Shown here piece by piece: positions 1 through 64,000 of a stretch of 64,000 nucleotides of DNA. The first letter of the stretch is position 1, and every line of letters starts with the position of its first letter. The DNA lies in assembly GCA_016223245.1 (NCBI GenBank), contig JACRPL010000009.1, forward strand, positions 1 through 64,000. The letters run 5' to 3'. The translations under genes and the position numbers were made by a program. Source of the stretch: Candidatus Saganbacteria bacterium (GTDB lineage: Bacteria; Margulisbacteria; WOR-1; XYC2-FULL-46-14; XYC2-FULL-37-10). Below the pieces are notes generated by a model. The model saw nothing but the letters and a program-made list of their open reading frames with translations, was not told the DNA's origin and did no database searches.

Positions 1-144
1 GACAAAGCTTTCCATAAAATCGTCCTCTATGCCCAAGAAAAGGGCTTTCTCAAAGATTGCTTGGGCGGAGCTGATTCTACCGTTATCAAAACTACTCAAA
101 AAATCGATCGTTTTAAAAACCCTTCGGAAAATATTCGCTTCTTA
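1..144 (+). pseudogene. transposase fragment (left edge)
   Basis: The first frame is open from the window edge and reads as part of a DDE-type transposase, with a segment resembling the region around the first catalytic Asp (ADSTVIKTT, about residues 24-32 of the visible part). Similarity stops near base 141, where a hairpin and a palindromic repeat begin, so the transposase is broken there. The family could be IS1182-like or IS4-like; the visible piece is too short to decide. Everything left of base 1 is unseen. Confidence is low because only about 45 residues are informative. Confidence 0.35.
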
Positions 145-219
145 ACCGGTCTCACAATGAGACTGGTTAGGAACCTGCGAGTGAACCCTGCCTGCCGGCA
201 GGCACGGCTCGCGGTTCCT
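144..219. repeat. palindromic element, copy 1
   Basis: A 10-bp stem with an ACAAT loop (144-168) is followed at 170-219 by a 50-bp near-perfect palindrome with arms GGAACC/GGTTCC and core CTGCCTGCCGGCAGGC. The same core recurs at 27932, 45144, 59997 and 61397. Downstream (231-247) is an AAACC-GCGAC-GTTTA string matching the start of a second small hairpin seen beside copies 3 and 4, but its 3' half is replaced by another CCTGCC/GGCAGG palindrome (248-265). The rest to about 377 is GC-rich with no convincing gene. Confidence 0.85.
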
Positions 220-377
220 AAAATCTACGAGGAAACCGCGACGTTTACCTGCCCGTCCGGCAGGCGGGTCCGAAAAGGTCGGCCTCCAAAGGCGGCCAGG
301 CCCGGAAATTGGGCGGCGATTGGACGTCCTGACGTATCGTCGGAACCATTTCAAATGAATAAATCTGTTCGGATATT

Positions 378-406
378 TTCAAATGCGGCCAGATTTCTTT
401 TATGAT
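378..406 (+). promoter_or_regulatory. putative sigma-70 promoter of corA
   Basis: TTCAAA and TATGAT are separated by 17 bp. The -10 box ends only 11 bases before the corA ATG, so a transcript starting 6-7 bases downstream would have almost no 5' UTR. No Shine-Dalgarno sequence is visible, which fits leaderless translation. Confidence 0.5.
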
Positions 407-417
407 ATCATTCTGAT

Positions 418-1449
418 ATGTCCAAAAAGAACTTATTAACCACCACAGCCGAAAGGCAAAGCAAAAAAGTCAAAATTTCTGTTTTTGATTATGATGGCGA
501 TCAATTCACCGAAAGGGATATCACAAGTGAAGAATGCGTCAGCTTCAAAGAAAAACCTACGATCACATGGATCAATGTCGATGGTATATATGACCCGAAG
601 ATAATCGAAAAAATAGGGGATTGCTACGGGTTAAGCAAGGCTATTCAAGAGCAAATATTGGATACAACCGGGCGGCCGAAGATCGAGGACCTTGGCGGCC
701 AGATATTCATAATACTCAAAATGTTCCTCTATAATAAGGATACCTCAAAGATCATATCCGAGCAGGTAAGCATGGTCATTGGCAGATCATGGGTAATAAC
801 ATTCCAAGAGCGCGGCCAAAAAGAAGATGTATTTGATCCTGTAAGAAAGAGGATCAGGACTTCGGGGACCAAGATCAGGCGTTCGGGGACAGACTATCTT
901 GCCTATCGCCTGATCGATTCGATAGTCGATAATTACTTTTTCATAGTTGAAATATTGGGCGATGAGATAGAAAAGAACGAAGATGAAACATTGCGCAACC
1001 CCTGCCAAAAGACCCTTCACATCATGCAGAAGATCAGGAAGGAGATTCTTTATCTTCGAAAATCAATTTGGCCGGTCAGGGAAATATTGAATTCACTCCA
1101 AAGGGGCGAGTCTATTTTAGTCTCTGACGAGACCCGTAAGTACCTAAGGGACCTATACGACCATACGGTGCAAATAATTGACGCAATTGAAACTACTAGG
1201 GATACTTTGTCGTATCTCCTGGATATCTATTTATCAAGCATCAGCAATAAATTAAATGAGGTCATGAAAGTATTAACTATGATATCGACGATTTTTATGC
1301 CTTTAACATTCTTGGTCGGGGTTTACGGGATGAACTTTAAACATTTTCCTGAACTTGATTGGAAATACGGCTATTTGATGGTTTGGATCGTAATGTTTAT
1401 CATAGCCGGAATAATGGCTTATATTTTCCGAAGAAGAAAATGGCTCTGA
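418..1449 (+). CDS. corA: CorA-family magnesium/cobalt transporter
   Basis: A 343-residue protein of the CorA family, which forms pentameric divalent-cation channels in the inner membrane. The N-terminal two thirds is a soluble, charged, helix-rich domain. The C-terminus has two transmembrane segments (about residues 283-305 and 316-336), with the diagnostic GMNF motif at the end of the first (VGVYGMNFKHFPELDW) and a basic tail RRRKWL. Length is normal for the family. The ATG at 418 lies just behind a -10-like box. The next gene begins 4 bases after the stop, so the two are probably cotranscribed. Confidence 0.95.
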   Translation: MSKKNLLTTTAERQSKKVKISVFDYDGDQFTERDITSEECVSFKEKPTITWINVDGIYDPKIIEKIGDCYGLSKAIQEQILDTTGRPKIEDLGGQIFIILKMFLYNKDTSKIISEQVSMVIGRSWVITFQERGQKEDVFDPVRKRIRTSGTKIRRSGTDYLAYRLIDSIVDNYFFIVEILGDEIEKNEDETLRNPCQKTLHIMQKIRKEILYLRKSIWPVREILNSLQRGESILVSDETRKYLRDLYDHTVQIIDAIETTRDTLSYLLDIYLSSISNKLNEVMKVLTMISTIFMPLTFLVGVYGMNFKHFPELDWKYGYLMVWIVMFIIAGIMAYIFRRRKWL

Positions 1450-1453
1450 TCTC

Positions 1454-2023
1454 ATGATCTATAATCCCCAGAAGGTATATTTAATATTCAATAAACCATA
1501 TGGAGTGCTCTGCCAATTTACAGACGAGCTTGGACGGAAGACCCTAAAGAACTTTATTCCGATCCAGGGTATATATCCTGTCGGTCGGCTTGATTTTGAT
1601 AGTGAAGGCCTAGTTTTTCTTACAAACGATGGTGAACTTAACCAGCAATTGAGCAACCCGAGGTTTAAACTGCCAAAGACCTATCTTGTCCAAATAGAAG
1701 GAGTTCCAACCGAAGAAGAATTGTATGAGCTAAGGCATGGTGTCTTTATTGAAGGAAGAAAGACAAAAGCGGCAAAAGTTGAAGTATTGGACGAAGAACC
1801 TGAACTTTGGCCGCGAGAAAAACCTATCAGATTCAGAAAAAGTGTTCCGACTACGTGGATAAAACTATCAATTGTTGAAGGCAAATATCACCAAGTAAAG
1901 CGCATGACCGCGGCGGTAGGCCACCCATGTTTGCGTCTGGTCCGTGTTAAAATAGGCCTTATCGACATGCGAAACCTCCAACCCGGCAAATACCTCTTCA
2001 TCAAGAAGCCAATAATAAGATAA
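1454..2023 (+). CDS. rluE: rRNA pseudouridine synthase, RsuA/RluE type
   Basis: A 189-residue RsuA/RluE-like pseudouridine synthase, which isomerises a specific uridine in ribosomal RNA. The catalytic motif GRLDFDSEGL (Asp in the RLD context) is at about residues 43-52, with the downstream TYLV(Q)IEG strand and the C-terminal KYHQVKRM motif also visible. There is no N-terminal S4 domain, as in RluE rather than RsuA or RluB. The assignment to RluE (E. coli 23S U2457) rests on length and domain content; the exact target could differ. It follows corA by 4 bp. Confidence 0.85.
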   Translation: MIYNPQKVYLIFNKPYGVLCQFTDELGRKTLKNFIPIQGIYPVGRLDFDSEGLVFLTNDGELNQQLSNPRFKLPKTYLVQIEGVPTEEELYELRHGVFIEGRKTKAAKVEVLDEEPELWPREKPIRFRKSVPTTWIKLSIVEGKYHQVKRMTAAVGHPCLRLVRVKIGLIDMRNLQPGKYLFIKKPIIR

Positions 2024-2068
2024 TAAGGCTAAGTACCAAAGCGACAATAGTGGCACAGAACCTCGAAA

Positions 2069-2314
2069 ATGAAGATCATTTGCAGTATAATTGCACCATA
2101 TGAAAAATATCTCCCATACGCTATAGCATTCGGGATCGATAATAAATGGCTGAACAGGTTCAAAGGTTTGGCGATAATGGCGCCTCTTTGGCACCATTCG
2201 TCTTTTACCGATCAATCCGGCAAGACCTTCAACGCTTCATCTTTTGAGGGTTTCGGCGGGGGCCGAAGCGGCGGTGGTGGTGGTGGCGGCGGAGGAGGAG
2301 GAGGAGGCTGGTAA
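2069..2314 (+). pseudogene. C-terminal remnant of a DUF2207 membrane protein
   Basis: The 81-residue frame contains the ending typical of DUF2207 proteins: a YLPYAIAFGIDNKW segment followed by a Ser/Phe stretch and a poly-glycine tail ending in GGGGW. Full-length members have several hundred residues with a signal peptide and transmembrane segments, none of which is encoded upstream. The gene was therefore probably truncated by deletion against rluE. It could still be translated, but a function for the tail alone is unlikely. Confidence 0.6.
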
Positions 2315-2318
2315 AAAG

Positions 2319-3527
2319 TTACGATCTTTTTCTTCTTAAAATAGAATTGGGAGATATTCGATCCAATTTTTCGGTTTCAATAAAAACGTGATATCCGTTA
2401 TGCGCGGTTTCAAGCTCATGCCCTTTTTGATCCACTAACTTTTTTACTTTTAATTTTCTAAAATTAAAATATGCAGGATCAATTATTTCCAAAATATCGC
2501 CTTTCTTGAAATAATTCCTACCTAATACTTCTACGGTATTTGTTCCTTTATCGAAACTTCTAACGACACCCGTAAAATCATAACCTCTAACATATTCGCC
2601 CTTAGTATTGTTGTAATCGTTATCGCTAAAATAGAACCCGATGGTGTAGCTTCTATGCGATATCTTTATTAATTCAGATAGAAATTCCGGGTCGTATTTG
2701 TTTGAATCGATCGCGCGCCTGTATATCCTTGCGACTTGGGCAACGTAGTACGCTGATTTCATTCTGCCTTCGATCTTGAACGAATCGATGCCGGATCTTT
2801 TCAGTTCTTTTATATGCTCGATCATACAAAGATCTTTTGGGCTCATAAGATACGTTCCTCGAGGGTCTTCGATAACCTCGATCTCTTCTTTCGGCCTTTT
2901 TTCTTCTATTATCTTGTATTCCCATCGGCATGTGTGGGCGCACTCCCCGCGATTAGCGGATCGACCCGTCATGTGCTTTGACAGAAAGCATCTTCCCGAA
3001 TATGCCATGCACATTGCGCCATGGACAAAGGCTTCGATCTCGACCGACGGATTCGCATTTTTAATATTCTTTATCTGCGCCAAAGAGAGCTCACGGCCCA
3101 AAACAATTCTTGAAACTCCTAAACTATTCCAAAACTTAACGGCTTCGGAATTAAGAGTGCTTGTTTGCGTACTCAAATGGATCTTAACTTTTAAATTATT
3201 TTTCTTTATCAAATAAATAAGGCCTGGATCGGAGATGATGACGGCATCTATTCCGATCTTTATCGCTTCTTTTAAATATTTCGTCATTTTAGGCAGGTCT
3301 GAGTCGTAGGAGAAGATATTCATGGCAAGATAAACTCGAACATCTTTTTTATGTGCAAGATTTATCCCGAGTTCTAAATCTTTAAGTGAAAACGCAGTCT
3401 GATCAGCTCGGAGGGAATAAACGCCGGCCCCAACATATACGGCATCAGCCCCAAACCTGACAGCTGTTTCAAGTTTTTCGAGGTTTCCGGCTGGGATCAG
3501 TAATTCCGGTTTATGTTGAGATATCAT
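2319..3527 (-). CDS. trhP: U32-family protein, TrhP-like tRNA hydroxylation factor
   Basis: A 402-residue member of the peptidase U32 family. It starts with the TIM-barrel-like strand PELLIPAGNLEKLETAVRFGADAVYVG and carries the family Cys cluster (MCMAYSGRCFLS, then GECAHTCRWEY), thought to hold an iron-sulfur cluster. Members of this size (E. coli YegQ/TrhP, Bacillus YrrN/YrrO) take part in prephenate-dependent 5-hydroxyuridine formation at tRNA position 34. RlhA, the other group, is much longer. It is convergent with the DUF2207 tail and lies alone on this strand. Confidence 0.85.
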   Translation of the reverse strand: MISQHKPELLIPAGNLEKLETAVRFGADAVYVGAGVYSLRADQTAFSLKDLELGINLAHKKDVRVYLAMNIFSYDSDLPKMTKYLKEAIKIGIDAVIISDPGLIYLIKKNNLKVKIHLSTQTSTLNSEAVKFWNSLGVSRIVLGRELSLAQIKNIKNANPSVEIEAFVHGAMCMAYSGRCFLSKHMTGRSANRGECAHTCRWEYKIIEEKRPKEEIEVIEDPRGTYLMSPKDLCMIEHIKELKRSGIDSFKIEGRMKSAYYVAQVARIYRRAIDSNKYDPEFLSELIKISHRSYTIGFYFSDNDYNNTKGEYVRGYDFTGVVRSFDKGTNTVEVLGRNYFKKGDILEIIDPAYFNFRKLKVKKLVDQKGHELETAHNGYHVFIETEKLDRISPNSILRRKRS

Positions 3528-3671
3528 CTATATTGATTTTACCCTAATACGATTCACGTATGCAAGAAATGCGATTTTGGGATTTGACGAAAAACACTGC
3601 AAATTTATCATATTTTTCTGAATTAGTTGGCATGATAATTGCTATGAAGTTCAGAAGATTACGCATCCAAG

Positions 3672-4094
3672 CAAAATCGAAAACTGCAGACACTGTCTGC
3701 AGAAATTGGCTGGTCCAATAATATCCTAATAATCAATCAAATAAAAGATCACAAAGAACGAGAATTTTATCTCAAAATATGTTTAAAGGAGCGATGGAGC
3801 TATAGAGAATTGCAGCGGCAAATTGATACTGATTTATTCGTACGCTATATGAGCGTTAAAGCTTCAAGAAAAACCTTGCCGGCCAAAACAAAAGATTCTC
3901 TTGCCCCATTTAAAGACCATTATGTCCTTGATTTTCTGGGTCTGAAGAAGGCCTATTCCGAAGAAGAAATGAGAAAATCGATTTTGGCCAACTTAAGAGA
4001 TTTTTTTCTGGAATTTGGCAGGAATTTTACCTTTGTAGGCGAGGAGTATTCCCTTAGAGTCGGAGATGAAACCTATAGGATCGATCTTTTGTTC
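3672..4094 (+). pseudogene. YhcG-type (DUF1016) nuclease, broken
   Basis: The frame from about 3672 encodes LSAEIGWSNN, then KEREFYLKICLKERWSYREL and, near 4090, VGDETYRIDLLF. These are recognisable blocks of the DUF1016/YhcG family, whose C-terminal domain is a PDDEXK nuclease. The normal N-terminal start is missing and no good start codon precedes the homology. After IDLLF the sequence leaves the family abruptly; the expected remainder of the nuclease core is absent and a different gene's C-terminus begins. It is a decayed accessory gene. Confidence 0.7.
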
Positions 4095-4473
4095 TCCTGG
4101 CGGGCTGGTCAAGGGAATAACAATCAAAAATCTTGGCACGAAGAGCCGAACTCGCAATCCCTTGATCGCTGATTTGTTTTATCGAGCCGACTTGGCAGAG
4201 AGAATCGGCTCAGGGATTAAGCGCATGGGCGATCTGCCGATCCGCTGGATCGCGGCCTTTTCAATCAGCTACTTTTCTCATCTGATACTCGACATATTTA
4301 ATCGCCGCGGCTCGAAAATGTTCTGGCCTGATCCGGGCAGAGATGTAATCCCGAGAAATCCTAAATTCAGGTCGGAATCCGGCTCAAAAGATGAGCTTTC
4401 CGCGGATATTTTTGCCTCTCATGTCAGGGTTAAAAAAACGACCATTCCTAGGAACAGAAAGGAAATGACTTGA
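4088..4473 (+). pseudogene. AlbA_2/RecG-like ATP-binding regulator, C-terminal fragment
   Basis: In another frame, directly at the break in the YhcG fragment, the sequence reads SPGGLVKGITIKNLG, then RNPLIADLFYRADLAERIGS and GIKRM. This is the C-terminal HATPase_c_4-like part of AlbA_2-domain transcriptional regulators (often annotated as RecG-like helicase). Similarity ends near 4235; the rest of the frame to 4473 is not recognised. The N-terminal AlbA_2 domain is absent. The junction shows that two unrelated accessory genes were joined by deletion. Confidence 0.6.
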
Positions 4474-4805
4474 TCCTATCCTTTGCCTCAAAGGATCAGA
4501 TCGAGAAGTTGGCCCTAACCGAGTATTTCGATTTGCAAAAGAAAAAGGATCAGACCGAGCTTTCGGGCTTAAATGCTCGAGCTGAAAAGGTGCAATCCCA
4601 GATCAATGAGATTGAGTCCGGCAATGGCTTAACCCCTCTTGGCAAGCAATTACTGCTCAATAAAGAGGAAGCAGAAAAACAGCGGGTTCAGCTTGCCGAA
4701 TTAAAGAGTCAGTTTGACGAGATAAGTGTTAAAATAGAGGAGATTAAGATTAAGATGAAAGCACGGAAGTTTGTATTTTCGGGTGAGGTTTACTTAAGAC
4801 AGTGA
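4470..4805 (+). CDS. small coiled-coil protein, unknown
   Basis: A 111-residue frame, rich in Lys, Glu and Gln and predicted by eye to be mostly coiled coil (about residues 20-100, heptad-like Leu/Ile spacing). No family is recognised. The start overlaps the previous frame's stop (ATGA-like arrangement, with TTG at 4470), so the start is uncertain and this may be the tail of a longer decayed gene. It sits between two pseudogenes in a remnant region, which lowers the likelihood that it is functional. Confidence 0.35.
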   Translation: MILSFASKDQIEKLALTEYFDLQKKKDQTELSGLNARAEKVQSQINEIESGNGLTPLGKQLLLNKEEAEKQRVQLAELKSQFDEISVKIEEIKIKMKARKFVFSGEVYLRQ

Positions 4806-4859
4806 TAACAATATAAGGAAAATGGGGGTCAATTAGAAGGGGAATTATGAAAAAAGAAG

Positions 4860-5549
4860 ATCAGCAATCGCAATACGGTCAAATTCCTTGGGATATGGGA
4901 GCAGATTCATAATCCTGCGTTTAAAGGTCTCGAATTCGAGACCTTTAAAAAATAGGCTGGAATGAATAATTTTTCCCTCACACCACAGAAGTGGGTTAAG
5001 GCTACCAATGCTATCGGCCTTATCTCCAAAGCTGGAAGGTATGGCGGCGGCACATATGCGCATAAAGATATTGCCTTTGAATTCGGCTCATGGCTTAGCG
5101 CGGAGTTTAAGCTTTATCTGATCAAGGAATTCCAGCGGTTGAAAACAGAAGAAGACAATCGTCTGGCCCTTGGCTGGGACATGAAAAGGACGCTGGCAAA
5201 AATCAATTACAAGATTCATACTGACGCGATCAAGGAGCATTTGGTCCCGCCGCTGGTTTCCAAACAGGCGGTGAATCTGGTTTATGCCAGCGAAGCTGAT
5301 GTTTTAAACGTGGCCTTATTTGGCCTAAGCGCCAAAGAATGGCGAGACCGCAATGCCGGCAAAGAGGGGAATATCAGAGATCATTCAACTGTTGAACAGC
5401 TGGTAGTTCTCTCAAACCTTGAAAGTATGAATGCTGAATTTATCAGGCTGGAACTCTCTCAAGGGGAGCGGCTGGAGAGGCTTAATGAAATTGCCATAAG
5501 CCAGATGAGATCGTTATTGGACAGCTCATCGATTAAGAGGTTAAAATAG
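4860..5549 (+). pseudogene. KilA-N domain protein with in-frame stop
   Basis: Reading from 4860 gives RNRNTVKFLGIWEQIHNP and KGLEFETFKK, then a TAG at 4953-4955, then AGMNNFSLTPQKWVK, NAIGLISKAGRYGGG and HKDIAFEFGSWLSAEFKLYL. These are consecutive blocks of the KilA-N DNA-binding domain found in phage and accessory antirepressor-like proteins. The stop replaces a residue normally present before AG-N-F, and an in-frame TGA at 4848 removes the N-terminus. A shortened product could start at ATG 4962 (195 residues), but it would lack half of the domain. Confidence 0.7.
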
Positions 5550-5650
5550 ACCATGAAAAAACCAATTTCTATCTTTTTGATAATAATATTTATACATTAA
5601 TAGATGGTGGCTTGTCCTCCGAAGTCATGACCATCTTTCGAGGGACTGAA

Positions 5651-6550
5651 CTAAGTTTTTTTAGAGGCCTGCGCCAAGGGCGCTCGAGGCGTTTGTCCCG
5701 CAGATACTCTAGGGGATTCTTCAACTTCAATTTTATAAGAGGTGCGAATCTTTTGCGTTTTTCTTTTTACTTCTTCTAAGAGCCGGGCAGTTCCTAATAG
5801 CTGAGCAATATACTCTTTAAAAAGAAACAAGAGCTCTGAATTCATCCAGCGTTCAGCTTCTCCGGTTTTCTCAAAACAAGCAATCAAAAGTCCCGCCAAG
5901 GAATAATTGGTTTTTAAAGGCATTAACATAACTGTTTCAAATTTAGCTAAACTTAAAAGGGATGGGGTCAGCAGTGACAATCGTTTAACGCCATTTTCCG
6001 AAATCAAGGCGGCGACATCTGAAGTAAAATAATTTTTATTGCTTTTAAAGATTATTTTAAGCTTGTTCCCTAAACAAAATCGCACGTTGGCTGTGCTCGT
6101 GGAGAATAAGTCTTCTAATTTTTTGTGCAGGCCGCTTTTGATTCCGCTTGCACATCCAAATTCAAATTCTTTTCTATTATTCATTAAGAACAGAACGGTG
6201 TATTTAGCTTCCAGGGTTTTTCGGGAAAGCGAAGTCACTTTTTCAGCCAGTTTTTTGAGATCGACTTCCCTTAGGCTTTTTAGAGCTTTCAAAATTTTTC
6301 TTTCAGCTAATGGTTGGGGGGCTTTGCCTCCCTTTTTAGAGGGTGTTTCTTCTATGAAGTATGAGAGGGGTTCCCCTAAAAACTCCGCGATTCTTTCCAG
6401 ATCTACCAGGGAAATCCAACGTTTTGCCCTTTCATAATTTGAGATAGAAGCTACGCTATAACCCAGGAGGCCCGCCAATTGTTTGGCGGTAATGTTTTTT
6501 CTTAAGCAGGCCTCTTTAATGCGGCTGCCAACTCTTTCATAAATAGTCAC
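5651..6550 (-). CDS. XRE-family regulator, probable gas-vesicle operon regulator
   Basis: An N-terminal helix-turn-helix of the XRE/Cro type (about residues 5-60; NITAKQLAGLLGYSVASISN) is followed by a region of about 200 residues with GAF-like features and a basic Pro/Ser-rich tail. Two GTG starts are possible (6559 and 6550); 6550 is preferred because an AAGAGG sequence lies 8 bases upstream. It is divergent from the gas-vesicle operon, and a palindromic operator overlaps its own -10 region, so it probably autoregulates. A GAF-like domain would suggest a small-molecule or redox signal; that part is inference. Confidence 0.75.
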   Translation of the reverse strand: MTIYERVGSRIKEACLRKNITAKQLAGLLGYSVASISNYERAKRWISLVDLERIAEFLGEPLSYFIEETPSKKGGKAPQPLAERKILKALKSLREVDLKKLAEKVTSLSRKTLEAKYTVLFLMNNRKEFEFGCASGIKSGLHKKLEDLFSTSTANVRFCLGNKLKIIFKSNKNYFTSDVAALISENGVKRLSLLTPSLLSLAKFETVMLMPLKTNYSLAGLLIACFEKTGEAERWMNSELLFLFKEYIAQLLGTARLLEEVKRKTQKIRTSYKIEVEESPRVSAGQTPRAPLAQASKKT

Positions 6551-6577
6551 TATGCCCACCTCTTTATTTGCTTAAAC

Positions 6578-6610
6578 TTAACATTAACACAATGTTAATA
6601 AGCATGTCAA
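6578..6610 (-). promoter_or_regulatory. promoter and palindromic operator of the XRE regulator
   Basis: On the minus strand TTGACA (6605-6610) is followed after 17 bp by TTAATG (6582-6587). A perfect inverted repeat TTAACATT-AACAC-AATGTTAA occupies 6578-6598 and covers the -10 box. This is the usual layout for autorepression by an HTH protein. A half-site-like TGTTAA lies at 6686-6691, just upstream of the gvp promoter. Confidence 0.6.
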
Positions 6611-6701
6611 TCAAGTTGGGGTGTTTTACATTTTGTTGTTGAGGGGGGGGCATAGCGTTTTGTCAAATAAATGGAATTTACAATATGTTAAGAAATGCCT
6701 A

Positions 6702-6730
6702 TTGCGGCCATTTGCTTGGCTGGCTATACT
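6702..6730 (+). promoter_or_regulatory. putative sigma-70 promoter of the gas-vesicle operon
   Basis: TTGCGG and TATACT are separated by exactly 17 bp. A start near 6737 would give a leader of about 275 bases before gvpA, containing the short leader ORF, the C20 tract and the terminator. A TGTTAA half-site at 6686-6691 resembles the regulator's operator. Confidence 0.5.
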
Positions 6731-6785
6731 TAGTCTCAATGTCGATTGTTTGAGAAAAAAGATTATGGACAAGGAAGCAAAAAAC

Positions 6786-6968
6786 ATGAAGATTAATAAC
6801 GAATATTCCCCCATAGATGTTTCTTTCCGCAGAGAACTGCAGGAGCTTTTCCCCCCCCCCCCCCCCCCCCAGAAATTATGTCGAATAAATAATTATGTAA
6901 AAGCGAATTCAGAATCTGTTTTAGAATCTAAAATAATAAAAGTTGAAATGGAAGCCGAGTTTTTATAA
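6786..6968 (+). CDS. short leader ORF crossing a C20 tract
   Basis: A 60-codon frame from ATG 6786, with AAGGAAG 8 bases upstream. A second ATG at 6765 is in frame but has a poorer ribosome site. The frame passes through a run of 20 C residues (6851-6870), read as consecutive prolines. In either other frame a stop occurs within about 25 bases after the tract. The stop codon (6966-6968) lies in the loop and first 3'-arm bases of the terminator hairpin. No protein family is recognised. The position suggests a regulatory leader ORF controlling gvpA readthrough, but it could also be chance coding. Confidence 0.4.
   Translation: MKINNEYSPIDVSFRRELQELFPPPPPPQKLCRINNYVKANSESVLESKIIKVEMEAEFL
6851..6870. 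repeat. homopolymeric C20 tract
   Basis: Twenty consecutive C residues in an otherwise AT-rich leader; a G8 run lies at 6643-6650. Tracts of this length slip readily during replication and are a known basis of phase variation. The exact length in an assembled sequence can also be wrong. Confidence 0.8.
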
Positions 6969-6979
6969 CTCGGCTTTTT
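6952..6979 (+). terminator. intrinsic terminator in the gvpA leader
   Basis: A perfect 10-bp stem (AAGCCGAGTT / AACTCGGCTT) with a TTTAT loop runs into five T residues. It ends 32 bases before the gvpA start codon, leaving little room for another promoter, so transcription from 6702-6730 must read through it to express the operon. Confidence 0.8.
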
Positions 6980-7011
6980 GTTTATTTTATGTAAAAAGGA
7001 GGTGAAAAAAC

Positions 7012-7218
7012 ATGGCAGTTGAAAAAGCGATTGGAAGCTCCAGCTTGGTAGAAGTGGTTGATCGCATCCTTGATAAGGGATTAGTGATTGATGCTTGGGT
7101 TAGAGTTTCATTGGTTGGTATCGAAATTCTGGCGATTGAAGCCAGAGTGGTCGCCGCATCAGTAGAAACTTATCTAAAGTATGCTGAAGCAATCGGCTTG
7201 ACGGCGACCGCAGCTTAA
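7012..7218 (+). CDS. gvpA: gas vesicle structural protein GvpA
   Basis: A 68-residue GvpA, the small hydrophobic protein that polymerises into ribs forming the gas-vesicle wall. It shows the canonical sequence from [20 protein letters not shown] through [20 protein letters not shown] to [12 protein letters not shown], covering both amphipathic helices and the beta-turn-beta core. Length is standard. A strong AAAGGAGGTG ribosome site precedes the ATG. It is the first gene of the long gas-vesicle operon and is followed by a hairpin that could favour its own expression over downstream genes. Confidence 0.97.
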
Positions 7219-7234
7219 GGCTCGGTCAGTCATA

Positions 7235-7284
7235 AGGGGCCTGCCGAAGCATCCTTTTAAAGCATGCCTCGCCAGGAATCCCCT
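7235..7284 (+). other. imperfect hairpin between gvpA and the next gene
   Basis: AGGGG (7235-7239) and CCTG (7240-7243) can pair with CCCCT (7280-7284) and CAGG (7273-7276), with further partial pairing inside. There is no T run, so it is more likely an RNA-stabilising or processing structure, or a leaky terminator, that raises gvpA mRNA relative to the distal genes. Confidence 0.4.
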
Positions 7285-7297
7285 GAAATAAAAAATT

Positions 7298-7858
7298 ATG
7301 GAAACTAAAGAAATTGAAGTTGGATACCCATTTGAAAATCTAATGCAGGATTATGTGGAACTTCGCGAAAATCTTGCCCGTAATGGCTCTGTGCGCAGAA
7401 AAGATTTCGATAGCATGATGCAGGGGGTTCTTTCAGGCCAGGATAAAAAGGAAAGAGAAATAAAAACCTTGGTCAATGATTATTTTAATGAGCAAAAACA
7501 GATTACCCAAACCTTAAAAGAAAAGTTGGAAGAGTTTAAAGAATCCCTTGCCCGGGGAGATTCTCAAAGAGTTCAAGAGTTTCAGGCTTTTATTAAAGAC
7601 ATTCTTTCAAAGCAGGAACAACGCAAAGAAGAAACAACCATGAAATTGAAGAAATTTCAAAAAGAACAGGAGGTGATGTCAGGAAAACTGAAAGAGCTTT
7701 TAGCCAAGGGACGGGATCTTCGCGCTAAAGATTTCAAAATAATGCTTCAAGAATTAGGAAGCCAAAAAGATGCGAGATTGGCCCGTCAGGAAGAACGAAA
7801 AGAAGAAGTGCGCGAGATTTTGGCTTCCGCGCACAAATATAAAAGAGGAGGGAAATAA
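7298..7858 (+). CDS. coiled-coil repeat protein, GvpC-like candidate
   Basis: A 186-residue, highly charged, almost wholly helical protein. It contains about three degenerate repeats of 50-57 residues, each with a pattern like L..ka.LA+G...R..DF..ml...l..Q..R+.E (around residues 19-70, 76-130 and 135-180). No homologue can be named with certainty. Its position directly after gvpA, its helical repeats and its charge resemble GvpC, the protein that laces the outside of the gas-vesicle shell, so a shell-binding role is inferred. A general coiled-coil scaffold is the alternative. Confidence 0.6.
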   Translation: METKEIEVGYPFENLMQDYVELRENLARNGSVRRKDFDSMMQGVLSGQDKKEREIKTLVNDYFNEQKQITQTLKEKLEEFKESLARGDSQRVQEFQAFIKDILSKQEQRKEETTMKLKKFQKEQEVMSGKLKELLAKGRDLRAKDFKIMLQELGSQKDARLARQEERKEEVREILASAHKYKRGGK

Positions 7859-7860
7859 AC

Positions 7861-8427
7861 ATGGGATTAGCAGATGAGATGAAAAAGATTGCGGAAGATA
7901 TTGTGGTGGCCCATGATCTGCGGGTAAAAGCTGTCGGTGATATAGTAACCGATGTGCATAAAACCCTTAAGGGTTTTGCTTCGGACAGAAAAAAGATGAG
8001 CGCCGAGCAAGCTAAAGACCTGACAGATTTTGTAGCCGAGTTAGCTAAAAACGTGGGCAGTTTAATCAAGGGATTTACAAAAGATCGTAAAGCCATGGCA
8101 GGCGAGTTAAAAGAAACACTGGCAAAAGCAGTCAAAGACATTGAGACCTATGTGGCAAAAAAGCTAAAAGAGTTTTCCGATAGCCACGCGGCAATGAGTG
8201 ACGAACTCAAAAAAGAGCTTGATAAGTATGTCGCAGGCATTGCTTCAGACATCAAAAAACTCCTGGGTGGCTACGCTAAAGACAGAAAAGAACTTGCCGC
8301 TGAATTAAAGAAAATGGCTGCCAATTGGCAGGAGGGGACTAAAGGTCTGGCCAAGAAAAAAGGAGCCAAATCCAAAGTTAAAGCCGGCGCCAGTGTAAAA
8401 TCCGTAGAAGAAGTGATCGGCCGATAG
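7861..8427 (+). CDS. 33-residue-repeat helical protein, GvpC-like candidate
   Basis: A 188-residue Ala/Lys/Asp-rich helical protein. About four repeats of 32-34 residues are visible between residues 35 and 160, each with a block like L.KGF.KDRK.MA.ELK followed by a helix (blocks LKGFASDRKKM, LIKGFTKDRKAM, LKEFSDSHAAM, LLGGYAKDRKEL). A period near 33 is the hallmark of cyanobacterial GvpC, which binds GvpA ribs and stiffens the vesicle. The sequence itself is not clearly GvpC, so the assignment is inferred from period and position. The C-terminus is Lys-rich. It starts 2 bases after the previous stop. Confidence 0.6.
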   Translation: MGLADEMKKIAEDIVVAHDLRVKAVGDIVTDVHKTLKGFASDRKKMSAEQAKDLTDFVAELAKNVGSLIKGFTKDRKAMAGELKETLAKAVKDIETYVAKKLKEFSDSHAAMSDELKKELDKYVAGIASDIKKLLGGYAKDRKELAAELKKMAANWQEGTKGLAKKKGAKSKVKAGASVKSVEEVIGR

Positions 8428-8462
8428 GAAAGAAGAGTAAAAAACTCTTCGAGGGGGCAGAG

Positions 8463-8702
8463 ATGCCGGAGAAAAAACTTTTAACCTGTGCTTTTTGTAA
8501 AGGAACGGGGAAAGATCCCTTTGATCTTCTTTCCCGACTTGCTTCTTGTCAGGTCTGTGGCGGAAAAGGGGAAGTAGAAGTTTATGAACCGATAACAGAG
8601 TGTCCCTTTTGCAAAGGAACAGGCGTTTACCCGCATAGTCGGCTGACCTGTTCTTTTTGCCGAGGGAAGGGAGATTTTACCCGTAGAGGAGGTGAAAAAT
8701 AA
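8463..8702 (+). CDS. stand-alone DnaJ-type zinc-finger protein
   Basis: A 79-residue protein consisting of four CxxCxGxG motifs (CAFCKGTG, CQVCGGKG, CPFCKGTG, CSFCRGKG). This is the full Cys-rich zinc-binding region of DnaJ (Hsp40), without a J domain or substrate-binding domain. In DnaJ this region binds two zinc ions and helps hold unfolded clients. In this operon a J domain occurs separately on the GvpF/L protein at 12606, so the two may act together in folding or delivering vesicle proteins; that link is inference. The ATG is preceded by GAGGGGG. Confidence 0.85.
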   Translation: MPEKKLLTCAFCKGTGKDPFDLLSRLASCQVCGGKGEVEVYEPITECPFCKGTGVYPHSRLTCSFCRGKGDFTRRGGEK

Positions 8703-8703
8703 A

Positions 8704-9624
8704 ATGTATACAAACACAGATGAAATAAACACGGTTCTTGAGCCAACCCCGATGCCGGATTTTGTGGAAACGCCTTATATCAAAGATATTACCGCTCGCG
8801 CTCTTAATTATGTAAAAGCGGGTTTTCCCGTGCATTTCAGAGGGGCTTCCGGCACCGGCAAGACTACTCTTGCTATGCATATTGCCGGTAAACTTAAAAG
8901 GCCCATGGTGCTGCTGCATGGGGATGAGGAGTTTACTACTTCTGATCTGGTGGGCGGTGAATATGGCTATCGCATACGCAAGGTGGTTGATCGTTTTATC
9001 TCCAGAGTATGTAAAACGGAAGAGGATATGGTAAAGCGCTGGGTTGATAATCGCTTGACGGTGGCTTGCAAGTACGGGTTTACATTAATATATGATGAGT
9101 TTACCCGCTCCCGGCCGGAAGCCAACAATATCCTTCTTTCTATTTTAGCGGAAAAGATCATGGATCTGCCGGTAGGGAGAGGTGATGAGCCCTATCTAAA
9201 AGTTCATCCGGAATTTACTGCCATTTTTACTTCTAATCCGGAAGAATATGCCGGAGTGCACCGCAGTCAGGATGCTCTGCGCGACCGCATGGTTACCATG
9301 GATCTGGACCATTTTGATTATGAGACAGAAGTCGCGATAACTAAGGCAAAATCCAAGATCCCCAGAAAAGAAGCGGAGATAATTGTAAATATTGTCAGGG
9401 GATTAAGGGAATCTGAAAAGTGTGAATTTGCGCCCACCATTCGCGGCTGCATCATGATCGCCAAAGCGCTCAAAATCCAAGATTTAAATCTGGTAAGCTC
9501 CAATGGCAGCTTTTTGAATATTTGTCAGGATGTCTTGGCTTCAGAAACCAGCAGGGTGGGATCAAAAACCAATCAGACCAAGGTTAAAGAAATAGTTAAG
9601 GGATTGGTTAAAAAGTGCGCTTAG
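8704..9624 (+). CDS. gvpN: gas vesicle AAA+ ATPase GvpN
   Basis: A GvpN protein of 306 residues, a MoxR-like AAA+ ATPase needed for vesicle enlargement. Walker A GASGTGKTTLA is near residue 50, Walker B LIYDEFTRS follows near residue 125, and the family opening FVETPYIKDITARAL is present. ATG 8704 is preferred over an upstream in-frame GTG at 8692 because GAGGAGG (8685-8691) would overlap the GTG. The gene begins at the end of the zinc-finger gene and is followed by a 30-base gap. Confidence 0.95.
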   Translation: MYTNTDEINTVLEPTPMPDFVETPYIKDITARALNYVKAGFPVHFRGASGTGKTTLAMHIAGKLKRPMVLLHGDEEFTTSDLVGGEYGYRIRKVVDRFISRVCKTEEDMVKRWVDNRLTVACKYGFTLIYDEFTRSRPEANNILLSILAEKIMDLPVGRGDEPYLKVHPEFTAIFTSNPEEYAGVHRSQDALRDRMVTMDLDHFDYETEVAITKAKSKIPRKEAEIIVNIVRGLRESEKCEFAPTIRGCIMIAKALKIQDLNLVSSNGSFLNICQDVLASETSRVGSKTNQTKVKEIVKGLVKKCA

Positions 9625-9653
9625 CCCGGACTTATTAGAAAGGAGGTAGGATC

Positions 9654-9959
9654 GTGAAAAGGAGAACCCAAAGGTTAGGTTTGAGAGACGTTAAATCCAT
9701 GCAATCCATTAGCGCCCGTTCTATTCCCCGGGTACAGAGATCAAGCTATCTGGATTTGTACCTCATGACAGAAAAGAGGCGGCGGCTGGAAAAAGAAATT
9801 TCAATCTTAGAAGTAAGGAGGAATATTGCCAGAAAGCAATTAACCATCATCAATAAAAACATTGATAAATTACAAGGTGAGGGGATTGAAAAACAAAGGG
9901 GAAGGTCTCGTCCGCCCGCTTCCAAGCCGATGAAAAGGATGGCGATACATTATGGTTAA
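9654..9959 (+). CDS. small basic coiled-coil protein of the gas-vesicle operon
   Basis: A 101-residue protein starting at GTG 9654 after AAAGGAGG. The N-terminus is basic and Arg/Ser-rich (MKRRTQRLGLRDVKS); the middle (about residues 35-75) is a short coiled coil with EKRRRLEKEISILEVRR; the C-terminus is basic. No named family is recognised. Its place between gvpN and the Hsp20 gene suggests an accessory assembly role. The stop overlaps the start of the next gene by 8 bases. Confidence 0.6.
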   Translation: MKRRTQRLGLRDVKSMQSISARSIPRVQRSSYLDLYLMTEKRRRLEKEISILEVRRNIARKQLTIINKNIDKLQGEGIEKQRGRSRPPASKPMKRMAIHYG

Positions 9960-10443
9960 AGAACGAGGAGAATTTGGCTTGGGCGGGCTTTTTAAAGGTC
10001 TTGAAACGTTGATCGATCTCGCGGCAAAAGTAAAAGAGGCTGGCGGAGAAATAAAAAAGGAAGGAGAGATCGATCTTAGCCATCTTAAGGAAGGGATGAA
10101 GGGGGTCTTCGGGGTTACAATCAGAACTGCGGAGGGCGGCAAGCCGGTAGTTGAGCCCTTTGGCAACATCAAAAAGACGCCTCAAGGGCCAAGCGTTGAG
10201 GCCGAGAGGGAACCCATCACCGATGTCTTTGATGAAACAGACGAAATTCGCGTCTATGCCGAAATGCCGGGAGTAAATAAGACTGATATTAAATTAGATT
10301 TAAAAGATGATATTCTTGATATTTCAGCCAAAAGCAGGGACAGGAAATATCATAAAGAGGTTTTACTGCCTCTGAAATTAAAGGTAGAAAATTTAATTTT
10401 TAGTTATAAGAATGGTATTTTGGAGGTTAAGATTAAAAAGTGA
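9952..10443 (+). CDS. gvpH: Hsp20-type small heat-shock protein, GvpH-like
   Basis: A 163-residue protein. An N-terminal segment with [15 protein letters not shown] and basic helices precedes an alpha-crystallin (Hsp20) domain at about residues 85-163, seen as [15 protein letters not shown], then [11 protein letters not shown] and the terminal [12 protein letters not shown] strand. GvpH of halophilic archaea and similar proteins in bacterial gas-vesicle clusters have this architecture and act as holdases for vesicle proteins. It overlaps the next gene by 4 bases (GTGA), so translation is probably coupled. Confidence 0.85.
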
Positions 10444-12602
10444 AAGATTTCTTAACCCTAAAGGTAAAAGAGGCACTATCTAAGGATGTCGGCAGGGCGA
10501 TTGCCCGGATTGATCCCGAAGACATGAAGGAACTTAGCTTAGAAGTGGGCAGTATCGCGCAGGTTGAAGGGAAAAGAAAAACGGCGGTGAAGATAATGCC
10601 TTGTTATGCTGAAGAGAGAAGGAAAAAGCTTGTCCAAATGGATGGAATTTCACGAGAGAACGCGCAGGTTGGTCTTGATGAAAAGGTAAAACTTCGGAAA
10701 ATCGACTGCAAGCCCTCTTCTAAAATCACCCTTGCTCCTTTAACCGTATCCAGTTTACTTCGAGGGGAAACAGATGCTAAATATATAGGGTCCCTGATGG
10801 AAGGACTGCCTGTCGTCAAGGGGGACAGGATCAGGGCGATACTTTTTGGTTCAAGATCGTGTGATTTTAAAGTGTTGGATACTATTCCCGATGGTTTTGT
10901 TTTGATGAGCCCTGCTGCCTTATTAAGAATGGAGAGCAAGGGAGGAAAAGAGCCCTGTCCCGTAAAACTTTCATATGAAGATATCGGCGGGCTTTCTACA
11001 CAGATACAAAGGATCAGGGAGATGATCGAACTCCCTCTCCGTTATCCTCAAGTCTTTGACCGGCTGGGGATTGATGCGCCCAAGGGGGTTTTACTTTATG
11101 GTCCTCCGGGAACCGGCAAAACATTAATTGCGCGGGCGGTAGTAAATGAGACTGACGCTTATTTTGTAAGCATTTCCGGTCCGGAAGTGATGGGGAAATT
11201 TTATGGTGAATCCGAAGGCAGGTTGCGCTCCGTTTTTGAAGATGCTCAAAAACATGCTCCGGCTATTATTTTTATTGATGAAATAGACGCCATTGCTCCC
11301 AAAAGAGAAGAGATGGGGGGCGAAAAACAGGTGGAGCGGCGGGTGGTGGCGCAACTCCTCTCTCTGTTGGATGGTTTGGAATCTCGCGGTCAGATCATTG
11401 TAATTGGCGCTACTAATATTCCTAATACTTTAGATCCCGCCTTGAGAAGGCCCGGCCGATTTGACCGGGAAATATCCGTCCCCATTCCGGATAAAAATGG
11501 GCGGCTGGAAATTTTGCAGATCCATACCCGCGGCATGCCTCTCTCAAAAGATGTCAGTCTTGAGAAATTAGCTGAAATTACCCATGGTTTTGTCGGGGCG
11601 GACATTCAGGCCTTAGGCCGGGAAGCGGCAATGTCCGCCTTAAGAAAAATCCTTCCCAAAATAGATTTTGAAATGATGGAAATCCCATATGAGACCCTGC
11701 TTAAACTGGAAGTAACCATGGATAATTTTAGAGAAGCGATGAAGGAAGTTGAACCCTCTGCTATTCGAGAAGTTTTTGTAGAGGTGCCGGACGTCAAATG
11801 GGAAGATGTTGGAGGATTGGATAATATCAAGGAAGAATTGAAAGAAGCGGTTGAGTGGCCACTTAAATATGCGGATGTTTTTAAGCAAGCAAGCACCAAC
11901 CCGCCCAAGGGGATTTTACTCTATGGAGAACCAGGAACCGGCAAGACCCTTTTAGCCAAAGCCGTGGCGCACGAAAGCGGCGTGAATTTTATCTCGATCA
12001 AAGGGCCGCAGCTGATTAGCCAGTATGTGGGTGAATCAGAGCGGGGAGTAAGAGAGATATTTAAGAAAGCAAAACAAGCGGCGCCGACTGTTCTTTTTTT
12101 AGATGAAATTGACAGTCTAGTGCCTAAAAGAGGGTCAAGTTCAACGGATGCTCATGTGACGGAGCGGGTGATCAGCCAGTTTTTAACGGAAATGGACGGG
12201 ATCGAAGAGCTTAAAGGGGTGGTAGTTTTAGCCGCGACTAACCGATTGGATTTGATCGACCCTGCCCTTCTACGCAGCGGTAGATTCGATCTCTTACTCG
12301 AATTGCCTCGGCCTGATACCAAGGCGCGCTTGGAAATATTTCGCATTCATTCCAGGAATAAGCCGTTAGAAAAGGATATTAACTTGAAAGACCTGGCGAA
12401 AAGAACCGAAGGTAAAGCAGGCGCTGACATTGAATTCCTCTGCCGCCGGGCGGCAATGCTTGCCATAAGAGAATTTATCGGGCATAAATGTCCGCAGATG
12501 GATGGCCCGGTAATAAAGCTGAAGCATTTTGAAGATGCTCTTTTATTGGCAGAAAATCAAACTGTAGGGCAAGGGTTTATCCCTTGCTTGCAGGAGAAAT
12601 AA
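10440..12602 (+). CDS. CDC48/VAT-type AAA+ ATPase
   Basis: A 720-residue protein with a double-psi-barrel-like N domain (about residues 1-165) and two AAA+ modules. Module 1 has [12 protein letters not shown] and [14 protein letters not shown] with an RRPGRFDRE arginine-finger block; module 2 has [27 protein letters not shown] and LLRSGRFD. This is the CDC48/p97/VAT architecture, which unfolds or extracts proteins. It starts at GTG 10440 overlapping the Hsp20 stop. It is more familiar from archaea and eukaryotes. Within this operon it probably remodels or disaggregates Gvp proteins; that role is inference. Confidence 0.95.
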
Positions 12603-12605
12603 ATT

Positions 12606-13577
12606 ATGTTGGAAAAATATATTTACGGCATTATAAATTCAAACGAAGAGAAATCTATTAATATCGAAAACGAGAATGCCTATGTAATTTCTTGCGATGG
12701 CATTTCCGCGGTAGTGAGCGATGCGGAAAAAGTTGACTATCGCAATTTGCCCCGAGAGACCTTGGCCAGATGCCTTGTCAAACACCAACAAGTGATTGAG
12801 AAGGTTATGAGGAACTTTACGATTATTCCTATGCGCATGGGAACTTACGCGACGGATGAAGAAGAAGTCAGGCGGATATTGGCAAAAGGGTATCCATTAA
12901 TAAAAGACATATTAAACCGAGCGGCTGATACTGTTGAAATCGATGTCGTCGCGACTCGGAATAATTTTGAACAGATACTCAAAGAAGTCGGAAATGAACC
13001 GGAAATTAAGGAGTTTAAAGAAAAAATAATAACCGAGGCAAAAGGGATTACCCTTGAAGACCAGTTGAAAATTGGAGCTTTGGTTAAAAAAGCCTTGGAT
13101 GCAAAAAAGGAAAGCATCGCTTCTGAAATACAAACGGCGTTAAAACCTGTCAGCCTGGATGTTAAAACGCATGCGGCCATGAATGATCAAATGGTAATGA
13201 ATGCTGCTTTTCTGATTAATATTGTAAACCGAGAAGAATTTGATCAAAAAATAGAGGAGCTGAATGCTAAATATGCGGACAAACTAAATTTTCGCTGTGT
13301 CGGGCCGCTTCCATCCTACAGCTTTTATACTCTTGAAGTCTTGGAGCTGAAATTTGATGAAATAGAATGGGCAAAAAAGAAATTAAGGCTGCGAAGCGGG
13401 CAGATCGGCGAAGATGAAGTAAAAAGAGCGTATAAGAAGTTCGCAAAATTATCTCATCCCGATGTAAAGGAAGGCGGAGATGCGGAGTTCGAGGAGATAA
13501 CCAAGGCCTATAAGCTTTTGAAAAACTATTCCCGGGCGGGAAATGACGCTTTGCTGGTCAAAGTAAGGGAAAGTTAA
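12606..13577 (+). CDS. gvpF/L: GvpF/L protein with C-terminal J domain
   Basis: A 323-residue protein. Residues 1 to about 250 match the GvpL/GvpF family (start EKYIYGIINS; later IPMRMGTYA; VMNAAFLINI; GPLPSYSF). The C-terminus adds a J-domain-like module from about 252, with EDEVKRAYKKFAKLS, the HPD tripeptide at 284-286, and EFEEITKAYKLL. J domains stimulate Hsp70 ATPases. Four GvpF/L paralogues are in this operon and only this one carries the extension. It suggests that Hsp70 is recruited to nascent vesicles, with the zinc-finger half of a DnaJ supplied by the gene at 8463. Confidence 0.9.
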   Translation: MLEKYIYGIINSNEEKSINIENENAYVISCDGISAVVSDAEKVDYRNLPRETLARCLVKHQQVIEKVMRNFTIIPMRMGTYATDEEEVRRILAKGYPLIKDILNRAADTVEIDVVATRNNFEQILKEVGNEPEIKEFKEKIITEAKGITLEDQLKIGALVKKALDAKKESIASEIQTALKPVSLDVKTHAAMNDQMVMNAAFLINIVNREEFDQKIEELNAKYADKLNFRCVGPLPSYSFYTLEVLELKFDEIEWAKKKLRLRSGQIGEDEVKRAYKKFAKLSHPDVKEGGDAEFEEITKAYKLLKNYSRAGNDALLVKVRES

Positions 13578-14344
13578 TGGAAGAAGGCAAATATATCTAT
13601 TGCATTATCGGCACAAAGCAGGAGAGGAACTTTGGCCCTATTGGCACAGGAGAAAGGGGGAATGAAGTTTTAACTATTGGCTATGATGATTTGAGCATGG
13701 TGGTAAGCAGTCATCCCTTGGGCAAACTGATTGTCAATCGTGAAAATATGCTGGCGCATGAGAAGGTAATAGAGAAAGTTATGGAAGAATTTGACGCGGC
13801 GCTGCCGGTCAGGTTTGGAACCGTCGCCTCTTCCGCCGATGAAATAAGGGGGCTTCTGGATAGAAGATATCGGGAATTTAAGAACCTGCTTATGGCAATG
13901 GACCATAAGATAGAATTAGGCGTCAAGGGAATATGGAAAAATATGGATGAAATATTTAATGAAATTGTGGCAGAAAATAGAGAAATTAAGGGACTGAAGG
14001 CGGAAATAGAAAAGCAAAAAGACAAAAAAAACATCCAAGCCAAGATGGCGGTTGGAAAAATGATTGAAGACGCGCTGCAAGCAAAAAAAGAAAAAGAAAG
14101 CGGGGTGATAATTGAAAAATTAAAAAAAACCTCCCTTGATTACAAGCTTAATAAAACCATTAGCGATGAAATGTTTATTAACGCCGCCTTTCTGGTGGAT
14201 AAGGGCAGGGAAAAAGAGTTTGATAATATTATGGCCGACTTGGATCGAAAATATAAAAATCGGGCTAAATTTATGTATGCGGGGCCTTTGCCGCCATATA
14301 ATTTTGTAAATATCACAATTTATCCGGGAAAATGGGAGGCGTAA
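13577..14344 (+). CDS. gvpF/L: GvpF/L family gas vesicle protein
   Basis: A 255-residue GvpL/GvpF-family protein with the usual markers: GKYIYCIIGTK at the start, DLSMVVSSHPLGK, NMLAHEKVIEKVM, LPVRFGTVA, then a charged helical region, MFINAAFLVDK and the closing GPLPPYNFV. GvpF binds GvpA and takes part in nucleation of vesicles. The ATG overlaps the preceding stop (TAATG). No odd residues are apparent. Which of the four paralogues is functionally GvpF or GvpL cannot be decided by reading. Confidence 0.92.
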   Translation: MEEGKYIYCIIGTKQERNFGPIGTGERGNEVLTIGYDDLSMVVSSHPLGKLIVNRENMLAHEKVIEKVMEEFDAALPVRFGTVASSADEIRGLLDRRYREFKNLLMAMDHKIELGVKGIWKNMDEIFNEIVAENREIKGLKAEIEKQKDKKNIQAKMAVGKMIEDALQAKKEKESGVIIEKLKKTSLDYKLNKTISDEMFINAAFLVDKGREKEFDNIMADLDRKYKNRAKFMYAGPLPPYNFVNITIYPGKWEA

Positions 14345-14346
14345 AA

Positions 14347-14814
14347 ATGGTTTTAATTGGTACCGAAGCTGAAGTTGTAAATGTTATTACTAAATTAAAT
14401 GGAGCAAGTAAAAGTGAGATCAATCAGGAAATCAGCTTGACTTTGGACTACATCGGCTATATTTGCAGTTATTTGGTCAGGAAGGGACATCTGATCTATT
14501 TCAGCGGCCGCTATTATCCGGCCGGCACGCCGCTTGAGCTTTTACCCAAAAGACAACCAAAAGTGGATAAAAGCTTTGCCAGTGAGATTGCCGATGAAGT
14601 AGCCAAGAGAATAGGAATAAGTCGCGGTGAGAGGTTGGAGGAAAGGCGGGAAGAGAGAGTAAAAATAAAAACTGACTTTGATGTTCCAATTAAAGACGAA
14701 AGTGTGGGATTAGAAAGCAATATTAATAAAGTCGGCGCAAAGCCGGAAAAAGAAAAGGATGATATTGATGAATTAATTGAATCGTTAACCAGGGTGCGAA
14801 AAGGAGGTAGATAA
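14347..14814 (+). CDS. winged-helix-like protein, paralogue 1
   Basis: A 155-residue protein starting at ATG 14347 (GGGAGG upstream). An in-frame ATG at 14332 would overlap the previous gene. Residues 5-65 form a winged-helix-like fold (GTEAEVVNVITKL, then LDYIGYICSYLVRKGHLIYF) that closely parallels the protein at 15868. A charged, probably disordered tail follows. The two paralogues flank the actin-like gene. A DNA- or protein-binding adaptor is inferred, by analogy with partition systems in which an HTH adaptor links a filament to cargo; it could instead be a transcription factor. Confidence 0.65.
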   Translation: MVLIGTEAEVVNVITKLNGASKSEINQEISLTLDYIGYICSYLVRKGHLIYFSGRYYPAGTPLELLPKRQPKVDKSFASEIADEVAKRIGISRGERLEERREERVKIKTDFDVPIKDESVGLESNINKVGAKPEKEKDDIDELIESLTRVRKGGR

Positions 14815-14815
14815 A

Positions 14816-15862
14816 ATGGCGGCAAGCAGTGAAGAAAGCAAGGTAAAAGAGCTTAAGGGCGAAATACAAAGAGGCAAGGGAGTCGATATTGGGACCATGT
14901 TTGTTAAATGCGCGCAAAAGGAGGAAGACAAAATTGTTTTCCGCTCTCAGCGCAATTCCTTCTTTGAAATAGAGCATAACGATTTTACCAAAAAGATTCT
15001 CGACAATTCTAATGTGCGCTACATTGTCAAGGAAAACAAGCTTTACGTGGTAGGCGATGAGGCGATGCAGTTTGCCAACATGTTCAATCGCGAGGTTAGA
15101 AGACCCTTAGCTAAAGGGGTTATCAGCCCTTCGGAAAAGGAAGCTTTGCCCATGGTGGAATTGCTTATAAAAAGCGCGGTTGGCCAACCCAATCATCAAG
15201 GAGAAATCGTTTATTTTTCGGTGCCGGGTGAACCTCTGGATGCGGAGTTTAATATTATTTATCATTGCAAGGTTCTCGAAGGATTTTTGCATACCCTTGG
15301 CTACACGCCGAAATCAATTAATGAAGCTCATGCCATCGTGCTCTCTGAGCTTGCCGAAGAGGACTTTACCGGTATTGGTCTTTCCTTTGGTGGCGGAATG
15401 GTCAATGTTTGCTTTAGTTTTATGTCGGTGCCGATCTTCAAATTTTCAGTGACCAAAGCGGGTGATTGGATAGATTATCAGACTGCTATGGCGGTGGATG
15501 AAACGGCCAGCCGCGTCTCAGCTATAAAAGAAGCATCTCTGGATCTAACTAAGAAAGACGGTTTAAGTAAAATAGAAACCGCCTTGTCGATTTACTATAA
15601 CCACTTGATTGAATACGTGATAGAGAATATAAAGCAAGAGCTGGACAAAACCAAAAGAATGCCGCAGATTGATAACCCGATAACCATCGTTTTGTCCGGC
15701 GGTACTTCCCTACCCAAGGGGTTTGATCAAAGATTTAGACAAATTTTAGAACAGTTAAAATTGCCACTGCCGGTTGGCAAGGTAAGAATGGCTGCTCAAC
15801 CTCTGCGTTCCGCAGCCAAAGGAGCCTTGGTTGCCGCCAGCGCGGATGAAACGAGGAGGTGA
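14816..15862 (+). CDS. actin/Hsp70-superfamily ATPase in the gas-vesicle operon
   Basis: A 348-residue protein of the actin-like ATPase fold. The phosphate-1 loop GVDIGTMFVKCA is near residue 22, the phosphate-2 block GIGLSFGGGMVNVCF near residue 180, and the adenosine motif VLSGGTSLPKGF near residue 285. This order fits ParM/MreB/FtsA-like or Hsp70-like proteins; it has no Hsp70 substrate domain. No named family is recognised. It lies between two winged-helix paralogues within 2-5 bases. A role in positioning or segregating gas vesicles is suggested, comparable to the ParA-type proteins of some other gas-vesicle loci, but is inference. Confidence 0.8.
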   Translation: MAASSEESKVKELKGEIQRGKGVDIGTMFVKCAQKEEDKIVFRSQRNSFFEIEHNDFTKKILDNSNVRYIVKENKLYVVGDEAMQFANMFNREVRRPLAKGVISPSEKEALPMVELLIKSAVGQPNHQGEIVYFSVPGEPLDAEFNIIYHCKVLEGFLHTLGYTPKSINEAHAIVLSELAEEDFTGIGLSFGGGMVNVCFSFMSVPIFKFSVTKAGDWIDYQTAMAVDETASRVSAIKEASLDLTKKDGLSKIETALSIYYNHLIEYVIENIKQELDKTKRMPQIDNPITIVLSGGTSLPKGFDQRFRQILEQLKLPLPVGKVRMAAQPLRSAAKGALVAASADETRR

Positions 15863-15867
15863 TAAAA

Positions 15868-16122
15868 ATGGCAAGCGGTGGAACAGAAGCAAAGGTCTTG
15901 GATGTGATTGCGCGCTTAAAGTTCCCGGATAGGAGGCAGATCTGCAGGGCTTTAGGAATTTCAATAGAGTATGTGGATTATTTGTTAAATTATCTGCGCA
16001 GGAAGGGACGTTTACTCTACAACAAGGGAAGATATTTTCTTCCCGGTGCAAGGCGAAGGAAAGTTGGTGTTTTAAGAAAGATAAGGAAGAAAAGGAAACC
16101 AGGCAGAAAAAAGAAAAGATAA
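15868..16122 (+). CDS. winged-helix-like protein, paralogue 2
   Basis: An 84-residue protein with start ATG 15868 behind GAGGAGGTGATAAAA, which also holds the actin-like gene's stop. Residues 4-60 match paralogue 1: GTEAKVLDVIARL, then ICRALGISIEYVDYLLNYLR and RKGRLLYNKGRYFLPG. The tail is extremely basic (RRRKVGVLRKIRKKRKPG), suggesting nucleic-acid or membrane binding. It is a shortened version of paralogue 1 without the acidic tail. Function is unknown. Confidence 0.65.
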   Translation: MASGGTEAKVLDVIARLKFPDRRQICRALGISIEYVDYLLNYLRRKGRLLYNKGRYFLPGARRRKVGVLRKIRKKRKPGRKKKR

Positions 16123-16127
16123 TATTG

Positions 16128-16928
16128 ATGGAACAAGCAGTTAAAGAAGGCAAGTATATTTATTGCATAATAAAGGAAAGCAAACCAAAAAAATTTGGCG
16201 TGCTGGGGATTGGCGGCCGGGGGGATCAGCCGTACACAATTTGTTCCGATGGCGTGTCAGCTGTGGTCAGCAACGCTCCGATTAAAAAGTATGCTGTTTC
16301 CAGGGATAATACCCTGGCGCATGAAAAGGCCATAGAAGAAGTGATGAAGGAATACACGGTTTTGCCGGTGCGCTTTTGCACTATTGCGGAAAATGAAAAC
16401 GTGGTCAGGAAGATTTTAGAACATGAGAAGGATAAACTTACGCCTCTTTTTAATAAGGTGGAAGGTAAAAGAGAGTTGGGATTAATGGCGCATTTTAAAG
16501 AAGAAGCGATCTATGCGGAAGTTTTAGAAAAATATCAAGATATAAAGCGGTTAAAAAAGGAGATTGAAATGTTGCCGCCGCTCAAAACTTATCATCAGCG
16601 CATGGAGATCGGAAGAATGGTGGAAACTGCCCTGCGCGAAGAAAATGAGACTTATAAGGAGCTTATTTTAGAATCTTTAATTCCTTTAGCCGAGGAGGTA
16701 AAGGAAAATAATCGCTATGGCGAGATCATGATTATCAATGCTGCCTTTTTGGTAAAAAAGGAAAAAGAGGCGGAGTTCGATGCAAAAGTTAACGAGCTGG
16801 ATGATAAATATGGCAGATTCATGAGATTTAAATATACCGGCAACCTGCCGCCTTTTAATTTCGTTAACTTAATAATTGACACTTCGACTTTCGCTCAGTG
16901 TCCAACAGGGAAGTACTCATGTTCATAA
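16128..16928 (+). CDS. gvpF/L: GvpF/L family gas vesicle protein
   Basis: A 266-residue GvpL/GvpF protein with GKYIYCIIKES, GVSAVVSNAPIKKY, TLAHEKAIEEVMKEYTVLPV and RFCTIA, and the terminal MIINAAFLVKK and GNLPPFNFVNLII. ATG 16128 is preferred over TTG 16125. The last 8-10 residues (CPTGKYSCS) overlap the gvpG start and include two Cys; they extend slightly past the normal end, so the overlap probably serves translational coupling. This is one of four paralogues. Confidence 0.92.
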   Translation: MEQAVKEGKYIYCIIKESKPKKFGVLGIGGRGDQPYTICSDGVSAVVSNAPIKKYAVSRDNTLAHEKAIEEVMKEYTVLPVRFCTIAENENVVRKILEHEKDKLTPLFNKVEGKRELGLMAHFKEEAIYAEVLEKYQDIKRLKKEIEMLPPLKTYHQRMEIGRMVETALREENETYKELILESLIPLAEEVKENNRYGEIMIINAAFLVKKEKEAEFDAKVNELDDKYGRFMRFKYTGNLPPFNFVNLIIDTSTFAQCPTGKYSCS

Positions 16929-17152
16929 TCGATGACATATTGCTTTTGCCTTTGCAGCCAGTATTGATGGTGGCAGAAAAGATCGATGAGATGGTTCAAA
17001 AAGAACTGTACGACGAGGATCGCATCAAGGAGAATCTAATGAATTTGCAGCTTAAACTGGATATGAACCAGATCAGCCAGGAAGAATATGAAAGACAAGA
17101 AAAAAACCTTTTAGAGCGCTTGAATCAAATTATATCGGAAAAGGAGGAGTAA
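16919..17152 (+). CDS. gvpG: gas vesicle protein GvpG
   Basis: A 77-residue GvpG. ATG 16919 gives the canonical opening MFIIDDILLLPLQPVLMVA, followed by an amphipathic helical tail ending EKNLLERLNQIISEKEE. An upstream in-frame GTG at 16898 would add seven residues and remove the typical N-terminus, so it is not used. GvpG is an accessory protein that interacts with GvpF/L during nucleation. It overlaps the end of the preceding GvpF/L gene by 10 bases. Confidence 0.92.
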   Translation: MFIIDDILLLPLQPVLMVAEKIDEMVQKELYDEDRIKENLMNLQLKLDMNQISQEEYERQEKNLLERLNQIISEKEE

Positions 17153-17155
17153 AAA

Positions 17156-17413
17156 ATGGCGAATATTGAAACGGTCGGGAAAACAGTTTCAGAATTTTTA
17201 AAGAAGGCCTTGAACGTTAAAGACGTGAAGGTTGTCAAAGTTGCTAAAATTGATAACAGTTGGGAATGCGAGGCCGAGGTATATGAAGAGAGCTCCTTTA
17301 TAAAATCACTGGGGCTTCCGACCAAAACTCAGGACCGCAACTTTTACAGCGTCAAACTGGATGCCGGATTGGAAGTGGAATCTTACGGGAGAATTAAGGA
17401 AGGAAGCGAATAG
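17156..17413 (+). CDS. gvpO: gas vesicle protein GvpO
   Basis: An 85-residue protein of the GvpO family. It has a predicted alpha-beta fold with an N-terminal helix (TVGKTVSEFLKKAL) and a beta-sheet region containing NSWECEAEVYE and LPTKTQDRNFYSVKLD. GvpO is required for vesicle formation in halobacteria and is common in bacterial clusters, where its biochemical role is unclear. It follows gvpG by 3 bases with AAAAGGAGGAG upstream. Confidence 0.9.
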   Translation: MANIETVGKTVSEFLKKALNVKDVKVVKVAKIDNSWECEAEVYEESSFIKSLGLPTKTQDRNFYSVKLDAGLEVESYGRIKEGSE

Positions 17414-17419
17414 TCGCCA

Positions 17420-18241
17420 ATGCTTATCTATGTGTATTGCATAACCAATATAGAGCCAAATCTAAACGGTTCCAAAGAACTGGTAAACAGTCTTTATTTT
17501 ATCAGTGAGCAGGGACTTTACGCTGTGGTAAGCGGAGAAAAGGAAGAAGAATATGGCCAGGAAAATCTGGAGAAGAACCTCTCTAATCTGGAATGGATCA
17601 AGCAAAAGGCCGCTCTGCATGAAAAAGTGATTGAACAAATTATGGAACAAGTCGGCGTGATTCCCTTTAAGTTTGGAACCCTGTTCAATAATGAACAAAA
17701 TCTGAAAACTATGCTGATTGAACATGGCGAGGAATTCAAGTCTGATTTAGACCGGCTTGCGGATAAAGAAGAATGGGGTATAAAGACCTATTGCGATAAA
17801 GAAAAATTAATACAAAATCTCAAGGTGGAAAATGAAGAGATGAAAGGAATTGACGATGAAATCAATATGGCTTCACCCGGCAAGGCTTTTATCTTAAAGA
17901 AAAAAAAGGAGGAATTGCTGAATATCGTCTTGAGTAAAACTCTCAACATTTATATTCAAGATAGTTTTAATCAATTGTGTAAACATTGCCAAGAAGGATG
18001 CCTTAATCGTTTATTGCCCAGAGAGGCTACCGGAAAGCATGAAGACATGATTCTAAACGCCGCCTTTTTAGTTGCCAGGAATAAAGTTCCCTATTTTAGC
18101 CAAGAAGTTGATTGCCTTAATTCTGATGGCAAAGAAAAAGGGGTTAACTTTGATTTAAGCGGTCCCTGGCCGCCTTATAATTTTTGCCTGCCCCGATCCG
18201 ATCGAGGTCAGCCCATGAATAAGAAGGTCCAAAATGAATAA
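17420..18241 (+). CDS. gvpF/L: GvpF/L family protein with a Cys cluster
   Basis: A 273-residue, divergent GvpL/GvpF protein: MLIYVYCITNIEP, ALHEKVIEQIM, VIPFKFGTLF, ILNAAFLVARNK and GPWPPYNFCL are visible. Unlike the other three paralogues it has a CxxCxxxC cluster at residues 187, 190 and 194 (QLCKHCQEGC) in the loop before the C-terminal domain, plus further Cys near the end. This could bind metal or form disulfides. Three residues do not make a complete classical zinc site, so partner residues are needed. It overlaps the next gene by 8 bases. Confidence 0.88.
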   Translation: MLIYVYCITNIEPNLNGSKELVNSLYFISEQGLYAVVSGEKEEEYGQENLEKNLSNLEWIKQKAALHEKVIEQIMEQVGVIPFKFGTLFNNEQNLKTMLIEHGEEFKSDLDRLADKEEWGIKTYCDKEKLIQNLKVENEEMKGIDDEINMASPGKAFILKKKKEELLNIVLSKTLNIYIQDSFNQLCKHCQEGCLNRLLPREATGKHEDMILNAAFLVARNKVPYFSQEVDCLNSDGKEKGVNFDLSGPWPPYNFCLPRSDRGQPMNKKVQNE

Positions 18242-18449
18242 TATTTATCATAAATCAAAGGATGTTTCTTTATTGGAAGTTTTAGACCGGGTATTAGAAG
18301 CAGGCGTAGTTATCTCCGGAGATATTGTAATATCCGTGGCTGATATAGATCTTGTTTATTTGGGTCTTCGCGCCTTGTTAAGTTCCGTGGAAACCATGGA
18401 GCAATTGAGAGGCGCTCCTATGGCTGGCCCCATGCAGGAATCAAACTAA
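18234..18449 (+). CDS. gvpJ: GvpA-family minor protein (GvpJ/S type)
   Basis: A 71-residue GvpA homologue with VSLLEVLDRVLEAGVVISGD, IVISVADIDLVYLGLRALLS and SVETMEQL. It retains the rib-forming core but differs from GvpA at the positions that mark the minor GvpJ/M/S group (GVVISGDIVISVADIDLVYLG). These proteins are thought to shape the conical tips or nucleate the shell. Start overlaps the upstream stop. GvpJ versus GvpS cannot be separated by eye. Confidence 0.88.
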   Translation: MNNIYHKSKDVSLLEVLDRVLEAGVVISGDIVISVADIDLVYLGLRALLSSVETMEQLRGAPMAGPMQESN

Positions 18450-18450
18450 A

Positions 18451-18765
18451 ATGGAAACGGAAGTTTTAGAAAAAGAAGAACGAAAATTAAAAGGATCCCT
18501 ACCCAACCGGCTTAATATAGATCCTAAGAATGTAGAAAAAGGGTTAGCTAAACTTGTTTTAACTCTGGTTGAGTTAATCAGGAAATTGCTTGAAAAACAA
18601 GCTATGCGGCGCATTGACGGCGGCTCTCTTTCTGATTCTGAAATTGAAAATGTGGGCGAAGCTTTGATGAAGTTGGAAACTAAAATGGGAGAATTAAAAG
18701 AGATCTTCGGGCTAAAAGATGAGGATTTGAATTTGAATCTAGGTCCTTTAGGAGATTTGATGTGA
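18451..18765 (+). CDS. gvpK: gas vesicle protein GvpK
   Basis: A 104-residue GvpK with the well conserved NRLNIDPKNVEKGLAKLVLT, LVELIRKLLEKQAMRRIDGG and the ending LNLNLGPLGDLM. GvpK is an accessory protein of vesicle assembly. Length is normal. It begins 1 base after the GvpJ-like gene and its stop overlaps the next start (GTGA). Confidence 0.95.
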   Translation: METEVLEKEERKLKGSLPNRLNIDPKNVEKGLAKLVLTLVELIRKLLEKQAMRRIDGGSLSDSEIENVGEALMKLETKMGELKEIFGLKDEDLNLNLGPLGDLM

Positions 18766-19028
18766 GACATGAGGAATATCCAAAAATAAGCTGTCCAATA
18801 TTTAAAAGACAAGAAACAGCAATAAAAGATATTACGGATAAAATTAATACGGCTAAAGGAATTAAGGGAAAAGCTGCCCTTGCAGAGGAGCTAGAAAAAG
18901 AAATAGAGGTGCTTCTTTCCTGTCCGGATTACGACGGCGAAAAGCTGGATTGCAGAAATTGTGAGTTCATAGCTAGCTTGCGCAAGCAAACAGCCGCGCT
19001 TATTAGACACGCAAGAAAATTAAGTTAA
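18762..19028 (+). CDS. small Cys-containing helical protein
   Basis: An 88-residue protein starting at GTG 18762, overlapping the gvpK stop. Four Cys occur as ISCPIF, LLSCPDYDG and a CRNCE pair, between and beside long helices (VLLSCPDYDGEKLDCRNCEF; then SLRKQTAALIRHARKL). This could be a zinc- or iron-sulfur-binding helical hairpin. No family is recognised. Its tight coupling to gvpK makes a vesicle-related role likely. Confidence 0.65.
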   Translation: MRHEEYPKISCPIFKRQETAIKDITDKINTAKGIKGKAALAEELEKEIEVLLSCPDYDGEKLDCRNCEFIASLRKQTAALIRHARKLS

Positions 19029-19038
19029 GGGGGATTTT

Positions 19039-19335
19039 ATGATTGAACAAAGAACGATGATGCATCCCATGCAGGCTACTAATCTGGCTGATATTTTAGA
19101 GCGGGTTTTAGATAAGGGAATTGTTATTGCCGGGGATATCAAAATTCAACTGGCTGATATCGATTTGCTTAATATTAAGATAAGGCTCTTAATCGCTTCC
19201 GTAGACAAAGCAATGGAGATGGGAATCAACTGGTGGCAGCAGGATACTTATTTATCAACCAAAGCCAAGGACAAAGCCATTGTCAAAGAAAATGAGGCAT
19301 TGAAGAAAAAATTGGAGCGTTTAGAGGCTAAATGA
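19039..19335 (+). CDS. gvpJ: GvpA-family minor protein (GvpJ/M type)
   Basis: A 98-residue GvpA-family protein. NLADILERVLDKGIVIAGDI and KIQLADIDLLNIKIRLLIAS give the minor GvpJ/M group pattern. A C-terminal extension of about 35 residues, absent from GvpA, ends in a short coiled coil (KENEALKKKLERLEAK). The extension may mediate contacts with the other accessory proteins. The stop overlaps the next ATG by 4 bases. It is the third GvpA-family gene in the locus. Confidence 0.88.
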   Translation: MIEQRTMMHPMQATNLADILERVLDKGIVIAGDIKIQLADIDLLNIKIRLLIASVDKAMEMGINWWQQDTYLSTKAKDKAIVKENEALKKKLERLEAK

Positions 19336-20015
19336 GAACTCTTATTTACGTTCCGATTATCCATACCAGCGCTGATCTGGGATCTTTGTCTAAAAATGTA
19401 AGTAAAATGGGAATAAAGGAATTGGGCGAAAAGGTTTGGGAAGAGCATCTAATTACGGTTGATGCTTTTTGGAGGACGATAGTGGATTATTTTGAAGGAA
19501 TAGAAGTGAAAGACATGAAAATTTATCAGGATGGCATGGTAGGGGAAGATGATGTTGGAAAGTTAATGGTTGAATCCGGCGCTCTGGCGGGAAGTAAAAA
19601 CCACGAATTAGTGCTGAATCTTATGAACCGGGGAGCTTTATTGGTTAAGACCGAAGATTATAAACTGGTTAAAGACGAAAGAGATAAATTGCTTTCTATA
19701 ACCGAGGATAAGTCTCTTATCCAAAAATTGATTGCCTTTTTAAAATACAAAATGGTTAAAGATCGGCTTTTAAAACAAAGAAATGAATATATTGCCGGGA
19801 GAATAGACAAAACTTTGGGCCCGGATGAGAGGGGCGTCCTTTTTATTGGCGCCTACCATAACCTTAAATGTCGCTTACCGAAAGATATTAGAATTACGGA
19901 GATAAAAGATGCTGATAAAATTAGAGAATACCATCAACTCCTCCCTTTTTGTAATAAAAAAAAGAAGAGGTTTGAGGAATTGAGCAAATATCTTACTTCC
20001 AGAGTTGAAGTTTAA
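19332..20015 (+). CDS. unknown protein with TraB/ChaN-like C-terminal motif
   Basis: A 227-residue protein, no certain family. The N-terminus LIYVPIIHTSADLGSL resembles the start of a Rossmann-like strand. Near the C-terminus RNEYIAGRIDKTLGP followed by GVLFIGAYHNLKCRLP recalls the TraB/ChaN type pattern, in which a helix with Arg and Asp/Glu residues precedes a strand ending in Gly-x-x-His. A charged middle segment contains many Lys. Its ATGA overlap with the GvpJ-type gene shows that it belongs to the operon. Function unknown. Confidence 0.55.
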   Translation: MRTLIYVPIIHTSADLGSLSKNVSKMGIKELGEKVWEEHLITVDAFWRTIVDYFEGIEVKDMKIYQDGMVGEDDVGKLMVESGALAGSKNHELVLNLMNRGALLVKTEDYKLVKDERDKLLSITEDKSLIQKLIAFLKYKMVKDRLLKQRNEYIAGRIDKTLGPDERGVLFIGAYHNLKCRLPKDIRITEIKDADKIREYHQLLPFCNKKKKRFEELSKYLTSRVEV

Positions 20016-20017
20016 AA

Positions 20018-20221
20018 ATGAGTGAAAAGGAAGATAATAAAGATGTTGGGAAACAATTGCTGGGGCTTTATCTTACCAGATATCAAGGTGAAGCCTATCG
20101 GCAGTTTGATGAAAAACGGGGCAGGGATTTGCTTTGGCCCTTTAAATTTGTGTGGTTTATTTTAGCGGAGTTATGGCGGTTATTGCAAATGCTGTTCGGA
20201 AGATCAAAGCAAAAGCCGTGA
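20018..20221 (+). CDS. small amphipathic/membrane-associated protein
   Basis: A 67-residue protein. The C-terminal half (DLLWPFKFVWFILAELWRLLQMLFG) is strongly hydrophobic and Trp-rich and could insert in a membrane or lie on a hydrophobic surface such as a vesicle. The N-terminal half is charged. No family is recognised. It starts 2 bases after the preceding stop, in the operon. Confidence 0.55.
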   Translation: MSEKEDNKDVGKQLLGLYLTRYQGEAYRQFDEKRGRDLLWPFKFVWFILAELWRLLQMLFGRSKQKP

Positions 20222-20293
20222 AGATTGAAAAATAAAGGAGGTGGCACGGAATCAGTGAATTGGCTTTTTTATTTTATTAGGAGGAGGCAAGAT

Positions 20294-20959
20294 ATGAATT
20301 TGCAAGTTAATTTGGGTTTCTTAAGTCCAGTTAAAGAAGTATTATTGATCGTTTCTCCCATGCTTTTGAACTTGCTGTATGCGCTGATTTTATTGCTTGT
20401 CGGTATTTTGATCGCCAAGGGGTTGCAATGGTTAGTAATAACAATATTTGAAGCTCTCCAACTCGACAAAGGATCGAAGCAAATTGGTTTTACTGAACTT
20501 TTAACCAAAGGCGGGACCAAAAAAAGTCCTACTGAACTTTTGGGGGATTTAATTTATTGGCTGTCAATTTATGTGACCGTAACAACAACGGCAAATCTTC
20601 TAGGATTAGCTTCAGCAAAGGCTTTGCTGGAAGGATTGCTTGCCTATTTGCCAGCGGTATTTTCTGCCGCCTATATTTTAGGCGTGGGTGTTTTTGTGGC
20701 GATTTTAATTGCCGCAATAGTTTTAATCATTTTAAATAATATTGGCTTGTCGAATGCGAACACCATAGCAAAGATCGTGCAATACGCGATTGTTATTTTT
20801 GCTTTCCTGGCGGCGATAGGCCAGCTTGGCATTCCAGCAAATTGGATCGTATCCTCCATCCAATTGGTGGTGGGTGCGATTGCTCTATCTTTTGCGATTG
20901 CTTTTGGCCTGGGAGCTAAAGATAAGGCTTCAGAGCTTTTGGATAAATTCTTTGGATAA
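20294..20959 (+). CDS. multi-helix membrane protein, TM-helix (MscS-like) family
   Basis: A 221-residue integral membrane protein with about five transmembrane segments. It resembles the conserved TM-helix repeat proteins (PF05552) often annotated as MscS-like channels: LLVGILIAKGLQWLV, then later KIVQYAIVIFAFLAAIGQLGI and the SFAIAFGLGAKDKASELL ending. The soluble C-terminal domain of real MscS is absent. ATG 20294, behind AGGAGGAGG, is used; an upstream TTG frame at 20225 lacks support. A role in turgor sensing near gas vesicles would be speculation. Confidence 0.7.
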   Translation: MNLQVNLGFLSPVKEVLLIVSPMLLNLLYALILLLVGILIAKGLQWLVITIFEALQLDKGSKQIGFTELLTKGGTKKSPTELLGDLIYWLSIYVTVTTTANLLGLASAKALLEGLLAYLPAVFSAAYILGVGVFVAILIAAIVLIILNNIGLSNANTIAKIVQYAIVIFAFLAAIGQLGIPANWIVSSIQLVVGAIALSFAIAFGLGAKDKASELLDKFFG

Positions 20960-20977
20960 AGTTTGATTTTTTGATGA

Positions 20978-21007
20978 GGAGGGGGCAAGGGATCATTCCT
21001 TGCCTCC
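20978..21007 (+). terminator. hairpin terminator after the core gas-vesicle genes
   Basis: GGAGG-GGGCAAGG pairs with CCTTGCCTCC across a GATCATT loop, followed by TTATAATTAT instead of a strict T run. It lies at the end of the membrane-protein gene, so it may end the main operon or act as a partial terminator before the last two genes. Confidence 0.5.
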
Positions 21008-21020
21008 TTATAATTATCAC

Positions 21021-21401
21021 ATGAAGTTGCGAGAAAATCTTTATAAAATCATTATTATTGCTTTGCTCCTGGGTTTCTGGGGTTATCTTTTATATCCTAT
21101 AGTTTTGGAAAATAATATCAGGCCTGATTTTCACGAAATTTTAGCGATGGGCCAGTCTATGGCCAAATTAATTAAGTATTCCCAGGTCTTTCTTCTTGCT
21201 CTGATAGGACTTTTGGCGGCTTTAGCAGTCACAAAATTATCTAATCTTTACTTCACTCGACGTTGGCAAACCAAGGAACGAAATCGCATAGCAAAACAAA
21301 TTAAAATCTATAAACAAACCCACCATTATCTTTCTTCTTTTGCCGATCTGGTTTCGGAACCATTTGACATAGTTAACTTGTGGAACAAAGCGCGGCAATG
21401 A
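21021..21401 (+). CDS. small membrane protein, two TM segments
   Basis: A 126-residue protein starting at ATG 21021. Two hydrophobic segments are visible (IIIIALLLGFWGYLLYPIVL, and VFLLALIGLLAALAVTKL near residue 60), followed by a basic soluble tail with RRWQTKERNRIAKQIKIYKQ. No family recognised. Its stop overlaps the next ATG (ATGA), so it forms a pair with the TPR protein. Confidence 0.55.
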   Translation: MKLRENLYKIIIIALLLGFWGYLLYPIVLENNIRPDFHEILAMGQSMAKLIKYSQVFLLALIGLLAALAVTKLSNLYFTRRWQTKERNRIAKQIKIYKQTHHYLSSFADLVSEPFDIVNLWNKARQ

Positions 21402-22471
21402 AGAAAATAGCATTATTTATTGTCTTGCTATTTTTGAGCGCTCCTTTAGCAAAAGGAATTGTAGCCGTCTCGTCACAGGAAGGTTTCCTTCTAACAGTTA
21501 CTTCTTCAACTACGGTTATAGTCGAGGGAAAACCTTGTCGCCTTAATGTAGGACAAAAGCTGACAGGATTTTCCAGAATCCCCGTGTATAAGGCGGTTTT
21601 AGAAAACAGCCGGGAAGTTTTGGTCCCTGCCGGTAACGTTGAAGAACCCCTCATTGAATATATTAGGTTGGGTTATGGAGCTTATATGGCTGGAAGCTAT
21701 GAAACTGCTGTTGATTCTTATAAAAGAATAATTGCCATTGATCCGTCTTTTGCCGATGGTTATTTATGGTTAGCGGAAAGTTATCTAAGTTTAGAAGACT
21801 TTGAGAATTCTTACAGTTCGATTATGGAAGCTATGAAGATAAACGAGCGTAATGAGTCATATAAATTATTCGCTCAGGTACTGGCGGATAAATATCTTGA
21901 TACTGCCAGAAACGAATTTAATTCTGAAAACTATGCAGCGGCAGTTGCTGCCTATCAAAAGGTTTTAGATCTGAAGCCAGATTCTTATACTTCTTGGATA
22001 GAGCTTGGCAAAAGCTATGAAAAGCTTGGTTTATATGATGAGGCCTATTCTGCGTGGGGCGGGGCGTTAAATGCCAGCCCGGAAGCACAAGAAGTTTATG
22101 CTCTTTTAAGAAATACCAGGAGATTTGCCGGGATTGTCGCCAAGCTAAAGTTAAATAATGAAAAGACAATTCCTCCGCTGGCGGATGATTCGCTCGCCGT
22201 TGTTAAGAAGGGAATAACTGACAAAGGGACTAAAATAGAAACAGCCTTAAAATCTCTACTCACTTTGACAAAATCACTTGGGGTGCCGATTATTGAAAAG
22301 GGCTGGGATGTAAAAGAGAAAGATAAAAACTTTTTTGTTAGTTACATTGTTGAAAAGGCTGGCAGGCAGGGGACTGGTACACTTGAGACATTTGAATGGC
22401 TGGTTAATAGTAATACAAAGCAAGCCTCGGCTCACAATGAGAATGCTAGACTTCTTATGAATCGATGGTAG
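21398..22471 (+). CDS. exported TPR-repeat protein
   Basis: A 357-residue protein beginning MKKIALFIVLLFLSAPLAKG, a signal peptide. The central part contains three or four TPR units (examples: GYGAYMAGSYETAVDSYKR, GYLWLAESYLSLEDFENSYS and AAVAAYQKVLDLKPDSYTS; then SWIELGKSYEKLGLYDEAY), which bind proteins. The C-terminal 100 residues are not recognised. It is probably periplasmic or outer-membrane-associated. ATG 21398 is chosen over an upstream in-frame ATG (21380) because of the ATGA overlap and the signal peptide. Confidence 0.8.
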   Translation: MKKIALFIVLLFLSAPLAKGIVAVSSQEGFLLTVTSSTTVIVEGKPCRLNVGQKLTGFSRIPVYKAVLENSREVLVPAGNVEEPLIEYIRLGYGAYMAGSYETAVDSYKRIIAIDPSFADGYLWLAESYLSLEDFENSYSSIMEAMKINERNESYKLFAQVLADKYLDTARNEFNSENYAAAVAAYQKVLDLKPDSYTSWIELGKSYEKLGLYDEAYSAWGGALNASPEAQEVYALLRNTRRFAGIVAKLKLNNEKTIPPLADDSLAVVKKGITDKGTKIETALKSLLTLTKSLGVPIIEKGWDVKEKDKNFFVSYIVEKAGRQGTGTLETFEWLVNSNTKQASAHNENARLLMNRW

Positions 22472-22654
22472 TGTTTCCGGGAAGATGGAATATCCAATAT
22501 AGATATTATCACTACTGTCCCAACGTTGAAGGTGCAAAAACGCGGAAAGGCTTGATAATTAAGGGGTAGAGCAGGATTATAGTTGAAACGGATTTGAACT
22601 CAAAAGGCAATAAAGGGCATGCTTTCAGGGGTAAACACCTGGAGGTAATGACAT

Positions 22655-23224
22655 ATGAATACTGGGCTAACTTTATTCGCTCAAGTTATGGATTTCATTC
22701 CGCGGTACGACAATGCGTGAAACGCTATCATGGCAATTACAAGGTAAAAAGTTTTTTCTGTTGGGATCAATATTTAAGTATGGCTTTTGCTCAGTTGACC
22801 TATTGGGCAAGCCTTCGGGATATAGAAACTTGCCTGCGAACAATGAAGCCGAAATTACACCATGTCGGATTGCATGGCGGAATAGCAAGAAACACTTTGG
22901 CCAATGCCAACAGCGTTCGCAATTGGAGAATCTACGCGGACTTTGCCCAGATACTGATCCGGAAAGCGAGAAGGTTATACGCAGACGAAGACTTCGGTGT
23001 GGAACTCAAACACGTGGCCTACGCTCTGGACGCCACGGTGATCGATTTGTGTCTTTCCTTGTTTCCCTGGGCCAAATTTCACAAGACCAAAGCCGCAGTA
23101 AAACTGCATACTCTTTTAGATTTACGGGGCAGTATACCGACGACAGTTATCATTACCCCGGGCAATATTCACGAAGTAAATATACTCGACGAATTGCGTT
23201 TGGAACCGATGGCGATTTACATCG
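22655..23224 (+). pseudogene. IS4-family transposase, frameshifted and truncated
   Basis: ATG 22655 (GGAGG upstream) encodes MNTGLTLFAQVMDFIPRY, the usual N-terminus, but runs to TGA near 22720. The rest lies in another frame from about 22713: CVKRYHGNYKVKSFFCWDQY, FAQLTYWASLRDIETCL, NTLANANSVRNWRIYADFAQ, then ALDATVIDLCLSLFPWAKFH and KTKAAVKLHTLLDLRGSIPT. The first catalytic Asp is in ALDATVIDL. Similarity stops after HEVNILDELR near 23200, so the second catalytic Asp and the C-terminal third are gone. It is an inactive remnant. Confidence 0.85.
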
Positions 23225-23400
23225 GCGTATCGGTTATACGGACACGGCGACCAACAAAAAGCTGCTATTACAGACGATATTCAAGCGGATCGAGGTCAAC
23301 GACAAGAAGATCGCCAAAGTCGAACTCGAAAAGCCCTTCGATTACATAGTCAAAACTTCCCTGGGCAAGCACCCTGACAAGAAGTTCGACATTATCCCTT
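23222..23400 (+). pseudogene. serine recombinase C-terminal fragment
   Basis: Directly after the transposase break, in another frame, the sequence reads ATNKKLLLQTIFKRIEVNDK, KIAKVELEKPFDYIV and KHPDKKF. This is the typical C-terminus of large serine recombinases/resolvases (LL..iF.rieV.d.kI..V.l.pPF). The catalytic N-terminal domain is missing. The fragment ends a few bases before tRNA-Glu. Confidence 0.6.
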
Positions 23401-23404
23401 TAAT

Positions 23405-23476
23405 TAGCCCTAACGGGGATCGAACCCGTATCCCGACCTTGAGAGGGTCGTGTCCTAGCCATTAGACTATAGGGCC
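23405..23476 (-). tRNA. tRNA-Glu (CTC anticodon)
   Basis: Read on the minus strand, a 72-base tRNA cloverleaf: acceptor GGCCCTA/TAGGGCT (first pair G-T), an anticodon stem CGACC/GGTCG with loop CTCTCAA (anticodon CTC, reading GAG), and T arm ACGGG-TTCGATC-CCCGT. Discriminator base A at 23405; CCA is not encoded. It borders the mobile-element remnant on the right side of the gas-vesicle region. Confidence 0.93.
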
Positions 23477-23812
23477 TTATCTAAACTCTTGTTGCTCGAA
23501 GAGCTGTTGGCGGATGAAAATGGACTTAACGGTCGCTTCAAGGCTTATTGAAATAATAAATACGACTATAAGCCCGACCAAAAGCCACCATCCGAGGTTG
23601 TGATGCCGGATCCATTTTATTGATATGTAAATCGTAATTATAGACATTATGATCGTAAGCGCCGCTCCAGTTATTATAAGCAAGGTCGTAATAAGCATCG
23701 GTAGGACAGTGCGTAAGAATATAACCAAAAAGTAACAAACATTTGCCCAGACCATGAGCATCAGCAATAAATTAAACACCGCAAAATGCTGTTCTTCAAT
23801 ATCGAATTTCAT
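23477..23812 (-). CDS. small membrane protein, three TM segments
   Basis: A 111-residue protein with start ATG 23812 (GGGAG upstream; an ATG at 23824 adds four residues). Hydrophobic segments at about residues 10-35, 42-62 and 70-100 (LVGLIVVFIISISL) suggest three membrane passes. Trp-rich linker WIRHHNLGWW. No family recognised. Its stop lies immediately next to the tRNA. Confidence 0.55.
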   Translation of the reverse strand: MKFDIEEQHFAVFNLLLMLMVWANVCYFLVIFLRTVLPMLITTLLIITGAALTIIMSIITIYISIKWIRHHNLGWWLLVGLIVVFIISISLEATVKSIFIRQQLFEQQEFR

Positions 23813-23858
23813 TTTTACTCCCATATTTTTATTTATTATACCATTAAATTAATATCGC

Positions 23859-23886
23859 TCGACATTAATAATATTTATTTTATAAT
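23859..23886 (+). promoter_or_regulatory. putative sigma-70 promoter
   Basis: TCGACA and TATAAT separated by 16 bp, about 45 bp upstream of the ATG at 23932, which has its own GGAGG site. Confidence 0.5.
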
Positions 23887-23931
23887 AGCAGCTATGGGAG
23901 CGGCAGTGATAAATTTATCGGAGGTGCGTTA

Positions 23932-24338
23932 ATGTTCAATTGGAAAATATTGATTTTGGTATTGTTGCTCTCTTTCTTTTCTATGGCCGCTCTTTACGCA
24001 GAAGAACTTTCGAACACAAAGATCGGGTTTTATAAATCAAAAATAGCCAAAGTTGAAAGCAATATAAAGCAATTAAAGGCGAAGTTGTCGAAAACAAAGG
24101 GAAAGAGCAAGGCTAAAATAAGCAAATTGTTGTCAGCGCCGGCCATGATAGGGCAAGCCTTGATCTTGCGAGTTATTCAAACAGGGTCCGCGGCATACTC
24201 GGCCTTGCGGACACTATTGAAAAAGGCACAGCTATAGGCGTTGGCGTTGAATTTGGGCGCAAATTTGGCGATCTCATAGGCAAATTCGGCTTTAGTACTA
24301 GCCTTGGTTTGACATTGAACGCGGAATACAAATTTTGA
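23932..24338 (+). pseudogene. exported beta-barrel-like protein with frameshift
   Basis: The ATG frame (SD GGAGG) encodes a signal peptide (ILILVLLLSFFSMAALYA) and a Lys-rich helix, then stops at 24237. From about 24140 another frame continues with DRASLDLASYSN and GLADTIEKGTAIGVGVEFGR, ending SLGLTLNAEYKF at the TGA 24336-24338. The end pattern, alternating hydrophobic residues and a terminal Phe, is typical of outer-membrane proteins. One frameshift joins the two into about 135 residues, so this is a recent pseudogene or a sequencing/assembly error. Confidence 0.55.
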
Positions 24339-24387
24339 AATAGGTTTTCATATTTTATTGATTATAGCATAAAAGGAAAATTTCTGT

Positions 24388-24393
24388 TATAAT
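24388..24393 (+). promoter_or_regulatory. -10 box of wecA, probable leaderless start
   Basis: A perfect TATAAT lies 11 bases before the ATG at 24405, with only a weak -35 (TAGCAT, 17 bp upstream). Initiation 6-7 bases downstream would leave a 5' UTR of about five bases. Confidence 0.45.
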
Positions 24394-24404
24394 GTATTCC
24401 CGTA

Positions 24405-25361
24405 ATGATCTTATATCTTACGACCTTCTTTATAGCGTTTTTTGCAACCATTTTGTTGACCCCAATGGTCATCGATTTTGCCTCAAAAAAAGGTTTTGTC
24501 GACCGGCCCAATGAAAGGAAGATACATACAAGCCCGGTCCCTAGGCTCGGAGGGATCGCGATCTATATAGGTTTTTTGCTTTCGATAGTTGCGGCGCTTG
24601 TGCTATTGGAGCATTTCGAGATACAGATCAATATACAGCCGATCTTCGGCTTGCTTATTTCTTCAACTATCATATTTTTAATGGGGCTTTTCGATGATAT
24701 TTACAATTTAAGGTCAAGCGCAAAATTTATTTGGCAGGTCATAGCCGCATCGCTCATGGTACTTTTTGGCGTTGAGATCAACTTTATATCGAATCCATTC
24801 AACGGCATTATCCTATTTTCCGCTTTTATTTCGATCCCGTTGACTTTGCTTTGGATCACCGGCGTCACAAACGCCATCAATTTGATCGATGGGCTTGACG
24901 GCTTGGCGGCCGGCGTTACGGCCATTTCAGCAGGAACTCTTTTCATTGTAGCCCTCCGCACACACGAGATCGGCGCCGCATTGATCCTCCTTTCCCTCGC
25001 AGGTGTTTGCCTTGGGTTCTTAAAATTCAATTTTTTCCCTGCAAGGATATTCCTTGGTGATTCGGGAAGCTATCTTTTAGGGTTTATTATTGCAAGCGCC
25101 GCGATAATCGGCGTATTTAAGACTACACTTGTCGTAGCATTGATCATCCCTTTGCTCATTTTGGGCGTACCGATCTTTGATATGATGTTCGCTATAGGAA
25201 GAAGATTGAGTTCCGGGGCGAACCCTTTTAAGGCCGATAACAAGCACATACACCACATGCTTTTGAGGGCGGGGTTCACCCAAAGAGAAGCGGTGCTTTC
25301 AATTTATGTCGCGTGTTTTCTGTTGAGCATTTTTGCGATCTTAATGGCTTTGCAAAGATAA
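24405..25361 (+). CDS. wecA: undecaprenyl-phosphate GlcNAc-1-phosphate transferase (WecA/TagO)
   Basis: A 318-residue membrane enzyme with about ten transmembrane segments. It transfers GlcNAc-1-phosphate from UDP-GlcNAc to undecaprenyl phosphate, starting O-antigen or teichoic-acid-like polymers. The catalytic motifs are FDDIYNLRSSAKFIWQ (double Asp), NAINLIDGLDGLAAGV and HIHHMLLRAGF. Length matches TagO/WecA. Followed by wecB, it suggests a surface polysaccharide that needs UDP-ManNAc. Confidence 0.95.
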   Translation: MILYLTTFFIAFFATILLTPMVIDFASKKGFVDRPNERKIHTSPVPRLGGIAIYIGFLLSIVAALVLLEHFEIQINIQPIFGLLISSTIIFLMGLFDDIYNLRSSAKFIWQVIAASLMVLFGVEINFISNPFNGIILFSAFISIPLTLLWITGVTNAINLIDGLDGLAAGVTAISAGTLFIVALRTHEIGAALILLSLAGVCLGFLKFNFFPARIFLGDSGSYLLGFIIASAAIIGVFKTTLVVALIIPLLILGVPIFDMMFAIGRRLSSGANPFKADNKHIHHMLLRAGFTQREAVLSIYVACFLLSIFAILMALQR

Positions 25362-25362
25362 G

Positions 25363-25386
25363 CCCCTCGACAAAGCTCGGGGCTAG
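25363..25386. repeat. small hairpin between wecA and wecB
   Basis: AGCCCC and GGGGCT pair around a 12-base loop immediately before the wecB ribosome site (TAGGAG). It has no T run and is likely a small repeat or RNA structure rather than a terminator. Confidence 0.35.
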
Positions 25387-25395
25387 GAGATAATA

Positions 25396-26553
25396 ATGGC
25401 GCAGGAAAAAAGGATCATGTTCGTTTTCGGGACAAGGCCGGAAGCGATTAAGATGGCCCCTCTCATCCTTGAGATTAGAAAACACAAGGATATTTTGTCG
25501 CCGATAATCGTTTCGACGGGACAGCATAGGGAGATGCTCGCACAGGTACTCCGGATATTCAATATCAATCCTGACTATGACCTAAGCATTATGCAGGATG
25601 CCCAAACTTTATCGCAAATAGTTTCAAAGACGGTCGTGGGCCTTGAAAATATAATTTTGCGCGAAAAACCAGATATGCTTTTGGTCCAGGGCGATACTAG
25701 TACCGCATTTGCGGCCGGGCTTTGCGCTTTTTACAACAAAGTCCCTGTTTGCCATGTCGAGGCGGGCCTTAGGACGGGCGACAAGACAAGACCTTATCCG
25801 GAAGAAGCGAACCGCAGGCTTATTTCGGTCGTTGCGGACCTCCACTTCGCTCCTACGGCAACATCCGTCACGCATTTGCTCTCCGAGGGGATACCAAGAC
25901 AAACAGTCTATTGCACGGGAAATACCGTGATCGACGCTTTGCTTGCGGTAGCTAAAAGAAAATACGATATCGGCAAATTGGGGCTGAACCTTGGACCCGA
26001 CAAGAAAACAATCTTGGTCACGGCGCATAGGAGAGAATCGTTCGGTCATCCGATGCGCGGGATATTCCAAGCGATACGAAGGCTTGCGGAAAAATATGAA
26101 AATGAGATAAATGTGGTCCTTCCTGTCCATAAAAATCCGGCGGTCAATATTGCCGCTAGAGAAATATTGAACGGCGTCAAAAATATCAAGCTTATCGAAT
26201 CCTTGGATTATGAGCCGTTCGTGCATCTTATGAAAGGATCGTATTTTATACTGACCGATTCCGGCGGCGTCCAGGAAGAAGCTCCATCGCTTGGGAAGCC
26301 GGTCCTTGTATTGCGCGAAAAAACAGAACGCCCAGAGGCGATCGAAGCGGGAACCGTAAAACTGATAGGCGTTTCTGAAGGAGCTGTTTTCGAAGAATCC
26401 GAAAAGCTTTTATGCGACAAGGCGGTTTACAAAAGCATGCAAAAATCGGTCAACCCTTACGGGGATGGGCATGCATCGGAGCGCACTCTTTCGGCTATTC
26501 TGCATTATTTCGGTTTTATCGATGAAAGATTAGGGGAGTTCAAATCAGCATGA
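25396..26553 (+). CDS. wecB: UDP-N-acetylglucosamine 2-epimerase (non-hydrolysing)
   Basis: A 385-residue enzyme converting UDP-GlcNAc to UDP-ManNAc, a precursor of enterobacterial-common-antigen-like or capsule polymers. Diagnostic motifs are FGTRPEAIKMAP at the start, VQGDTSTAFA, CHVEAGLRTGD and the C-terminal LTDSGGVQEEAPSLGKPVLV and RPEAIEAG. Normal length. It follows wecA and overlaps murA by 4 bases. Confidence 0.95.
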   Translation: MAQEKRIMFVFGTRPEAIKMAPLILEIRKHKDILSPIIVSTGQHREMLAQVLRIFNINPDYDLSIMQDAQTLSQIVSKTVVGLENIILREKPDMLLVQGDTSTAFAAGLCAFYNKVPVCHVEAGLRTGDKTRPYPEEANRRLISVVADLHFAPTATSVTHLLSEGIPRQTVYCTGNTVIDALLAVAKRKYDIGKLGLNLGPDKKTILVTAHRRESFGHPMRGIFQAIRRLAEKYENEINVVLPVHKNPAVNIAAREILNGVKNIKLIESLDYEPFVHLMKGSYFILTDSGGVQEEAPSLGKPVLVLREKTERPEAIEAGTVKLIGVSEGAVFEESEKLLCDKAVYKSMQKSVNPYGDGHASERTLSAILHYFGFIDERLGEFKSA

Positions 26554-27836
26554 GAAGGATACTTGTACGCGGCGGGAATAAATTAAACGGAGAAGTCGCG
26601 GTATCAGGTTCTAAAAATTCCGCCTTGCCCATCCTTGCCGCAGCGATCTTGACGAACGGCGAAAGCAAAATCAACCGCGTCCCGAACCTATTAGATATCC
26701 AGACAATGATCAGGGTATTAAGATCTCTTGGAATAAGGGCCGAATATTCCCACCCGAATATTGTCCGCACATGGGTCAACCATAACATTAAACATGTAGC
26801 GCCCTATGAGCTTGTTACCAAAATGAGGGCTTCATTTTTTATTATCGGTTCGCTTCTAGCAAAAACAGGTTTTGCAAAAATACCCCTGCCCGGCGGCTGC
26901 GCCATAGGCTCTCGCCCCGTTGACATCCATTTGAAAGGATTAAAAGCTCTTGGGGCCAAGATCGCCATGGAGCATGGTTTTGTAATAGTTTCCGCAAATA
27001 AGCTGAAAGGAGACAAGATATATCTTGATTTTCCCTCCGTCGGCGCTACAGAAACAATTATGATGGCGGCGTCCCTTGCTAACGGTGAAACTATTATTGA
27101 AAATGCCGCGCGCGAACCCGAGATCGTCGATCTGGCGGATTTTCTGAACAAAGCCGGAGCGCAAATAATGGGCGCCGGAACGGAGGAAATAAAGATCATC
27201 GGGGTAAGGTCCCTTAATGCAGTTGGGCATGACGTTATCCCCGATAGGATAGAAGCCGGGACATTGATAATTGCCGCAGCAGCGACAAAAGGGAATATTT
27301 TATTAAAAGGCATAAACGCCGCGCATCTTGATTCGGCGATCATCAAGCTTAAACAAGCAGGGATCGATATAAAAGAAGAAGGTAATTCCGTTCGGGTAAC
27401 TGTTCCTGACGGGATACATCCTACGGATATAAAAACTCTCCCATATCCCGGATTTCCAACGGATCTTCAAGCGCAAATGTCTGCATTGCTTTGCAGATCC
27501 ACCGGCACTTCGGTCGTAACGGAAACAGTTTTTGAGAACAGGTTCATGCATGCGCAGGAATTGAACAGGATGGGCGCCAATATAAGGCTTGAAGGCCAGA
27601 GCGCTATAATTACGGGCGTACCAAAACTTTCAGGAGCTCCGGTCAAGAGCAGGGACCTGCGGGCGGGAGCGGCTTTGATAATAGCAGGACTTTCGGCGGA
27701 TGGCGAAACTTTGATCGACGACCTTGAAAGATTTATCATAAGAGGTTATGAGGGGCTTGACATCAAGTTGAGGAAGCTTGGAGCGGACATAAGGGAATTA
27801 AAGAACATTTCGGAGTACGATGAAGATATATCTTAA
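26550..27836 (+). CDS. murA: UDP-GlcNAc 1-carboxyvinyltransferase (MurA)
   Basis: A 428-residue enzyme catalysing the first committed step of peptidoglycan synthesis, transfer of enolpyruvyl from PEP to UDP-GlcNAc. The opening VRGGNKLNGEVAVSGSKNS and the loop PLPGGCAIGSRPVDIH with the active-site Cys are present, so the fosfomycin-reactive residue is kept. Normal length. It begins at ATG 26550, overlapping wecB, and its 3' end overlaps ybeY by 17 bases. Confidence 0.97.
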   Translation: MRRILVRGGNKLNGEVAVSGSKNSALPILAAAILTNGESKINRVPNLLDIQTMIRVLRSLGIRAEYSHPNIVRTWVNHNIKHVAPYELVTKMRASFFIIGSLLAKTGFAKIPLPGGCAIGSRPVDIHLKGLKALGAKIAMEHGFVIVSANKLKGDKIYLDFPSVGATETIMMAASLANGETIIENAAREPEIVDLADFLNKAGAQIMGAGTEEIKIIGVRSLNAVGHDVIPDRIEAGTLIIAAAATKGNILLKGINAAHLDSAIIKLKQAGIDIKEEGNSVRVTVPDGIHPTDIKTLPYPGFPTDLQAQMSALLCRSTGTSVVTETVFENRFMHAQELNRMGANIRLEGQSAIITGVPKLSGAPVKSRDLRAGAALIIAGLSADGETLIDDLERFIIRGYEGLDIKLRKLGADIRELKNISEYDEDIS

Positions 27837-28257
27837 TTACAGGGAAGGGAAGGATCAAGAGGGACAAGAGGGATTAGTAAGGATTGGCAGGGTTATTAAG
27901 AGAAAAGTTAAACAATTATTCTCTAAACCACGGAACCGCGAGCCGTGCCTGCCGGCAGGCAGGGTTTACTCGCAGGTTCCGCAAGGAGAATTAAGCATCA
28001 CTTTTTGCGATGATAAATATATGAAAAAAATAAATAATAGGTACAGGCATAAAAATGAATCGACCGATGTATTATCTTTCGAGTTCGGAGATGATAAAAA
28101 AATCGTTGGTGATATTTATATATCGATCCCGGATGCTTTAAGACAGGCGAAAGAGTATAATGTCCCAATAGAAAATGAATTGATAAGGCTTGCTATGCAT
28201 GGCGCTTTGCACGTTTTAGGTTATACTCATAAGGAAATGGGAATATATGGTAATTGA
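27820..28257 (+). CDS. ybeY: endoribonuclease YbeY with in-frame palindromic insertion
   Basis: A 145-residue YbeY, a zinc endoribonuclease for 16S rRNA maturation and ribosome quality control. The metal motif HGALHVLGYTH is intact near the C-terminus and RYRHKNESTDVLSFEFGD is conserved. Residues 38-54 (RNREPCLPAGRVYSQVP) are encoded by a palindromic repeat (27932-27980) and are foreign to the family. The C-terminal helix that usually follows the zinc motif is missing; the stop comes nine codons later, overlapping the next gene. The enzyme may still be active, with the insertion in the variable N-terminal region. Confidence 0.85.
   Translation: MKIYLNYREGKDQEGQEGLVRIGRVIKRKVKQLFSKPRNREPCLPAGRVYSQVPQGELSITFCDDKYMKKINNRYRHKNESTDVLSFEFGDDKKIVGDIYISIPDALRQAKEYNVPIENELIRLAMHGALHVLGYTHKEMGIYGN
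27932..27980 (-). repeat. palindromic element, copy 2 (inside ybeY)
   Basis: Identical except for one base to copy 1 in opposite orientation: arms GGAACC/GGTTCC and core GCCTGCCGGCAGGC. It lies wholly within ybeY and keeps the reading frame. The second small hairpin is not present. Confidence 0.9.
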
Positions 28258-29530
28258 AATATTAATGTTTTTTGTTTGTGTCCTGGCGTCGGCTTTCTTT
28301 TCGGCGACTGAAACTGCTTTCATTTCGCTCCCCCGGATCAAGTTCTCGCAGTTTGTCGAAAGAAATCTACCGGCAGCAAAGCTCGCCCAAAAGTTAAAAA
28401 ACGAACCAAGCAAGCTGATATCCATAATCCTTGTTGGAAATAATATTGTAAATACCGGGGCAACGGTCCTTGGAGCAGATATTGTGATCAGGCTCTTTGA
28501 GGACGCGGGCGCAAAAAATGTTGGGCTGGTGTTGGGGGCTGCAACGGCGATACTAACTTTGATCCTTTTGATGTTCTGCGATGTTGTCCCTAAAACAGTT
28601 GCGATCCGCAGGGCGGAAACCCTTGTGCTCGTATTTTCATGGCCGATATATATTATTTCTATCATATTAACCCCTCTCGAAATAATCCTTAAATGGATAG
28701 CCTTTCCTTTTGTGCGTATTTTGGGCGGCAAAATGCCCGAGTATGGGGCATTTATAACCGAAGAGGACCTTAGGTTTATGATATCCGCTTCCGAAAAAGA
28801 AGGAGTCATCGAGCGGGAAGAGCGCGAAATGATCTCGTCGATCTTTGAATTCGGAGAGACAAGCGTCAAAGAGGTGATGACCCCAAGACCCGATATCGCG
28901 GCTGTCGAAGATTCGGTCCCGATAGAGGATGTTTTCAAAAAAATAAAAGAAACGGGCCACTCCAGGATCCCGGTCTACGAAAATAATATTGATAACATCG
29001 TTGGTGTTATATATTCAAAAGACCTGCTCGAGATATCGAGAGACCAATCCTTGCGCGATTTTATGAGGTCCGTTATTTTTATTCCCGAAGGCAAGATGAT
29101 ACATGAACTGCTCCATCAGATGCAGGCCAATAGGACGCATATCGCTGTTGTTGTCGACGAGTACGGGGTTACATCGGGGATCGTTACAATGGAAGACTTG
29201 ATCGAGGAGATCGTCGGCGAGATACACGACGAGTTCGAAAGGGCCGAAAAGAACCTTGAAAAGATCTCCGAAAACACTTATCTTATCGACGGTAAAATGC
29301 TGATCGAGGACGTCAACTCGGAACTTTCGATCGATATTCCTGTTTCGGAAAAGTACGACAGGATCGCCGGTTTTGTTTTTGAAACATTGGATAAGATGCC
29401 ATCGGTCGGAGATGTGATAAAATATGACGACGTCGAGATAAGCGTTGAAAAAGTTTTGCGCCGCAGGATAACGCGGCTCAAAATTATCAAGCTTGAAAAA
29501 AATCTGGACGAAAATGCGGTGGGAGGATGA
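28247..29530 (+). CDS. CNNM/CorC-type membrane protein with CBS pair
   Basis: A 427-residue protein with an N-terminal DUF21 membrane domain (about residues 1-180, including ASAFFSATETAFISLPR), a CBS pair (about 200-320, including MTPRPDIAAVEDSVP and HSRIPVYENNIDNIVGVIY) and a C-terminal CorC/HlyC domain (NTYLIDGKMLIEDVN to VEKVLRRRITRLKI). The family is often called hemolysin but is linked to Mg2+/Co2+ efflux or cation homeostasis. Overlaps ybeY by 11 bases. Confidence 0.92.
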   Translation: MVIEILMFFVCVLASAFFSATETAFISLPRIKFSQFVERNLPAAKLAQKLKNEPSKLISIILVGNNIVNTGATVLGADIVIRLFEDAGAKNVGLVLGAATAILTLILLMFCDVVPKTVAIRRAETLVLVFSWPIYIISIILTPLEIILKWIAFPFVRILGGKMPEYGAFITEEDLRFMISASEKEGVIEREEREMISSIFEFGETSVKEVMTPRPDIAAVEDSVPIEDVFKKIKETGHSRIPVYENNIDNIVGVIYSKDLLEISRDQSLRDFMRSVIFIPEGKMIHELLHQMQANRTHIAVVVDEYGVTSGIVTMEDLIEEIVGEIHDEFERAEKNLEKISENTYLIDGKMLIEDVNSELSIDIPVSEKYDRIAGFVFETLDKMPSVGDVIKYDDVEISVEKVLRRRITRLKIIKLEKNLDENAVGG

Positions 29531-31174
<1,644 letters not shown>

Positions 31175-31184
31175 TATTCTGCAC

Positions 31185-31212
31185 TTGACATCGCGTCTAT
31201 ATAGCTTATAAT
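31185..31212 (+). promoter_or_regulatory. promoter of the AbiEii/XRE operon
   Basis: TTGACA and TATAAT with 16 bp spacing. Downstream GCTTATA and TATAAGC form an inverted repeat about 24 bp apart (31204-31241) that could be an operator for the antitoxin; that part is uncertain. Confidence 0.65.
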
Positions 31213-31256
31213 CTATATTAATTATAGGTTAAAAGCTATAAGCAAAGGAAGGCATA

Positions 31257-31970
31257 ATGGAGATCGATACGCAGATTCGCGATGCGCAGCTGAAGTTGCT
31301 GCGTTCCTTTGCCAAAACGTCAAAAACCTTCGCGCTGGCTGGCGGGACAGCTTTAGAATTGTTTTATCTCAAGCATAGATTCTCTCGCGACCTGGATTTT
31401 TTCTCACCAAAATACGGACTAAAAGAGATCGACGAAATAATTGCCGAATTCAGCAAAACTGTCGGCTCGCGGGTAAAGCTTGAAAATGATTTTGCCGCAG
31501 CCGGCCGGGCAAGAGTCCGTTTTTATACTGTTAAAATAAAGGGAACGGCGGTCCCGTTAAAAATAGATTTTGTAGAAGACGTATTGTTTTCCAAACCGCA
31601 GATCGAACTCTTTAAAAAAGTCCCAGTTTATGCCGTAAAAGAGATATATTTCCAAAAAGTTGTCGCTTTAACGGGAACGAGGCTTTTGGCCGATGAAATA
31701 GGGAGGGAAGCTGTTGCCGGCAGGATGGAAGCAAGGGATGTTTTTGATATTTATTACCTTTCAAAAAATATCCTCCCCTTGCATAAATTCTTAAGAAAGC
31801 TGTATAAAAATTACCAGAGAGGAATGATCCAATGGTTCCGCAGTTATTCGAGGCAGGAAACTAAGCTGGGTGTTTTGGATCTTGCGATTTATGACAAGCA
31901 TTTTGATGCCGCGAAGATGATCGATTATTTAGATAAAGAGATCAGGTCGTTCATGGCGGAGGTAGTATAA
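31257..31970 (+). CDS. AbiEii-type nucleotidyltransferase toxin
   Basis: A 237-residue protein with the nucleotidyltransferase motif of the AbiEii/MenT group, FALAGGTALELFYLKHRFSR followed by DLDFF. AbiEii-type toxins block growth by transferring nucleotides to a target such as tRNA ends. RMEARDVFDIYYLSK is the usual C-terminal block. It is transcribed with the XRE-type gene that follows at once, forming a toxin-antitoxin-like pair. The order toxin first is the reverse of classical AbiE. Confidence 0.85.
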   Translation: MEIDTQIRDAQLKLLRSFAKTSKTFALAGGTALELFYLKHRFSRDLDFFSPKYGLKEIDEIIAEFSKTVGSRVKLENDFAAAGRARVRFYTVKIKGTAVPLKIDFVEDVLFSKPQIELFKKVPVYAVKEIYFQKVVALTGTRLLADEIGREAVAGRMEARDVFDIYYLSKNILPLHKFLRKLYKNYQRGMIQWFRSYSRQETKLGVLDLAIYDKHFDAAKMIDYLDKEIRSFMAEVV

Positions 31971-32468
31971 ATGAACATAAAAAAATATTTCTGGGGATTG
32001 AATCCGCAAGCGCTCAAAGAAATCGCCAAAATAATCAAGGATCCCGAGCATCCAAAATATGTTGAACGAATATTTGTTTTGCTCTCCAGATGCGATTCGC
32101 CGAAAGAATTATTTGCCCTGGTCGGCAAGGAACGATTTGTCAGAGCTTGGCCCAAAATACGGCAATATTGGATAAAGAAAAAACAGTCACCTGATTTTAG
32201 GGCGTGGTGGGAAACCGTTTATGAGCAATTGTCCGGAAAAACCCGGCCGTTAGGGAGATCTTCAGAAAACCTTATAAAGCTGGGGAAAATATTAAAAGAC
32301 AAAAGGATAAGATTGGGCTGGAGCCAGTCAGACCTGGCGAGGCGTGCGGGGATGAAACAGCCGGATATTTCGGATATCGAGCTTGGGACAAAAAACATCA
32401 CACTTGGGACTTTAATGCGATTGAGCAAGATCCTTGGGATTGATTCTTGGTCATGGGGGAATGAATAA
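31971..32468 (+). CDS. XRE-family antitoxin-like protein with DUF6922-like N-terminus
   Basis: A 165-residue protein. The N-terminal part resembles the DUF6922 group (KYFWGLNPQAL, then YVERIFVLLSRCDSPKELFA), frequent in antitoxins of nucleotidyltransferase systems. The C-terminus is an HTH_XRE (about residues 102-160; RIRLGWSQSDLARRAGMKQP). It starts directly after the AbiEii stop. It probably neutralises the toxin and represses the operon. Confidence 0.8.
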   Translation: MNIKKYFWGLNPQALKEIAKIIKDPEHPKYVERIFVLLSRCDSPKELFALVGKERFVRAWPKIRQYWIKKKQSPDFRAWWETVYEQLSGKTRPLGRSSENLIKLGKILKDKRIRLGWSQSDLARRAGMKQPDISDIELGTKNITLGTLMRLSKILGIDSWSWGNE

Positions 32469-32582
32469 AATTCTGCGACGCGGCGGTCACACATGCAATA
32501 AACCTCGGTGAAGACAATATCGATATTAAGTCTATCAAGCAAAATCTGTTGTTCCCGAACACCTAGACAGCTTAATCTTTTC

Positions 32583-32611
32583 TTGACTTTATTTTTGCCC
32601 CATAATATACT
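32583..32611 (+). promoter_or_regulatory. promoter of the TlpA-like gene, near-leaderless
   Basis: TTGACT and TATACT separated by 17 bp. The -10 box ends 10 bases before the ATG at 32622, so the expected transcript has almost no untranslated leader and no ribosome site is seen. Confidence 0.6.
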
Positions 32612-32621
32612 AAATATTGTA

Positions 32622-33122
32622 ATGAGGTTCCCTTGTTTGGTTGCAATGGCGATCATGCTTATGGTCGCCAATCCATGTATTGCGGCCGCAGCGCCATCTA
32701 TTGGTGCGCCCCCGCCGGCATTGTCTTTGCCAAACCTGCAAAATAAAACGGTGAATTTATCTGATTTCCGCGGAAAACCCACGATTTTGGCCTTCTTCGC
32801 GTCGTGGAGCAAATCCTGCAAACATCAGATCAAGGCCTTAAATGAGATAATTAAAGAAAATAAAGCATCGGGTATCAATATTCTTGGGGTTTCTTTCGAT
32901 AAGAATATCAATGACCTTGAGAGTTTTTCTTACGAGAACAAGATAGAATTCAGCCTGTTGCTTGACAGGAAGCTCAAGTCGATCGATAAATACGCTATCT
33001 TGATACTTCCAACAACCATCGTTATTGGCAAAAATGGGCTCATAGCCGATATTTTCGTCGATTTTGATGAAAATGTCGATCAGGCTATCAGAAAGTTTGT
33101 ATCTTTGGAAGTAAGTAAATAG
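32622..33122 (+). CDS. TlpA-like exported thioredoxin-fold protein, single Cys
   Basis: A 166-residue protein with a signal peptide (MRFPCLVAMAIMLMVANP) and a thioredoxin fold of the AhpC/TSA/TlpA type (IGAPPPALSLPNL, LSDFRGKPTILAFFASWSKS, the cis-Pro region LPTTIVIGKNG). The usual CxxC is reduced to WSKSC: the first Cys is Ser. Such proteins can act as peroxiredoxin-like or non-redox partners. It stands alone and is convergent with the ABC permease genes. Confidence 0.85.
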   Translation: MRFPCLVAMAIMLMVANPCIAAAAPSIGAPPPALSLPNLQNKTVNLSDFRGKPTILAFFASWSKSCKHQIKALNEIIKENKASGINILGVSFDKNINDLESFSYENKIEFSLLLDRKLKSIDKYAILILPTTIVIGKNGLIADIFVDFDENVDQAIRKFVSLEVSK

Positions 33123-33172
33123 CCCTCATCCATCTTTTGCTTTTTTGAAAACTATAATGATGAGTGAGGGCT
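33121..33172. terminator. possible bidirectional terminator
   Basis: AGCCCTCA (33121-33128) pairs with TGAGGGCT (33165-33172), with further partial pairing and a run of Ts in between. It sits at the convergent ends of the TlpA-like gene and the permease gene. Confidence 0.4.
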
Positions 33173-33179
33173 TGGGGAC

Positions 33180-34373
33180 TCACTCATATCTCAAAGCAAC
33201 CACAGGATCCAATCTCGCGGCCCTGACAGCTGGGTATACCCCAAAAAAAATACCTACAATCGCGGAAACAGTTGTCGCAAGGATTATTGCCCAATAGGCA
33301 ATGACAAGAGTTCCCTTAATGAAATACATTATTAAGAACGCGCCGGTTATTCCCAGCAATATCCCGATTATCCCACCGATAAAACTAATAAGCATTGATT
33401 CAACAAGGAACTGTAGAACTATATTGCGGTTTTTAGCGCCAATGGCCTTTCTGATCCCTATCTCGCGAACTCTTTCGTTAACCGCCACAAGCATGATGTT
33501 CATGATCCCTATTCCGCCAACCACAAGTGATATTGCGGCAATGCCAGCAACAAAACCGGTCAGAGCATTAAGGATCCCATCTACAATATTTAATAATCCT
33601 TTTGATGTAATGAACCTAAAATCATCGTTTCCAAGACGTTTTATAAAAGCTAGCCTGACTTTTTCTTGGACTTCGTCCAATTTCTTTATATCTTTTGGAA
33701 AAATATTGAACCTCAAAATGTTATTCGTTCCCATCATATTTTGAGCGGTAGTTATCGGAACAATTACTCGCCTATCCATATCCATAGGGCCAATACTTCC
33801 GACCGCGTAGGTGATCCCTATTATCAAGTAGTTATTCCCGCGGATCTTTATTTTTTCGCCAAGAGGTGTTGCTTCTCCGAATATTTGCCTCGCGATCTTT
33901 GGACCTATCAATGCCACTTTTCGCCTGGAATCTACTTCGGCCCAAGTAAAATATCTCCCCGATTGGATCTTCCTGCTCATGAGTTCCGATACGTTCGGGG
34001 TCGTTCCAAGGATGAGGGGCGCTTTATATTTTTTCTTCCCGTAGTATATGTCGCCCGATGCGGGATTAAAAGGCACTATATCTTTTATTTCCGGGATCCT
34101 GCTTTTTAAATAATTTATATCGGAATACAGGAATTTTGGATTTGGGGGTGATGCATTGTCTTTGCCGGCTGTTATAATAAATGAATCATACCCCGCGCCA
34201 AGATTTTGAATCTGGTCTGTTATATACGATTTTGCCCCTTCGCCGATCGTGACTAAAGTAATGACCGAGAATATTCCAATTACAACGCCTAACATCGTAA
34301 GAAACGACCTGACTTTATTTGATGCAAGAGCTCTGAGTGCTTGCTTTAAGCTCTCATAAATGAAGAAGGTCAT
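33180..34373 (-). CDS. MacB/FtsX-type ABC transporter permease
   Basis: A 397-residue permease with a MacB periplasmic core between TM1 (VRSFLTMLGVVIGIFSVITL) and the C-terminal FtsX domain (GIAAISLVVGGIGIMNIMLV; REIGIRKAIGAKNRNI; three TM segments). Such proteins transmit ATP-driven motion across the inner membrane to move peptides, lipoproteins or toxins. A second permease, an ATPase, a fusion protein and a TolC homologue lie just upstream on the same strand. The two permeases could form a heterodimer. Confidence 0.9.
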   Translation of the reverse strand: MTFFIYESLKQALRALASNKVRSFLTMLGVVIGIFSVITLVTIGEGAKSYITDQIQNLGAGYDSFIITAGKDNASPPNPKFLYSDINYLKSRIPEIKDIVPFNPASGDIYYGKKKYKAPLILGTTPNVSELMSRKIQSGRYFTWAEVDSRRKVALIGPKIARQIFGEATPLGEKIKIRGNNYLIIGITYAVGSIGPMDMDRRVIVPITTAQNMMGTNNILRFNIFPKDIKKLDEVQEKVRLAFIKRLGNDDFRFITSKGLLNIVDGILNALTGFVAGIAAISLVVGGIGIMNIMLVAVNERVREIGIRKAIGAKNRNIVLQFLVESMLISFIGGIIGILLGITGAFLIMYFIKGTLVIAYWAIILATTVSAIVGIFFGVYPAVRAARLDPVVALRYE

Positions 34374-34377
34374 TGGC

Positions 34378-34526
34378 CCTCACCCCTTTTATTCCCCTCT
34401 CCCAGGGGGAGAGGGGAAAGCATGCTTTTTAACTTAATAAATAAAATATTCTCATCTAATTATTTCCAATTATATTAATAATTTTCTCATCCCTCTCCCT
34501 CCGGGAGAGGGATAATAGGGTGAGGG
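34378..34526. repeat. MITE-like element with inverted GC-rich hairpins
   Basis: Two related hairpins in opposite orientation (34378-34416 and 34489-34526) bound about 70 AT-rich bases. Each contains a CCCTCACCC block, an AT spacer, and CCCCTCTCCC or CCCTCTCCC pairing with its complement. The layout is that of a small non-coding mobile element between the two permease genes. Related blocks lie at 50189 and 61084. Confidence 0.6.
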
Positions 34527-34538
34527 TCATTATCTCAC

Positions 34539-35729
34539 TCATGCTTCATGCCTCAAAGCCTCTACAGGATCAAGTCTAGCCGCCATCATCGCGGGGTATA
34601 CTCCAAAAAATATGCCGACAAGCAGGGCTCCAAAACATGCTATAAGCCCCGCTCCATAAGCTATAACGGCCTGAAGGCGAAGTGCGCTCATTATTCCCCA
34701 TGAAGCAAGAGTTCCAAGGCTCACGCCAATTAACGCACCTGTCATTGTAATTATTATCGATTCTATAAGAAATTGCAGGAAGATGTCGTTTTGTTTGGCG
34801 CCGATCGCTTTTCTTATGCCTATTTCTCGCGTTCGTTCAGTTACCGACACGAGCATTATATTCATGATCCCAATTCCGCCAACAAGAAGGGATATTCCGG
34901 CGATAGCGCTTATGATCCCGGTTAGCGCATTTAAGACGTTGTTGTATATATCTATAACTCCCGCCTGGGTATGCGCATGGAAATCAATTCTTTTGTGCCG
35001 CGCAAACAATATCTTGTTTACATCTTTTATCGCGGGCAGGATATCTTTTTCCGAATTGAAGACCAGAAATATTTCCCAGATCTTTGAGATCCCAAGCGTT
35101 GATTCGGAGAGAGTTGTTGGGATGAGTGCCATGTCATCCATATCAAACGTCATCATGGCTCCTTTTTCTTCGAGAACTCCTACTACAATAAAACCTATTC
35201 CATTGATCTTTATTCTTTCATTGATCGGGGTCGATCCGCCAAATAATTTTCTGGCTATAGTTTTGCCAATGACCACGTATGGTTTTCTTCCGTTTTCGTC
35301 AGCCTTAGAAAAAAATCTGCCTTCGGTTGCTTTCTGCTTGTAGGCAAAGGGATAATCGGCGGAGACCCCCATTGTGAAAGACGGCGTATATTCTTTTTTC
35401 CCGTATTTTATTTTTCCGCGCCCGACGAACTCCGGCATCAGATAATCCAAATTCTTAAGTTTTTCGCGAAGTGCTATCGAATCTTGATATGTTATGGAAA
35501 GGGTGGGCACGCCCATATCCCCATCGCCGGGATGTATCATCAAAGTGTTTGCCCCGACACCCCAGCCACTTATTTGGGAGAGGATATAGCTTTTTGCACC
35601 TTCACCCATAGATACTAACGTTATAACTGTTGCGACGCCGATTATGACCCCTAGAGTAGTTAAGATCGATCGAAGCTTGTTTGAAAGGAGTGAAAATACC
35701 GCAAGCTTAAATGGTTCGGCAAGGTTCAT
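34539..35729 (-). CDS. MacB/FtsX-type ABC transporter permease
   Basis: A 396-residue permease homologous to the one at 33180. TM1 is LRSILTTLGVIIGVATVITL; the MacB periplasmic core spans about residues 45-265; the C-terminal FtsX part contains GISLLVGGIGIMNIMLVSV and REIGIRKAIGAKQNDIFLQF and ends DPVEALRHEA. It overlaps the ATPase gene by 4 bases, so ATPase and permease are translated in sequence. Confidence 0.92.
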   Translation of the reverse strand: MNLAEPFKLAVFSLLSNKLRSILTTLGVIIGVATVITLVSMGEGAKSYILSQISGWGVGANTLMIHPGDGDMGVPTLSITYQDSIALREKLKNLDYLMPEFVGRGKIKYGKKEYTPSFTMGVSADYPFAYKQKATEGRFFSKADENGRKPYVVIGKTIARKLFGGSTPINERIKINGIGFIVVGVLEEKGAMMTFDMDDMALIPTTLSESTLGISKIWEIFLVFNSEKDILPAIKDVNKILFARHKRIDFHAHTQAGVIDIYNNVLNALTGIISAIAGISLLVGGIGIMNIMLVSVTERTREIGIRKAIGAKQNDIFLQFLIESIIITMTGALIGVSLGTLASWGIMSALRLQAVIAYGAGLIACFGALLVGIFFGVYPAMMAARLDPVEALRHEA

Positions 35730-36421
35730 TTTCTTACTTGCTCATCAGATATAACCAAGCCGTCCTTTAATCTTAATATCCTTTTGCTGTGGTCGGCTAT
35801 TTCCTGGTCGTGGGTGACGATGATAAGAGTGATCCCCCTGCCGTTTAATTCAGAAAAAAGATCGATAATTTCTTCTCCGCTCTTGGAATCGAGGTTTCCC
35901 GTCGGTTCATCGGCCAATACTATTGAGGGGTTGTTTATCAGTGCGCGCGCAATAGCTACCCTTTGGCTTTGGCCGCCGGATAATTCCGTTGGCTTATGTT
36001 CTGCCCTGTCTTTAAGGCCTACAATTTGGAGAAGGTCGAGAGCCTTTTTCCTTCTTTCGTCAAAACCTACTCCCGCATAAATGAGCGGGAGCTCGACATT
36101 TTCGATCGCGTTGAGCTTTGGCAGGAGGTTGAACGTCTGGAAAACAAATCCCACTTTTTTATTTCGTATTTCCGCCAAATTATTGTCGTTCAATTCGTCG
36201 ATATTAACGCCATCTAAAAGAACATGGCCAGAAGTTGGCTTGTCCAGGCATCCTAAAATATGCATAAGGGTCGATTTTCCGCATCCGGAAGGGCCCATTA
36301 TCGACAAAAACTCGCCTTTTGAGACAGTAAGGCTTATCCCTTTAAGCGCTTGGACCTCCACCGCGCCCATGCGGTATATCTTCTTTACTTCGTTTACGCG
36401 TACGACCGCGTTATTGTTCAA
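35726..36421 (-). CDS. ABC transporter ATPase, MacB/LolD type
   Basis: A 231-residue ATPase of the MacB/LolD/FtsE family. Walker A GPSGCGKST, signature LSGGQSQRVAIARAL, Walker B IVLADEPTG and the H-loop VTHDQ are present. It is a stand-alone ATPase, not fused to a permease as in E. coli MacB. It overlaps both neighbours. Confidence 0.95.
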   Translation of the reverse strand: MNNNAVVRVNEVKKIYRMGAVEVQALKGISLTVSKGEFLSIMGPSGCGKSTLMHILGCLDKPTSGHVLLDGVNIDELNDNNLAEIRNKKVGFVFQTFNLLPKLNAIENVELPLIYAGVGFDERRKKALDLLQIVGLKDRAEHKPTELSGGQSQRVAIARALINNPSIVLADEPTGNLDSKSGEEIIDLFSELNGRGITLIIVTHDQEIADHSKRILRLKDGLVISDEQVRK

Positions 36422-37292
36422 TTTTTACCCTGCCTTTGTTCTTTAGCTTTGAGATATTTGTAATTGCAATGGCATCTCCATGCGTCAATCCGGATATTGC
36501 TTCGACACTGCCAAAGGACCGGATCCCGACATCGATCTTTTTTTCGTAAACCCTGTTTTCTTTTACGGCAAAAACGTAGGTTGAATCATCCCGGCTTACA
36601 AGCGCTTCGCGCGGCACAAGCAATGCTTCCATGCTTGTTTTGGTAACAATATCGACGTTGACCGACATATTCACTTTTAAGTCCTTATGGTCGCCCAAAA
36701 ACTTTATTTTGCATGGGAATACATAAGATTCTTCATCGAGCTTGATCCTTCCTCCGACTTTCCTTAATTCGGCGAGAGGCGATATCCAATATATTTCACC
36801 TTCAAAAACTTTATCGGGATAAACATCCGTTGTTATTTTTACTTTTTCGCCGACTTTGACGCTGCCGATATCGATCTCGTCTATTTGCGCTTCGACCCAC
36901 GATTTATCATAGTTTACAACTACTATCGCAGGAGACCCGGGGACAACTGTTTCGCCTTCAAGAAAATTTATTTTTGCGACTATGCCGTTGTTCGGGGCGA
37001 CAAGCCTTGTTGTATCGTCAAATTCCGCAAGGGTCATGCCCGAAAATACGCGGCTTCCTTCTTTGACATACAAAGATACTATTTTCCCCCCAAGTTTTGG
37101 CCCAAGATCGTAAACCGGGGCATCTACAACGCCGCTTGCGGAAACTACCGATTCGATAGGGCCTATGGCAATGACCGCAGTCTTGATAGGAACAATATCC
37201 CGGTTCCACCATCTGATAAATATAAAGCCGGAGACCAGCGTAATTACGATCGCTGCAATGATCCATGGCCTCCCCAAATTTTGGATTTTCAT
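36411..37292 (-). CDS. HlyD/MacA-type membrane fusion protein
   Basis: A 293-residue periplasmic adaptor. An N-terminal anchor (IIAAIVITLVSGFIFI) is followed by a biotinyl-lipoyl-like domain split across GGKIVSLYVKEGSRVFSG and LVAPNNGIVAKINFLEGE, and a beta-barrel domain. It is short because the coiled-coil hairpin between the lipoyl halves is nearly absent, so it may not reach the outer membrane by itself. It connects the ATPase/permeases to the TolC homologue that precedes it in the operon. Confidence 0.9.
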   Translation of the reverse strand: MKIQNLGRPWIIAAIVITLVSGFIFIRWWNRDIVPIKTAVIAIGPIESVVSASGVVDAPVYDLGPKLGGKIVSLYVKEGSRVFSGMTLAEFDDTTRLVAPNNGIVAKINFLEGETVVPGSPAIVVVNYDKSWVEAQIDEIDIGSVKVGEKVKITTDVYPDKVFEGEIYWISPLAELRKVGGRIKLDEESYVFPCKIKFLGDHKDLKVNMSVNVDIVTKTSMEALLVPREALVSRDDSTYVFAVKENRVYEKKIDVGIRSFGSVEAISGLTHGDAIAITNISKLKNKGRVKIEQ

Positions 37293-38626
37293 AAAACCTC
37301 CGTTCCTAATATTTTATTTAATTTTGCCCTGTCGATCTCAAGGTCAAAAGTCGCCTTAAGATAATTTGTCTTAGCTTGTGTAAGAGCTACTTGCGCGTCC
37401 AAAACTTCTAGATTTGTTCCAACGCCCGATGTGTATCGGAAGTTCGACAATTTATAGTTCTCTTCGGCGTAGTCGACCGCTTTCTTGGCAGAAACTATAA
37501 GCTCCATATCGCTTTTTAGGTTTAAATATGCGGATCTGACCTCAAGGGCGATCCCGTTCTTTATCTGTTCTTCGGAGGCTTTCTGCGAATCCAAATTAGC
37601 GGCGGCTTCACGGATCCTATTTTGCAGTCCTAATCCGTCAAACAAGGTCCACGATGCCGCTCCAACGATTTGCCATGACCTAACGTCGGTCGTAAATGTC
37701 GGATAATCGGTTATTCGGTTCGCTGAATTTCCCGATAAAAAGACTGTCGGCAGATATCCGGTTTGTGCAGCTTGAAGGGTTGATTCCGCAATATCTTTTG
37801 AAAATAAGAACTGTTTATATTCTGGCTTGTTGACAAACCCTGCCTTTAATAATGAATTATAATCGGGGATATTCCCGGTGAAGGCCAAAGTATCCTCCGT
37901 AAGCTCGATCGTTTCGTCCAAACTCTTGCCCAATACATTGTTGAAAGAGGCTTTTGCTACCTCATAGGTGTTCTTTGCTTTTGTAAGGGCTGCCTCCGCA
38001 TTTGCAAGCTGGACCTCGGATCGCAAAGTGTCTGTCCTCGTTGCGGAGCCGGTGCTAAGCATGGTTTTTACCTGGTCCAAATGCGACCTCGCCATAGTAA
38101 GCGAATCTTCCGATAGCGCTACAAGTTTTTTCGCGGATATTATGCCGTAATAAGCGACAGTTACATCATATGAAGTTGCTTGTATTGTCTTTTTTAACTC
38201 TTCATTCGAGATATCAGCATTCCTTTGGGCGATCTTATAGCCCGGGAAAAGGGCAGGGACAAAAATAGGCTGGGACAGAGCTACCGATATCGCTTTTGTT
38301 TGGGCCGTTGCATCGGTGCCGAACGACAAAGTTTGGGTTACGGCGCCTGTAGATGTCTGCGATGTTATTTGCGCTGTTGCGGGCTGTGAATAGTCCCGGC
38401 TAATGTTGCCGTCGATCTTTAACGTCGGGAAAAATGCGCCTACCGCTTGTGCCAATTTTGCTTTCGCGGCTTCGTTCTTCTTGTCCATTGCAATTACGGC
38501 AGGATTGTTTTTTAGGGCTATATTTATGCTTTCTTTAAGGGTTAAGCCGTTGACGGCAAGACACAAGATACAAGATACAAGATACAAAGAAATAACAAAT
38601 TTCACACCAAAACGAACCTTATCCAT
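37289..38626 (-). CDS. TolC-family outer membrane efflux protein
   Basis: A 445-residue TolC-type protein with a signal peptide (ISLYLVSCILCLAVNG) and the two repeats of OEP (LKESINIALKNNPAVIAMDK opening; later TNLEVLDAQVALTQAKTNY and DLEIDRAKLNKILGTEVL). It would form the outer-membrane channel for the export system. It is the first gene of the export operon, overlapping the fusion-protein gene by 4 bases. An outer membrane is implied by it. Confidence 0.93.
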   Translation of the reverse strand: MDKVRFGVKFVISLYLVSCILCLAVNGLTLKESINIALKNNPAVIAMDKKNEAAKAKLAQAVGAFFPTLKIDGNISRDYSQPATAQITSQTSTGAVTQTLSFGTDATAQTKAISVALSQPIFVPALFPGYKIAQRNADISNEELKKTIQATSYDVTVAYYGIISAKKLVALSEDSLTMARSHLDQVKTMLSTGSATRTDTLRSEVQLANAEAALTKAKNTYEVAKASFNNVLGKSLDETIELTEDTLAFTGNIPDYNSLLKAGFVNKPEYKQFLFSKDIAESTLQAAQTGYLPTVFLSGNSANRITDYPTFTTDVRSWQIVGAASWTLFDGLGLQNRIREAAANLDSQKASEEQIKNGIALEVRSAYLNLKSDMELIVSAKKAVDYAEENYKLSNFRYTSGVGTNLEVLDAQVALTQAKTNYLKATFDLEIDRAKLNKILGTEVL

Positions 38627-38749
38627 ATTGATTATTTTACATCAAAAAATCATGAAATTCACTCGAATTATTATCAATAGAAGCTTATATGAAATCAAAT
38701 GGATGGGAAATGGTTTATTTATAAAATTATATCTCCAAGAAGATGAATA

Positions 38750-38830
38750 TTATCGATGGCCAAAAGAATAGCTGATGCCAATCGAAATCAACGCTAAAAT
38801 AATAGCTACAGTTGCCAATATCTGTGTCAT
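38750..38830 (-). CDS. 26-residue membrane mini-protein
   Basis: An ATG preceded by AAGGAGATTGAA encodes 26 residues, nearly all hydrophobic (ILATVAIILALISIGISYSF), i.e. a single transmembrane helix. Start overlaps the previous stop (ATGA). No family is recognised. Confidence 0.45.
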   Translation of the reverse strand: MTQILATVAIILALISIGISYSFGHR

Positions 38831-38925
38831 TTCAATCTCCTTCCGTATAAAAACAAAAAAATAATAAGCAAACTGGTTATTATCGCGGCAAAATAATATG
38901 TATTCGCAAAGTTCCATTCGATCAT
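38827..38925 (-). CDS. 32-residue membrane mini-protein
   Basis: An ATG with GGAGG eight bases upstream encodes 32 residues with one hydrophobic helix (YYFAAIITSLLIIFLFLYG) and a basic end GRRLK. Its start directly follows the stop of the 50-residue ORF (TAAATG) and its stop overlaps the next start. No family is recognised; single-helix subunits of respiratory complexes look similar. Confidence 0.5.
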   Translation of the reverse strand: MIEWNFANTYYFAAIITSLLIIFLFLYGRRLK

Positions 38926-39078
38926 TTAATTGTCCTCCAAAAGGAACAAAGACCATCTAAGAGTCGCCCAAGTCATGAGTAATCCGGTGAAAACAAAAGT
39001 CAGTAATTCAACAAGTGATGATGGTTTTGTGAAAAAAGGAGAAATTATGCCCGCCGTAAACCATGCAGCGGAAACCAT
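38926..39078 (-). CDS. 50-residue membrane mini-protein
   Basis: A 50-residue frame from ATG 39078 with two hydrophobic stretches (WFTAGIISPFF and LLTFVFTGLLMTWATL). No clear ribosome site for this start, so it is the least certain of the three, but it abuts the 32-residue ORF exactly. A promoter lies 60-90 bp upstream. Function unknown. Confidence 0.4.
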   Translation of the reverse strand: MVSAAWFTAGIISPFFTKPSSLVELLTFVFTGLLMTWATLRWSLFLLEDN

Positions 39079-39136
39079 ATTTGCAAAATCCGACAAAGCC
39101 TTTAATTATATTGCTTTTAGCTTTTTCATTCAGCTA

Positions 39137-39166
39137 ATATTAGCACTCATAAAAATAGGGTGTCAA
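39137..39166 (-). promoter_or_regulatory. putative promoter of the mini-ORF cluster
   Basis: On the minus strand TTGACA (39161-39166) and TAATAT (39137-39142) are separated by 18 bp. It lies between the end of nuoN and the three mini-ORFs. Confidence 0.45.
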
Positions 39167-39187
39167 GCGAAATCAATAAGAGCTGGG

Positions 39188-40579
39188 TCAAATCCCCAAG
39201 AAGAAACCATTCGCTATATTTGGAAGTATTCCAAACAGCAAAGTCATTCCAACGCATACAAGAACTACCAATGAGATAAGAAGAGACACCTTAATTTGTG
39301 ATTCATCTTCTGCACCTTCGAAGTACATCGCGCGGACAAAGCCCAGATAATAGAACACCGAGACAACGCTGTTTACCACGGCGACTAAAGCTAGCCATAA
39401 GAATCCGGCATCGATCGCGGCTTTAAATAGTAAGAACTTTCCTATAAAACCAGCAAGAGGCGGAATTCCTATGAGAGAGAGCAAGAGAATAGATAAGGCC
39501 GCGGCAATTGCGGGCGAGCGTTTTGCAAAGCCCTTATAATTATCGATCGTTTCAGTCCCGATCGCATCTGACAGATATGTGATCACGGCAAATACTCCGA
39601 TATTAGCAAAAGAATAGGCCAATAGATAAAACGCTATAGCTCCATATCCTAATTCTCTTGAGACCAAACCGATTAATATGTAACCGGCTTGGGCGATGCT
39701 TGAATAAGCCATAAGCCTTTTGACGTTTTTCTGTTTAAGTGCGACAAGGTTTCCCCATGTCATGGTAAAGACTGACATAATCGCAAAAATTTGGATAAAA
39801 TCCATATTAAGCATAGACGCGAAACGAACAAGAACCGCGAACCCTGCGGCTTTAGGACCTACAGATAGATATGTGGTAACTGACGCGGGAGCGCCTTCGT
39901 AAACATCCGGGCACCAGAACTGCACAGGGAACATCGCGATCTTAAAACCAAATCCCAAGAACATGAATATTATCGCAAGAAATGTCAATGGTTGAGCGGA
40001 ACTTAGTTCAAAAAGATGGATTAAATTAATAGATCCTGTTAAACCATAAAATAGTGATACGCCATATAGAAAGATCGCGGATGATACAGCGCCAAAAAGA
40101 AAATATTTGATAGATGCTTCCGCCGATCTTTTGACTGTTTTTTGGAACCCGGCCAATGCGTATGATGTAAGTCCAATAAGCTCAAGCCCCAAATAGATCT
40201 GCAAGAGGTTTGTGGAGCTTGCTGTTATCATCAAGCCTAAAAGGGAGGATATTAATAAGAAGTAGAATTCCCCTTCGTTCTTCTTGACCTGACTCGCGAA
40301 GAAATCAAAATTCATAAGGAGAACAAGGGATCCAATGACTAAAAATAAGCCTTTAAAGAATATCGAGAATATATCAACAACACAAAATGAAGAAAATAGA
40401 ACCATTGGGAGCGTTACAGTTGAAAAATAGGGGACAAAAAGAGATACAAAGCTCAAGGTGATCCCGGCTAAAGATATAATAAGAAGGCTTTTCCTTTTTG
40501 GACCGATCTTTATAAGGTCAAATATCAGCACCAAAAAAGCTGTAGCCAGTAATATTAATTCCGGGAGAAAAAGACGCAC
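39188..40579 (-). CDS. nuoN: NADH-quinone oxidoreductase subunit N
   Basis: A 463-residue Mrp-antiporter-like membrane subunit with about 13-14 transmembrane segments, one of three proton-pumping channels of complex I. FQLLSLIGIPPLAGFIGKF-like sequence (LLLSLIGIPPLAGFIGKFLL) and the central Lys-containing helices (TVKRSAEASIKYFLFGAVSS; KRLMAYSSIAQAGYILIG) are visible. Last gene of the nuo operon, directly after nuoM. Confidence 0.95.
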   Translation of the reverse strand: MRLFLPELILLATAFLVLIFDLIKIGPKRKSLLIISLAGITLSFVSLFVPYFSTVTLPMVLFSSFCVVDIFSIFFKGLFLVIGSLVLLMNFDFFASQVKKNEGEFYFLLISSLLGLMITASSTNLLQIYLGLELIGLTSYALAGFQKTVKRSAEASIKYFLFGAVSSAIFLYGVSLFYGLTGSINLIHLFELSSAQPLTFLAIIFMFLGFGFKIAMFPVQFWCPDVYEGAPASVTTYLSVGPKAAGFAVLVRFASMLNMDFIQIFAIMSVFTMTWGNLVALKQKNVKRLMAYSSIAQAGYILIGLVSRELGYGAIAFYLLAYSFANIGVFAVITYLSDAIGTETIDNYKGFAKRSPAIAAALSILLLSLIGIPPLAGFIGKFLLFKAAIDAGFLWLALVAVVNSVVSVFYYLGFVRAMYFEGAEDESQIKVSLLISLVVLVCVGMTLLFGILPNIANGFFLGI

Positions 40580-42049
40580 TTATATTCCTCCAACCAGCGC
40601 TTTGACAGTAGTCTCCATAACTGCAAGTAAAGGAATTGGGTATAAGCCAAAAAATAAAGTTAGTATTCCCAATACAGACAAGCAGAATATTTCACGGCCG
40701 TCCGCGTCAGCCAAAAGATTGTTCTTCGGCAGCAATTTCCCAAAAAGCATTTTCTCTATAGCCATCAGGAATAGGGCCGCAGTTGCAAGTACTCCTATCA
40801 ATGACATGGCGGTAATAACCGGGAATATCGGGAAAGCTCCGACAAATATCAAGAATTCGGATATGAAGCCGGATAGGCCAGGAAGGCCCAATGATCCGAA
40901 CGCGAAGAATGTGAAGAGTCCCGCAAAAATAGGGATCTTGGCTCCAAGTCCTCCGAAGTCGGCAAGTTGTCTTGTGTGGGTCCTTTCATATATTACACCT
41001 ACGAGCAAGAACAAGCCGCCTGTGATCAAACCGTGGCTTACCATCTGAAGCATGGCGCCGTTTATTGCGGCTGCTTTTGCGGCCGTATCAAAAGTGCCAA
41101 GCATGGCAACAGAGATCCCTAGCATTACATAACCCATATGGTTTACAGAACTATACGCGATCAATTTTTTAAGGTCTGTTTGCGCCATAGCGACCAATGC
41201 CCCGTAAATTATACTAATAAGTGCAAGGATCGCGATCGGAACAGCGAAGAATTTACATGATTCAGGAAGTAATGGGAGAGAGAACCTTAAAAATCCGTAG
41301 CTTCCCATTTTAAGAAGGACTCCTGCAAGGATAACTGATCCCGCGGTTGGCGCTTCAACGTGCGCGTCAGGCAGCCACGTGTGGAACGGGAACATCGGGA
41401 CCTTGATCGCAAAAGCCAAAAAGAAGCCGATAAAAACCAAAGCCGCAAGACGTGGATCGGCGATCCTAGCTAGTTCCAAAATATCAAAAGTGTGAGGATT
41501 GGAATTGAAATAAAGAACTAATATTGAAAGTAACATTGCCAAGCTTCCGATCAAAGTATATAGGAAGAACTTAATTGCCGCATATTCGCGCCTAGCGCCA
41601 CCCCAAATTCCGATCAAGAAGTACATAGGAACCAAGCTTATTTCCCAGAACATATAGAACAAGAATAGGTCGAGCGATGAGAAAACGCCAAGCATGCCGA
41701 CTTCAAGGAGCAAGAAAAGAATGAAATATTCTTTTGTCCGATCTTTTATGATCCAAGAATAAATAAGCGATAATGTTGTGAGCAGGGCGGTCAATAGGAG
41801 CAAAGGCAAGCTTAATCCATCGATGCCTATGTGGTATTTAATGCCAAGAGATGGTATCCATTGGTAAACTTCTTGGAATTGGAAGCCATGTAGCGCATTA
41901 TTGAAATTAAGCGCAAGATATCCCAAGATTGCGAACGGTATAAGCGATATTATCGTCGCGAATATTTTAATAAAATTGACTTTATCCTTTGGCGTAAAAA
42001 GTAAGACCAAGATCCCTATGATCGGCGCAAAAATAATACTGGATAACAT
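40580..42049 (-). CDS. nuoM: NADH-quinone oxidoreductase subunit M
   Basis: A 489-residue antiporter-like subunit M with the conserved FPFHTWLPDAHVEAPTAGSV block, KKLIAYSSVNHMGYVMLGI, and the glutamate/lysine residues of the pumping channel. About 14 transmembrane segments. One base separates it from nuoN. Upstream of it a 43-base gap to nuoL contains a small inverted repeat GCTCC/GGAGC. Confidence 0.96.
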   Translation of the reverse strand: MLSSIIFAPIIGILVLLFTPKDKVNFIKIFATIISLIPFAILGYLALNFNNALHGFQFQEVYQWIPSLGIKYHIGIDGLSLPLLLLTALLTTLSLIYSWIIKDRTKEYFILFLLLEVGMLGVFSSLDLFLFYMFWEISLVPMYFLIGIWGGARREYAAIKFFLYTLIGSLAMLLSILVLYFNSNPHTFDILELARIADPRLAALVFIGFFLAFAIKVPMFPFHTWLPDAHVEAPTAGSVILAGVLLKMGSYGFLRFSLPLLPESCKFFAVPIAILALISIIYGALVAMAQTDLKKLIAYSSVNHMGYVMLGISVAMLGTFDTAAKAAAINGAMLQMVSHGLITGGLFLLVGVIYERTHTRQLADFGGLGAKIPIFAGLFTFFAFGSLGLPGLSGFISEFLIFVGAFPIFPVITAMSLIGVLATAALFLMAIEKMLFGKLLPKNNLLADADGREIFCLSVLGILTLFFGLYPIPLLAVMETTVKALVGGI

Positions 42050-42092
42050 TTCTTACCTCCTTCCCACTTCGCTCCTTCGGAGCTTTGTAGGA

Positions 42093-43928
42093 TTACTGTC
42101 TGTGTAATAGAGCCAAAACAATTATTCCGAGCACCACGAACAATAAATAATTCTGAACGAGACCTGTTTGGGCTTTTTTGAACAGGTTTCCAAAAAAGGC
42201 CATCGTGATCCCTGACAAATTGACCAAGCCGTCGACTATGTAGACATCGAATAATTTGTTCACATACGAGAACCACAATGTGAATGTTCCCGCGAAATTG
42301 ACTATCGCGTCGATAAATTTGCCGTCGAATATAGAAATCATATTGCTTACGAAAGTTACCGGAACCCCGATAACATAGGTATAGAACTCGTCCAAATAGA
42401 ATTTGGCGGCGATAAATTTATAAATAAATGTATTTTTCAGGCCTTGGAGGTTAACAGCTTTCAACCCATAAACAATCCATGCGCACAAAATTCCAAATAG
42501 GGCGACCCCAAGGGACGATCCCGCAACAACAAGATTTAAAGGTTCGTGTTCGCCGTGAACAAAAGGATTGAAGAAGCCAAAACATACCGCCATGACAGAA
42601 AGTATGATTAGCGGCACAGTCATTACATATGGCGATTCATGAGGATGGCCCTTAACAGTCCCGGGGAATACTTTGAAAATTAATCTGAACATGTAAAATG
42701 CCGTTAAGAATACGGCAATTATTGACAAATAATAAGCTATCGGCAAATGATGATAAGCTGCAACTAATATTTCATCTTTACTAAAGAATCCGGATAGTGG
42801 AGGAATTCCTGCAAGAGCTAAAGTCCCCAATATAAAAGTTATTGCTGTTATAGGCATAGCTTTTAATATGCCGCCCATGTCAGCTATTTCGTTTGAATGA
42901 ACCGCATGAATAATTGAGCCGGCACCCAAGAATAATAATGCTTTAAAAAATCCGTGGCTTAATAAATGGAAGACGCCTGCTTCATAACTTCGGCTTCCAA
43001 GGCCTAGCATCATGAAACCAAGTTGCGAGATGGTTGAATAGGCTAGGACTTTTTTAATATCGCTTTGAGTAACTGCGATAAGCCCGGCCATAAGCGCCGT
43101 AAATACTCCAAGATATCCGATAATTGTCAAAGTATATGGGGCTAATAAAAATAATGGGAACATTCTGGCTACCATATAGACGCCGGCTGTAACCATGGTT
43201 GCGGCATGGATCAAAGCAGAAACTGGTGTTGGCCCTTCCATAGCGTCGGGAAGCCAAACATGCAATGGGAATTGCGCCGATTTACCGATCGCTCCGCAAA
43301 ACAATAGTAAAGTGCATGCAGTCAATATCTGTGGCGTTAAACTTGGCGCCTTGCTAAATATCGTAGCAAAATCGATAGAGCCGACAGAAAAGAATATTAA
43401 GAGTAATCCTAAAAAGAACCCGATGTCGCCAGCCCTTGTAAATATAAAGGCTTTTTTCGCGGCGGCAGCTGCCGACGGCTTTTCAAACCAGAAACCGATC
43501 AAGAAATAAGAGCAGAGACCGACTAGCTCCCAGCAGATATACATTAATAATAGATTGTTTGAAAGGACTAATCCGAGCATTGCGGCGCAGAAAAGCGATA
43601 AGTAGGCGAAGAACCTTGAAAATCTAGGATCGCCTTTCATGTAGCCGATCGAGTATATTTGAATTAGGAATCCTACGCCAGATACTAGTAACAACATCCA
43701 AGCAGTAATTAGATCGGCTCTAAGATTAAATGCGGCGATCGGCAGCCACGGGTAGCTTATTTCTACAATTTGTCCTGAAAATACATGAGTCGCAGTTATA
43801 ACTGATAAAATAAAAGAAATGCCTAAAGCTGATGCCGAGATGATAGGTGCTTTTTCTTTTAATTTGAACCCAAAGAAAATCAATATTACAAAACCAAGGA
43901 CCGGCAATAATGGAATTAATGCTACCAT
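42093..43928 (-). CDS. nuoL: NADH-quinone oxidoreductase subunit L
   Basis: A 611-residue antiporter-like subunit L with QFPLHVWLPDAMEGPTPVSA, HAATMVTAGVYMVAR and KKVLAYSTISQLGFMMLGLG. The C-terminus holds the long lateral helix and last TM that clamp subunits M and N. Length is normal for NuoL. It overlaps nuoK by 7 bases. Confidence 0.97.
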   Translation of the reverse strand: MVALIPLLPVLGFVILIFFGFKLKEKAPIISASALGISFILSVITATHVFSGQIVEISYPWLPIAAFNLRADLITAWMLLLVSGVGFLIQIYSIGYMKGDPRFSRFFAYLSLFCAAMLGLVLSNNLLLMYICWELVGLCSYFLIGFWFEKPSAAAAAKKAFIFTRAGDIGFFLGLLLIFFSVGSIDFATIFSKAPSLTPQILTACTLLLFCGAIGKSAQFPLHVWLPDAMEGPTPVSALIHAATMVTAGVYMVARMFPLFLLAPYTLTIIGYLGVFTALMAGLIAVTQSDIKKVLAYSTISQLGFMMLGLGSRSYEAGVFHLLSHGFFKALLFLGAGSIIHAVHSNEIADMGGILKAMPITAITFILGTLALAGIPPLSGFFSKDEILVAAYHHLPIAYYLSIIAVFLTAFYMFRLIFKVFPGTVKGHPHESPYVMTVPLIILSVMAVCFGFFNPFVHGEHEPLNLVVAGSSLGVALFGILCAWIVYGLKAVNLQGLKNTFIYKFIAAKFYLDEFYTYVIGVPVTFVSNMISIFDGKFIDAIVNFAGTFTLWFSYVNKLFDVYIVDGLVNLSGITMAFFGNLFKKAQTGLVQNYLLFVVLGIIVLALLHRQ

Positions 43929-44212
43929 TTCAGTAAATTTATCCCTTCTATATCGACATTTTTAAATTCACGATAAATATTGATAACAATTGCCAAACCG
44001 ATAGTAACCTCGGCTGCGGCCATAGCAATTACGAACAATGAAAATATTTGTCCCGAGATATCCACAAGATTTCTTGAAAAATAAACGAAATTAAGATTGA
44101 TCGAATTAAGCATGAGTTCGATTGACATAAGTATTGCGATAACATTCTTTCTTGTGAGAACGCCGAATAACCCGATCGAGAACAATATAATGCTTAAAAT
44201 TATATATTCCAT
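43922..44212 (-). CDS. nuoK: NADH-quinone oxidoreductase subunit K
   Basis: A 96-residue subunit with three transmembrane helices. The buried acidic residues of the proton route are in SIELMLNSINLNFVYF and AAAEVTIGLAIVINIYR. Directly adjacent to nuoJ and overlapping nuoL. Confidence 0.96.
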   Translation of the reverse strand: MEYIILSIILFSIGLFGVLTRKNVIAILMSIELMLNSINLNFVYFSRNLVDISGQIFSLFVIAMAAAEVTIGLAIVINIYREFKNVDIEGINLLKW

Positions 44213-44683
44213 TTAGTTATCCCTCCCGATGACGATAGCGCCGATCAAAGCCGCGAGAAGCACAAGCGATATTACTTCGAATGGAAGAATATATGTTGTA
44301 AGTAGTGCTCGGCCAAGATCTAAAAGCGGATCAAATCCGTTGCCGATATGCTCAATAAATTCTGTCTGCAAGATAGCTGTTATTGTAAAGAACAAGAAGA
44401 CTAAGATCGTAAGAACAGATGGAAGAACTTGCTTATTCTCTGTTTTCAACATTTTATCGGATAATCTTGTGGTTAACATGATAGCGAATATCATAAGTAT
44501 CATTATTGCGCCTACATATATTATGAGTTGAAATACTCCGACAAAAGGCGCGCCTAGCGTGAAATATAACGCCGATATAGCCAGTAGAGCTGTTATTAGC
44601 GACAATGCGCAATGGAACAGGTTCTTTAGAGTTACTGTCATTATTGCCGATATTATTAAAATTCCAGCCAAAAAGTAAAACAT
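44213..44683 (-). CDS. nuoJ: NADH-quinone oxidoreductase subunit J
   Basis: A 156-residue subunit with five transmembrane segments; the pi-bulge helix region LGAPFVGVFQLIIYVGAIMI is conserved. ATG 44683 overlaps the nuoI stop (TAATG) and gives the typical MFYFLAGILIISAIM start; a longer frame upstream lies inside nuoI and is rejected. Confidence 0.95.
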   Translation of the reverse strand: MFYFLAGILIISAIMTVTLKNLFHCALSLITALLAISALYFTLGAPFVGVFQLIIYVGAIMILMIFAIMLTTRLSDKMLKTENKQVLPSVLTILVFLFFTITAILQTEFIEHIGNGFDPLLDLGRALLTTYILPFEVISLVLLAALIGAIVIGRDN

Positions 44684-45126
44684 TATGCTTCGTCTTTCCT
44701 TTCGATCAGTTTCTTGCGATCGTATACGCTTCTCTCGTATGTCTGATCCCAATAATTAGCTTGGAATGGGCATACTTCAACGCAAATATTGCAGTACATG
44801 CAAAGTCCCATATCGACAGTATAATCTTTGAGCTTTCGTTTTTTGTCTTCGCCGATCTCGTAATTGATATAAATGCAATAATTAGGGCAATAGTTTGCGC
44901 AGATCATACATGATGTGCATTTTTCGCGGTGCAGTTTAAGATTTCCTCGAAATCTCTCCGATGGAGTCCTTTTTTCATCGGGATATTGGATCGTTATCGG
45001 TTTTTTGAATGATTCAAGCAGGGTAACTTTGAGGCCTATTAATAAATTATAAATACCCAAGAATGTTTTGGTGAATAAGTTTTGTTCTTGATAACCGTTT
45101 TTCATTTCTATTTTGTTATATGTCAT
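44683..45126 (-). CDS. nuoI: NADH-quinone oxidoreductase subunit I
   Basis: A 147-residue ferredoxin-like subunit with two [4Fe-4S] motifs, CTSCMICANYCPN and CMYCNICVEVCPF (N6a and N6b), that pass electrons to subunit B. The N-terminal amphipathic helix (YNLLIGLKVTLLESF) is present. It follows a 142-base gap after nuoH that holds palindromic element copy 3. Confidence 0.96.
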   Translation of the reverse strand: MTYNKIEMKNGYQEQNLFTKTFLGIYNLLIGLKVTLLESFKKPITIQYPDEKRTPSERFRGNLKLHREKCTSCMICANYCPNYCIYINYEIGEDKKRKLKDYTVDMGLCMYCNICVEVCPFQANYWDQTYERSVYDRKKLIERKDEA

Positions 45127-45143
45127 TTCCTCACCATTATTGT

Positions 45144-45226
45144 GTTAACCTGCGAGTAAACCCTGCCTGCCGGCAGGCACGGCTCGCGGTTAACAATATC
45201 ATAACCGCGGCGTTTAGCCGCTGGTT
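45144..45226 (-). repeat. palindromic element, copy 3, between nuoH and nuoI
   Basis: The main palindrome spans 45144-45194 with arms GTTAACC/GGTTAAC, unlike the GGAACC arms of copies 1, 2 and 5, yet still perfectly paired. A second hairpin follows at 45203-45226: AACC-GCGGC-GTTTA-GCCGC-T-GGTT. The nuo operon must be transcribed through it. Confidence 0.85.
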
Positions 45227-45268
45227 CGAACAATCTCTTGCAATTTGACATTTTTAATTTGTCATTTG

Positions 45269-46237
45269 TCATTTTATAACCGCCATCCATAATGCTGTTG
45301 CGAGTAAATTAATAAAAGAAAGCGGAAGTAAGAACTTCCATGAAAATGCCATCAATTGGTCAACTCGCAATCTTGGGAATGTCCATCTAAACCACATAAG
45401 CACCAGTACCATTATATAAGATTTGATCAAGAACCAAATTATCGGTGGAAGGATAGGGCCATTCCATCCGCCCAAGAAAAGAAGCGTGGCCAACGCGCAA
45501 ACTGTATACATATTCACATATTCGGCAAAGAAAAACATGACGAATTTCATTCCGGAATATTCAACGTTGTATCCGGCTACAAGTTCCGATTCGGCTTCAG
45601 GAATATCGAATGGTGTTCTATTTACTTCCGCGGTTGCCGCAATAAAATAAATTAAAAAGCCAATTGGTTGAATAAGAAAGAATGGGATCGCGCTTTGAGC
45701 TTCAACTATCTTTACAATGTTTAGAGACCCAGTGATCATAAGTATTGGAAGGATGGATATAAGCAATGGGATTTCATAACTAATAATTTGAGCAACCGAT
45801 CTGAATCCGCCCAAAAGCGCATATTTATTGTTCGATGACCATCCGGCCATAAGAATAGCCAAAACTGTAAGACTTGTTACGCCAAAAACATAAAGCAATC
45901 CAACGTTTAAGTTCTTGACGACGATCCCCGGAGCGAAAGGTATCGTTAAATATGCAAGAAAAGCCGAAACAAATACAAGGACCGGCGCCAAGAAAAAAAC
46001 TATTTTATCGGTGCCTGTAGGGATAATATCTTCTTTCATCATAAGCTTTAGCGCGTCGGCTATTAGCTGTAAGCTTCCGTGATATCCAACTTTCATTGGG
46101 CCGTAACGCGATTGAATATGTGCGGAAACTTTTCTTTCAAGATAAACAAGGAACATGCAAGTTATAGCGATAAAGCCGAGTACAACCGCGGATTTGATTA
46201 GAAATATTATGAGTGAGATTATTAGGTACATGTTCAT
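45269..46237 (-). CDS. nuoH: NADH-quinone oxidoreductase subunit H
   Basis: A 322-residue membrane subunit with about eight transmembrane segments that contributes the quinone chamber next to subunits B and D. RKVSAHIQSRYGPMKVGYHG, the acidic loop FDIPEAESELVAGYNVEYSG and MKFVMFFFAEY are conserved. Overlaps nuoD by 4 bases. Confidence 0.97.
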   Translation of the reverse strand: MNMYLIISLIIFLIKSAVVLGFIAITCMFLVYLERKVSAHIQSRYGPMKVGYHGSLQLIADALKLMMKEDIIPTGTDKIVFFLAPVLVFVSAFLAYLTIPFAPGIVVKNLNVGLLYVFGVTSLTVLAILMAGWSSNNKYALLGGFRSVAQIISYEIPLLISILPILMITGSLNIVKIVEAQSAIPFFLIQPIGFLIYFIAATAEVNRTPFDIPEAESELVAGYNVEYSGMKFVMFFFAEYVNMYTVCALATLLFLGGWNGPILPPIIWFLIKSYIMVLVLMWFRWTFPRLRVDQLMAFSWKFLLPLSFINLLATALWMAVIK

Positions 46238-47337
46238 CGATCAATTTCTCCAAGTACGACATCTATTGTTCCCAAAATTACTACAACATCTGCCATCTTC
46301 CAGCCTTTTAATATTTCGCCTATTATGCTTAAGTTGCAGAAGGATGGGGGACGAATCTTCATTCTATATGGCCTATTCAAGCCTTGGCTCACAAGATAAA
46401 ATCCCAGTTCGCCTCTTGGCGTTTCGATCCCTACATAAGATTCGCCGGCCGCGGGTTTTAGGTTTAATGGAACTTTGACTTTTATATCGCCTGCAGGTAT
46501 CTGATCCAAAGCTTGTTCCAATATCTTGACCGATTCCCTCATTTCTTGCACGCGGACTATATATCTATCCCAGCTGTCGCCAACGGCCCCTACTGGAATA
46601 TCAAAATCAAACTTATCGTATCCGGAATAAGGATTTTCTTTTCTAAGATCGTATTTGATACTCGAGCCTCGAAGGACCGGGCCGCTTAGAGAGTATTTGA
46701 TGCATTGTTCTTTTGTGATGATCCCGACATTTTTTGTTCTTTCAAGGAATATAGGATTTTCTGTAAGCAATGCTTCATATTCGTCGATGCATGGCTTGAA
46801 ATATTTTAGGAAGGCTTTTGTGTCTTTGATGAAATTTTCTGGGATATCTCTGGCAACTCCGCCGTGCCTTATATAATTATATGTTAAGCGCGACCCGGAG
46901 GCCGATTCAAAAAGATCGATTATCCTTTCGCGCTCGCGGAAGCAATAAAGGAAAGGCGTAAACGCACCAATGTCTAACGAAAAAGTTCCAATTGCAATAA
47001 GGTGGGAAGCCAAACGGTTAAGTTCAGCCATGATTACTCTTAAATAATCGGCACGAGGCGGTGGGGTGATGCCCGCTAACTTTTCAACTGATAGAGCCAG
47101 TGATAAATTATTTGTCATCGAAGACAGATAATCCATGCGGTCCGTGAAAGGATATATCTGGATGTAAAGCCTGTTTTCGGCCATCTTCTCAAGTCCTCGA
47201 TGGATATAACCCATATCGGCAACAGCTTGCGTTACGACTTCGCCGTCAAGCTTAAGTATCAGCCTTAGCACTCCGTGCGTTGACGGATGCTGGGGACCCA
47301 TGCTCAAAAAATATTCTTCGGTTTTTAAATTGCTCAT
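46234..47337 (-). CDS. nuoD: NADH-quinone oxidoreductase subunit D
   Basis: A 367-residue 49-kDa-type subunit with the N-terminal GPQHPSTHGVLRL loop that lines the quinone site, and GPVLRGSSIKYDLRKENPYS. Related to hydrogenase large subunits without the NiFe ligands. It is separate from NuoC (not a CD fusion). The gene overlaps nuoC by 4 bases. Confidence 0.97.
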   Translation of the reverse strand: MSNLKTEEYFLSMGPQHPSTHGVLRLILKLDGEVVTQAVADMGYIHRGLEKMAENRLYIQIYPFTDRMDYLSSMTNNLSLALSVEKLAGITPPPRADYLRVIMAELNRLASHLIAIGTFSLDIGAFTPFLYCFRERERIIDLFESASGSRLTYNYIRHGGVARDIPENFIKDTKAFLKYFKPCIDEYEALLTENPIFLERTKNVGIITKEQCIKYSLSGPVLRGSSIKYDLRKENPYSGYDKFDFDIPVGAVGDSWDRYIVRVQEMRESVKILEQALDQIPAGDIKVKVPLNLKPAAGESYVGIETPRGELGFYLVSQGLNRPYRMKIRPPSFCNLSIIGEILKGWKMADVVVILGTIDVVLGEIDR

Positions 47338-47747
47338 TTGACGGTTTCCGGTTTTTTTACAACCGACGCCTTTACATAATCTTTAAGTAGTGGAGCTCCA
47401 ACCCATTCAGGTGGAAGAAGTATTCGTCTTAGATCCGGGTGGCCTATAAAATTGATACCGAACATATCATAGGCTTCTCTCTCGTGCCAATCGGCCGCCG
47501 GCCAAAAAGGAACAACAGATGCGATCTCCGGTTTTTCACGTGATATGTCTATTTTTAATATTAGAACATCTTTGTTTTCAAAAGACTGGATGTAATAGAC
47601 CATTTGAAGCTGATTTTTTTCGGGATAATCAACTGCTGTAACAAATAAGAGGTAGTTATAAGTGTCTTTGATCTTTTCGCAAAAAGAAACCAGCTCTTCT
47701 TTAGATATGAATTTTTCCTGCCTGTCGGCAGACATGGCCTCTTTCAT
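47334..47747 (-). CDS. nuoC: NADH-quinone oxidoreductase subunit C
   Basis: A 137-residue 30-kDa-type subunit with the signature [20 protein letters not shown] and [18 protein letters not shown]. It is on the short side. The first residues (SADRQ) come from a TCTGCCGACAGGCAGG stretch that resembles a degenerate palindromic core, so the N-terminus may have been remodelled by a repeat; this is weak. Overlaps nuoB. Confidence 0.94.
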
Positions 47748-48247
47748 CGTTTTAAGATGCTTTCTTTAGCGATCTTTTCTTGGAGTTTAATTATTCCGTC
47801 ATAAAGGGCTTCCGGCCTTGGAGGACAGCCTGGGACATAAACATCGACAGGAATTATTTCGTCTACGCCTTTGATTGTTGTGTACGAATCATAAAAGAAA
47901 GCTCCGCCCGTTATCGCACAGCTTCCCATTGCGATTACATAGCGAGGTTCAGCCATTTGCTCCCAGAGTGTTTTTATGCGAGGCGCCATTTTTTCGGTAA
48001 CAGTACCGGCTACTATCATTAGATCTGTTTGGCGAGGGGAAGCTCGGAATATTAGGCCTAATCGATCCAGATCGAATCTCGAAGCACCCGCCGCCATCAT
48101 CTCGATCGCGCAGCATTTTAGCCCGAATAGGAGATACCATAGTGAATTGGCTCTGCCCCAGTTAAAAAGTTTGTCGGTTGATGTAATGATAATGTTCCCG
48201 CCGGGGATCTTTTCTACATATTCAAATACGTCGCGAGCTAGATCCAT
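47744..48247 (-). CDS. nuoB: NADH-quinone oxidoreductase subunit B
   Basis: A 167-residue subunit carrying the terminal cluster N2. The Cys ligands are in [19 protein letters not shown] and [15 protein letters not shown] 48247 (AAGGGG upstream, 10-base overlap with nuoA) is chosen; an in-frame ATG at 48268 would add seven residues. Confidence 0.95.
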
Positions 48248-48582
48248 TCTAGATCCCCTTTCTTCCATGCATAAGCCAGGCCCATTAATAAGATGAATAC
48301 AAAGATCAATATCTCAATAAAACCTGTCATTCCAAAATATTTGAGGACCAAGACACAAGGGGCTAAAAATACGACTTCAACGTCAAAAATAACAAACGCG
48401 AGACCGAATAGGTAATATCTAACATTATACTGAATGTGAGATCCTGATATTGGTTCTTCTCCGCATTCGTAGCAGGAAAGTTTTTTGGCTGATGGGTGAT
48501 GGGGGGCAAAAAAGAAGGCCATGGCAAACCCGCCTAATACAAACCCTACGCCTACAAGGAAAAAAATTACAAGCTCAAGCAT
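48238..48582 (-). CDS. nuoA: NADH-quinone oxidoreductase subunit A
   Basis: A 114-residue, three-TM subunit. [20 protein letters not shown] and [20 protein letters not shown] contain the conserved Cys/Glu loop and the acidic helix. It opens the operon in the order A-B-C-D-H-I-J-K-L-M-N. No nuoE, nuoF or nuoG gene is present in the window. Confidence 0.96.
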
Positions 48583-48649
48583 TAGTTAACCTTTCTATCA
48601 TCATCCACGGTGGGTGAGAACTCTATTCTATAGAAAATCGGGAAGAAAA

Positions 48650-51103
48650 TCAACCTTTTGATTTCGAAGCTTTAAGGATTTGTTTTGCGAGGTTTACGGC
48701 GCATGCGGCATCGGCGCCATAAGATGCATCGATCTTATCGGCGTATTCGGCGGTGACAACGGCTCCGCCTACTATAATAGGTATATCAAGGCCAACTGCT
48801 TTTAGGCTTTCTTTCACATATCTCATTTCAAGCATTGTAGTAGTGAGCAGTGCGGATAGGGCGATCGCATCGGGCTTGTGTTTCTTTGCGGCTTCTATAA
48901 TATTGTCGGCTGGGACATCTTTGCCCAAATCAATAACCTCAAAACCATGATTTTCAAGCATCATCTTAACAATATTCTTTCCAATATCATGAATGTCGCC
49001 AAAAACTGTCGCGACAAGGATCTTTCCAATAGTAACTATTTCTTCTTTAGGAATACGGGCTTTGCAAAGTTCAAACCCGGCAGTCATCGATTCGGCCGAA
49101 GATAGAACTTGTGGAAGGAAAATTTGTTTTTTGCTGAATCTTGCGCCTACAATTTCCATTCCAGGAGTTAGTGCCTGATCTATTATATTCTGTGGTTTAA
49201 ACCCTTGTTCCAATGCGGCGGCAACGAATGATCTTGTCCTATTTGTATCGCCGTCGATGACCGCGTTTTTTATATCGGGAAGATCTTTGAAAATTATTTG
49301 CTTTGATCTCTTAACTATTTCAACTTGCGGCCCAGCCGTTCTAGACTTGTCGACTTCAAGTTTTAATTTTTCAATCAGCTTGTTTTTCTCGGCTTTTGTA
49401 TTCTTGATCTTAGATATGGATTTTAGCGCTTTTATGGTTTCAGTATCCGTTGAATCCACAATTCCCGCATCCAAGCCGTGCAAGATCGCAAGCTGAAGAT
49501 AAATAGCGTTTATTTTAGATCTATTCGGCAGGCCATGCGAAACATTGCTGACACCAAGGATGGTTTTAACTTTTCCGCCAAAGGCGGACTTTTTTATGAT
49601 CTCGATCGCTTTCAGCGCTTCAAGGGGGTCGGTCAGGCTTACGCCCGCTGTCATTACCAAATTATCGATAAATATTTCTTCTTCAGGGATGCCGGCTTTT
49701 TTCGCGGCTATGATTATCTTTTCGGCGATTTTTGCGCGTTCTTCGGCCGTCTTTGGTATGCCTACTTCATCAAGAGTAAGTCCAATGACTGCCGCGCCAT
49801 ATTTTTTGGCAATTGGGAGTATCTTGTCTAGAGTTGTTTGTTTTCCATTTACTGAATTAACCAAAGCTCTTCCGCAGAACTCGGCAAGCCCGGCTTCAAG
49901 CGCTTCAACTTTTGGTGAATCGATGCAAAGTGGAATGTCTGTTGCTTTTTCGATCAGGTGTACAGCTGTTGTCATATTTAGGACATCGTTTCCCTCAACA
50001 ACGGAAACATTCACATCCAATAAGTCCGCATTTTTCTGGTTGACCGCTTCATCGCGCACAATGCTAAAAATCCCAGCTTTTATTTCGTCTCTAAGCGCTT
50101 TTCTGCCCGTAGGATTTATTCTCTCCCCAACCGCAAAAAACTTTCCCTTCTTCACTTCAACAACTCTAGTTCTTGAGGCGAATTTTAACCCCCTCTCTTT
50201 CTCCCCCTTAGCAAGGGGGAGATGTCCGGAGGACAGTGGGGGTCGGATTCCGGATTTCACAGCACTTATGTGCTGTGGCGACGTTCCACAGCAACCCCCT
50301 ATAATAGAAACCCCGATCGCAGCGAATTTTTTGGCGTATCCCGCAAATTTCTCCGGTGTCATTTTATAGACCGGCACATCATTTTCCATAACAGGCATCC
50401 CGGCGTTTGGCATTACCATGATAGGCAAACGGCTAACAGCTAACAGCCTTTTGGCTGTCTTTAAGACGCCTTCAGGACCGGTTGAGCAGTTCGCAGAAAT
50501 TATATCGGCGCCCAAAGCTTCGAGTACAACAACTGCTGCTTCGGGGGAGGTGCCAAATACGGTCAATCCGTTTTCATCATATGTCATGCTGGCAATTATT
50601 GGAATTTTCACTTTCGATCTGGTGCCAATAATGGCCGCTCTCATTTCTTGGAGATCAGATATTGTTTCAATACTTAAAACATCAGCACCGGCTAGTTCCA
50701 AAGCTTCAGCTTGTTCTGCATAAACTGAAACTGCGGTATTGAAGGGTAGAGCGCCTAAAGGTTGTATGAATTTTCCAAGAGGGCCAATAGATCCTGCGAC
50801 AAAACGACCAGGACCCGCGGCTTGGCGCGCAATTGTTACTGCGGCTTTGTTTATTTCAAATATTTTATCTTGGGATTTATAATCCTCAAGCTTGATCTTG
50901 TTCGCGCCAAAAGTATTTGTTTCTATTATATCGGCGCCCGCGTCGATATATTTTTTGTGGATGGATTTTACGATATCAGGGTGTTTAAGGTTTTGGAGGT
51001 CGAAACCTTCTTCGGGCTTAACGCCAGCGTCCATGAGAAGTGTCCCCATGGCGCCGTCCATGATGAGGATGCGTTTTTTTAATGCTTGAAACAGGTTTGG
51101 CAT
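48650..51103 (-). CDS. metH: cobalamin-dependent methionine synthase, short form
   Basis: An 817-residue MetH with three domains: homocysteine methyltransferase (about residues 1-283; zinc ligands in IGGCCGTSP), pterin-binding domain (about 310-590; GERINPTGRK) and B12 domain (GDIHDIGKNI, with the base-off His). The C-terminal SAM-activation domain is missing, as in many short MetH proteins. Residues about 287-305 (RPPLSSGHLPLAKGEKERG) are encoded by a GC-rich repeat, inserted in frame in the inter-domain linker. A TATAAT (51112-51117) sits just upstream of the start. Confidence 0.95.
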   Translation of the reverse strand: MPNLFQALKKRILIMDGAMGTLLMDAGVKPEEGFDLQNLKHPDIVKSIHKKYIDAGADIIETNTFGANKIKLEDYKSQDKIFEINKAAVTIARQAAGPGRFVAGSIGPLGKFIQPLGALPFNTAVSVYAEQAEALELAGADVLSIETISDLQEMRAAIIGTRSKVKIPIIASMTYDENGLTVFGTSPEAAVVVLEALGADIISANCSTGPEGVLKTAKRLLAVSRLPIMVMPNAGMPVMENDVPVYKMTPEKFAGYAKKFAAIGVSIIGGCCGTSPQHISAVKSGIRPPLSSGHLPLAKGEKERGLKFASRTRVVEVKKGKFFAVGERINPTGRKALRDEIKAGIFSIVRDEAVNQKNADLLDVNVSVVEGNDVLNMTTAVHLIEKATDIPLCIDSPKVEALEAGLAEFCGRALVNSVNGKQTTLDKILPIAKKYGAAVIGLTLDEVGIPKTAEERAKIAEKIIIAAKKAGIPEEEIFIDNLVMTAGVSLTDPLEALKAIEIIKKSAFGGKVKTILGVSNVSHGLPNRSKINAIYLQLAILHGLDAGIVDSTDTETIKALKSISKIKNTKAEKNKLIEKLKLEVDKSRTAGPQVEIVKRSKQIIFKDLPDIKNAVIDGDTNRTRSFVAAALEQGFKPQNIIDQALTPGMEIVGARFSKKQIFLPQVLSSAESMTAGFELCKARIPKEEIVTIGKILVATVFGDIHDIGKNIVKMMLENHGFEVIDLGKDVPADNIIEAAKKHKPDAIALSALLTTTMLEMRYVKESLKAVGLDIPIIVGGAVVTAEYADKIDASYGADAACAVNLAKQILKASKSKG
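50189..50243. repeat. GC-rich palindromic repeat inside metH
   Basis: CTCCCCCTTAGCAAGGGGGAG is the self-complementary centre, flanked by CCCCCTCTCT and GTGGGGGT blocks. The length keeps the reading frame and falls in the linker between the first two MetH domains. Similar blocks occur at 34378-34526 and 61084-61140. Confidence 0.75.
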
Positions 51104-51111
51104 TTGAAGCT

Positions 51112-51117
51112 ATTATA
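51112..51117 (-). promoter_or_regulatory. -10 box of metH, probable leaderless start
   Basis: TATAAT on the minus strand ends 8 bases before the metH ATG at 51103. No Shine-Dalgarno sequence or clear -35 box is visible. Confidence 0.45.
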
Positions 51118-51136
51118 TCAGATTGGGATTATTTTT

Positions 51137-54100
51137 TTATTGTTTCGCTTGCCTGACTGCCAGATCCCTTCGAAACCTTAATGAATCCATAAGTTCATTT
51201 CCCACTTCTGTTATTAGAGAGGGTTTGTATTGGATCGCTTTTAACATGGCCATAAGATCGGCAAATTTTTTTCCAGCACGTTCCGGCCCTAAAAGCTTGA
51301 TCTTCACATCGAGCAGTATATTGAAAAGATTGATATATGTTTCGGCGGGTATTTCTGACGCAATTTTAAGGTGATCTACCATCTTATCAAGGAGGGCTTG
51401 TGTTTCTCTCTCGCAATCTCTTTTGTCGATTTCATTTTCTATTTCTTTAGCCAGGGTTTCAATATAAGAGAAAGCTCTTTCAATGTCGTTTAATGTATAG
51501 GCGAAATGTAAAGTCCCTCTCGCATCGATTATATAGCTGAATAATTGGATATATCTGCGGAAATCCGAAATAGGATCGGATAACTTTTTCCGGATACTGC
51601 TCCTTTTCGGCTCCGCAAGCAAATTGTCTCCGGTGATTTTCGTCCCATTTATCACAAATGGCATTAGATTTATTGGAGCATTGTCTCCTTTCCAATATCC
51701 CTGCGATGCCGCAAGTTCTTTAAGTGTATCCAATGTCAAGAAATTATAATCCAGCTTATCTTTGATCCTTTTTTTTATAAGTTCCATCCTGGCGGTTTTT
51801 GCGGGCACCGCATAAGCCCATAGGATAAGCCTTTTTAGCGGAAGCGGCTCATTTTCGGATATAATATTTTCCGCTGCAGCCTCAAGCGCGTCATACGCAA
51901 AAGTCGGGAATACATCGGCCCCATCCGAGAATAAATTCAAGATGAGCCCGAAAAGCTTGGAGTCGCGGCAGGCATAAAGCGCGCCTTTGAACATTTCCGG
52001 AACTTCATTTATCATTGAAAAAATGGCTATAATTACCGCCTTTCCGAATTCGGTCCTTGCTTCACGGGCTATGACCATTCTACCGATGAATCTTGGGAAA
52101 TTCCCGTCGATCGGGAACATTCTAAGTAATTTTTTTATCTGCGGGACCGCATCCTTGGCGCCTATAAGTGCGGCAAATATTGCGGCGGCATAGATTTTTA
52201 TTGAAAACCCGATCTCATCTGAATCGATGATCTTCACAAGATCATTCAGATACCAGGCCCTTGACGGGTCTTTATTGATATGTTCGACCAATGATATTTC
52301 TTCAGCATCGGTCAAATGGGCGTCATTGCGTAAATTGGCATAGAGCGGATGCGGGGCGTAGAGATATGCGGCTGCCGGCGACGGTTCTGGAGGAGATGGA
52401 TTTTTTGTATCGGCAAAAAGCTTAACGCGCAGGTACATCACTGTCGATCCGTTCGAATCGTCCATTCCGACCTGTACATTCGCCTCTTTTGCTTTTCTTT
52501 TTAACTCAAGAAAGGTGGAATCGCCAAGCTCTCCCAAGCTTTCAAATATAGTTTGGGCTTCATCTTTACTTGCAGGTTCGGCTTTTACGAAATTCTTTTC
52601 GATCTTTTCACGGAGTTTCGATTTTTGGGGGATGATCGGCATGGTAAACGAGAGCGTCAAAGCCTCCCCGTTAAAATTCCAAGTTAATACCGGCAGCAAA
52701 TCGGTGCCCGATTCCAAGGATGCTGTCCTGGCATGCGAGCTCATAAAAAATATAAAATCAGACACGGTCTCCTGGACTTTAAAATTATATCCCGCAGTGT
52801 TGGACAATTGTGAAACTTTTTCCGCCCATGCCGCAACTGCAGGGTCCTTTTTTTTGGGGTCCTGCATCCTTAATGTTTCTCTTCCCGTAGGCAAAAGCCC
52901 TTCCGCAACGACCTTATTCAAAGCCTCCATGATCTTTTCGTCGTTTGGCATAAGTACCCCGTCAATCTCATCTTGCGGGACTTGTGTTTTGCTTTGTCCA
53001 GCCTGCAAGTCTACAAAAGACAATAAGCGGAGAACAAGCAAGCCGACATGCCCTCCAATATTCGGGATATCAAAGGTAGGGCGGGGGATATCGCCTGTTT
53101 TCTCAAAGGCCAGTTCGTCCCCATTCCTTGTGGCGGAAATTACGGACCTTTCCGGAAATGTTTCCGCTATGATCAAATTTACCATAGGGTTGATCAGCAA
53201 TCTATTTAAAGTATTTGATAGCGGCCTCGCGCCGAATTCGTCGCTGTATCCTTTTTCAATTATAAGGTCTTTTGCGGAATCATCAACTTGGATCTCGTAG
53301 CCCTTGTCGCTTATCTGCGCGGAAAGTTTCTTTATTTGTATATCAAAGACTTGGCGAAGTTGGTCCGGATTTAGGGCGTCAAAGAAAAGTATATCGTTTA
53401 TGCGCGCAATAAATTCCGGGGAGAATGCTTCGCGCAAGGCGGCTTCAAATATCCTGTGCGCGCTCTTTCTTTTTTCTTCTGGCTCGAGATCCCTTGTAGC
53501 TTCGCGTATATGCAGGGCTGCAAGGTTTGAGGTCATAATAATGATAGTACTGGAAAAATCGGTAGTTTTTCCTTTGCCGTCGGTCAATCTCCCGTCGTCG
53601 AAGATATTTAAAAAAACCTGCCAAACGGCGGGGTTTGATTTCTCGAATTCATCAAGCAAAATAATCGAGTTAGGCCTGTCGGCGATAGCTTTTGTGAGTT
53701 GTCCTCCTTCATCATAGCCTACATATCCTGGAGGGGATCCGATAAGCCGTGCGACGCTGTGCGGTTCAGCGTATTCGGCCATATCTATCCTGACAAGGCC
53801 TTTTTCGTCCCCGCCAAGAGCTTCAGCAAGCGCTTTTGCGATCTCTGTTTTTCCGCATCCTGTCGGCCCCGCGAAAAAAAAAACGCCTTGGGGCTTTCCC
53901 GGCCTGCGCAAAATCCTGCTTTGCCTGACAGTCGAAGCGATCCTTGATTTTGCCTCGTCTTGGCCGATGACCCTCTCGCCTAAAAGCTGTTCCAACCTTT
54001 GCAGCTTGGATGCTTCATCTTCCTTTAATTTTGCCGCGGGGACTTTCGCGAGTTCCGATATTGAAGCATAAATATCGTCTTTTGAAATTTTTATCTCTTT

Positions 54101-55138
54101 TTTCGCGGCAAGCTCTTTTATTTTTGACTGGAGCGCCGCGTATTGCGCGCAAAGGTCGACCAAGCTCTTTTTTGACCCTACTATCCCTTTGTCGTCCTGG
54201 TCCCTCAAAACCCTTAATGCCATATTTACTTCGACCCTGATCTTGTTTTGGAGCGCCAAAAGTTCCCCTTTTGCGTTTTGGAGGGCCATGACCCGCATAG
54301 AACAAGCCTGCTTTATTACATCAAGCGCTTTGTCGGGAAAAGCTTTGTTCTTTAAATATTCAGCCGCCAGTTTAACGGCAAGGGCGAATAATGCTTCGGG
54401 TATTATCACTTGCTTTTCCGCTTTTGCGGAAAAGTCTTTTTCAAATGACGGGCAAATGCTTGAAAGCGCCACAATAGATGAGCCTTCGGACATTTCCTCG
54501 ACATCGACAATATTTGTGCGCCGCTGGAGGGCGGAATCCGCTTGGGTAGACTTCAAGAAATCCTTTTTTGTCGTTGTGCCGAACAATGTCAGTCGGTCAG
54601 TCGCCAGGTCTTCTTTTAAGGAATCCAATACTCTTCCCGCGACGCCTTGAAGGGTGAATAACCGCTGGATCTCATCGACAAAAATTATCGCTTTATTCGG
54701 CGAAGACGAAAGGTAAGCTTTGAGCTTTATTATTTTTTCTTCGATCGGCCCTAGTCCTGTAGTCAGCGCCGGTATATCCAATAAAAGAAGTTCGCGGTTG
54801 GCAAATTGGGGGAAATCTCCCCTTGTGATCCGCCTTGCCAGTTCGTACATGAGCGATGATTTTCCAACCCCTGGCGGCCCCACAAGGACAACGCTGTTCT
54901 TGTCCGGTCGCCCGAGGATATTGACGATCTTTGCTAGTTCAGGTTCGCGTTCTATTGCCGAAGTGTATGGGATATCCGCAATTGTTGCGCGCAGGTTTTT
55001 TAAAAAATTTGGGCGGTCGGTTGATCCTCCTCCGGGATTGGCCTGGCTTATTACATGGTTCCAAATTGCGTGCCTCCCCGAAAATATTCGAGGTTGCCCT
55101 GTTACTCTTCTAAATTCAGAATGCAAACCGTCTAACAA
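51137..55138 (-). CDS. ClpB/ClpA-like double AAA+ protein with large unknown C-terminal extension
   Basis: A 1333-residue protein. AAA1 (about residues 60-270) has VVLVGPPGVGKSSL and IIFVDEIQRLF; AAA2 (about 385-690) has FFFAGPTGCGKTEIAKAL, the pore loop GSPPGYVGYDEGGQLT, IILLDEFEKSNPAVW and sensor-2 GARPLSNTLNRLL. This is the Hsp100 unfoldase arrangement, but the Clp N-domain is missing and the middle domain is short. About 640 C-terminal residues match no family I recognise. The stand-alone 234-residue neighbour begins 1 base upstream. No ClpP-binding IGF loop is obvious, so a disaggregase or ClpV-like role is inferred. Confidence 0.85.
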   Translation of the reverse strand: MLDGLHSEFRRVTGQPRIFSGRHAIWNHVISQANPGGGSTDRPNFLKNLRATIADIPYTSAIEREPELAKIVNILGRPDKNSVVLVGPPGVGKSSLMYELARRITRGDFPQFANRELLLLDIPALTTGLGPIEEKIIKLKAYLSSSPNKAIIFVDEIQRLFTLQGVAGRVLDSLKEDLATDRLTLFGTTTKKDFLKSTQADSALQRRTNIVDVEEMSEGSSIVALSSICPSFEKDFSAKAEKQVIIPEALFALAVKLAAEYLKNKAFPDKALDVIKQACSMRVMALQNAKGELLALQNKIRVEVNMALRVLRDQDDKGIVGSKKSLVDLCAQYAALQSKIKELAAKKEIKISKDDIYASISELAKVPAAKLKEDEASKLQRLEQLLGERVIGQDEAKSRIASTVRQSRILRRPGKPQGVFFFAGPTGCGKTEIAKALAEALGGDEKGLVRIDMAEYAEPHSVARLIGSPPGYVGYDEGGQLTKAIADRPNSIILLDEFEKSNPAVWQVFLNIFDDGRLTDGKGKTTDFSSTIIIMTSNLAALHIREATRDLEPEEKRKSAHRIFEAALREAFSPEFIARINDILFFDALNPDQLRQVFDIQIKKLSAQISDKGYEIQVDDSAKDLIIEKGYSDEFGARPLSNTLNRLLINPMVNLIIAETFPERSVISATRNGDELAFEKTGDIPRPTFDIPNIGGHVGLLVLRLLSFVDLQAGQSKTQVPQDEIDGVLMPNDEKIMEALNKVVAEGLLPTGRETLRMQDPKKKDPAVAAWAEKVSQLSNTAGYNFKVQETVSDFIFFMSSHARTASLESGTDLLPVLTWNFNGEALTLSFTMPIIPQKSKLREKIEKNFVKAEPASKDEAQTIFESLGELGDSTFLELKRKAKEANVQVGMDDSNGSTVMYLRVKLFADTKNPSPPEPSPAAAYLYAPHPLYANLRNDAHLTDAEEISLVEHINKDPSRAWYLNDLVKIIDSDEIGFSIKIYAAAIFAALIGAKDAVPQIKKLLRMFPIDGNFPRFIGRMVIAREARTEFGKAVIIAIFSMINEVPEMFKGALYACRDSKLFGLILNLFSDGADVFPTFAYDALEAAAENIISENEPLPLKRLILWAYAVPAKTARMELIKKRIKDKLDYNFLTLDTLKELAASQGYWKGDNAPINLMPFVINGTKITGDNLLAEPKRSSIRKKLSDPISDFRRYIQLFSYIIDARGTLHFAYTLNDIERAFSYIETLAKEIENEIDKRDCERETQALLDKMVDHLKIASEIPAETYINLFNILLDVKIKLLGPERAGKKFADLMAMLKAIQYKPSLITEVGNELMDSLRFRRDLAVRQAKQ

Positions 55139-55843
55139 TTATTTTCTTCCTTGTATTGTAATTTCCGGCGCCTGTATCGGAACAAAAGTTGGCTGTTGTT
55201 CCGGGGCTTCAGTTCCAGTCAATATTTCGTCGATCGTGGAATATTTTCTCCACCAGGTTTCAAGTATTTCCAGGACGGACCGTCCATTTACCCTGACCGT
55301 ACCGAGCATTTTTTCGACTTCTTGCCTGTCTTCATCGAGAAAAACTTCGCGCGTAAAAAGGCCGTCAACGATCGATCTTTTAAGCACCGGCATTCCGGCC
55401 GTAAAATCCCAATCCCTTGCCGTCCCGTCGACAACTTCCAAAAACCCGAAAACTACCCCTTCGCCGAAATCATGAGAATTGATGACGGCAGTTTGGATAT
55501 CGGAATTTAGTCGCGCTTCACTTTGGAAGGCCGTGGTTATATCTGTTGATATCCCTATTAAATTTTTCAATCCTTCATCGACAAAATCATCAAGAGGACG
55601 TGTGAGCGAAACGCTCAGGTTTGATAAGGCGCTGTCAATTCTTCCGATCAGTATTGCTCCTTCAGTTCTTTGCTCACTTTTTACGAAAGAAAGAGCATGG
55701 CGCGAAGATGTATTTGCCGAAGGTGAAACGAATTTTGTTTGGCCAACTAACTTGCGCAGGCCATCTGTTCTTGTCCTATCGGAATAATTCTTAACTATCG
55801 CCTGCCCAATTGCTTCTCTCGCCCGCATTGCCCAACATGACAT
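55139..55843 (-). CDS. unknown protein paired with the ClpB-like gene
   Basis: A 234-residue protein directly followed by the ClpB-like gene (adjacent, no gap). No signal peptide. Middle contains LTRPLDDFVDEGLKNLIGI and SHDFGEGVVFGFLEVVDG; the end is Pro/Gln-rich. Start ATG 55843 is preceded by AAGAGG. No family recognised. Adjacency suggests that it is an adaptor or client of the AAA+ protein; that is inference. Confidence 0.6.
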   Translation of the reverse strand: MSCWAMRAREAIGQAIVKNYSDRTRTDGLRKLVGQTKFVSPSANTSSRHALSFVKSEQRTEGAILIGRIDSALSNLSVSLTRPLDDFVDEGLKNLIGISTDITTAFQSEARLNSDIQTAVINSHDFGEGVVFGFLEVVDGTARDWDFTAGMPVLKRSIVDGLFTREVFLDEDRQEVEKMLGTVRVNGRSVLEILETWWRKYSTIDEILTGTEAPEQQPTFVPIQAPEITIQGRK

Positions 55844-55988
55844 AGTGGTTTACCTCTTGAATTGTTATCGGATGGAAAATAAGGAAATTTCATTATATTT
55901 TTTTCAATATTTCTTATGCAAGTTTTTCGGCCGCCATTCCGATTAATAAGTGTGAGGCATCAATGCCCACAATATGGAGGTAATAAAT

Positions 55989-56462
55989 ATGTCAGAACCA
56001 GGAGCAGTACAAGGACCGAAAAAATCTAATCCATTTGTTAGAAAGGCAATTGAGAATGGTGCATTGCGCGCAAAACCGTCCGCAGATCCAGTATTTGTGC
56101 ATCATGCCGAGTGGAACGGGAAACCCGGATATATGCCCGCAGATGTCAGGACCGCCTTATTAAGGGATAAGCCCGGACCAAATGCGCCAAAAGATTGGAA
56201 GGAAGCATATACAAGAGCCGTGAAAGAAGAAGCTGAACTGGCACAGGCAGCTGCAGACGCGATTTTTGGCGGTAAAAAGAGTGAACCCGGGAATTCAACT
56301 GCTGGCGGAGAAGTTGGCAAGCAATATCTAAATAATAATAATGGAGTTAAAGGTAAAAATGTGCCTAGTGAAATTAATAGAAATGGATTGAATGATCCTG
56401 AAGCAAAAGCTGAAGCAATGATGCTCGAAAAACTTAATTCAGAACCGCCTATAGTCTGGTAA
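55989..56462 (+). CDS. unknown, low-complexity soluble protein
   Basis: A 157-residue protein starting at ATG 55989 behind GGAGG (a start at 55974 is less likely). Composition is Ala/Pro/Asn/Gly-rich (LNNNNGVKGKN; EPGNSTAGGE) with a possible helix VKEEAELAQAAADAIFGG. No family recognised; probably partly disordered. It is divergent from the AAA+/234-residue pair and convergent with the gene at 56469. Confidence 0.5.
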   Translation: MSEPGAVQGPKKSNPFVRKAIENGALRAKPSADPVFVHHAEWNGKPGYMPADVRTALLRDKPGPNAPKDWKEAYTRAVKEEAELAQAAADAIFGGKKSEPGNSTAGGEVGKQYLNNNNGVKGKNVPSEINRNGLNDPEAKAEAMMLEKLNSEPPIVW

Positions 56463-56468
56463 TATTTA

Positions 56469-57620
56469 TTATCTCAAATAAGTGATCGCCCCCTTCGGTT
56501 CTAAAAACGAAGGGGGCGGTTCCGCATTTATGGGGTCCGATCCGTTTATGGGAAGATGAATTATTACATCCGCGTCTCTTGTGCCGGAAGGCAGTATCCA
56601 TGCGAACATTTGGTCTTCTAGCCCCATATCCCTTATAACTTTGTCAAATGAAAGGTCTGGATCATATCTCCCTCCGTTTAGAATAATAGAGAGAGATCTG
56701 TCGTTTTTGGATACGTATTTTGGCGATCCAAACTTTTCAACATGCGAGCTTCCCCACATTATATAGCCCGCTTTTCCGGTATTTGAAGATTTAAATTCCT
56801 CAACTTGTTTTGCAAGATATGCTTGTATTCCTGCAAGCCCAAAGATCACATTTCCAGATTTGCGGGCGCTTTCAAATAAAGCTCTTAGCGCGATCTCGTC
56901 TTTTGGAAGGCTATTTAGAGCATGGGTTTGCCTTGCATTCGCTTTTAAATATTCCTTATATGCTTGTTTAGTTTTAAATGGGGGAGAATTTGGCGAGGGC
57001 TTTCCGGCAAGCTTAGCCCTCAAATATTCGGCCGAAAAAGATTCTCTTGCTTCCATTGAAATGATATTCGGGAATATTCCGGCATATTCGATCTGCGTTA
57101 CCGGGCTTAAGTCGGCAGGGAAAAATCGATACGTTTGGCTTGGATTGTCGTCTGTTTGTGAATTTCTTGCGGTATCAAGAATATCCATTATCATTTTATC
57201 TATTCCATAAAGTTTTACCGGCGGAAAATTGTTTATGCATTTATGCAAGTACCAATATGTGTCTGGATCTCCTGTTTTAATATAATTTTCGACAGGCTTC
57301 GTTTGGTCGAATTGGCAGTGGGAGAGAGCCTCATCAGAACGTGATTTTATTTTTGCGTCCAGATCTTTCGGAGAGGGGCTTTCAGGTCCGCCTGCCCAAA
57401 AGCTTTCAAGGGCTATAAAGTCGGAGCGCGGTCCTGTTGTGGTATCTTTTCTGCCTTCTTCCGCAAGCTCTTTAAAGAATTCATGTTGTTGGGGGACCAA
57501 ATGGTTCACTCCAAAAAACATATAAAGGTTCCCATCGTTTTTTTGTTTAGGTTTAGGCGCATGCTTTACAGCCTTAAATCGAGGCTTAGGATTAGATGCG
57601 ATTTCAATTGCTTCTGCCAT
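56469..57620 (-). CDS. TraB/ChaN-like hydrolase-type protein
   Basis: A 383-residue protein. NLYMFFGVNHLVPQQHEFFK and SDFIALESFWAG at the start, and KAGYIMWGSSHVEKFGSPKY near residue 290, recall the TraB/EreA/ChaN superfamily, where GxxH-type and E/D-containing motifs occur at both ends. The match is by motif only. No signal peptide. Its 3' end carries a perfect 11-bp hairpin. It lies in the cluster with the ClpB-like gene. Confidence 0.5.
   Translation of the reverse strand: MAEAIEIASNPKPRFKAVKHAPKPKQKNDGNLYMFFGVNHLVPQQHEFFKELAEEGRKDTTTGPRSDFIALESFWAGGPESPSPKDLDAKIKSRSDEALSHCQFDQTKPVENYIKTGDPDTYWYLHKCINNFPPVKLYGIDKMIMDILDTARNSQTDDNPSQTYRFFPADLSPVTQIEYAGIFPNIISMEARESFSAEYLRAKLAGKPSPNSPPFKTKQAYKEYLKANARQTHALNSLPKDEIALRALFESARKSGNVIFGLAGIQAYLAKQVEEFKSSNTGKAGYIMWGSSHVEKFGSPKYVSKNDRSLSIILNGGRYDPDLSFDKVIRDMGLEDQMFAWILPSGTRDADVIIHLPINGSDPINAEPPPSFLEPKGAITYLR
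56485..56517. terminator. hairpin in the 3' end of the TraB-like gene
   Basis: CGCCCCCTTCG and CGAAGGGGGCG form a perfect 11-bp stem with a GTTCTAAAAA loop. It lies within the last codons of the minus-strand gene and just beyond the plus-strand gene's stop. It could serve as a bidirectional transcription end, though without a proper T run. Confidence 0.45.
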
Positions 57621-57651
57621 ATTATTTCATCGAAAGATAAAATTTGCGATT

Positions 57652-58068
57652 TCAGTTTGTTTTTTTTAATTCCATTATGAGGGCGCCTTCGTCGTTGTCC
57701 TGGTAGTATTTTTTCCGCCTTGATATTGTCTTGAACCCAAAACTTTCATAAAGTTTGATCGCTTGCAAATTGCTTTCCCTGACTTCCAAGAATAATTTAT
57801 TGCCGCCAAACGACATGGCATATTCGATCAATTTTTTGCCGATGCCTTTTCTTCTGTGCTCATTATGCACCGCCATATGGAGGATATGGACTTCATCAAA
57901 TGCCTTATCTATGCAGATGAAGCCTTTGGTCTTTCCATTTTCTTGCGCAATGTAAGTCCTATCTAGGCATTCTTCCAGCTGATCTTGCGGCCACGGGGTT
58001 GAAAAAGAATGGTTCTCTATTTCGGATATGCTTTCAAGGTCGTTCTTTTTTGCTTTTACAATTATCAT
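57652..58068 (-). CDS. rimI: GNAT acetyltransferase, RimI-like
   Basis: A 138-residue GNAT protein of the RimI type, which acetylates the N-terminus of a ribosomal protein (S18 in E. coli). FSTPWPQDQLEECL, HMAVHNEHRRKGIGKKLIEY (acetyl-CoA site) and LEVRESNLQAIKLYESFGFK are typical. The substrate in this organism is not certain. Overlaps the following OM-type gene by 4 bases. Confidence 0.88.
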   Translation of the reverse strand: MIIVKAKKNDLESISEIENHSFSTPWPQDQLEECLDRTYIAQENGKTKGFICIDKAFDEVHILHMAVHNEHRRKGIGKKLIEYAMSFGGNKLFLEVRESNLQAIKLYESFGFKTISRRKKYYQDNDEGALIMELKKTN

Positions 58069-59939
58069 TCCGTCCCGTCTTCGATTTCGGTTGTTTTAAA
58101 CATTAGAAGCTCGCTGTATGCAGCTTTTGCAAGCGTCTTCCATGTTTTGTGCTTTGTTTCGTAATATTCGATCGCGATGAGTCCGTTCTTCAAGTCGCGA
58201 AGCACAAGGAACTGGTAATCGGATAATACGTATACTCCAAAATATCCCGACATCTTGAATTTTGCCGGACCCTTAATCGCAAAACCCGTCTTCTTCAGTA
58301 TCAGTTCCCGTATCTCTGCGAAGCTTCGCATCTTTGCCGTTTTAATTGATTTGTACTTCCTGTGTTTTTTCTTGTGTTTTGTTTTAACGTTTTTGGCGAT
58401 TTTTTGGGGTGGGGGAGGCTCTTCTATTTCAGGCATAGCATGAGCTAAGGGAGTTGTCCTATAAACCAAGTATTTGTAATCCGCTTTCTCGCCGCCAAAA
58501 TAAACCGTGAAAACGATATTGTTTTCTCCTATGTTGAGCGGGATCGACTTTTCAAAAACCAGGTCGGTTGAAAGGGGCAGCCCCTCGCCGTTCAACTGTA
58601 CCGCATTCGCATCGCCCATAAGCCTTCCTTTTATTGCGACCTGCTGGGCGTCAACCGAAAAATTATTAAAAATATTCAAGTTTGCAAAGGGATTTACCGG
58701 CGGTTTTTTCCTAAGAACGCTTATCGATTTATAGATATGTTCGGCTTCATAAATGCTTTCAATGGTTATTAAATTTGGCCCGGGCTCCAAGCTGTAAAGA
58801 TATTTAAATGTTAAGCCGGGATCGATTATGGCAGGCTTTTTATTTATATTAATCGCAATGTCCCTTTTGGCGATGCCTGTCACTTCAACAGTTTTCTGGT
58901 ATGTCTCAAAATTGTCCGCTGGAAGAAGATTTTCAATCGGGTTTGGCAGGAAAAACCATTTTTCCGGCAGGTAAAAGATATTAAAATATGTAGAATTATT
59001 TAAGGTTACAGGGTCAACGCCCGTTAACAAATTTATTCCCCATCCTTCCGCTTTATATCCAAGGCCGAAATAAGAATAATTTTGGGCGGCGTTTAAGGAT
59101 TTTATCCCGCCTCTTAAAAAGATATTGTTTTGGAAGGCATATTCGAGGCCAGCGCTTGTAATTGAACGGTTGAAATTTGCGTATTTTTCAAAATCACCCG
59201 AAAGGAGCAATTCATGTCCTTCGGCATAGATTGGCGAATATAAATCCCCGATTATTTTTGCGGCCGTCCCTATTCTAATATAAGCGGGGATGCCTTCTTT
59301 GCCTGATATGCCTGTCCATGTGATTACTCCTCCGCCAAGCGCTCCGTTCGGAAGGATATTGTGCCCGGAAACCCCGGCCGAAAGCCATCTTAGGATTTTT
59401 GCATAGATGCCGGCATCAATGTCATATCCGGAACCTGTTTTGTCCACACTTCCTGTTTCGCTGAAATTTTGGTTCAGCAAATATTTTAAAGAGGCGCCTA
59501 TCCCTATATTGCTTGAGATATCTTCTGGGAAAAATGGGACGGAGCTTAATTTTGAACTGAAAGCTAGAACGATCGTGCTTCCAGAGGTTTGGACAGTAGT
59601 CCCATTTGATGTCAAAAGCCCTTGATACATGTTCGAAGCGAAAGATAGCCCGATTGACATGTTGTTGCCCAAAGGATAGGCTTGGGAGGCCGAAATATTG
59701 TTCAAATCCTTCAGATCAACCGAAATTCCCTTCGCCCAAGGAAGACAAGCCGGGTTGTAAAATTGGGAATCGATATCGGGAACCGCGGTCATCGCTCCGC
59801 CTAATGATATTGCGCGGCTTGAAATGTCCATCTTGAGCGGCGTTATTCCGATCGGATAGAGGTTGGCAAATGCCTTGGGGATAATGACCAATGACCAACT
59901 CCCTATGACCAACAATGTAAATATTAAATATTTTTTCAT
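58065..59939 (-). CDS. beta-barrel outer-membrane protein (PorV/UPF0164-like) with C-terminal extension
   Basis: A 624-residue protein starting at ATG 59939 with signal peptide KKYLIFTLLVIGSWSLVIIP. After cleavage near KAFA|N, SSRAISLGGAMTAVPDIDSQ and FYNPACLPWA resemble the N-terminus of PorV/UPF0164-type outer-membrane proteins. A beta-rich barrel follows to about residue 340, then a distinct soluble C-terminal region (Lys-rich linker near residue 540). The longer frame to 60035 begins in the palindromic element and is rejected. Confidence 0.8.
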   Translation of the reverse strand: MKKYLIFTLLVIGSWSLVIIPKAFANLYPIGITPLKMDISSRAISLGGAMTAVPDIDSQFYNPACLPWAKGISVDLKDLNNISASQAYPLGNNMSIGLSFASNMYQGLLTSNGTTVQTSGSTIVLAFSSKLSSVPFFPEDISSNIGIGASLKYLLNQNFSETGSVDKTGSGYDIDAGIYAKILRWLSAGVSGHNILPNGALGGGVITWTGISGKEGIPAYIRIGTAAKIIGDLYSPIYAEGHELLLSGDFEKYANFNRSITSAGLEYAFQNNIFLRGGIKSLNAAQNYSYFGLGYKAEGWGINLLTGVDPVTLNNSTYFNIFYLPEKWFFLPNPIENLLPADNFETYQKTVEVTGIAKRDIAININKKPAIIDPGLTFKYLYSLEPGPNLITIESIYEAEHIYKSISVLRKKPPVNPFANLNIFNNFSVDAQQVAIKGRLMGDANAVQLNGEGLPLSTDLVFEKSIPLNIGENNIVFTVYFGGEKADYKYLVYRTTPLAHAMPEIEEPPPPQKIAKNVKTKHKKKHRKYKSIKTAKMRSFAEIRELILKKTGFAIKGPAKFKMSGYFGVYVLSDYQFLVLRDLKNGLIAIEYYETKHKTWKTLAKAAYSELLMFKTTEIEDGTE

Positions 59940-59996
59940 TATGATCTTTATTGCCTTAAGTATAGGAAATTCCATGCATAAGTCAAACACATTTTT

Positions 59997-60086
59997 CTGG
60001 AAACCTGCGAGTAAACCCTGCCTGCCGGCAGGCACGGTTCGCGGTTTCCAGAAAGTGAAGCCGAGACGTTTAGTCTCAGGCTCACT
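59997..60086 (+). repeat. palindromic element, copy 4
   Basis: Main palindrome 59997-60051 with arms CTGGAAACC/GGTTTCCAG. A second hairpin follows at 60054-60086: AGTGA-A-GCC-GAGAC-GTTTA-GTCTC-A-GGC-TCACT. The 5-bp inner stem differs from copy 3 (GCGGC/GCCGC) but keeps pairing, the GTTTA loop and one bulged base. It lies between the barrel-type gene and the atp operon. Confidence 0.85.
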
Positions 60087-60103
60087 AGGAGCTTTTTTCT
60101 GCT

Positions 60104-60131
60104 TTGAATTTAAAATGATCCATTGTATAAT
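60104..60131 (+). promoter_or_regulatory. promoter of the ATP synthase operon, near-leaderless
   Basis: TTGAAT and TATAAT are spaced by 16 bp; the expected start of transcription (about 60138) coincides with a GTG codon in frame with atpZ. Confidence 0.5.
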
Positions 60132-60137
60132 AAATCA

Positions 60138-60332
60138 GTGAAAAGAACCGATCTTATGCAAGGTGCCTCACTTGGCCTTGAGCTTGCGGTTTCTGTGGTC
60201 CTTCTGGCCTTTGTAGGCTACAAGGTTGATGAGTTCTTAAAAACAACCCCCTGGGGAATATTTGTAGGGGTAGTACTGGGCTCAATTGTCGGAATGTGGA
60301 ATATTTATAAGGAAGCAAACAATATAAAATGA
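60138..60332 (+). CDS. atpZ: AtpZ/AtpI-like ATP synthase accessory protein
   Basis: A 64-residue two-TM protein with LGLELAVSVVLLAFVGYKVD and WGIFVGVVLGSIVGMWNIY, typical of AtpZ/AtpI, which helps c-ring assembly. Start could be GTG 60138 (leaderless) or ATG 60156; upstream TTG 60123 overlaps the -10 box. Its stop overlaps atpB by 4 bases. Confidence 0.85.
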   Translation: MKRTDLMQGASLGLELAVSVVLLAFVGYKVDEFLKTTPWGIFVGVVLGSIVGMWNIYKEANNIK

Positions 60333-61081
60333 GCGCGACAGAATCGCACGGGCAAATGAATACGATCGAACATTTGGCGGCAAAAGATGTCTTTCCTTTG
60401 CACGCATTTGGCGTCGATATTTCGATAACTAACCAGATACTGGTTATGTGGGGGGCGATGTTCCTAATAATTCTTTTTTTCTTTATCGCCAGCCGCAAAG
60501 TAAAAAGCATCCCGCACAAAGTCCAGAATTTCGCGGAAATATATTTAACGGTGTTGTGGGAACCGCTTGAGCCGTCACTCGGCGATAAAAAATGGCTCCC
60601 TTTTTTCTGTGCTATATTTTCTTTGATCTTTTTCTGTAATCTATTGGGGGCGATCCCCGGTGCCACGCCGCCAACCGCAAACATAAACTTTACCGCATCT
60701 TTAGCTTTTGTCGTATTTTTGGCGACGCATATCGTAGGCGTTTACAAGCATGGGACCCAAAAATATTTATTGTCCTTGGCGCCATCAGGCATTCCTCTTC
60801 CTATACTTATCTTTCTTTTTCCGATCGAGATCGTTGGCCAGCTTGTAAGGCCGTTCTCCCTTGCGATCAGGCTTTTTGCCAACCTTTTCGCGGGACATGT
60901 GGTAATGTTAAGCATTGTAGGGTTGATCTTTGTATTTAAGTCGTATTGGATCATCCCTGGGTCACTATTCGGGAATTTAATTATTTCTTTGTTTGAAGTA
61001 TTCGTTGCTTTTATACAAGCATTTATTTTTACTTTTTTGTCGGCTTTTTATATCGGTTCAGCTCTTAAGACGGAACATTGA
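60329..61081 (+). CDS. atpB: F0F1 ATP synthase subunit a
   Basis: A 250-residue subunit a. The essential Arg is in VRPFSLAIRLFANLFAGH. About five TM segments. It forms the proton half-channels with the c ring. ATG 60329 overlaps the previous stop (ATGA). Confidence 0.96.
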   Translation: MSATESHGQMNTIEHLAAKDVFPLHAFGVDISITNQILVMWGAMFLIILFFFIASRKVKSIPHKVQNFAEIYLTVLWEPLEPSLGDKKWLPFFCAIFSLIFFCNLLGAIPGATPPTANINFTASLAFVVFLATHIVGVYKHGTQKYLLSLAPSGIPLPILIFLFPIEIVGQLVRPFSLAIRLFANLFAGHVVMLSIVGLIFVFKSYWIIPGSLFGNLIISLFEVFVAFIQAFIFTFLSAFYIGSALKTEH

Positions 61082-61083
61082 CC

Positions 61084-61394
<311 letters not shown>

Positions 61395-61396
61395 TA

Positions 61397-61445
61397 GGAA
61401 CCGCGAGCCGTGCCTGCCGGCAGGCAGGGTTTACTCGCAGGTTCC
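61397..61445 (-). repeat. palindromic element, copy 5, between atpE and atpF
   Basis: Identical to copy 2 in sequence and orientation: arms GGAACC/GGTTCC and core GCCTGCCGGCAGGC. It begins 3 bases after the atpE stop and ends 21 bases before atpF. Confidence 0.9.
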
Positions 61446-61466
61446 CCTTAAAAAAGGGTATAAATT

Positions 61467-61952
61467 ATGTTGGAATTTGAACCGGGTCTTATTATTTGGA
61501 CGACGGTATCGTTCGCGATATTAGTCGCCCTGTTATACAAATTGCTCCTGCCTCCTTTGCTCGATATTATCGAAAAAAGGGAGGCGCAGATAAGATCTTC
61601 TTTGGAGGAAGCGGTGAAAGCGCAAGCCAATGCCGAAAACATGATCCTCGAGTATAAGAAGAAAATGGACGAGGCCTTCAAGGCTGCCGACCAGATAATC
61701 GAGAAGTCTAAAGGCGAGTCGCAGATCTTATTGAAAGAAGCCGAAGATAGGGCTAAAAAAGAAGCCCAATCGATCATGGACCAAGCACGGTCCGAGATCG
61801 AGGCTTCTAAAAATAAGATGCTCAAAGAGATAAAAGAAGTTGGCGCGGACCTTATAGTCCAGGCGGCGAGCCGCGTTCTTGGCCGTGAAGTCAAAAAGGC
61901 CGATAATGAAAGAATGATCATGGAGACAATTGGTGAAGCAAAGAACATTTGA
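61467..61952 (+). CDS. atpF: F0F1 ATP synthase subunit b
   Basis: A 161-residue stator subunit with one N-terminal TM (TVSFAILVALLYKLLLPPLL) and a long charged helix (EKREAQIRSSLEEAVKAQAN) that dimerises and holds F1. It overlaps atpH. Confidence 0.94.
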   Translation: MLEFEPGLIIWTTVSFAILVALLYKLLLPPLLDIIEKREAQIRSSLEEAVKAQANAENMILEYKKKMDEAFKAADQIIEKSKGESQILLKEAEDRAKKEAQSIMDQARSEIEASKNKMLKEIKEVGADLIVQAASRVLGREVKKADNERMIMETIGEAKNI

Positions 61953-62469
61953 GATAGATCTCGAAAAGCTATACGAAGTCGCGAAAAAAAACAATGAGCA
62001 AAGGTTGATCGAAGACGATCTTTATTCGTTCAAGAAAATTCTCGACGGCAATTACGGCGCGAAATTGCTGTTTGAAGATATCTCGATCGATCGGGAGAAT
62101 AGGAAAAAATTTGTCGGCGAGATATTTAAGCCAAAGAGCAAAATGTTCATAAGTTTCATCGATCTACTGATAGAAAACGAAGAAATGGACATATTTTCAA
62201 GCGTATCAGAAAAATATACGAGATTTTTGGCGGAAAAAGAGGATTTGGATCTTGCCGAATTGATATTGTCCGAAAATGCAGCCCCTGCGATCTTAGGGCA
62301 AATAGAGAAATTTGTCGCAAATAAAGAAACAGGTAAGCGTTTGGATTTTAAAGTAAGAATAGACCCTTCAATTTTAGGAGGGTATATTGTTAAGAAAATA
62401 GACGGGACGGTCATCGACGCGAGCTTAAAAGGCCGGCTGGATCAATTAAAAAGAGGGATACAAAAATGA
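61933..62469 (+). CDS. atpH: F0F1 ATP synthase subunit delta
   Basis: A 178-residue delta subunit, linking the b stalk to F1. The C-terminal block [20 protein letters not shown] and [12 protein letters not shown] is typical. GTG 61933 is preferred (GGAGA upstream); TTG 61930 is one codon longer. It overlaps atpF by 20 bases and atpA by 4. Confidence 0.93.
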
Positions 62470-63971
62470 ATGAAAAAGGGAATATTTCGGACATAATCAA
62501 AAAAAGGATAATGGATTTTGAATCCACCGTCAAAGTCGAGCAGATAGGGAAGGTCGTCGAATCCGGGGACGGGATCGCGCGCATCAAAGGTCTTCCGCAG
62601 GCTTTGGCCGGCGGTATGATCGAATTCCCGAATGATGTATTTGGGTTGGTACTTAACTTGGAGCGGGACGAAATAGTCGCGGTAATACTTGGCGCACACA
62701 CGGCAGTTAAAGAAGGCTCTTGGGCTAAAGTTACGGGCCGCGTCATGCAAGTTCCGGTAGGTGAAGAACTGATCGGCCGTGTTGTTAACGGCGTTGGCGT
62801 TCCGGTCGACGGCAAGGGCGATATAAAAACAGATAAATTCCGACCGATCGAGCGATTGGCGCCTCAAGTCATCGAGAGAACTCCGGTTGTAAATCCTTTG
62901 CAGACAGGTATTAAAGTCGTTGACGCTTTGGTCCCCATTGGACGAGGCCAAAGGGAATTGATAATCGGCGACAGATCGACCGGCAAGACAACTCTTTTGA
63001 TCGATACTATTTTAAATCAAAAAACCGAGAACGTTATTTGTATCTATGTATCGATCGGGCAGAAAACATCTTCTGTCTTGCAGATAATCGAAAAGTTGAA
63101 GCAAGAAGGAGCGATGGATTACACGATCGTAGTAACCGCTCCTGCATCCGATCCGGCAGCTCTTCAGTATCTAGCGCCATTCACCGGATGCGCTATGGCC
63201 GAAGAATTTATGTACAACGGAAAAGATGTTCTTGTGATCTATGATGATCTTACAAAACACGCGCAATCCTATCGAATGATCTCAATTCTTTTACGAAGGC
63301 CTCCCGGACGCGAAGCGTATCCCGGAGATGTTTTCTATCTCCATTCAAGATTGCTTGAGCGCGCGGCAAAACTATCCGACAAACTTGGCGGCGGATCAAT
63401 GACGGCTCTTCCTGTTATCGAAACACAGCTTGGCGACGTATCGGCGTATATTCCGACAAACGTAATATCAATTACCGACGGCCAGATATTCTTGATATCC
63501 GACCTATTTAACGCGGGCATTCGTCCTGCAGTCAATGCCGGCGTATCAGTATCTCGCGTGGGCGGCGCCGCACAATCAAAAGCTATGAGAAAAGTAGCCG
63601 GAACTTTGAGGATCGATCTTGCCCAATATAGGGAAAAAGTCCAGTTCTCATTATTCTCCGAGGATATCGACAAAGAAACTAAAGCCCAGCTTCTTCGAGG
63701 ACAGGTAGTGACGGAAGTTTTGAAGCAGGGAAAGCACCAGCCGATGCATTTCGTCGATCAAGTCCTTATATTGTTCGCGGCTGTTAATGGCTTTTTAGAT
63801 GAAATTCCTATCCCTAAGATCAAAACATTCGAAAAAGACTTCTTGAACTTTATGAAACATTCATATCCTCAAATAATCGATGATATCAAGAAGTCAAACG
63901 ATATCACAAAAGAGACAAACGCCAAATTGAAGGAAGCTATCACAAAATTCAAGGAAGGTTTTAATGTCTGA
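62466..63971 (+). CDS. atpA: F0F1 ATP synthase subunit alpha
   Basis: A 501-residue alpha subunit with the regulatory nucleotide site [10 protein letters not shown] (Ser where most bacteria have Gln), the alpha signature QREIIGDR-like QRELIIGDR, and the usual N-terminal crown ([20 protein letters not shown]). Full length. Overlaps atpG by 8 bases. Confidence 0.97.
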
Positions 63972-64000
63972 CGTTTTAGCCCTAAAGAACAGGCATAAGA
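63964..64000 (+). CDS. atpG: F0F1 ATP synthase subunit gamma (partial)
   Basis: The ATG at 63964, overlapping the atpA stop, opens a frame [12 protein letters not shown] that matches the start of gamma subunits and runs off the window. Its place after atpA fits the canonical order. Confidence 0.8.

Follow-up and report, generated by a model that had tools for sequence, protein, structure and literature searches.

A cytosine tract in a leader ORF ending in a terminator as a candidate phase-variable switch of a Saganbacteria gas-vesicle operon

How could an uncultured bacterium switch its gas vesicles on and off? The question is raised by a locus in which 20 consecutive cytosines lie within a short ORF ahead of gvpA, and for which a preliminary description had proposed an attenuator coupling slippage of this tract to ON/OFF vesicle production. 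The DNA analysed here (the window, 64,000 nucleotides) comes from an assembly of 24 contigs and 1.65 Mb (genome label G000), of which it represents contig 9.

The gas-vesicle locus and its promoter

Read from left to right, the locus consists of a divergent regulator gene on the reverse strand, candidate operators, a promoter, the leader ORF with the C20 tract, a terminator and gvpA. The regulator (5651–6559, 302 aa) carries an HTH_3 domain (PF01381, E 4.4e-12) and a weak match to GAF (PF01590, E 0.15), which is below the cut-off. The first gene past the proposed gate is gvpA, encoding the major gas-vesicle protein (7012–7218, forward strand; PF00741, E 3.8e-15) and preceded by the Shine-Dalgarno sequence AGGAGG (6997–7002). 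The remaining cluster (7298–19335, same strand) encodes GvpF/L copies, GvpG, GvpK, two more GvpA-like proteins, an AAA ATPase, a CDC48-like protein and Hsp20; with PF00741 in three genes of the window next to GvpL/F, GvpG, GvpK and the AAA ATPase, it qualifies as a gas-vesicle operon. The cluster also holds a GvpL/GvpF protein with a C-terminal DnaJ domain (12606–13577) and an actin-like protein matching Volactin (14816–15862; Pfam, E 4e-90).

Among 57 related genomes searched for gas-vesicle genes, 31 of which form the class subset, such genes were found in three (3/57, or 3/31 within the class), namely G000, G018 and G025, and the comparison within the lineage is consequently one of three loci only. 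The nearest gvpA relative of the window is found in G018 (locus L045), a “Candidatus Saganbacteria” MAG of the same class (NC_groundwater_1859, contig JACRKQ010000090); the third locus, L005, belongs to G025. The name Saganbacteria is used here for all three loci by their shared class, and stands in a record only for G018.

The sequence TTAACANNNTGTTAA, which was spotted by eye before the motif scan, has one exact match each in the window (candidate operator 1, 6584–6598), in L045 and in L005, always in the divergent intergenic region. It is followed by a second, weaker copy with one mismatch in the window (candidate operator 2, 6677–6691), three in L045 and two in L005, the centre of which lies 18 nt ahead of the –35 element in all three loci (6684/6702, 1713/1731 and 994/1012, respectively). 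A G8 run at 6643–6650, between both operators, is the only C/G run of at least eight in the window apart from the C20 tract.

The predicted promoter of the operon, TTGCGG-17-TATACT (6702–6730, forward strand), had been described as good. By its sequence it is only fair, since TTGCGG matches TTGACA at three of six positions, for which reason it was missed by a consensus scan; its score, obtained with a hand-entered matrix, falls between the 90th and 95th percentile of the best scores per 200 bp. However, its position relative to operator 2 is conserved in 3/3 loci. It is also the best-scoring site in 6560–7011, and its counterparts rank first (L045) and second (L005) by score in their regions. 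The sequence comparison thus supports this promoter, which is probably under the control of the divergent HTH regulator.

Other promoter-like sites bear on the alternative that there is no switch at all, i.e., that the tract keeps its length or arose in assembly, with gvpA transcribed from a promoter within the ORF or overlapping the hairpin. Candidates at 6908 and, weaker, at 6943 (TTGAAA-15-TATAAC, overlapping the hairpin) would suit this reading, as would a higher-scoring site at 1295 in L005, ~150 nt before its gvpA and lacking a counterpart in the other two loci; the promoter at 6702 is, however, the only one conserved in position relative to the operator. A promoter between the terminator and gvpA, which would have spoken against the switch, finds no room there in full length.

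Tract, leader ORF and terminator

The C20 tract is found exactly at 6851–6870 on the forward strand, inside the ORF as described, where it encodes six prolines and forms a candidate slippage site. It is the sole C or G run of at least ten in the window (11 overlapping C10 matches against a mean of 0.14 in dinucleotide shuffles) and the longest of the 12 C/G runs of at least nine in the 1.65 Mb genome, the next being of 12, 11, 10 and 10. A viral_contigs scan with a 25-base flank of the tract gave no match. A MutS-family protein is encoded in G000, so that loss of mismatch repair is not indicated.

Two other tracts of this genome lie in promoter-like spacers, as would be expected of contingency loci. 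The first is a G9 (L037 ~1501; G000:C21:60677–60685) in a 15-nt spacer between a perfect TTGACA and TAGAAT, followed by a GGAGG site, and is by its sequence a likely phase-variable promoter; the second is a C10 (L034 ~1501; G000:C16:9273–9282) that covers the end of the –35 element and the spacer of TTGCCC-17-TATTAT, with a 505-aa ORF downstream, the start of which resembles a secreted protein. The idea that most tracts in G000 lie in promoter spacers did not hold in general and is at best suggestive: among 24 sides (all 12 tracts, both strands, with positions in the same loci as control), a –10-like hexamer directly follows the tract at four (p ≤ 0.05; L010, L027, L030 and L037), of which only L037 has a good –35, while L034 reached p 0.056 with a good –35.

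The predicted leader ORF (6786–6968, forward strand, 60 aa, with PPPPPP in its middle) starts with the ATG at 6786 and is preceded by the Shine-Dalgarno-like AAGGA at 6771–6775, both as previously described; a Pfam search with it gave no match. Its stop codon TAA (6966–6968) spans the boundary between loop and 3′ arm of a hairpin, taking one base of the former and two of the latter, again in line with the preliminary description. This hairpin (6951–6977; 11 bp, loop of 5, –15.7 kcal/mol, z –6.2) and a T-rich tail to 6990 make up a predicted intrinsic terminator (6951–6990) 34 nt before gvpA, and not 32 as had been given. None of 500 shuffles of 6871–7011 yielded –15.5 or better (best –10.6), and among the three sites at –13 or better on both strands of the 64-kb window it is the strongest, the others being located at 1559–1588 on the forward strand (–13.3, within the ORF 1454–2023) and at 47896–47927 on the reverse strand (–15.3). 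A looser consensus scan returned one terminator-like site in 6500–7350 versus 0.8 expected. When folded at full length, the leader pairs the tract region with the Shine-Dalgarno sequence of gvpA, and this pairing is unchanged with 19, 20 or 21 Cs.

The reading frame past the tract depends on its length. With 17, 20 or 23 Cs (3k+2), the ORF reaches the hairpin; with 18 or 21, translation would end at 6892, 58 nt ahead of it, and with 19 or 22 at 6888, 62 nt ahead, which bears out the claim that a change by one C closes the frame within about 25 bases of the tract. When the sequence from tract to hairpin was shuffled (n = 5000), the frame given by 20 Cs reached the hairpin in 5.3% and any frame in 15%; in 13%, a single frame did so while both others met an early stop. 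Shuffling the leader as well (n = 5000) produced an ATG-started ORF running across the tract to a stop within the hairpin in 1.1%. By these figures, the frame geometry taken by itself is mildly significant; tract and terminator both exceed chance expectation by a wide margin.

All parts, their spacing and the consequences for the frame are present in the sequence, and from these we infer that the leader ORF may be translated, that the tract may slip and that the terminator may be strong in vivo. RNA polymerase starting at 6702–6730 would transcribe the leader ORF; with 3k+2 Cs, as in the present tract, a ribosome would reach the stop in the hairpin and cover it, and polymerase would proceed into gvpA (ON). 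Slippage by one C in either direction would end translation before the hairpin, the terminator would fold and the operon would be largely silent (OFF). A C20 tract in an ORF that ends in a terminator could thus plausibly switch buoyancy organelles on and off. On balance, we lean towards such a phase-variable, translation-dependent attenuator of gas vesicles: order and spacing of the elements fit, the promoter is conserved and a precedent exists in the pil1 leader of Streptococcus gallolyticus, while the absence of the attenuator in the two relatives speaks against it. That vesicle production varies with the tract by one termination route or the other is a broader claim, which we regard as likely.

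The coupling itself may be incomplete, since only 165 nt separate the leader ATG from the hairpin and terminators in the initial 100 bp of a coding region are able to act unrepressed by the ribosome (PMC4824070); at the present distance, a ribosome could already be close behind polymerase or still lag. The other termination route is polarity by Rho, in which the untranslated leader RNA past a premature stop would load Rho and terminate transcription before gvpA, the hairpin playing a minor part. Rho (PF07497) is encoded in G000, the OFF frames leave ~60 nt untranslated before the hairpin, just past C20, and the meningococcal siaD gene is an example of polarity after a C-tract frameshift. Polyproline stalls are moreover reported to expose rut sites to Rho in E. 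coli (PMC5021804). However, a strong predicted intrinsic terminator is already in place, and the C tract is translated in every frame and therefore not freshly exposed by a frameshift, which makes Rho as the main agent decidedly unlikely.

Comparison with relatives and other gvpA loci

In contrast to the promoter, for which the spacing to the operator is kept in 3/3 loci, the leader ORF and the terminator are not conserved in the two relatives. A terminator scan of L045 found none comparable before gvpA, and reading and folding of L005 gave a hairpin before gvpA without a T-rich tail. G018 and G025 likewise carry a small ORF between promoter and gvpA, and these two are homologous (28 columns are invariant between them, and a search of whole genomes gave E 9e-10). 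By its position, the leader ORF of the window had been expected to belong with them; this was rejected, as no similarity was detectable (no G000 match in the whole-genome search, hhalign probability 0.1%). A suspected resemblance of the G018 and G025 proteins to DUF2292 was dropped because no Pfam match was obtained for any of the three.

The small ORFs of the relatives would nevertheless allow for a reading in which the leader ORF encodes a phase-variable small protein in gas-vesicle control and the hairpin is a partial terminator that sets a fixed gvp level, as the same slot holds a conserved small protein in both. Against it, the window ORF shows no similarity to this protein and no Pfam match, and while codon usage supports its 5′ part (+4.2 bits), beyond the tract it is unlike that of a gene (–7.0 bits, though the best of six frames); we therefore hold this reading to be unlikely. 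In G018, the Shine-Dalgarno sequence of gvpA and the end of the small ORF pair in a hairpin (L045:1935–1994, z –3.5), with the stop codon of this ORF in the loop. Judged by this one predicted fold, translation of the small ORF could thus gate gvpA at the translational level.

Further C and G tracts in the lineage are relevant to slippage as such. G018 contains two C/G runs of at least 12, of which the longer, a C18, is the longest C tract of its genome; it is found within the divergent regulator gene, at a distance of 1004 bp from gvpA. A run of at least 12 this near to gvpA would be met by chance with a probability of ~0.003 (2 runs × 2 kb / 1.5 Mb; our own estimate). The C18 (L045:974–991) and a G10 (1434–1443), both given on the coding strand, are located in the HTH regulator divergent from gvpA, which, as read from the sequence, has a histidine-kinase-like tail. 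At the C18, the regulator ORF overlaps the start of the next gene, encoding a response regulator, and 17 or 19 Cs would place its stop 31–39 nt earlier; the G10 is nearer to the start of the ORF, which a frame shift would truncate after the HTH domain. Long slippage-prone tracts consequently adjoin gvp genes twice, in different places, and both tracts of G018 lend independent support to gas-vesicle phase variation in the lineage, the C18 being a long C tract in the gas-vesicle control of a relative. G025 has no C/G run of at least 12 in its genome and none of at least seven in L005.

Across the class, C/G runs of at least 12 occur in 13 of the 31 genomes, with 20 runs in all by our own grouping. 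Some of these may be artefacts, as the C runs of G007, one of 34, begin at contig starts and two others are adjacent to Ns. Assembly is prone to errors in long homopolymers, which would favour the absence of a switch; the C18 beside the gvp locus of G018 comes from a separate assembly and argues against an isolated artefact, so that, together with the conserved promoter position, a stable or artefactual tract appears quite unlikely to us.

Beyond the lineage, 80 gvpA loci were fetched, some of which hold less than 700 nt upstream, and a strict terminator scan was applied to the 73 with at least 150 nt. A terminator-like hairpin lies within 250 nt upstream of gvpA in 18/73 and within 100 nt in only 5/73 (L046, L048, L054, L103 and L111), which does not support a general attenuator before gvpA across bacteria. 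In two planctomycete MAGs (L046:2778–2950 and L048:2814–2945), a predicted intrinsic terminator is found 49–56 nt before gvpA, and an ORF ends within its hairpin or directly at it; L046 has a C11 run further upstream. Around gvpA (700 nt upstream to 250 nt downstream), C/G runs of at least eight were present in 2/80 loci (L045 and L046).

Known leader switches and possible biological meaning

The principle of such a switch is already known, as the proposed mechanism matches that of S. gallolyticus pil1. There, pil1 expression is high when translation ends inside or beside the hairpin and low when it ends at least 28 nt upstream, a logic proven with mutants of the terminator, the start codon and the stop (Danne et al., 2014; PMC3894217). 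The window leader shares with pil1 and pil3, as described there, a repeat within a short leader ORF, a terminator before the first structural gene and ON/OFF states set by the stop position (PMC3894217): it has a short ORF with start signals ahead of the operon, a slippage-prone C20 within it, a predicted terminator between it and the first gene, and one frame stopping in the hairpin while the others stop well beyond 28 nt upstream. It differs in its single-base C tract and gas-vesicle target, where pil1 and pil3 have five-base GCAGA repeats and a pilus, and further in its hexaproline, its operator-linked promoter and its uncultured Saganbacteria host; moreover, pil1 is proven by mutants (PMC3894217), whereas the present leader is known from its sequence only. 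The distances agree with those at E. coli tR2, where a stop a few bp away brings nearly full repression and efficiency is ~0.9 beyond 30 bp (PMC4824070).

As in E. coli pyrBI (PMC4824070, PMC5021804), a ribosome close behind polymerase would block a terminator hairpin before the operon. Unlike at pyrBI, where the signal is metabolic, the proposed signal here is a change of tract length in the DNA. The metabolic signal of the pyr system acts via UTP and polymerase pausing.

Six prolines followed by a terminator also recall the PPPPPP-pyrL reporter of E. coli, in which EF-P decides on read-through and which, in contrast to the switch proposed here, is an artificial construct and has no phase variation (Elgamal et al., 2016; PMC5021804). 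In this work, PPPPPP before the pyrL terminator lowered reporter output 26-fold without EF-P, and in the rpoB2 background 32-fold without versus 1.3-fold with EF-P. In whichever frame it is read, the C tract yields at least six prolines, a feature absent from the preliminary description, and EF-P is encoded in G000; given this precedent, the leader may respond to EF-P status besides tract length, and the hexaproline stall could be an added, EF-P-dependent physiological input. The six prolines could instead stall the ribosome in such a way that OFF is forced in every frame, or ON is spoiled. A two-input gate, in which the heritable frame of the C tract sets ribosome access and EF-P-dependent passage of the hexaproline sets the timing, with the small ORF before gvpA as a recurrent checkpoint that is built variously at the RNA level (in the window from a terminator, in G018 from the hairpin pairing the Shine-Dalgarno sequence), is a rather doubtful extension of the attenuator model.

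Homopolymer slippage shifts the frame or the promoter spacing also in contingency loci of Neisseria, Campylobacter, Listeria and other bacteria; these usually truncate a structural gene or alter promoter strength, whereas the tract of the window lies in a leader ORF upstream. Neither a single-base tract nor a gas-vesicle target in such a leader switch was found in the literature searched. Searches for gas-vesicle phase variation returned no publication on the topic (judged by title and start of the abstract), those for slipped-strand mispairing at gas-vesicle genes returned nothing, and homopolymeric tracts combined with leader peptides and attenuation led only to Campylobacter small-protein work. 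Phase variation has been studied mostly in pathogens and surface structures. In haloarchaea, there are vesicle-loss mutants caused by insertion elements.

If the attenuator works as proposed, it would add an independent example of pil1-type leader control, based on a repeat of the simplest kind and with a new kind of target, and would form a natural counterpart of the artificial PPPPPP-terminator reporter that showed EF-P to keep transcription and translation coupled. For the organism itself, a slippage switch of buoyancy in an uncultured environmental lineage would amount to bet-hedging on vertical position.

Follow-up and report, generated by a model that had tools for sequence, protein, structure and literature searches.

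A volactin-family actin and the winged-helix protein encoded directly upstream of it (wH1) form a conserved two-gene unit within a gas vesicle (gvp) operon of Candidatus Saganbacteria. We lean towards the view that the two proteins make up a two-component cytoskeletal cassette, which would position gas vesicles or share them out in a MamK-like manner. The unit was studied in a window of 64,000 nucleotides, by which we mean the whole stretch of DNA analyzed here.

Three tandem genes inside a gas vesicle operon

The gvp operon of the window spans positions 7012..19335 on the + strand. It encodes two coiled-coil proteins, gvpA (7012), gvpN (8692), an HSP20-like GvpH (9952), a CDC48 ATPase (10440), GvpF/L genes (12606, 13577, 16128, and 17420), gvpG (16898), a gvpO-like gene (17156), gvpJ/S, gvpK (18451), and GvpA-family genes (GvpA/J; 18234 and 19039). 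GvpA, GvpF/L, GvpG, GvpK, and GvpN are thus all present, and the cluster shares GvpA/J, F/L, G, K, N, O, and H with the known clusters of Halobacterium, Bacillus, Anabaena, and Serratia. However, the reviews and papers on these clusters that we consulted mention no actin. Our literature search, which covered openly licensed papers, gave no precedent for an actin encoded among gvp genes. A ParA-type gene in the gvp locus of Serratia, taken as established in the preliminary description of this DNA, is not mentioned in the article that describes this cluster of 19 genes (PMC4982088).

Three open reading frames on the + strand, separated by 1 and 5 bases and showing clear Shine-Dalgarno sequences, lie in tandem between two GvpF/L genes (13577..14344, PF06386, E 4e-63, and 16128..16928, PF06386, E 4e-67, both on the + strand). 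They encode wH1 (14347..14814, 155 aa), the actin-like protein (14816..15862, 348 aa), and a second winged-helix protein, wH2 (15868..16122, 84 aa), which is a paralogue of wH1 (39% identity over 57 residues, E 7e-15). An actin-fold protein does therefore sit between two winged-helix paralogues inside the operon, as had been proposed, but this two-sided bracket is not conserved. Among the gvp-linked loci examined, only the window has wH2 downstream of the actin; what recurs beside gvp genes in other genomes is wH1 followed by the actin, and not the triplet. The opposite charges ascribed to the two tails hold for wH2, whose C-terminus is strongly basic (+16 within 24 residues), but not for wH1, which ends in 51 residues of almost no net charge (-1) with a conserved motif that wH2 lacks. 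Small proteins made of the winged helix only, related to wH1 and wH2, occur at other sites in three volactin-bearing gvp clusters, where two to four of them are consecutive (L018 2660-3932, L010 2536-3100, and L013 1625-2441).

The winged-helix domain of wH1 (residues ~6-58, 14362..14520, + strand) was modelled by AlphaFold2 with a pLDDT of ~92. Foldseek matched it to generic wHTH proteins (best E 1.3e-3), among them the archaeal centromere-binding AspA of pNOB8. No family of Pfam, NCBIfam, or PHROG matches wH1. The domain is found in volactin-bearing gvp clusters, and neither in the volactin-less gvp clusters L066-L071 nor in volactin loci without gvp genes. Since winged helices commonly bind DNA, a role in DNA partition or regulation is conceivable.

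The surroundings of the unit show several further features. The stretch at 8463-13577 carries a set of chaperone-like genes, found again in related loci, with a stand-alone DnaJ-type zinc domain (PF00684), the HSP20-like GvpH, CDC48, and a GvpF that ends in a J-domain (PF00226, E 1.9e-8). About 140 bases before gvpA there is a stretch of 20 C (6851-6870). In the relative G018, a G/C run of 18 bases is found ~1 kb upstream of gvpA, where a divergently oriented gene for an XRE-type regulator ends (L009 974-991). Since C runs of at least 12 occur at only two places per genome, it is possible that the run makes the gas vesicle operon phase-variable. Just past the cluster, at 22594-23476, a frame-broken DDE transposase remnant (DUF4372, DDE_Tnp_1) adjoins a tRNA-Glu (23405-23476, - strand), which was the only RNA element found in the window. 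Lying where the cluster ends, they suggest that the gvp genes may form a mobile island whose limit is there.

The actin-like protein is a member of the Volactin family

Judging from family profiles, the central gene encodes a volactin. Its product matches PF25216 (Volactin) with an E-value of 4e-90 and 303 bits over profile positions 3-321 of 321, the curated cut-off being 35 bits, and it thus belongs to the same family as VolA of Haloferax volcanii (HVO_2015). The Pfam profiles of MreB, ALP_N, and actin match it weakly, and its matches in Pfam (4/4) and NCBIfam (4/4) are all to filament actins. A catalytic sugar kinase or another non-filament fold had been considered as a possible outcome of structure searches. 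The structure and profile searches returned volactin, followed by MreB, MamK, and BeeR, and the family profiles rule out a sugar kinase or other enzyme fold. The actin fold inferred from the nucleotide-binding motifs also stood, except that the phosphate-2 loop has the volactin form, LSFGGGMVN, which lacks the Asp of actin and MreB.

When a profile of the relatives of the window volactin was searched against the PDB, the nearest solved relatives were 5ljv and 5jyg (E 4e-4), which we take to be MamK filaments (both entries are titled 'Actin-like ATPase'). The NCBIfam MamK profile gave 38 bits, below its cut-off of 400, and a PHROG 'partition protein' profile matched with E 6e-6, against 4e-90 for Volactin. 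The AlphaFold model of the protein is poor (pLDDT 51) and was excluded as independent proof; its best Foldseek matches were BeeR, MreB, FtsA, and PilM.

The window volactin shares 44% identity with those of haloarchaea (~44% over at least 90% of the length for Haloarcula and Natrinema), which have the same form of the phosphate-2 loop. In Haloferax, volactin forms dynamic filaments in vivo, with tips that touch the membrane (PMC10869688). The haloarchaeal actin Salactin of Halobacterium salinarum, which forms dynamic filaments and has a role in DNA sharing, at least as cited in PMC10869688, is described as a separate actin. Unlike the haloarchaeal volactins, the window protein is bacterial, lies in a gas vesicle operon, and has a winged-helix protein as its putative adaptor. 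No gvp genes lie close to volactin in the haloarchaeal loci examined, where the upstream gene encodes a protein with four hydrophobic stretches. Four haloarchaeal plasmid records carry a volactin (three from Haloarcula and one from Natrinema), and there the upstream protein is conserved (36% identity; L023 6872-7828, L024 6974-7897) and is a candidate membrane anchor. The L024 protein has an LKGLKGG stretch near its C-terminus. The similarity of the upstream protein to the tail described below is no more than weak.

The cassette recurs in gas vesicle clusters

Using the window volactin as the query against 84,980 species genomes, we found 14 loci with close relatives (68-87% identity) in named genomes, all of which sit among gvp genes. 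The names of these metagenome-assembled genomes (MAGs) refer to Saganbacteria, Bacteroidetes, Omnitrophota, Elusimicrobia, Nitrospirae, Nitrospinae, Scalindua, Parcubacteria, and Lentisphaerae. They are assigned to about eight phyla, although how many of these are independent is uncertain, as some loci (L011 and L019) are near-identical across claimed phyla; such loci point to horizontal spread, mis-binning, or both. The source genome (1.65 Mb, a single volactin copy) shares its class with G018, where volactin lies on a Candidatus Saganbacteria contig. Among gvp-linked loci with a contig long enough to tell, wH1 is always the gene directly upstream of volactin, with a diverged copy in L020.

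Three Omnitrophota gvp clusters (L066, L067, and L069) have the same gene order without wH1 and volactin, and there the stop codon of one flanking gvpF abuts the start codon of the other. The pair is hence a discrete cassette, and volactin is dispensable for this type of cluster. More broadly, GvpF/L was found in 8 of the 237 Omnitrophota and 16 of the 246 Planctomycetota genomes sampled, of which a single one in each phylum has a volactin beside gvp genes (1/8 and 1/16; G058, G065). As the pair is absent from most gvp clusters, vesicles can be produced without volactin. It seems somewhat probable to us that the wH1-volactin cassette joined a horizontally spread type of gas vesicle operon.

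The family as a whole has a different distribution. Among the genomes sampled, 98 of 246 from Planctomycetota, 8 of 237 from Omnitrophota, and 10 of 198 from Nitrospirota have a volactin above the Pfam cut-off. Those of Planctomycetota (L105-L144 and others) are nearly always away from gvp genes, and in the loci examined no gvp genes were found near volactins outside the gvp-linked group. An occurrence mostly away from gvp genes, which would have spoken against the link to gas vesicles, therefore characterizes the volactin family overall but not the winged-helix pair, which we saw only inside gvp clusters. In a quick tree the gvp-linked volactins group together (SH-aLRT 97), with the non-gvp sequences L057 and L105 inside or beside this group.

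Other volactin loci have neighbors of their own. Omnitrophota loci L058-L065 have two volactins in tandem, of which the second is extended by a long N-terminal stretch; a tail-bearing partner and coiled-coil proteins come next. Some Nitrospirota volactins (L096, L093, L033, and L057) have downstream genes for a small receiver-like protein and for a ParA/MinD ATPase, and ParA-type genes adjoin volactin in G081 and G262. G081 may also have a remnant of GvpO beside its volactin, in a masked part of the sequence. Relatives are also present in two very large genomes of uncultured phages (L025 and L026; LR745208.1 and LR756511.1, 485 and 595 kb).

A C-terminal tail common to the neighbors of volactins

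The C-terminus of wH1, VKIKTDFD..DES..LESNINKVGAKPEKEKDDIDELIESLTRVRKGG (14659..14811, + strand), is shared with proteins encoded next to volactins elsewhere. The consensus of its last 50 residues among wH1 proteins is IKIKTDFD..xDESxxLESNIxKIGxKxEKEKxDIDxxxxLLKxxxKG. A profile HMM of the tail alone, built from gvp loci only, was searched against 3092 ORFs of 72 non-gvp volactin loci. It gave 8 matches at E<=0.1, all in genes adjoining volactin, and after iteration 42 matches, again all beside volactins; the few flagged as distant owed this solely to the choice of a long start or to a split volactin. A haloarchaeal protein among the iterated matches is a weak hit of doubtful alignment. In the reverse direction, an HMM of the non-gvp tails was searched against 1151 ORFs taken from the window and the gvp loci, and wH1 proteins made up 12 of the best 14 matches. 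The best match of this search, a Lys-rich protein at 23932-24237, was attributed to chance since the match is internal and of low complexity. A reversed-sequence control of the tail HMM gave nothing below E 1.4.

We then used an alignment of 16 tails, in which one asparagine is invariant (16/16), to search 20 genomes in six frames. All 20 matches at E<=1e-3 lie at most ~700 bases from a volactin, and the remainder of these whole genomes gave none. Some of the genomes had supplied rows of the alignment, others (e.g., G534, G321, G325, G369, and G505) had not. The tail resembles no known family in the libraries searched.

The same tail thus ends genes that adjoin volactins unconnected with gas vesicles, where it follows unrelated N-termini, namely coiled coils in Planctomycetota and Omnitrophota and a hydrophobic N-terminal segment in L105. 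Given that the tail is exclusive to volactin neighbors, wH1 is best read as a putative volactin adaptor. Since the tail both marks these neighbors and carries varied front ends, the simplest reading is that the tail would bind volactin while the front would set the cargo or the place.

Possible roles of the cassette

Location within a gvp operon is by itself no proof of function. Our proposal that the pair positions gas vesicles or shares them out draws on the filaments of Haloferax volactin and on MamK and Mad28, actins of organelle clusters able to space and place organelles (PMC12748827). Volactin would polymerize with ATP into dynamic filaments, as expected from its Haloferax homolog. wH1 would grip the filament through its conserved tail, which the exclusive association of this tail with volactin genes suggests, and its winged helix would face the cargo. 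The latter would most likely be the gas vesicles or their assembly sites, reached directly or via nucleoid DNA, so that vesicles would be spaced along the cell and divided between daughters as MamK does for magnetosomes. The likeness to MamK and Mad28 lies in an actin gene placed within an organelle cluster, which is the case for the 14 close relatives in their gvp clusters, and in MamK being the best profile match among solved structures. The actin family and the organelle differ. We know of no wHTH-tail partner of MamK.

The pair could instead help to build vesicles or to shape the cell, acting as a scaffold or ruler for growth or adjusting cell shape and free space. The cassette sits amid GvpF/L assembly factors, the same clusters encode the chaperone set (HSP20-like GvpH, CDC48, J-domain GvpF, and DnaJ zinc domain), and volactin influences cell shape in Haloferax (PMC10869688). 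However, the similar clusters L067 and L069 have the chaperone genes without the pair, and organelle actins of the MamK type offer a nearer precedent for an actin encoded in the operon of an organelle. We regard this explanation as unlikely.

A DNA partition system of the ParM/ParR kind, merely carried along by a mobile gvp island, is less probable still. A wHTH protein next to an actin follows the adaptor logic of ParM/ParR/parC (type II), as the preliminary description had noted. This explanation would also accommodate the PHROG match, the broken transposase and tRNA-Glu beside the cluster end, the ParA genes adjoining some other volactins, and the presence of pNOB8 AspA among the structural matches of wH1, even if we discarded the latter as support for a ParR because it reflects generic wHTH similarity at E 3e-3. 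Yet no parC-like repeat array was found near the wH1 and volactin genes, whether at 6400-7400 or at 14200-16250, and there were no matching tandem repeats at 4000-24000. The flanking genes of the window look chromosomal, and the cassette is always within the gvp operon, never at its edge. Given the lack of repeats in the regions scanned and of any match of wH1 to a known ParR family, we reject membership in ParMRC, from which the pair also differs by its distinct tail and its unconserved bracket. ParM/ParR is a fair analogy, in that a filament-type actin is paired with a likely adaptor; volactin (same family) and MamK (same logic) are better parallels.

It is very improbable that wH1 and wH2 regulate transcription of the gvp operon, with the actin as a sensor or bystander. 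Their domain is a generic wHTH and several small winged-helix proteins occur in the clusters L010, L013, and L018, but the tail of wH1 belongs to volactin neighbors without this domain, and in every locus wH1 is fused to the tail and lies directly before volactin. As for anti-phage defense, PADLOC gave no match.

Implications for gas vesicles and volactins

Little is known of how gas vesicles are placed and inherited, and the literature that we searched names no cytoskeletal partner. The cassette supplies two testable proteins, and natural clusters with and without it offer a ready comparison. The chances seem to us about even that the pair is a cytoskeleton dedicated to gas vesicles and that it illustrates a general rule, whereby bacterial, and possibly haloarchaeal, volactins would be coupled to cargoes or sites via adaptors with a common tail and variable fronts. 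We give equally balanced credence to the idea that these fronts are a winged helix for gas vesicles, a membrane segment, or a coiled coil, an adaptor rule that would be so far undescribed. The matter reaches well beyond haloarchaea, as volactin is common in Planctomycetota. The shared tail provides a handle on the volactin binding factors, which were 'as-yet unknown' in the first description of the protein (PMC10869688), and, should it bind volactin, it would serve as a portable tag with which to tether things to an actin filament.
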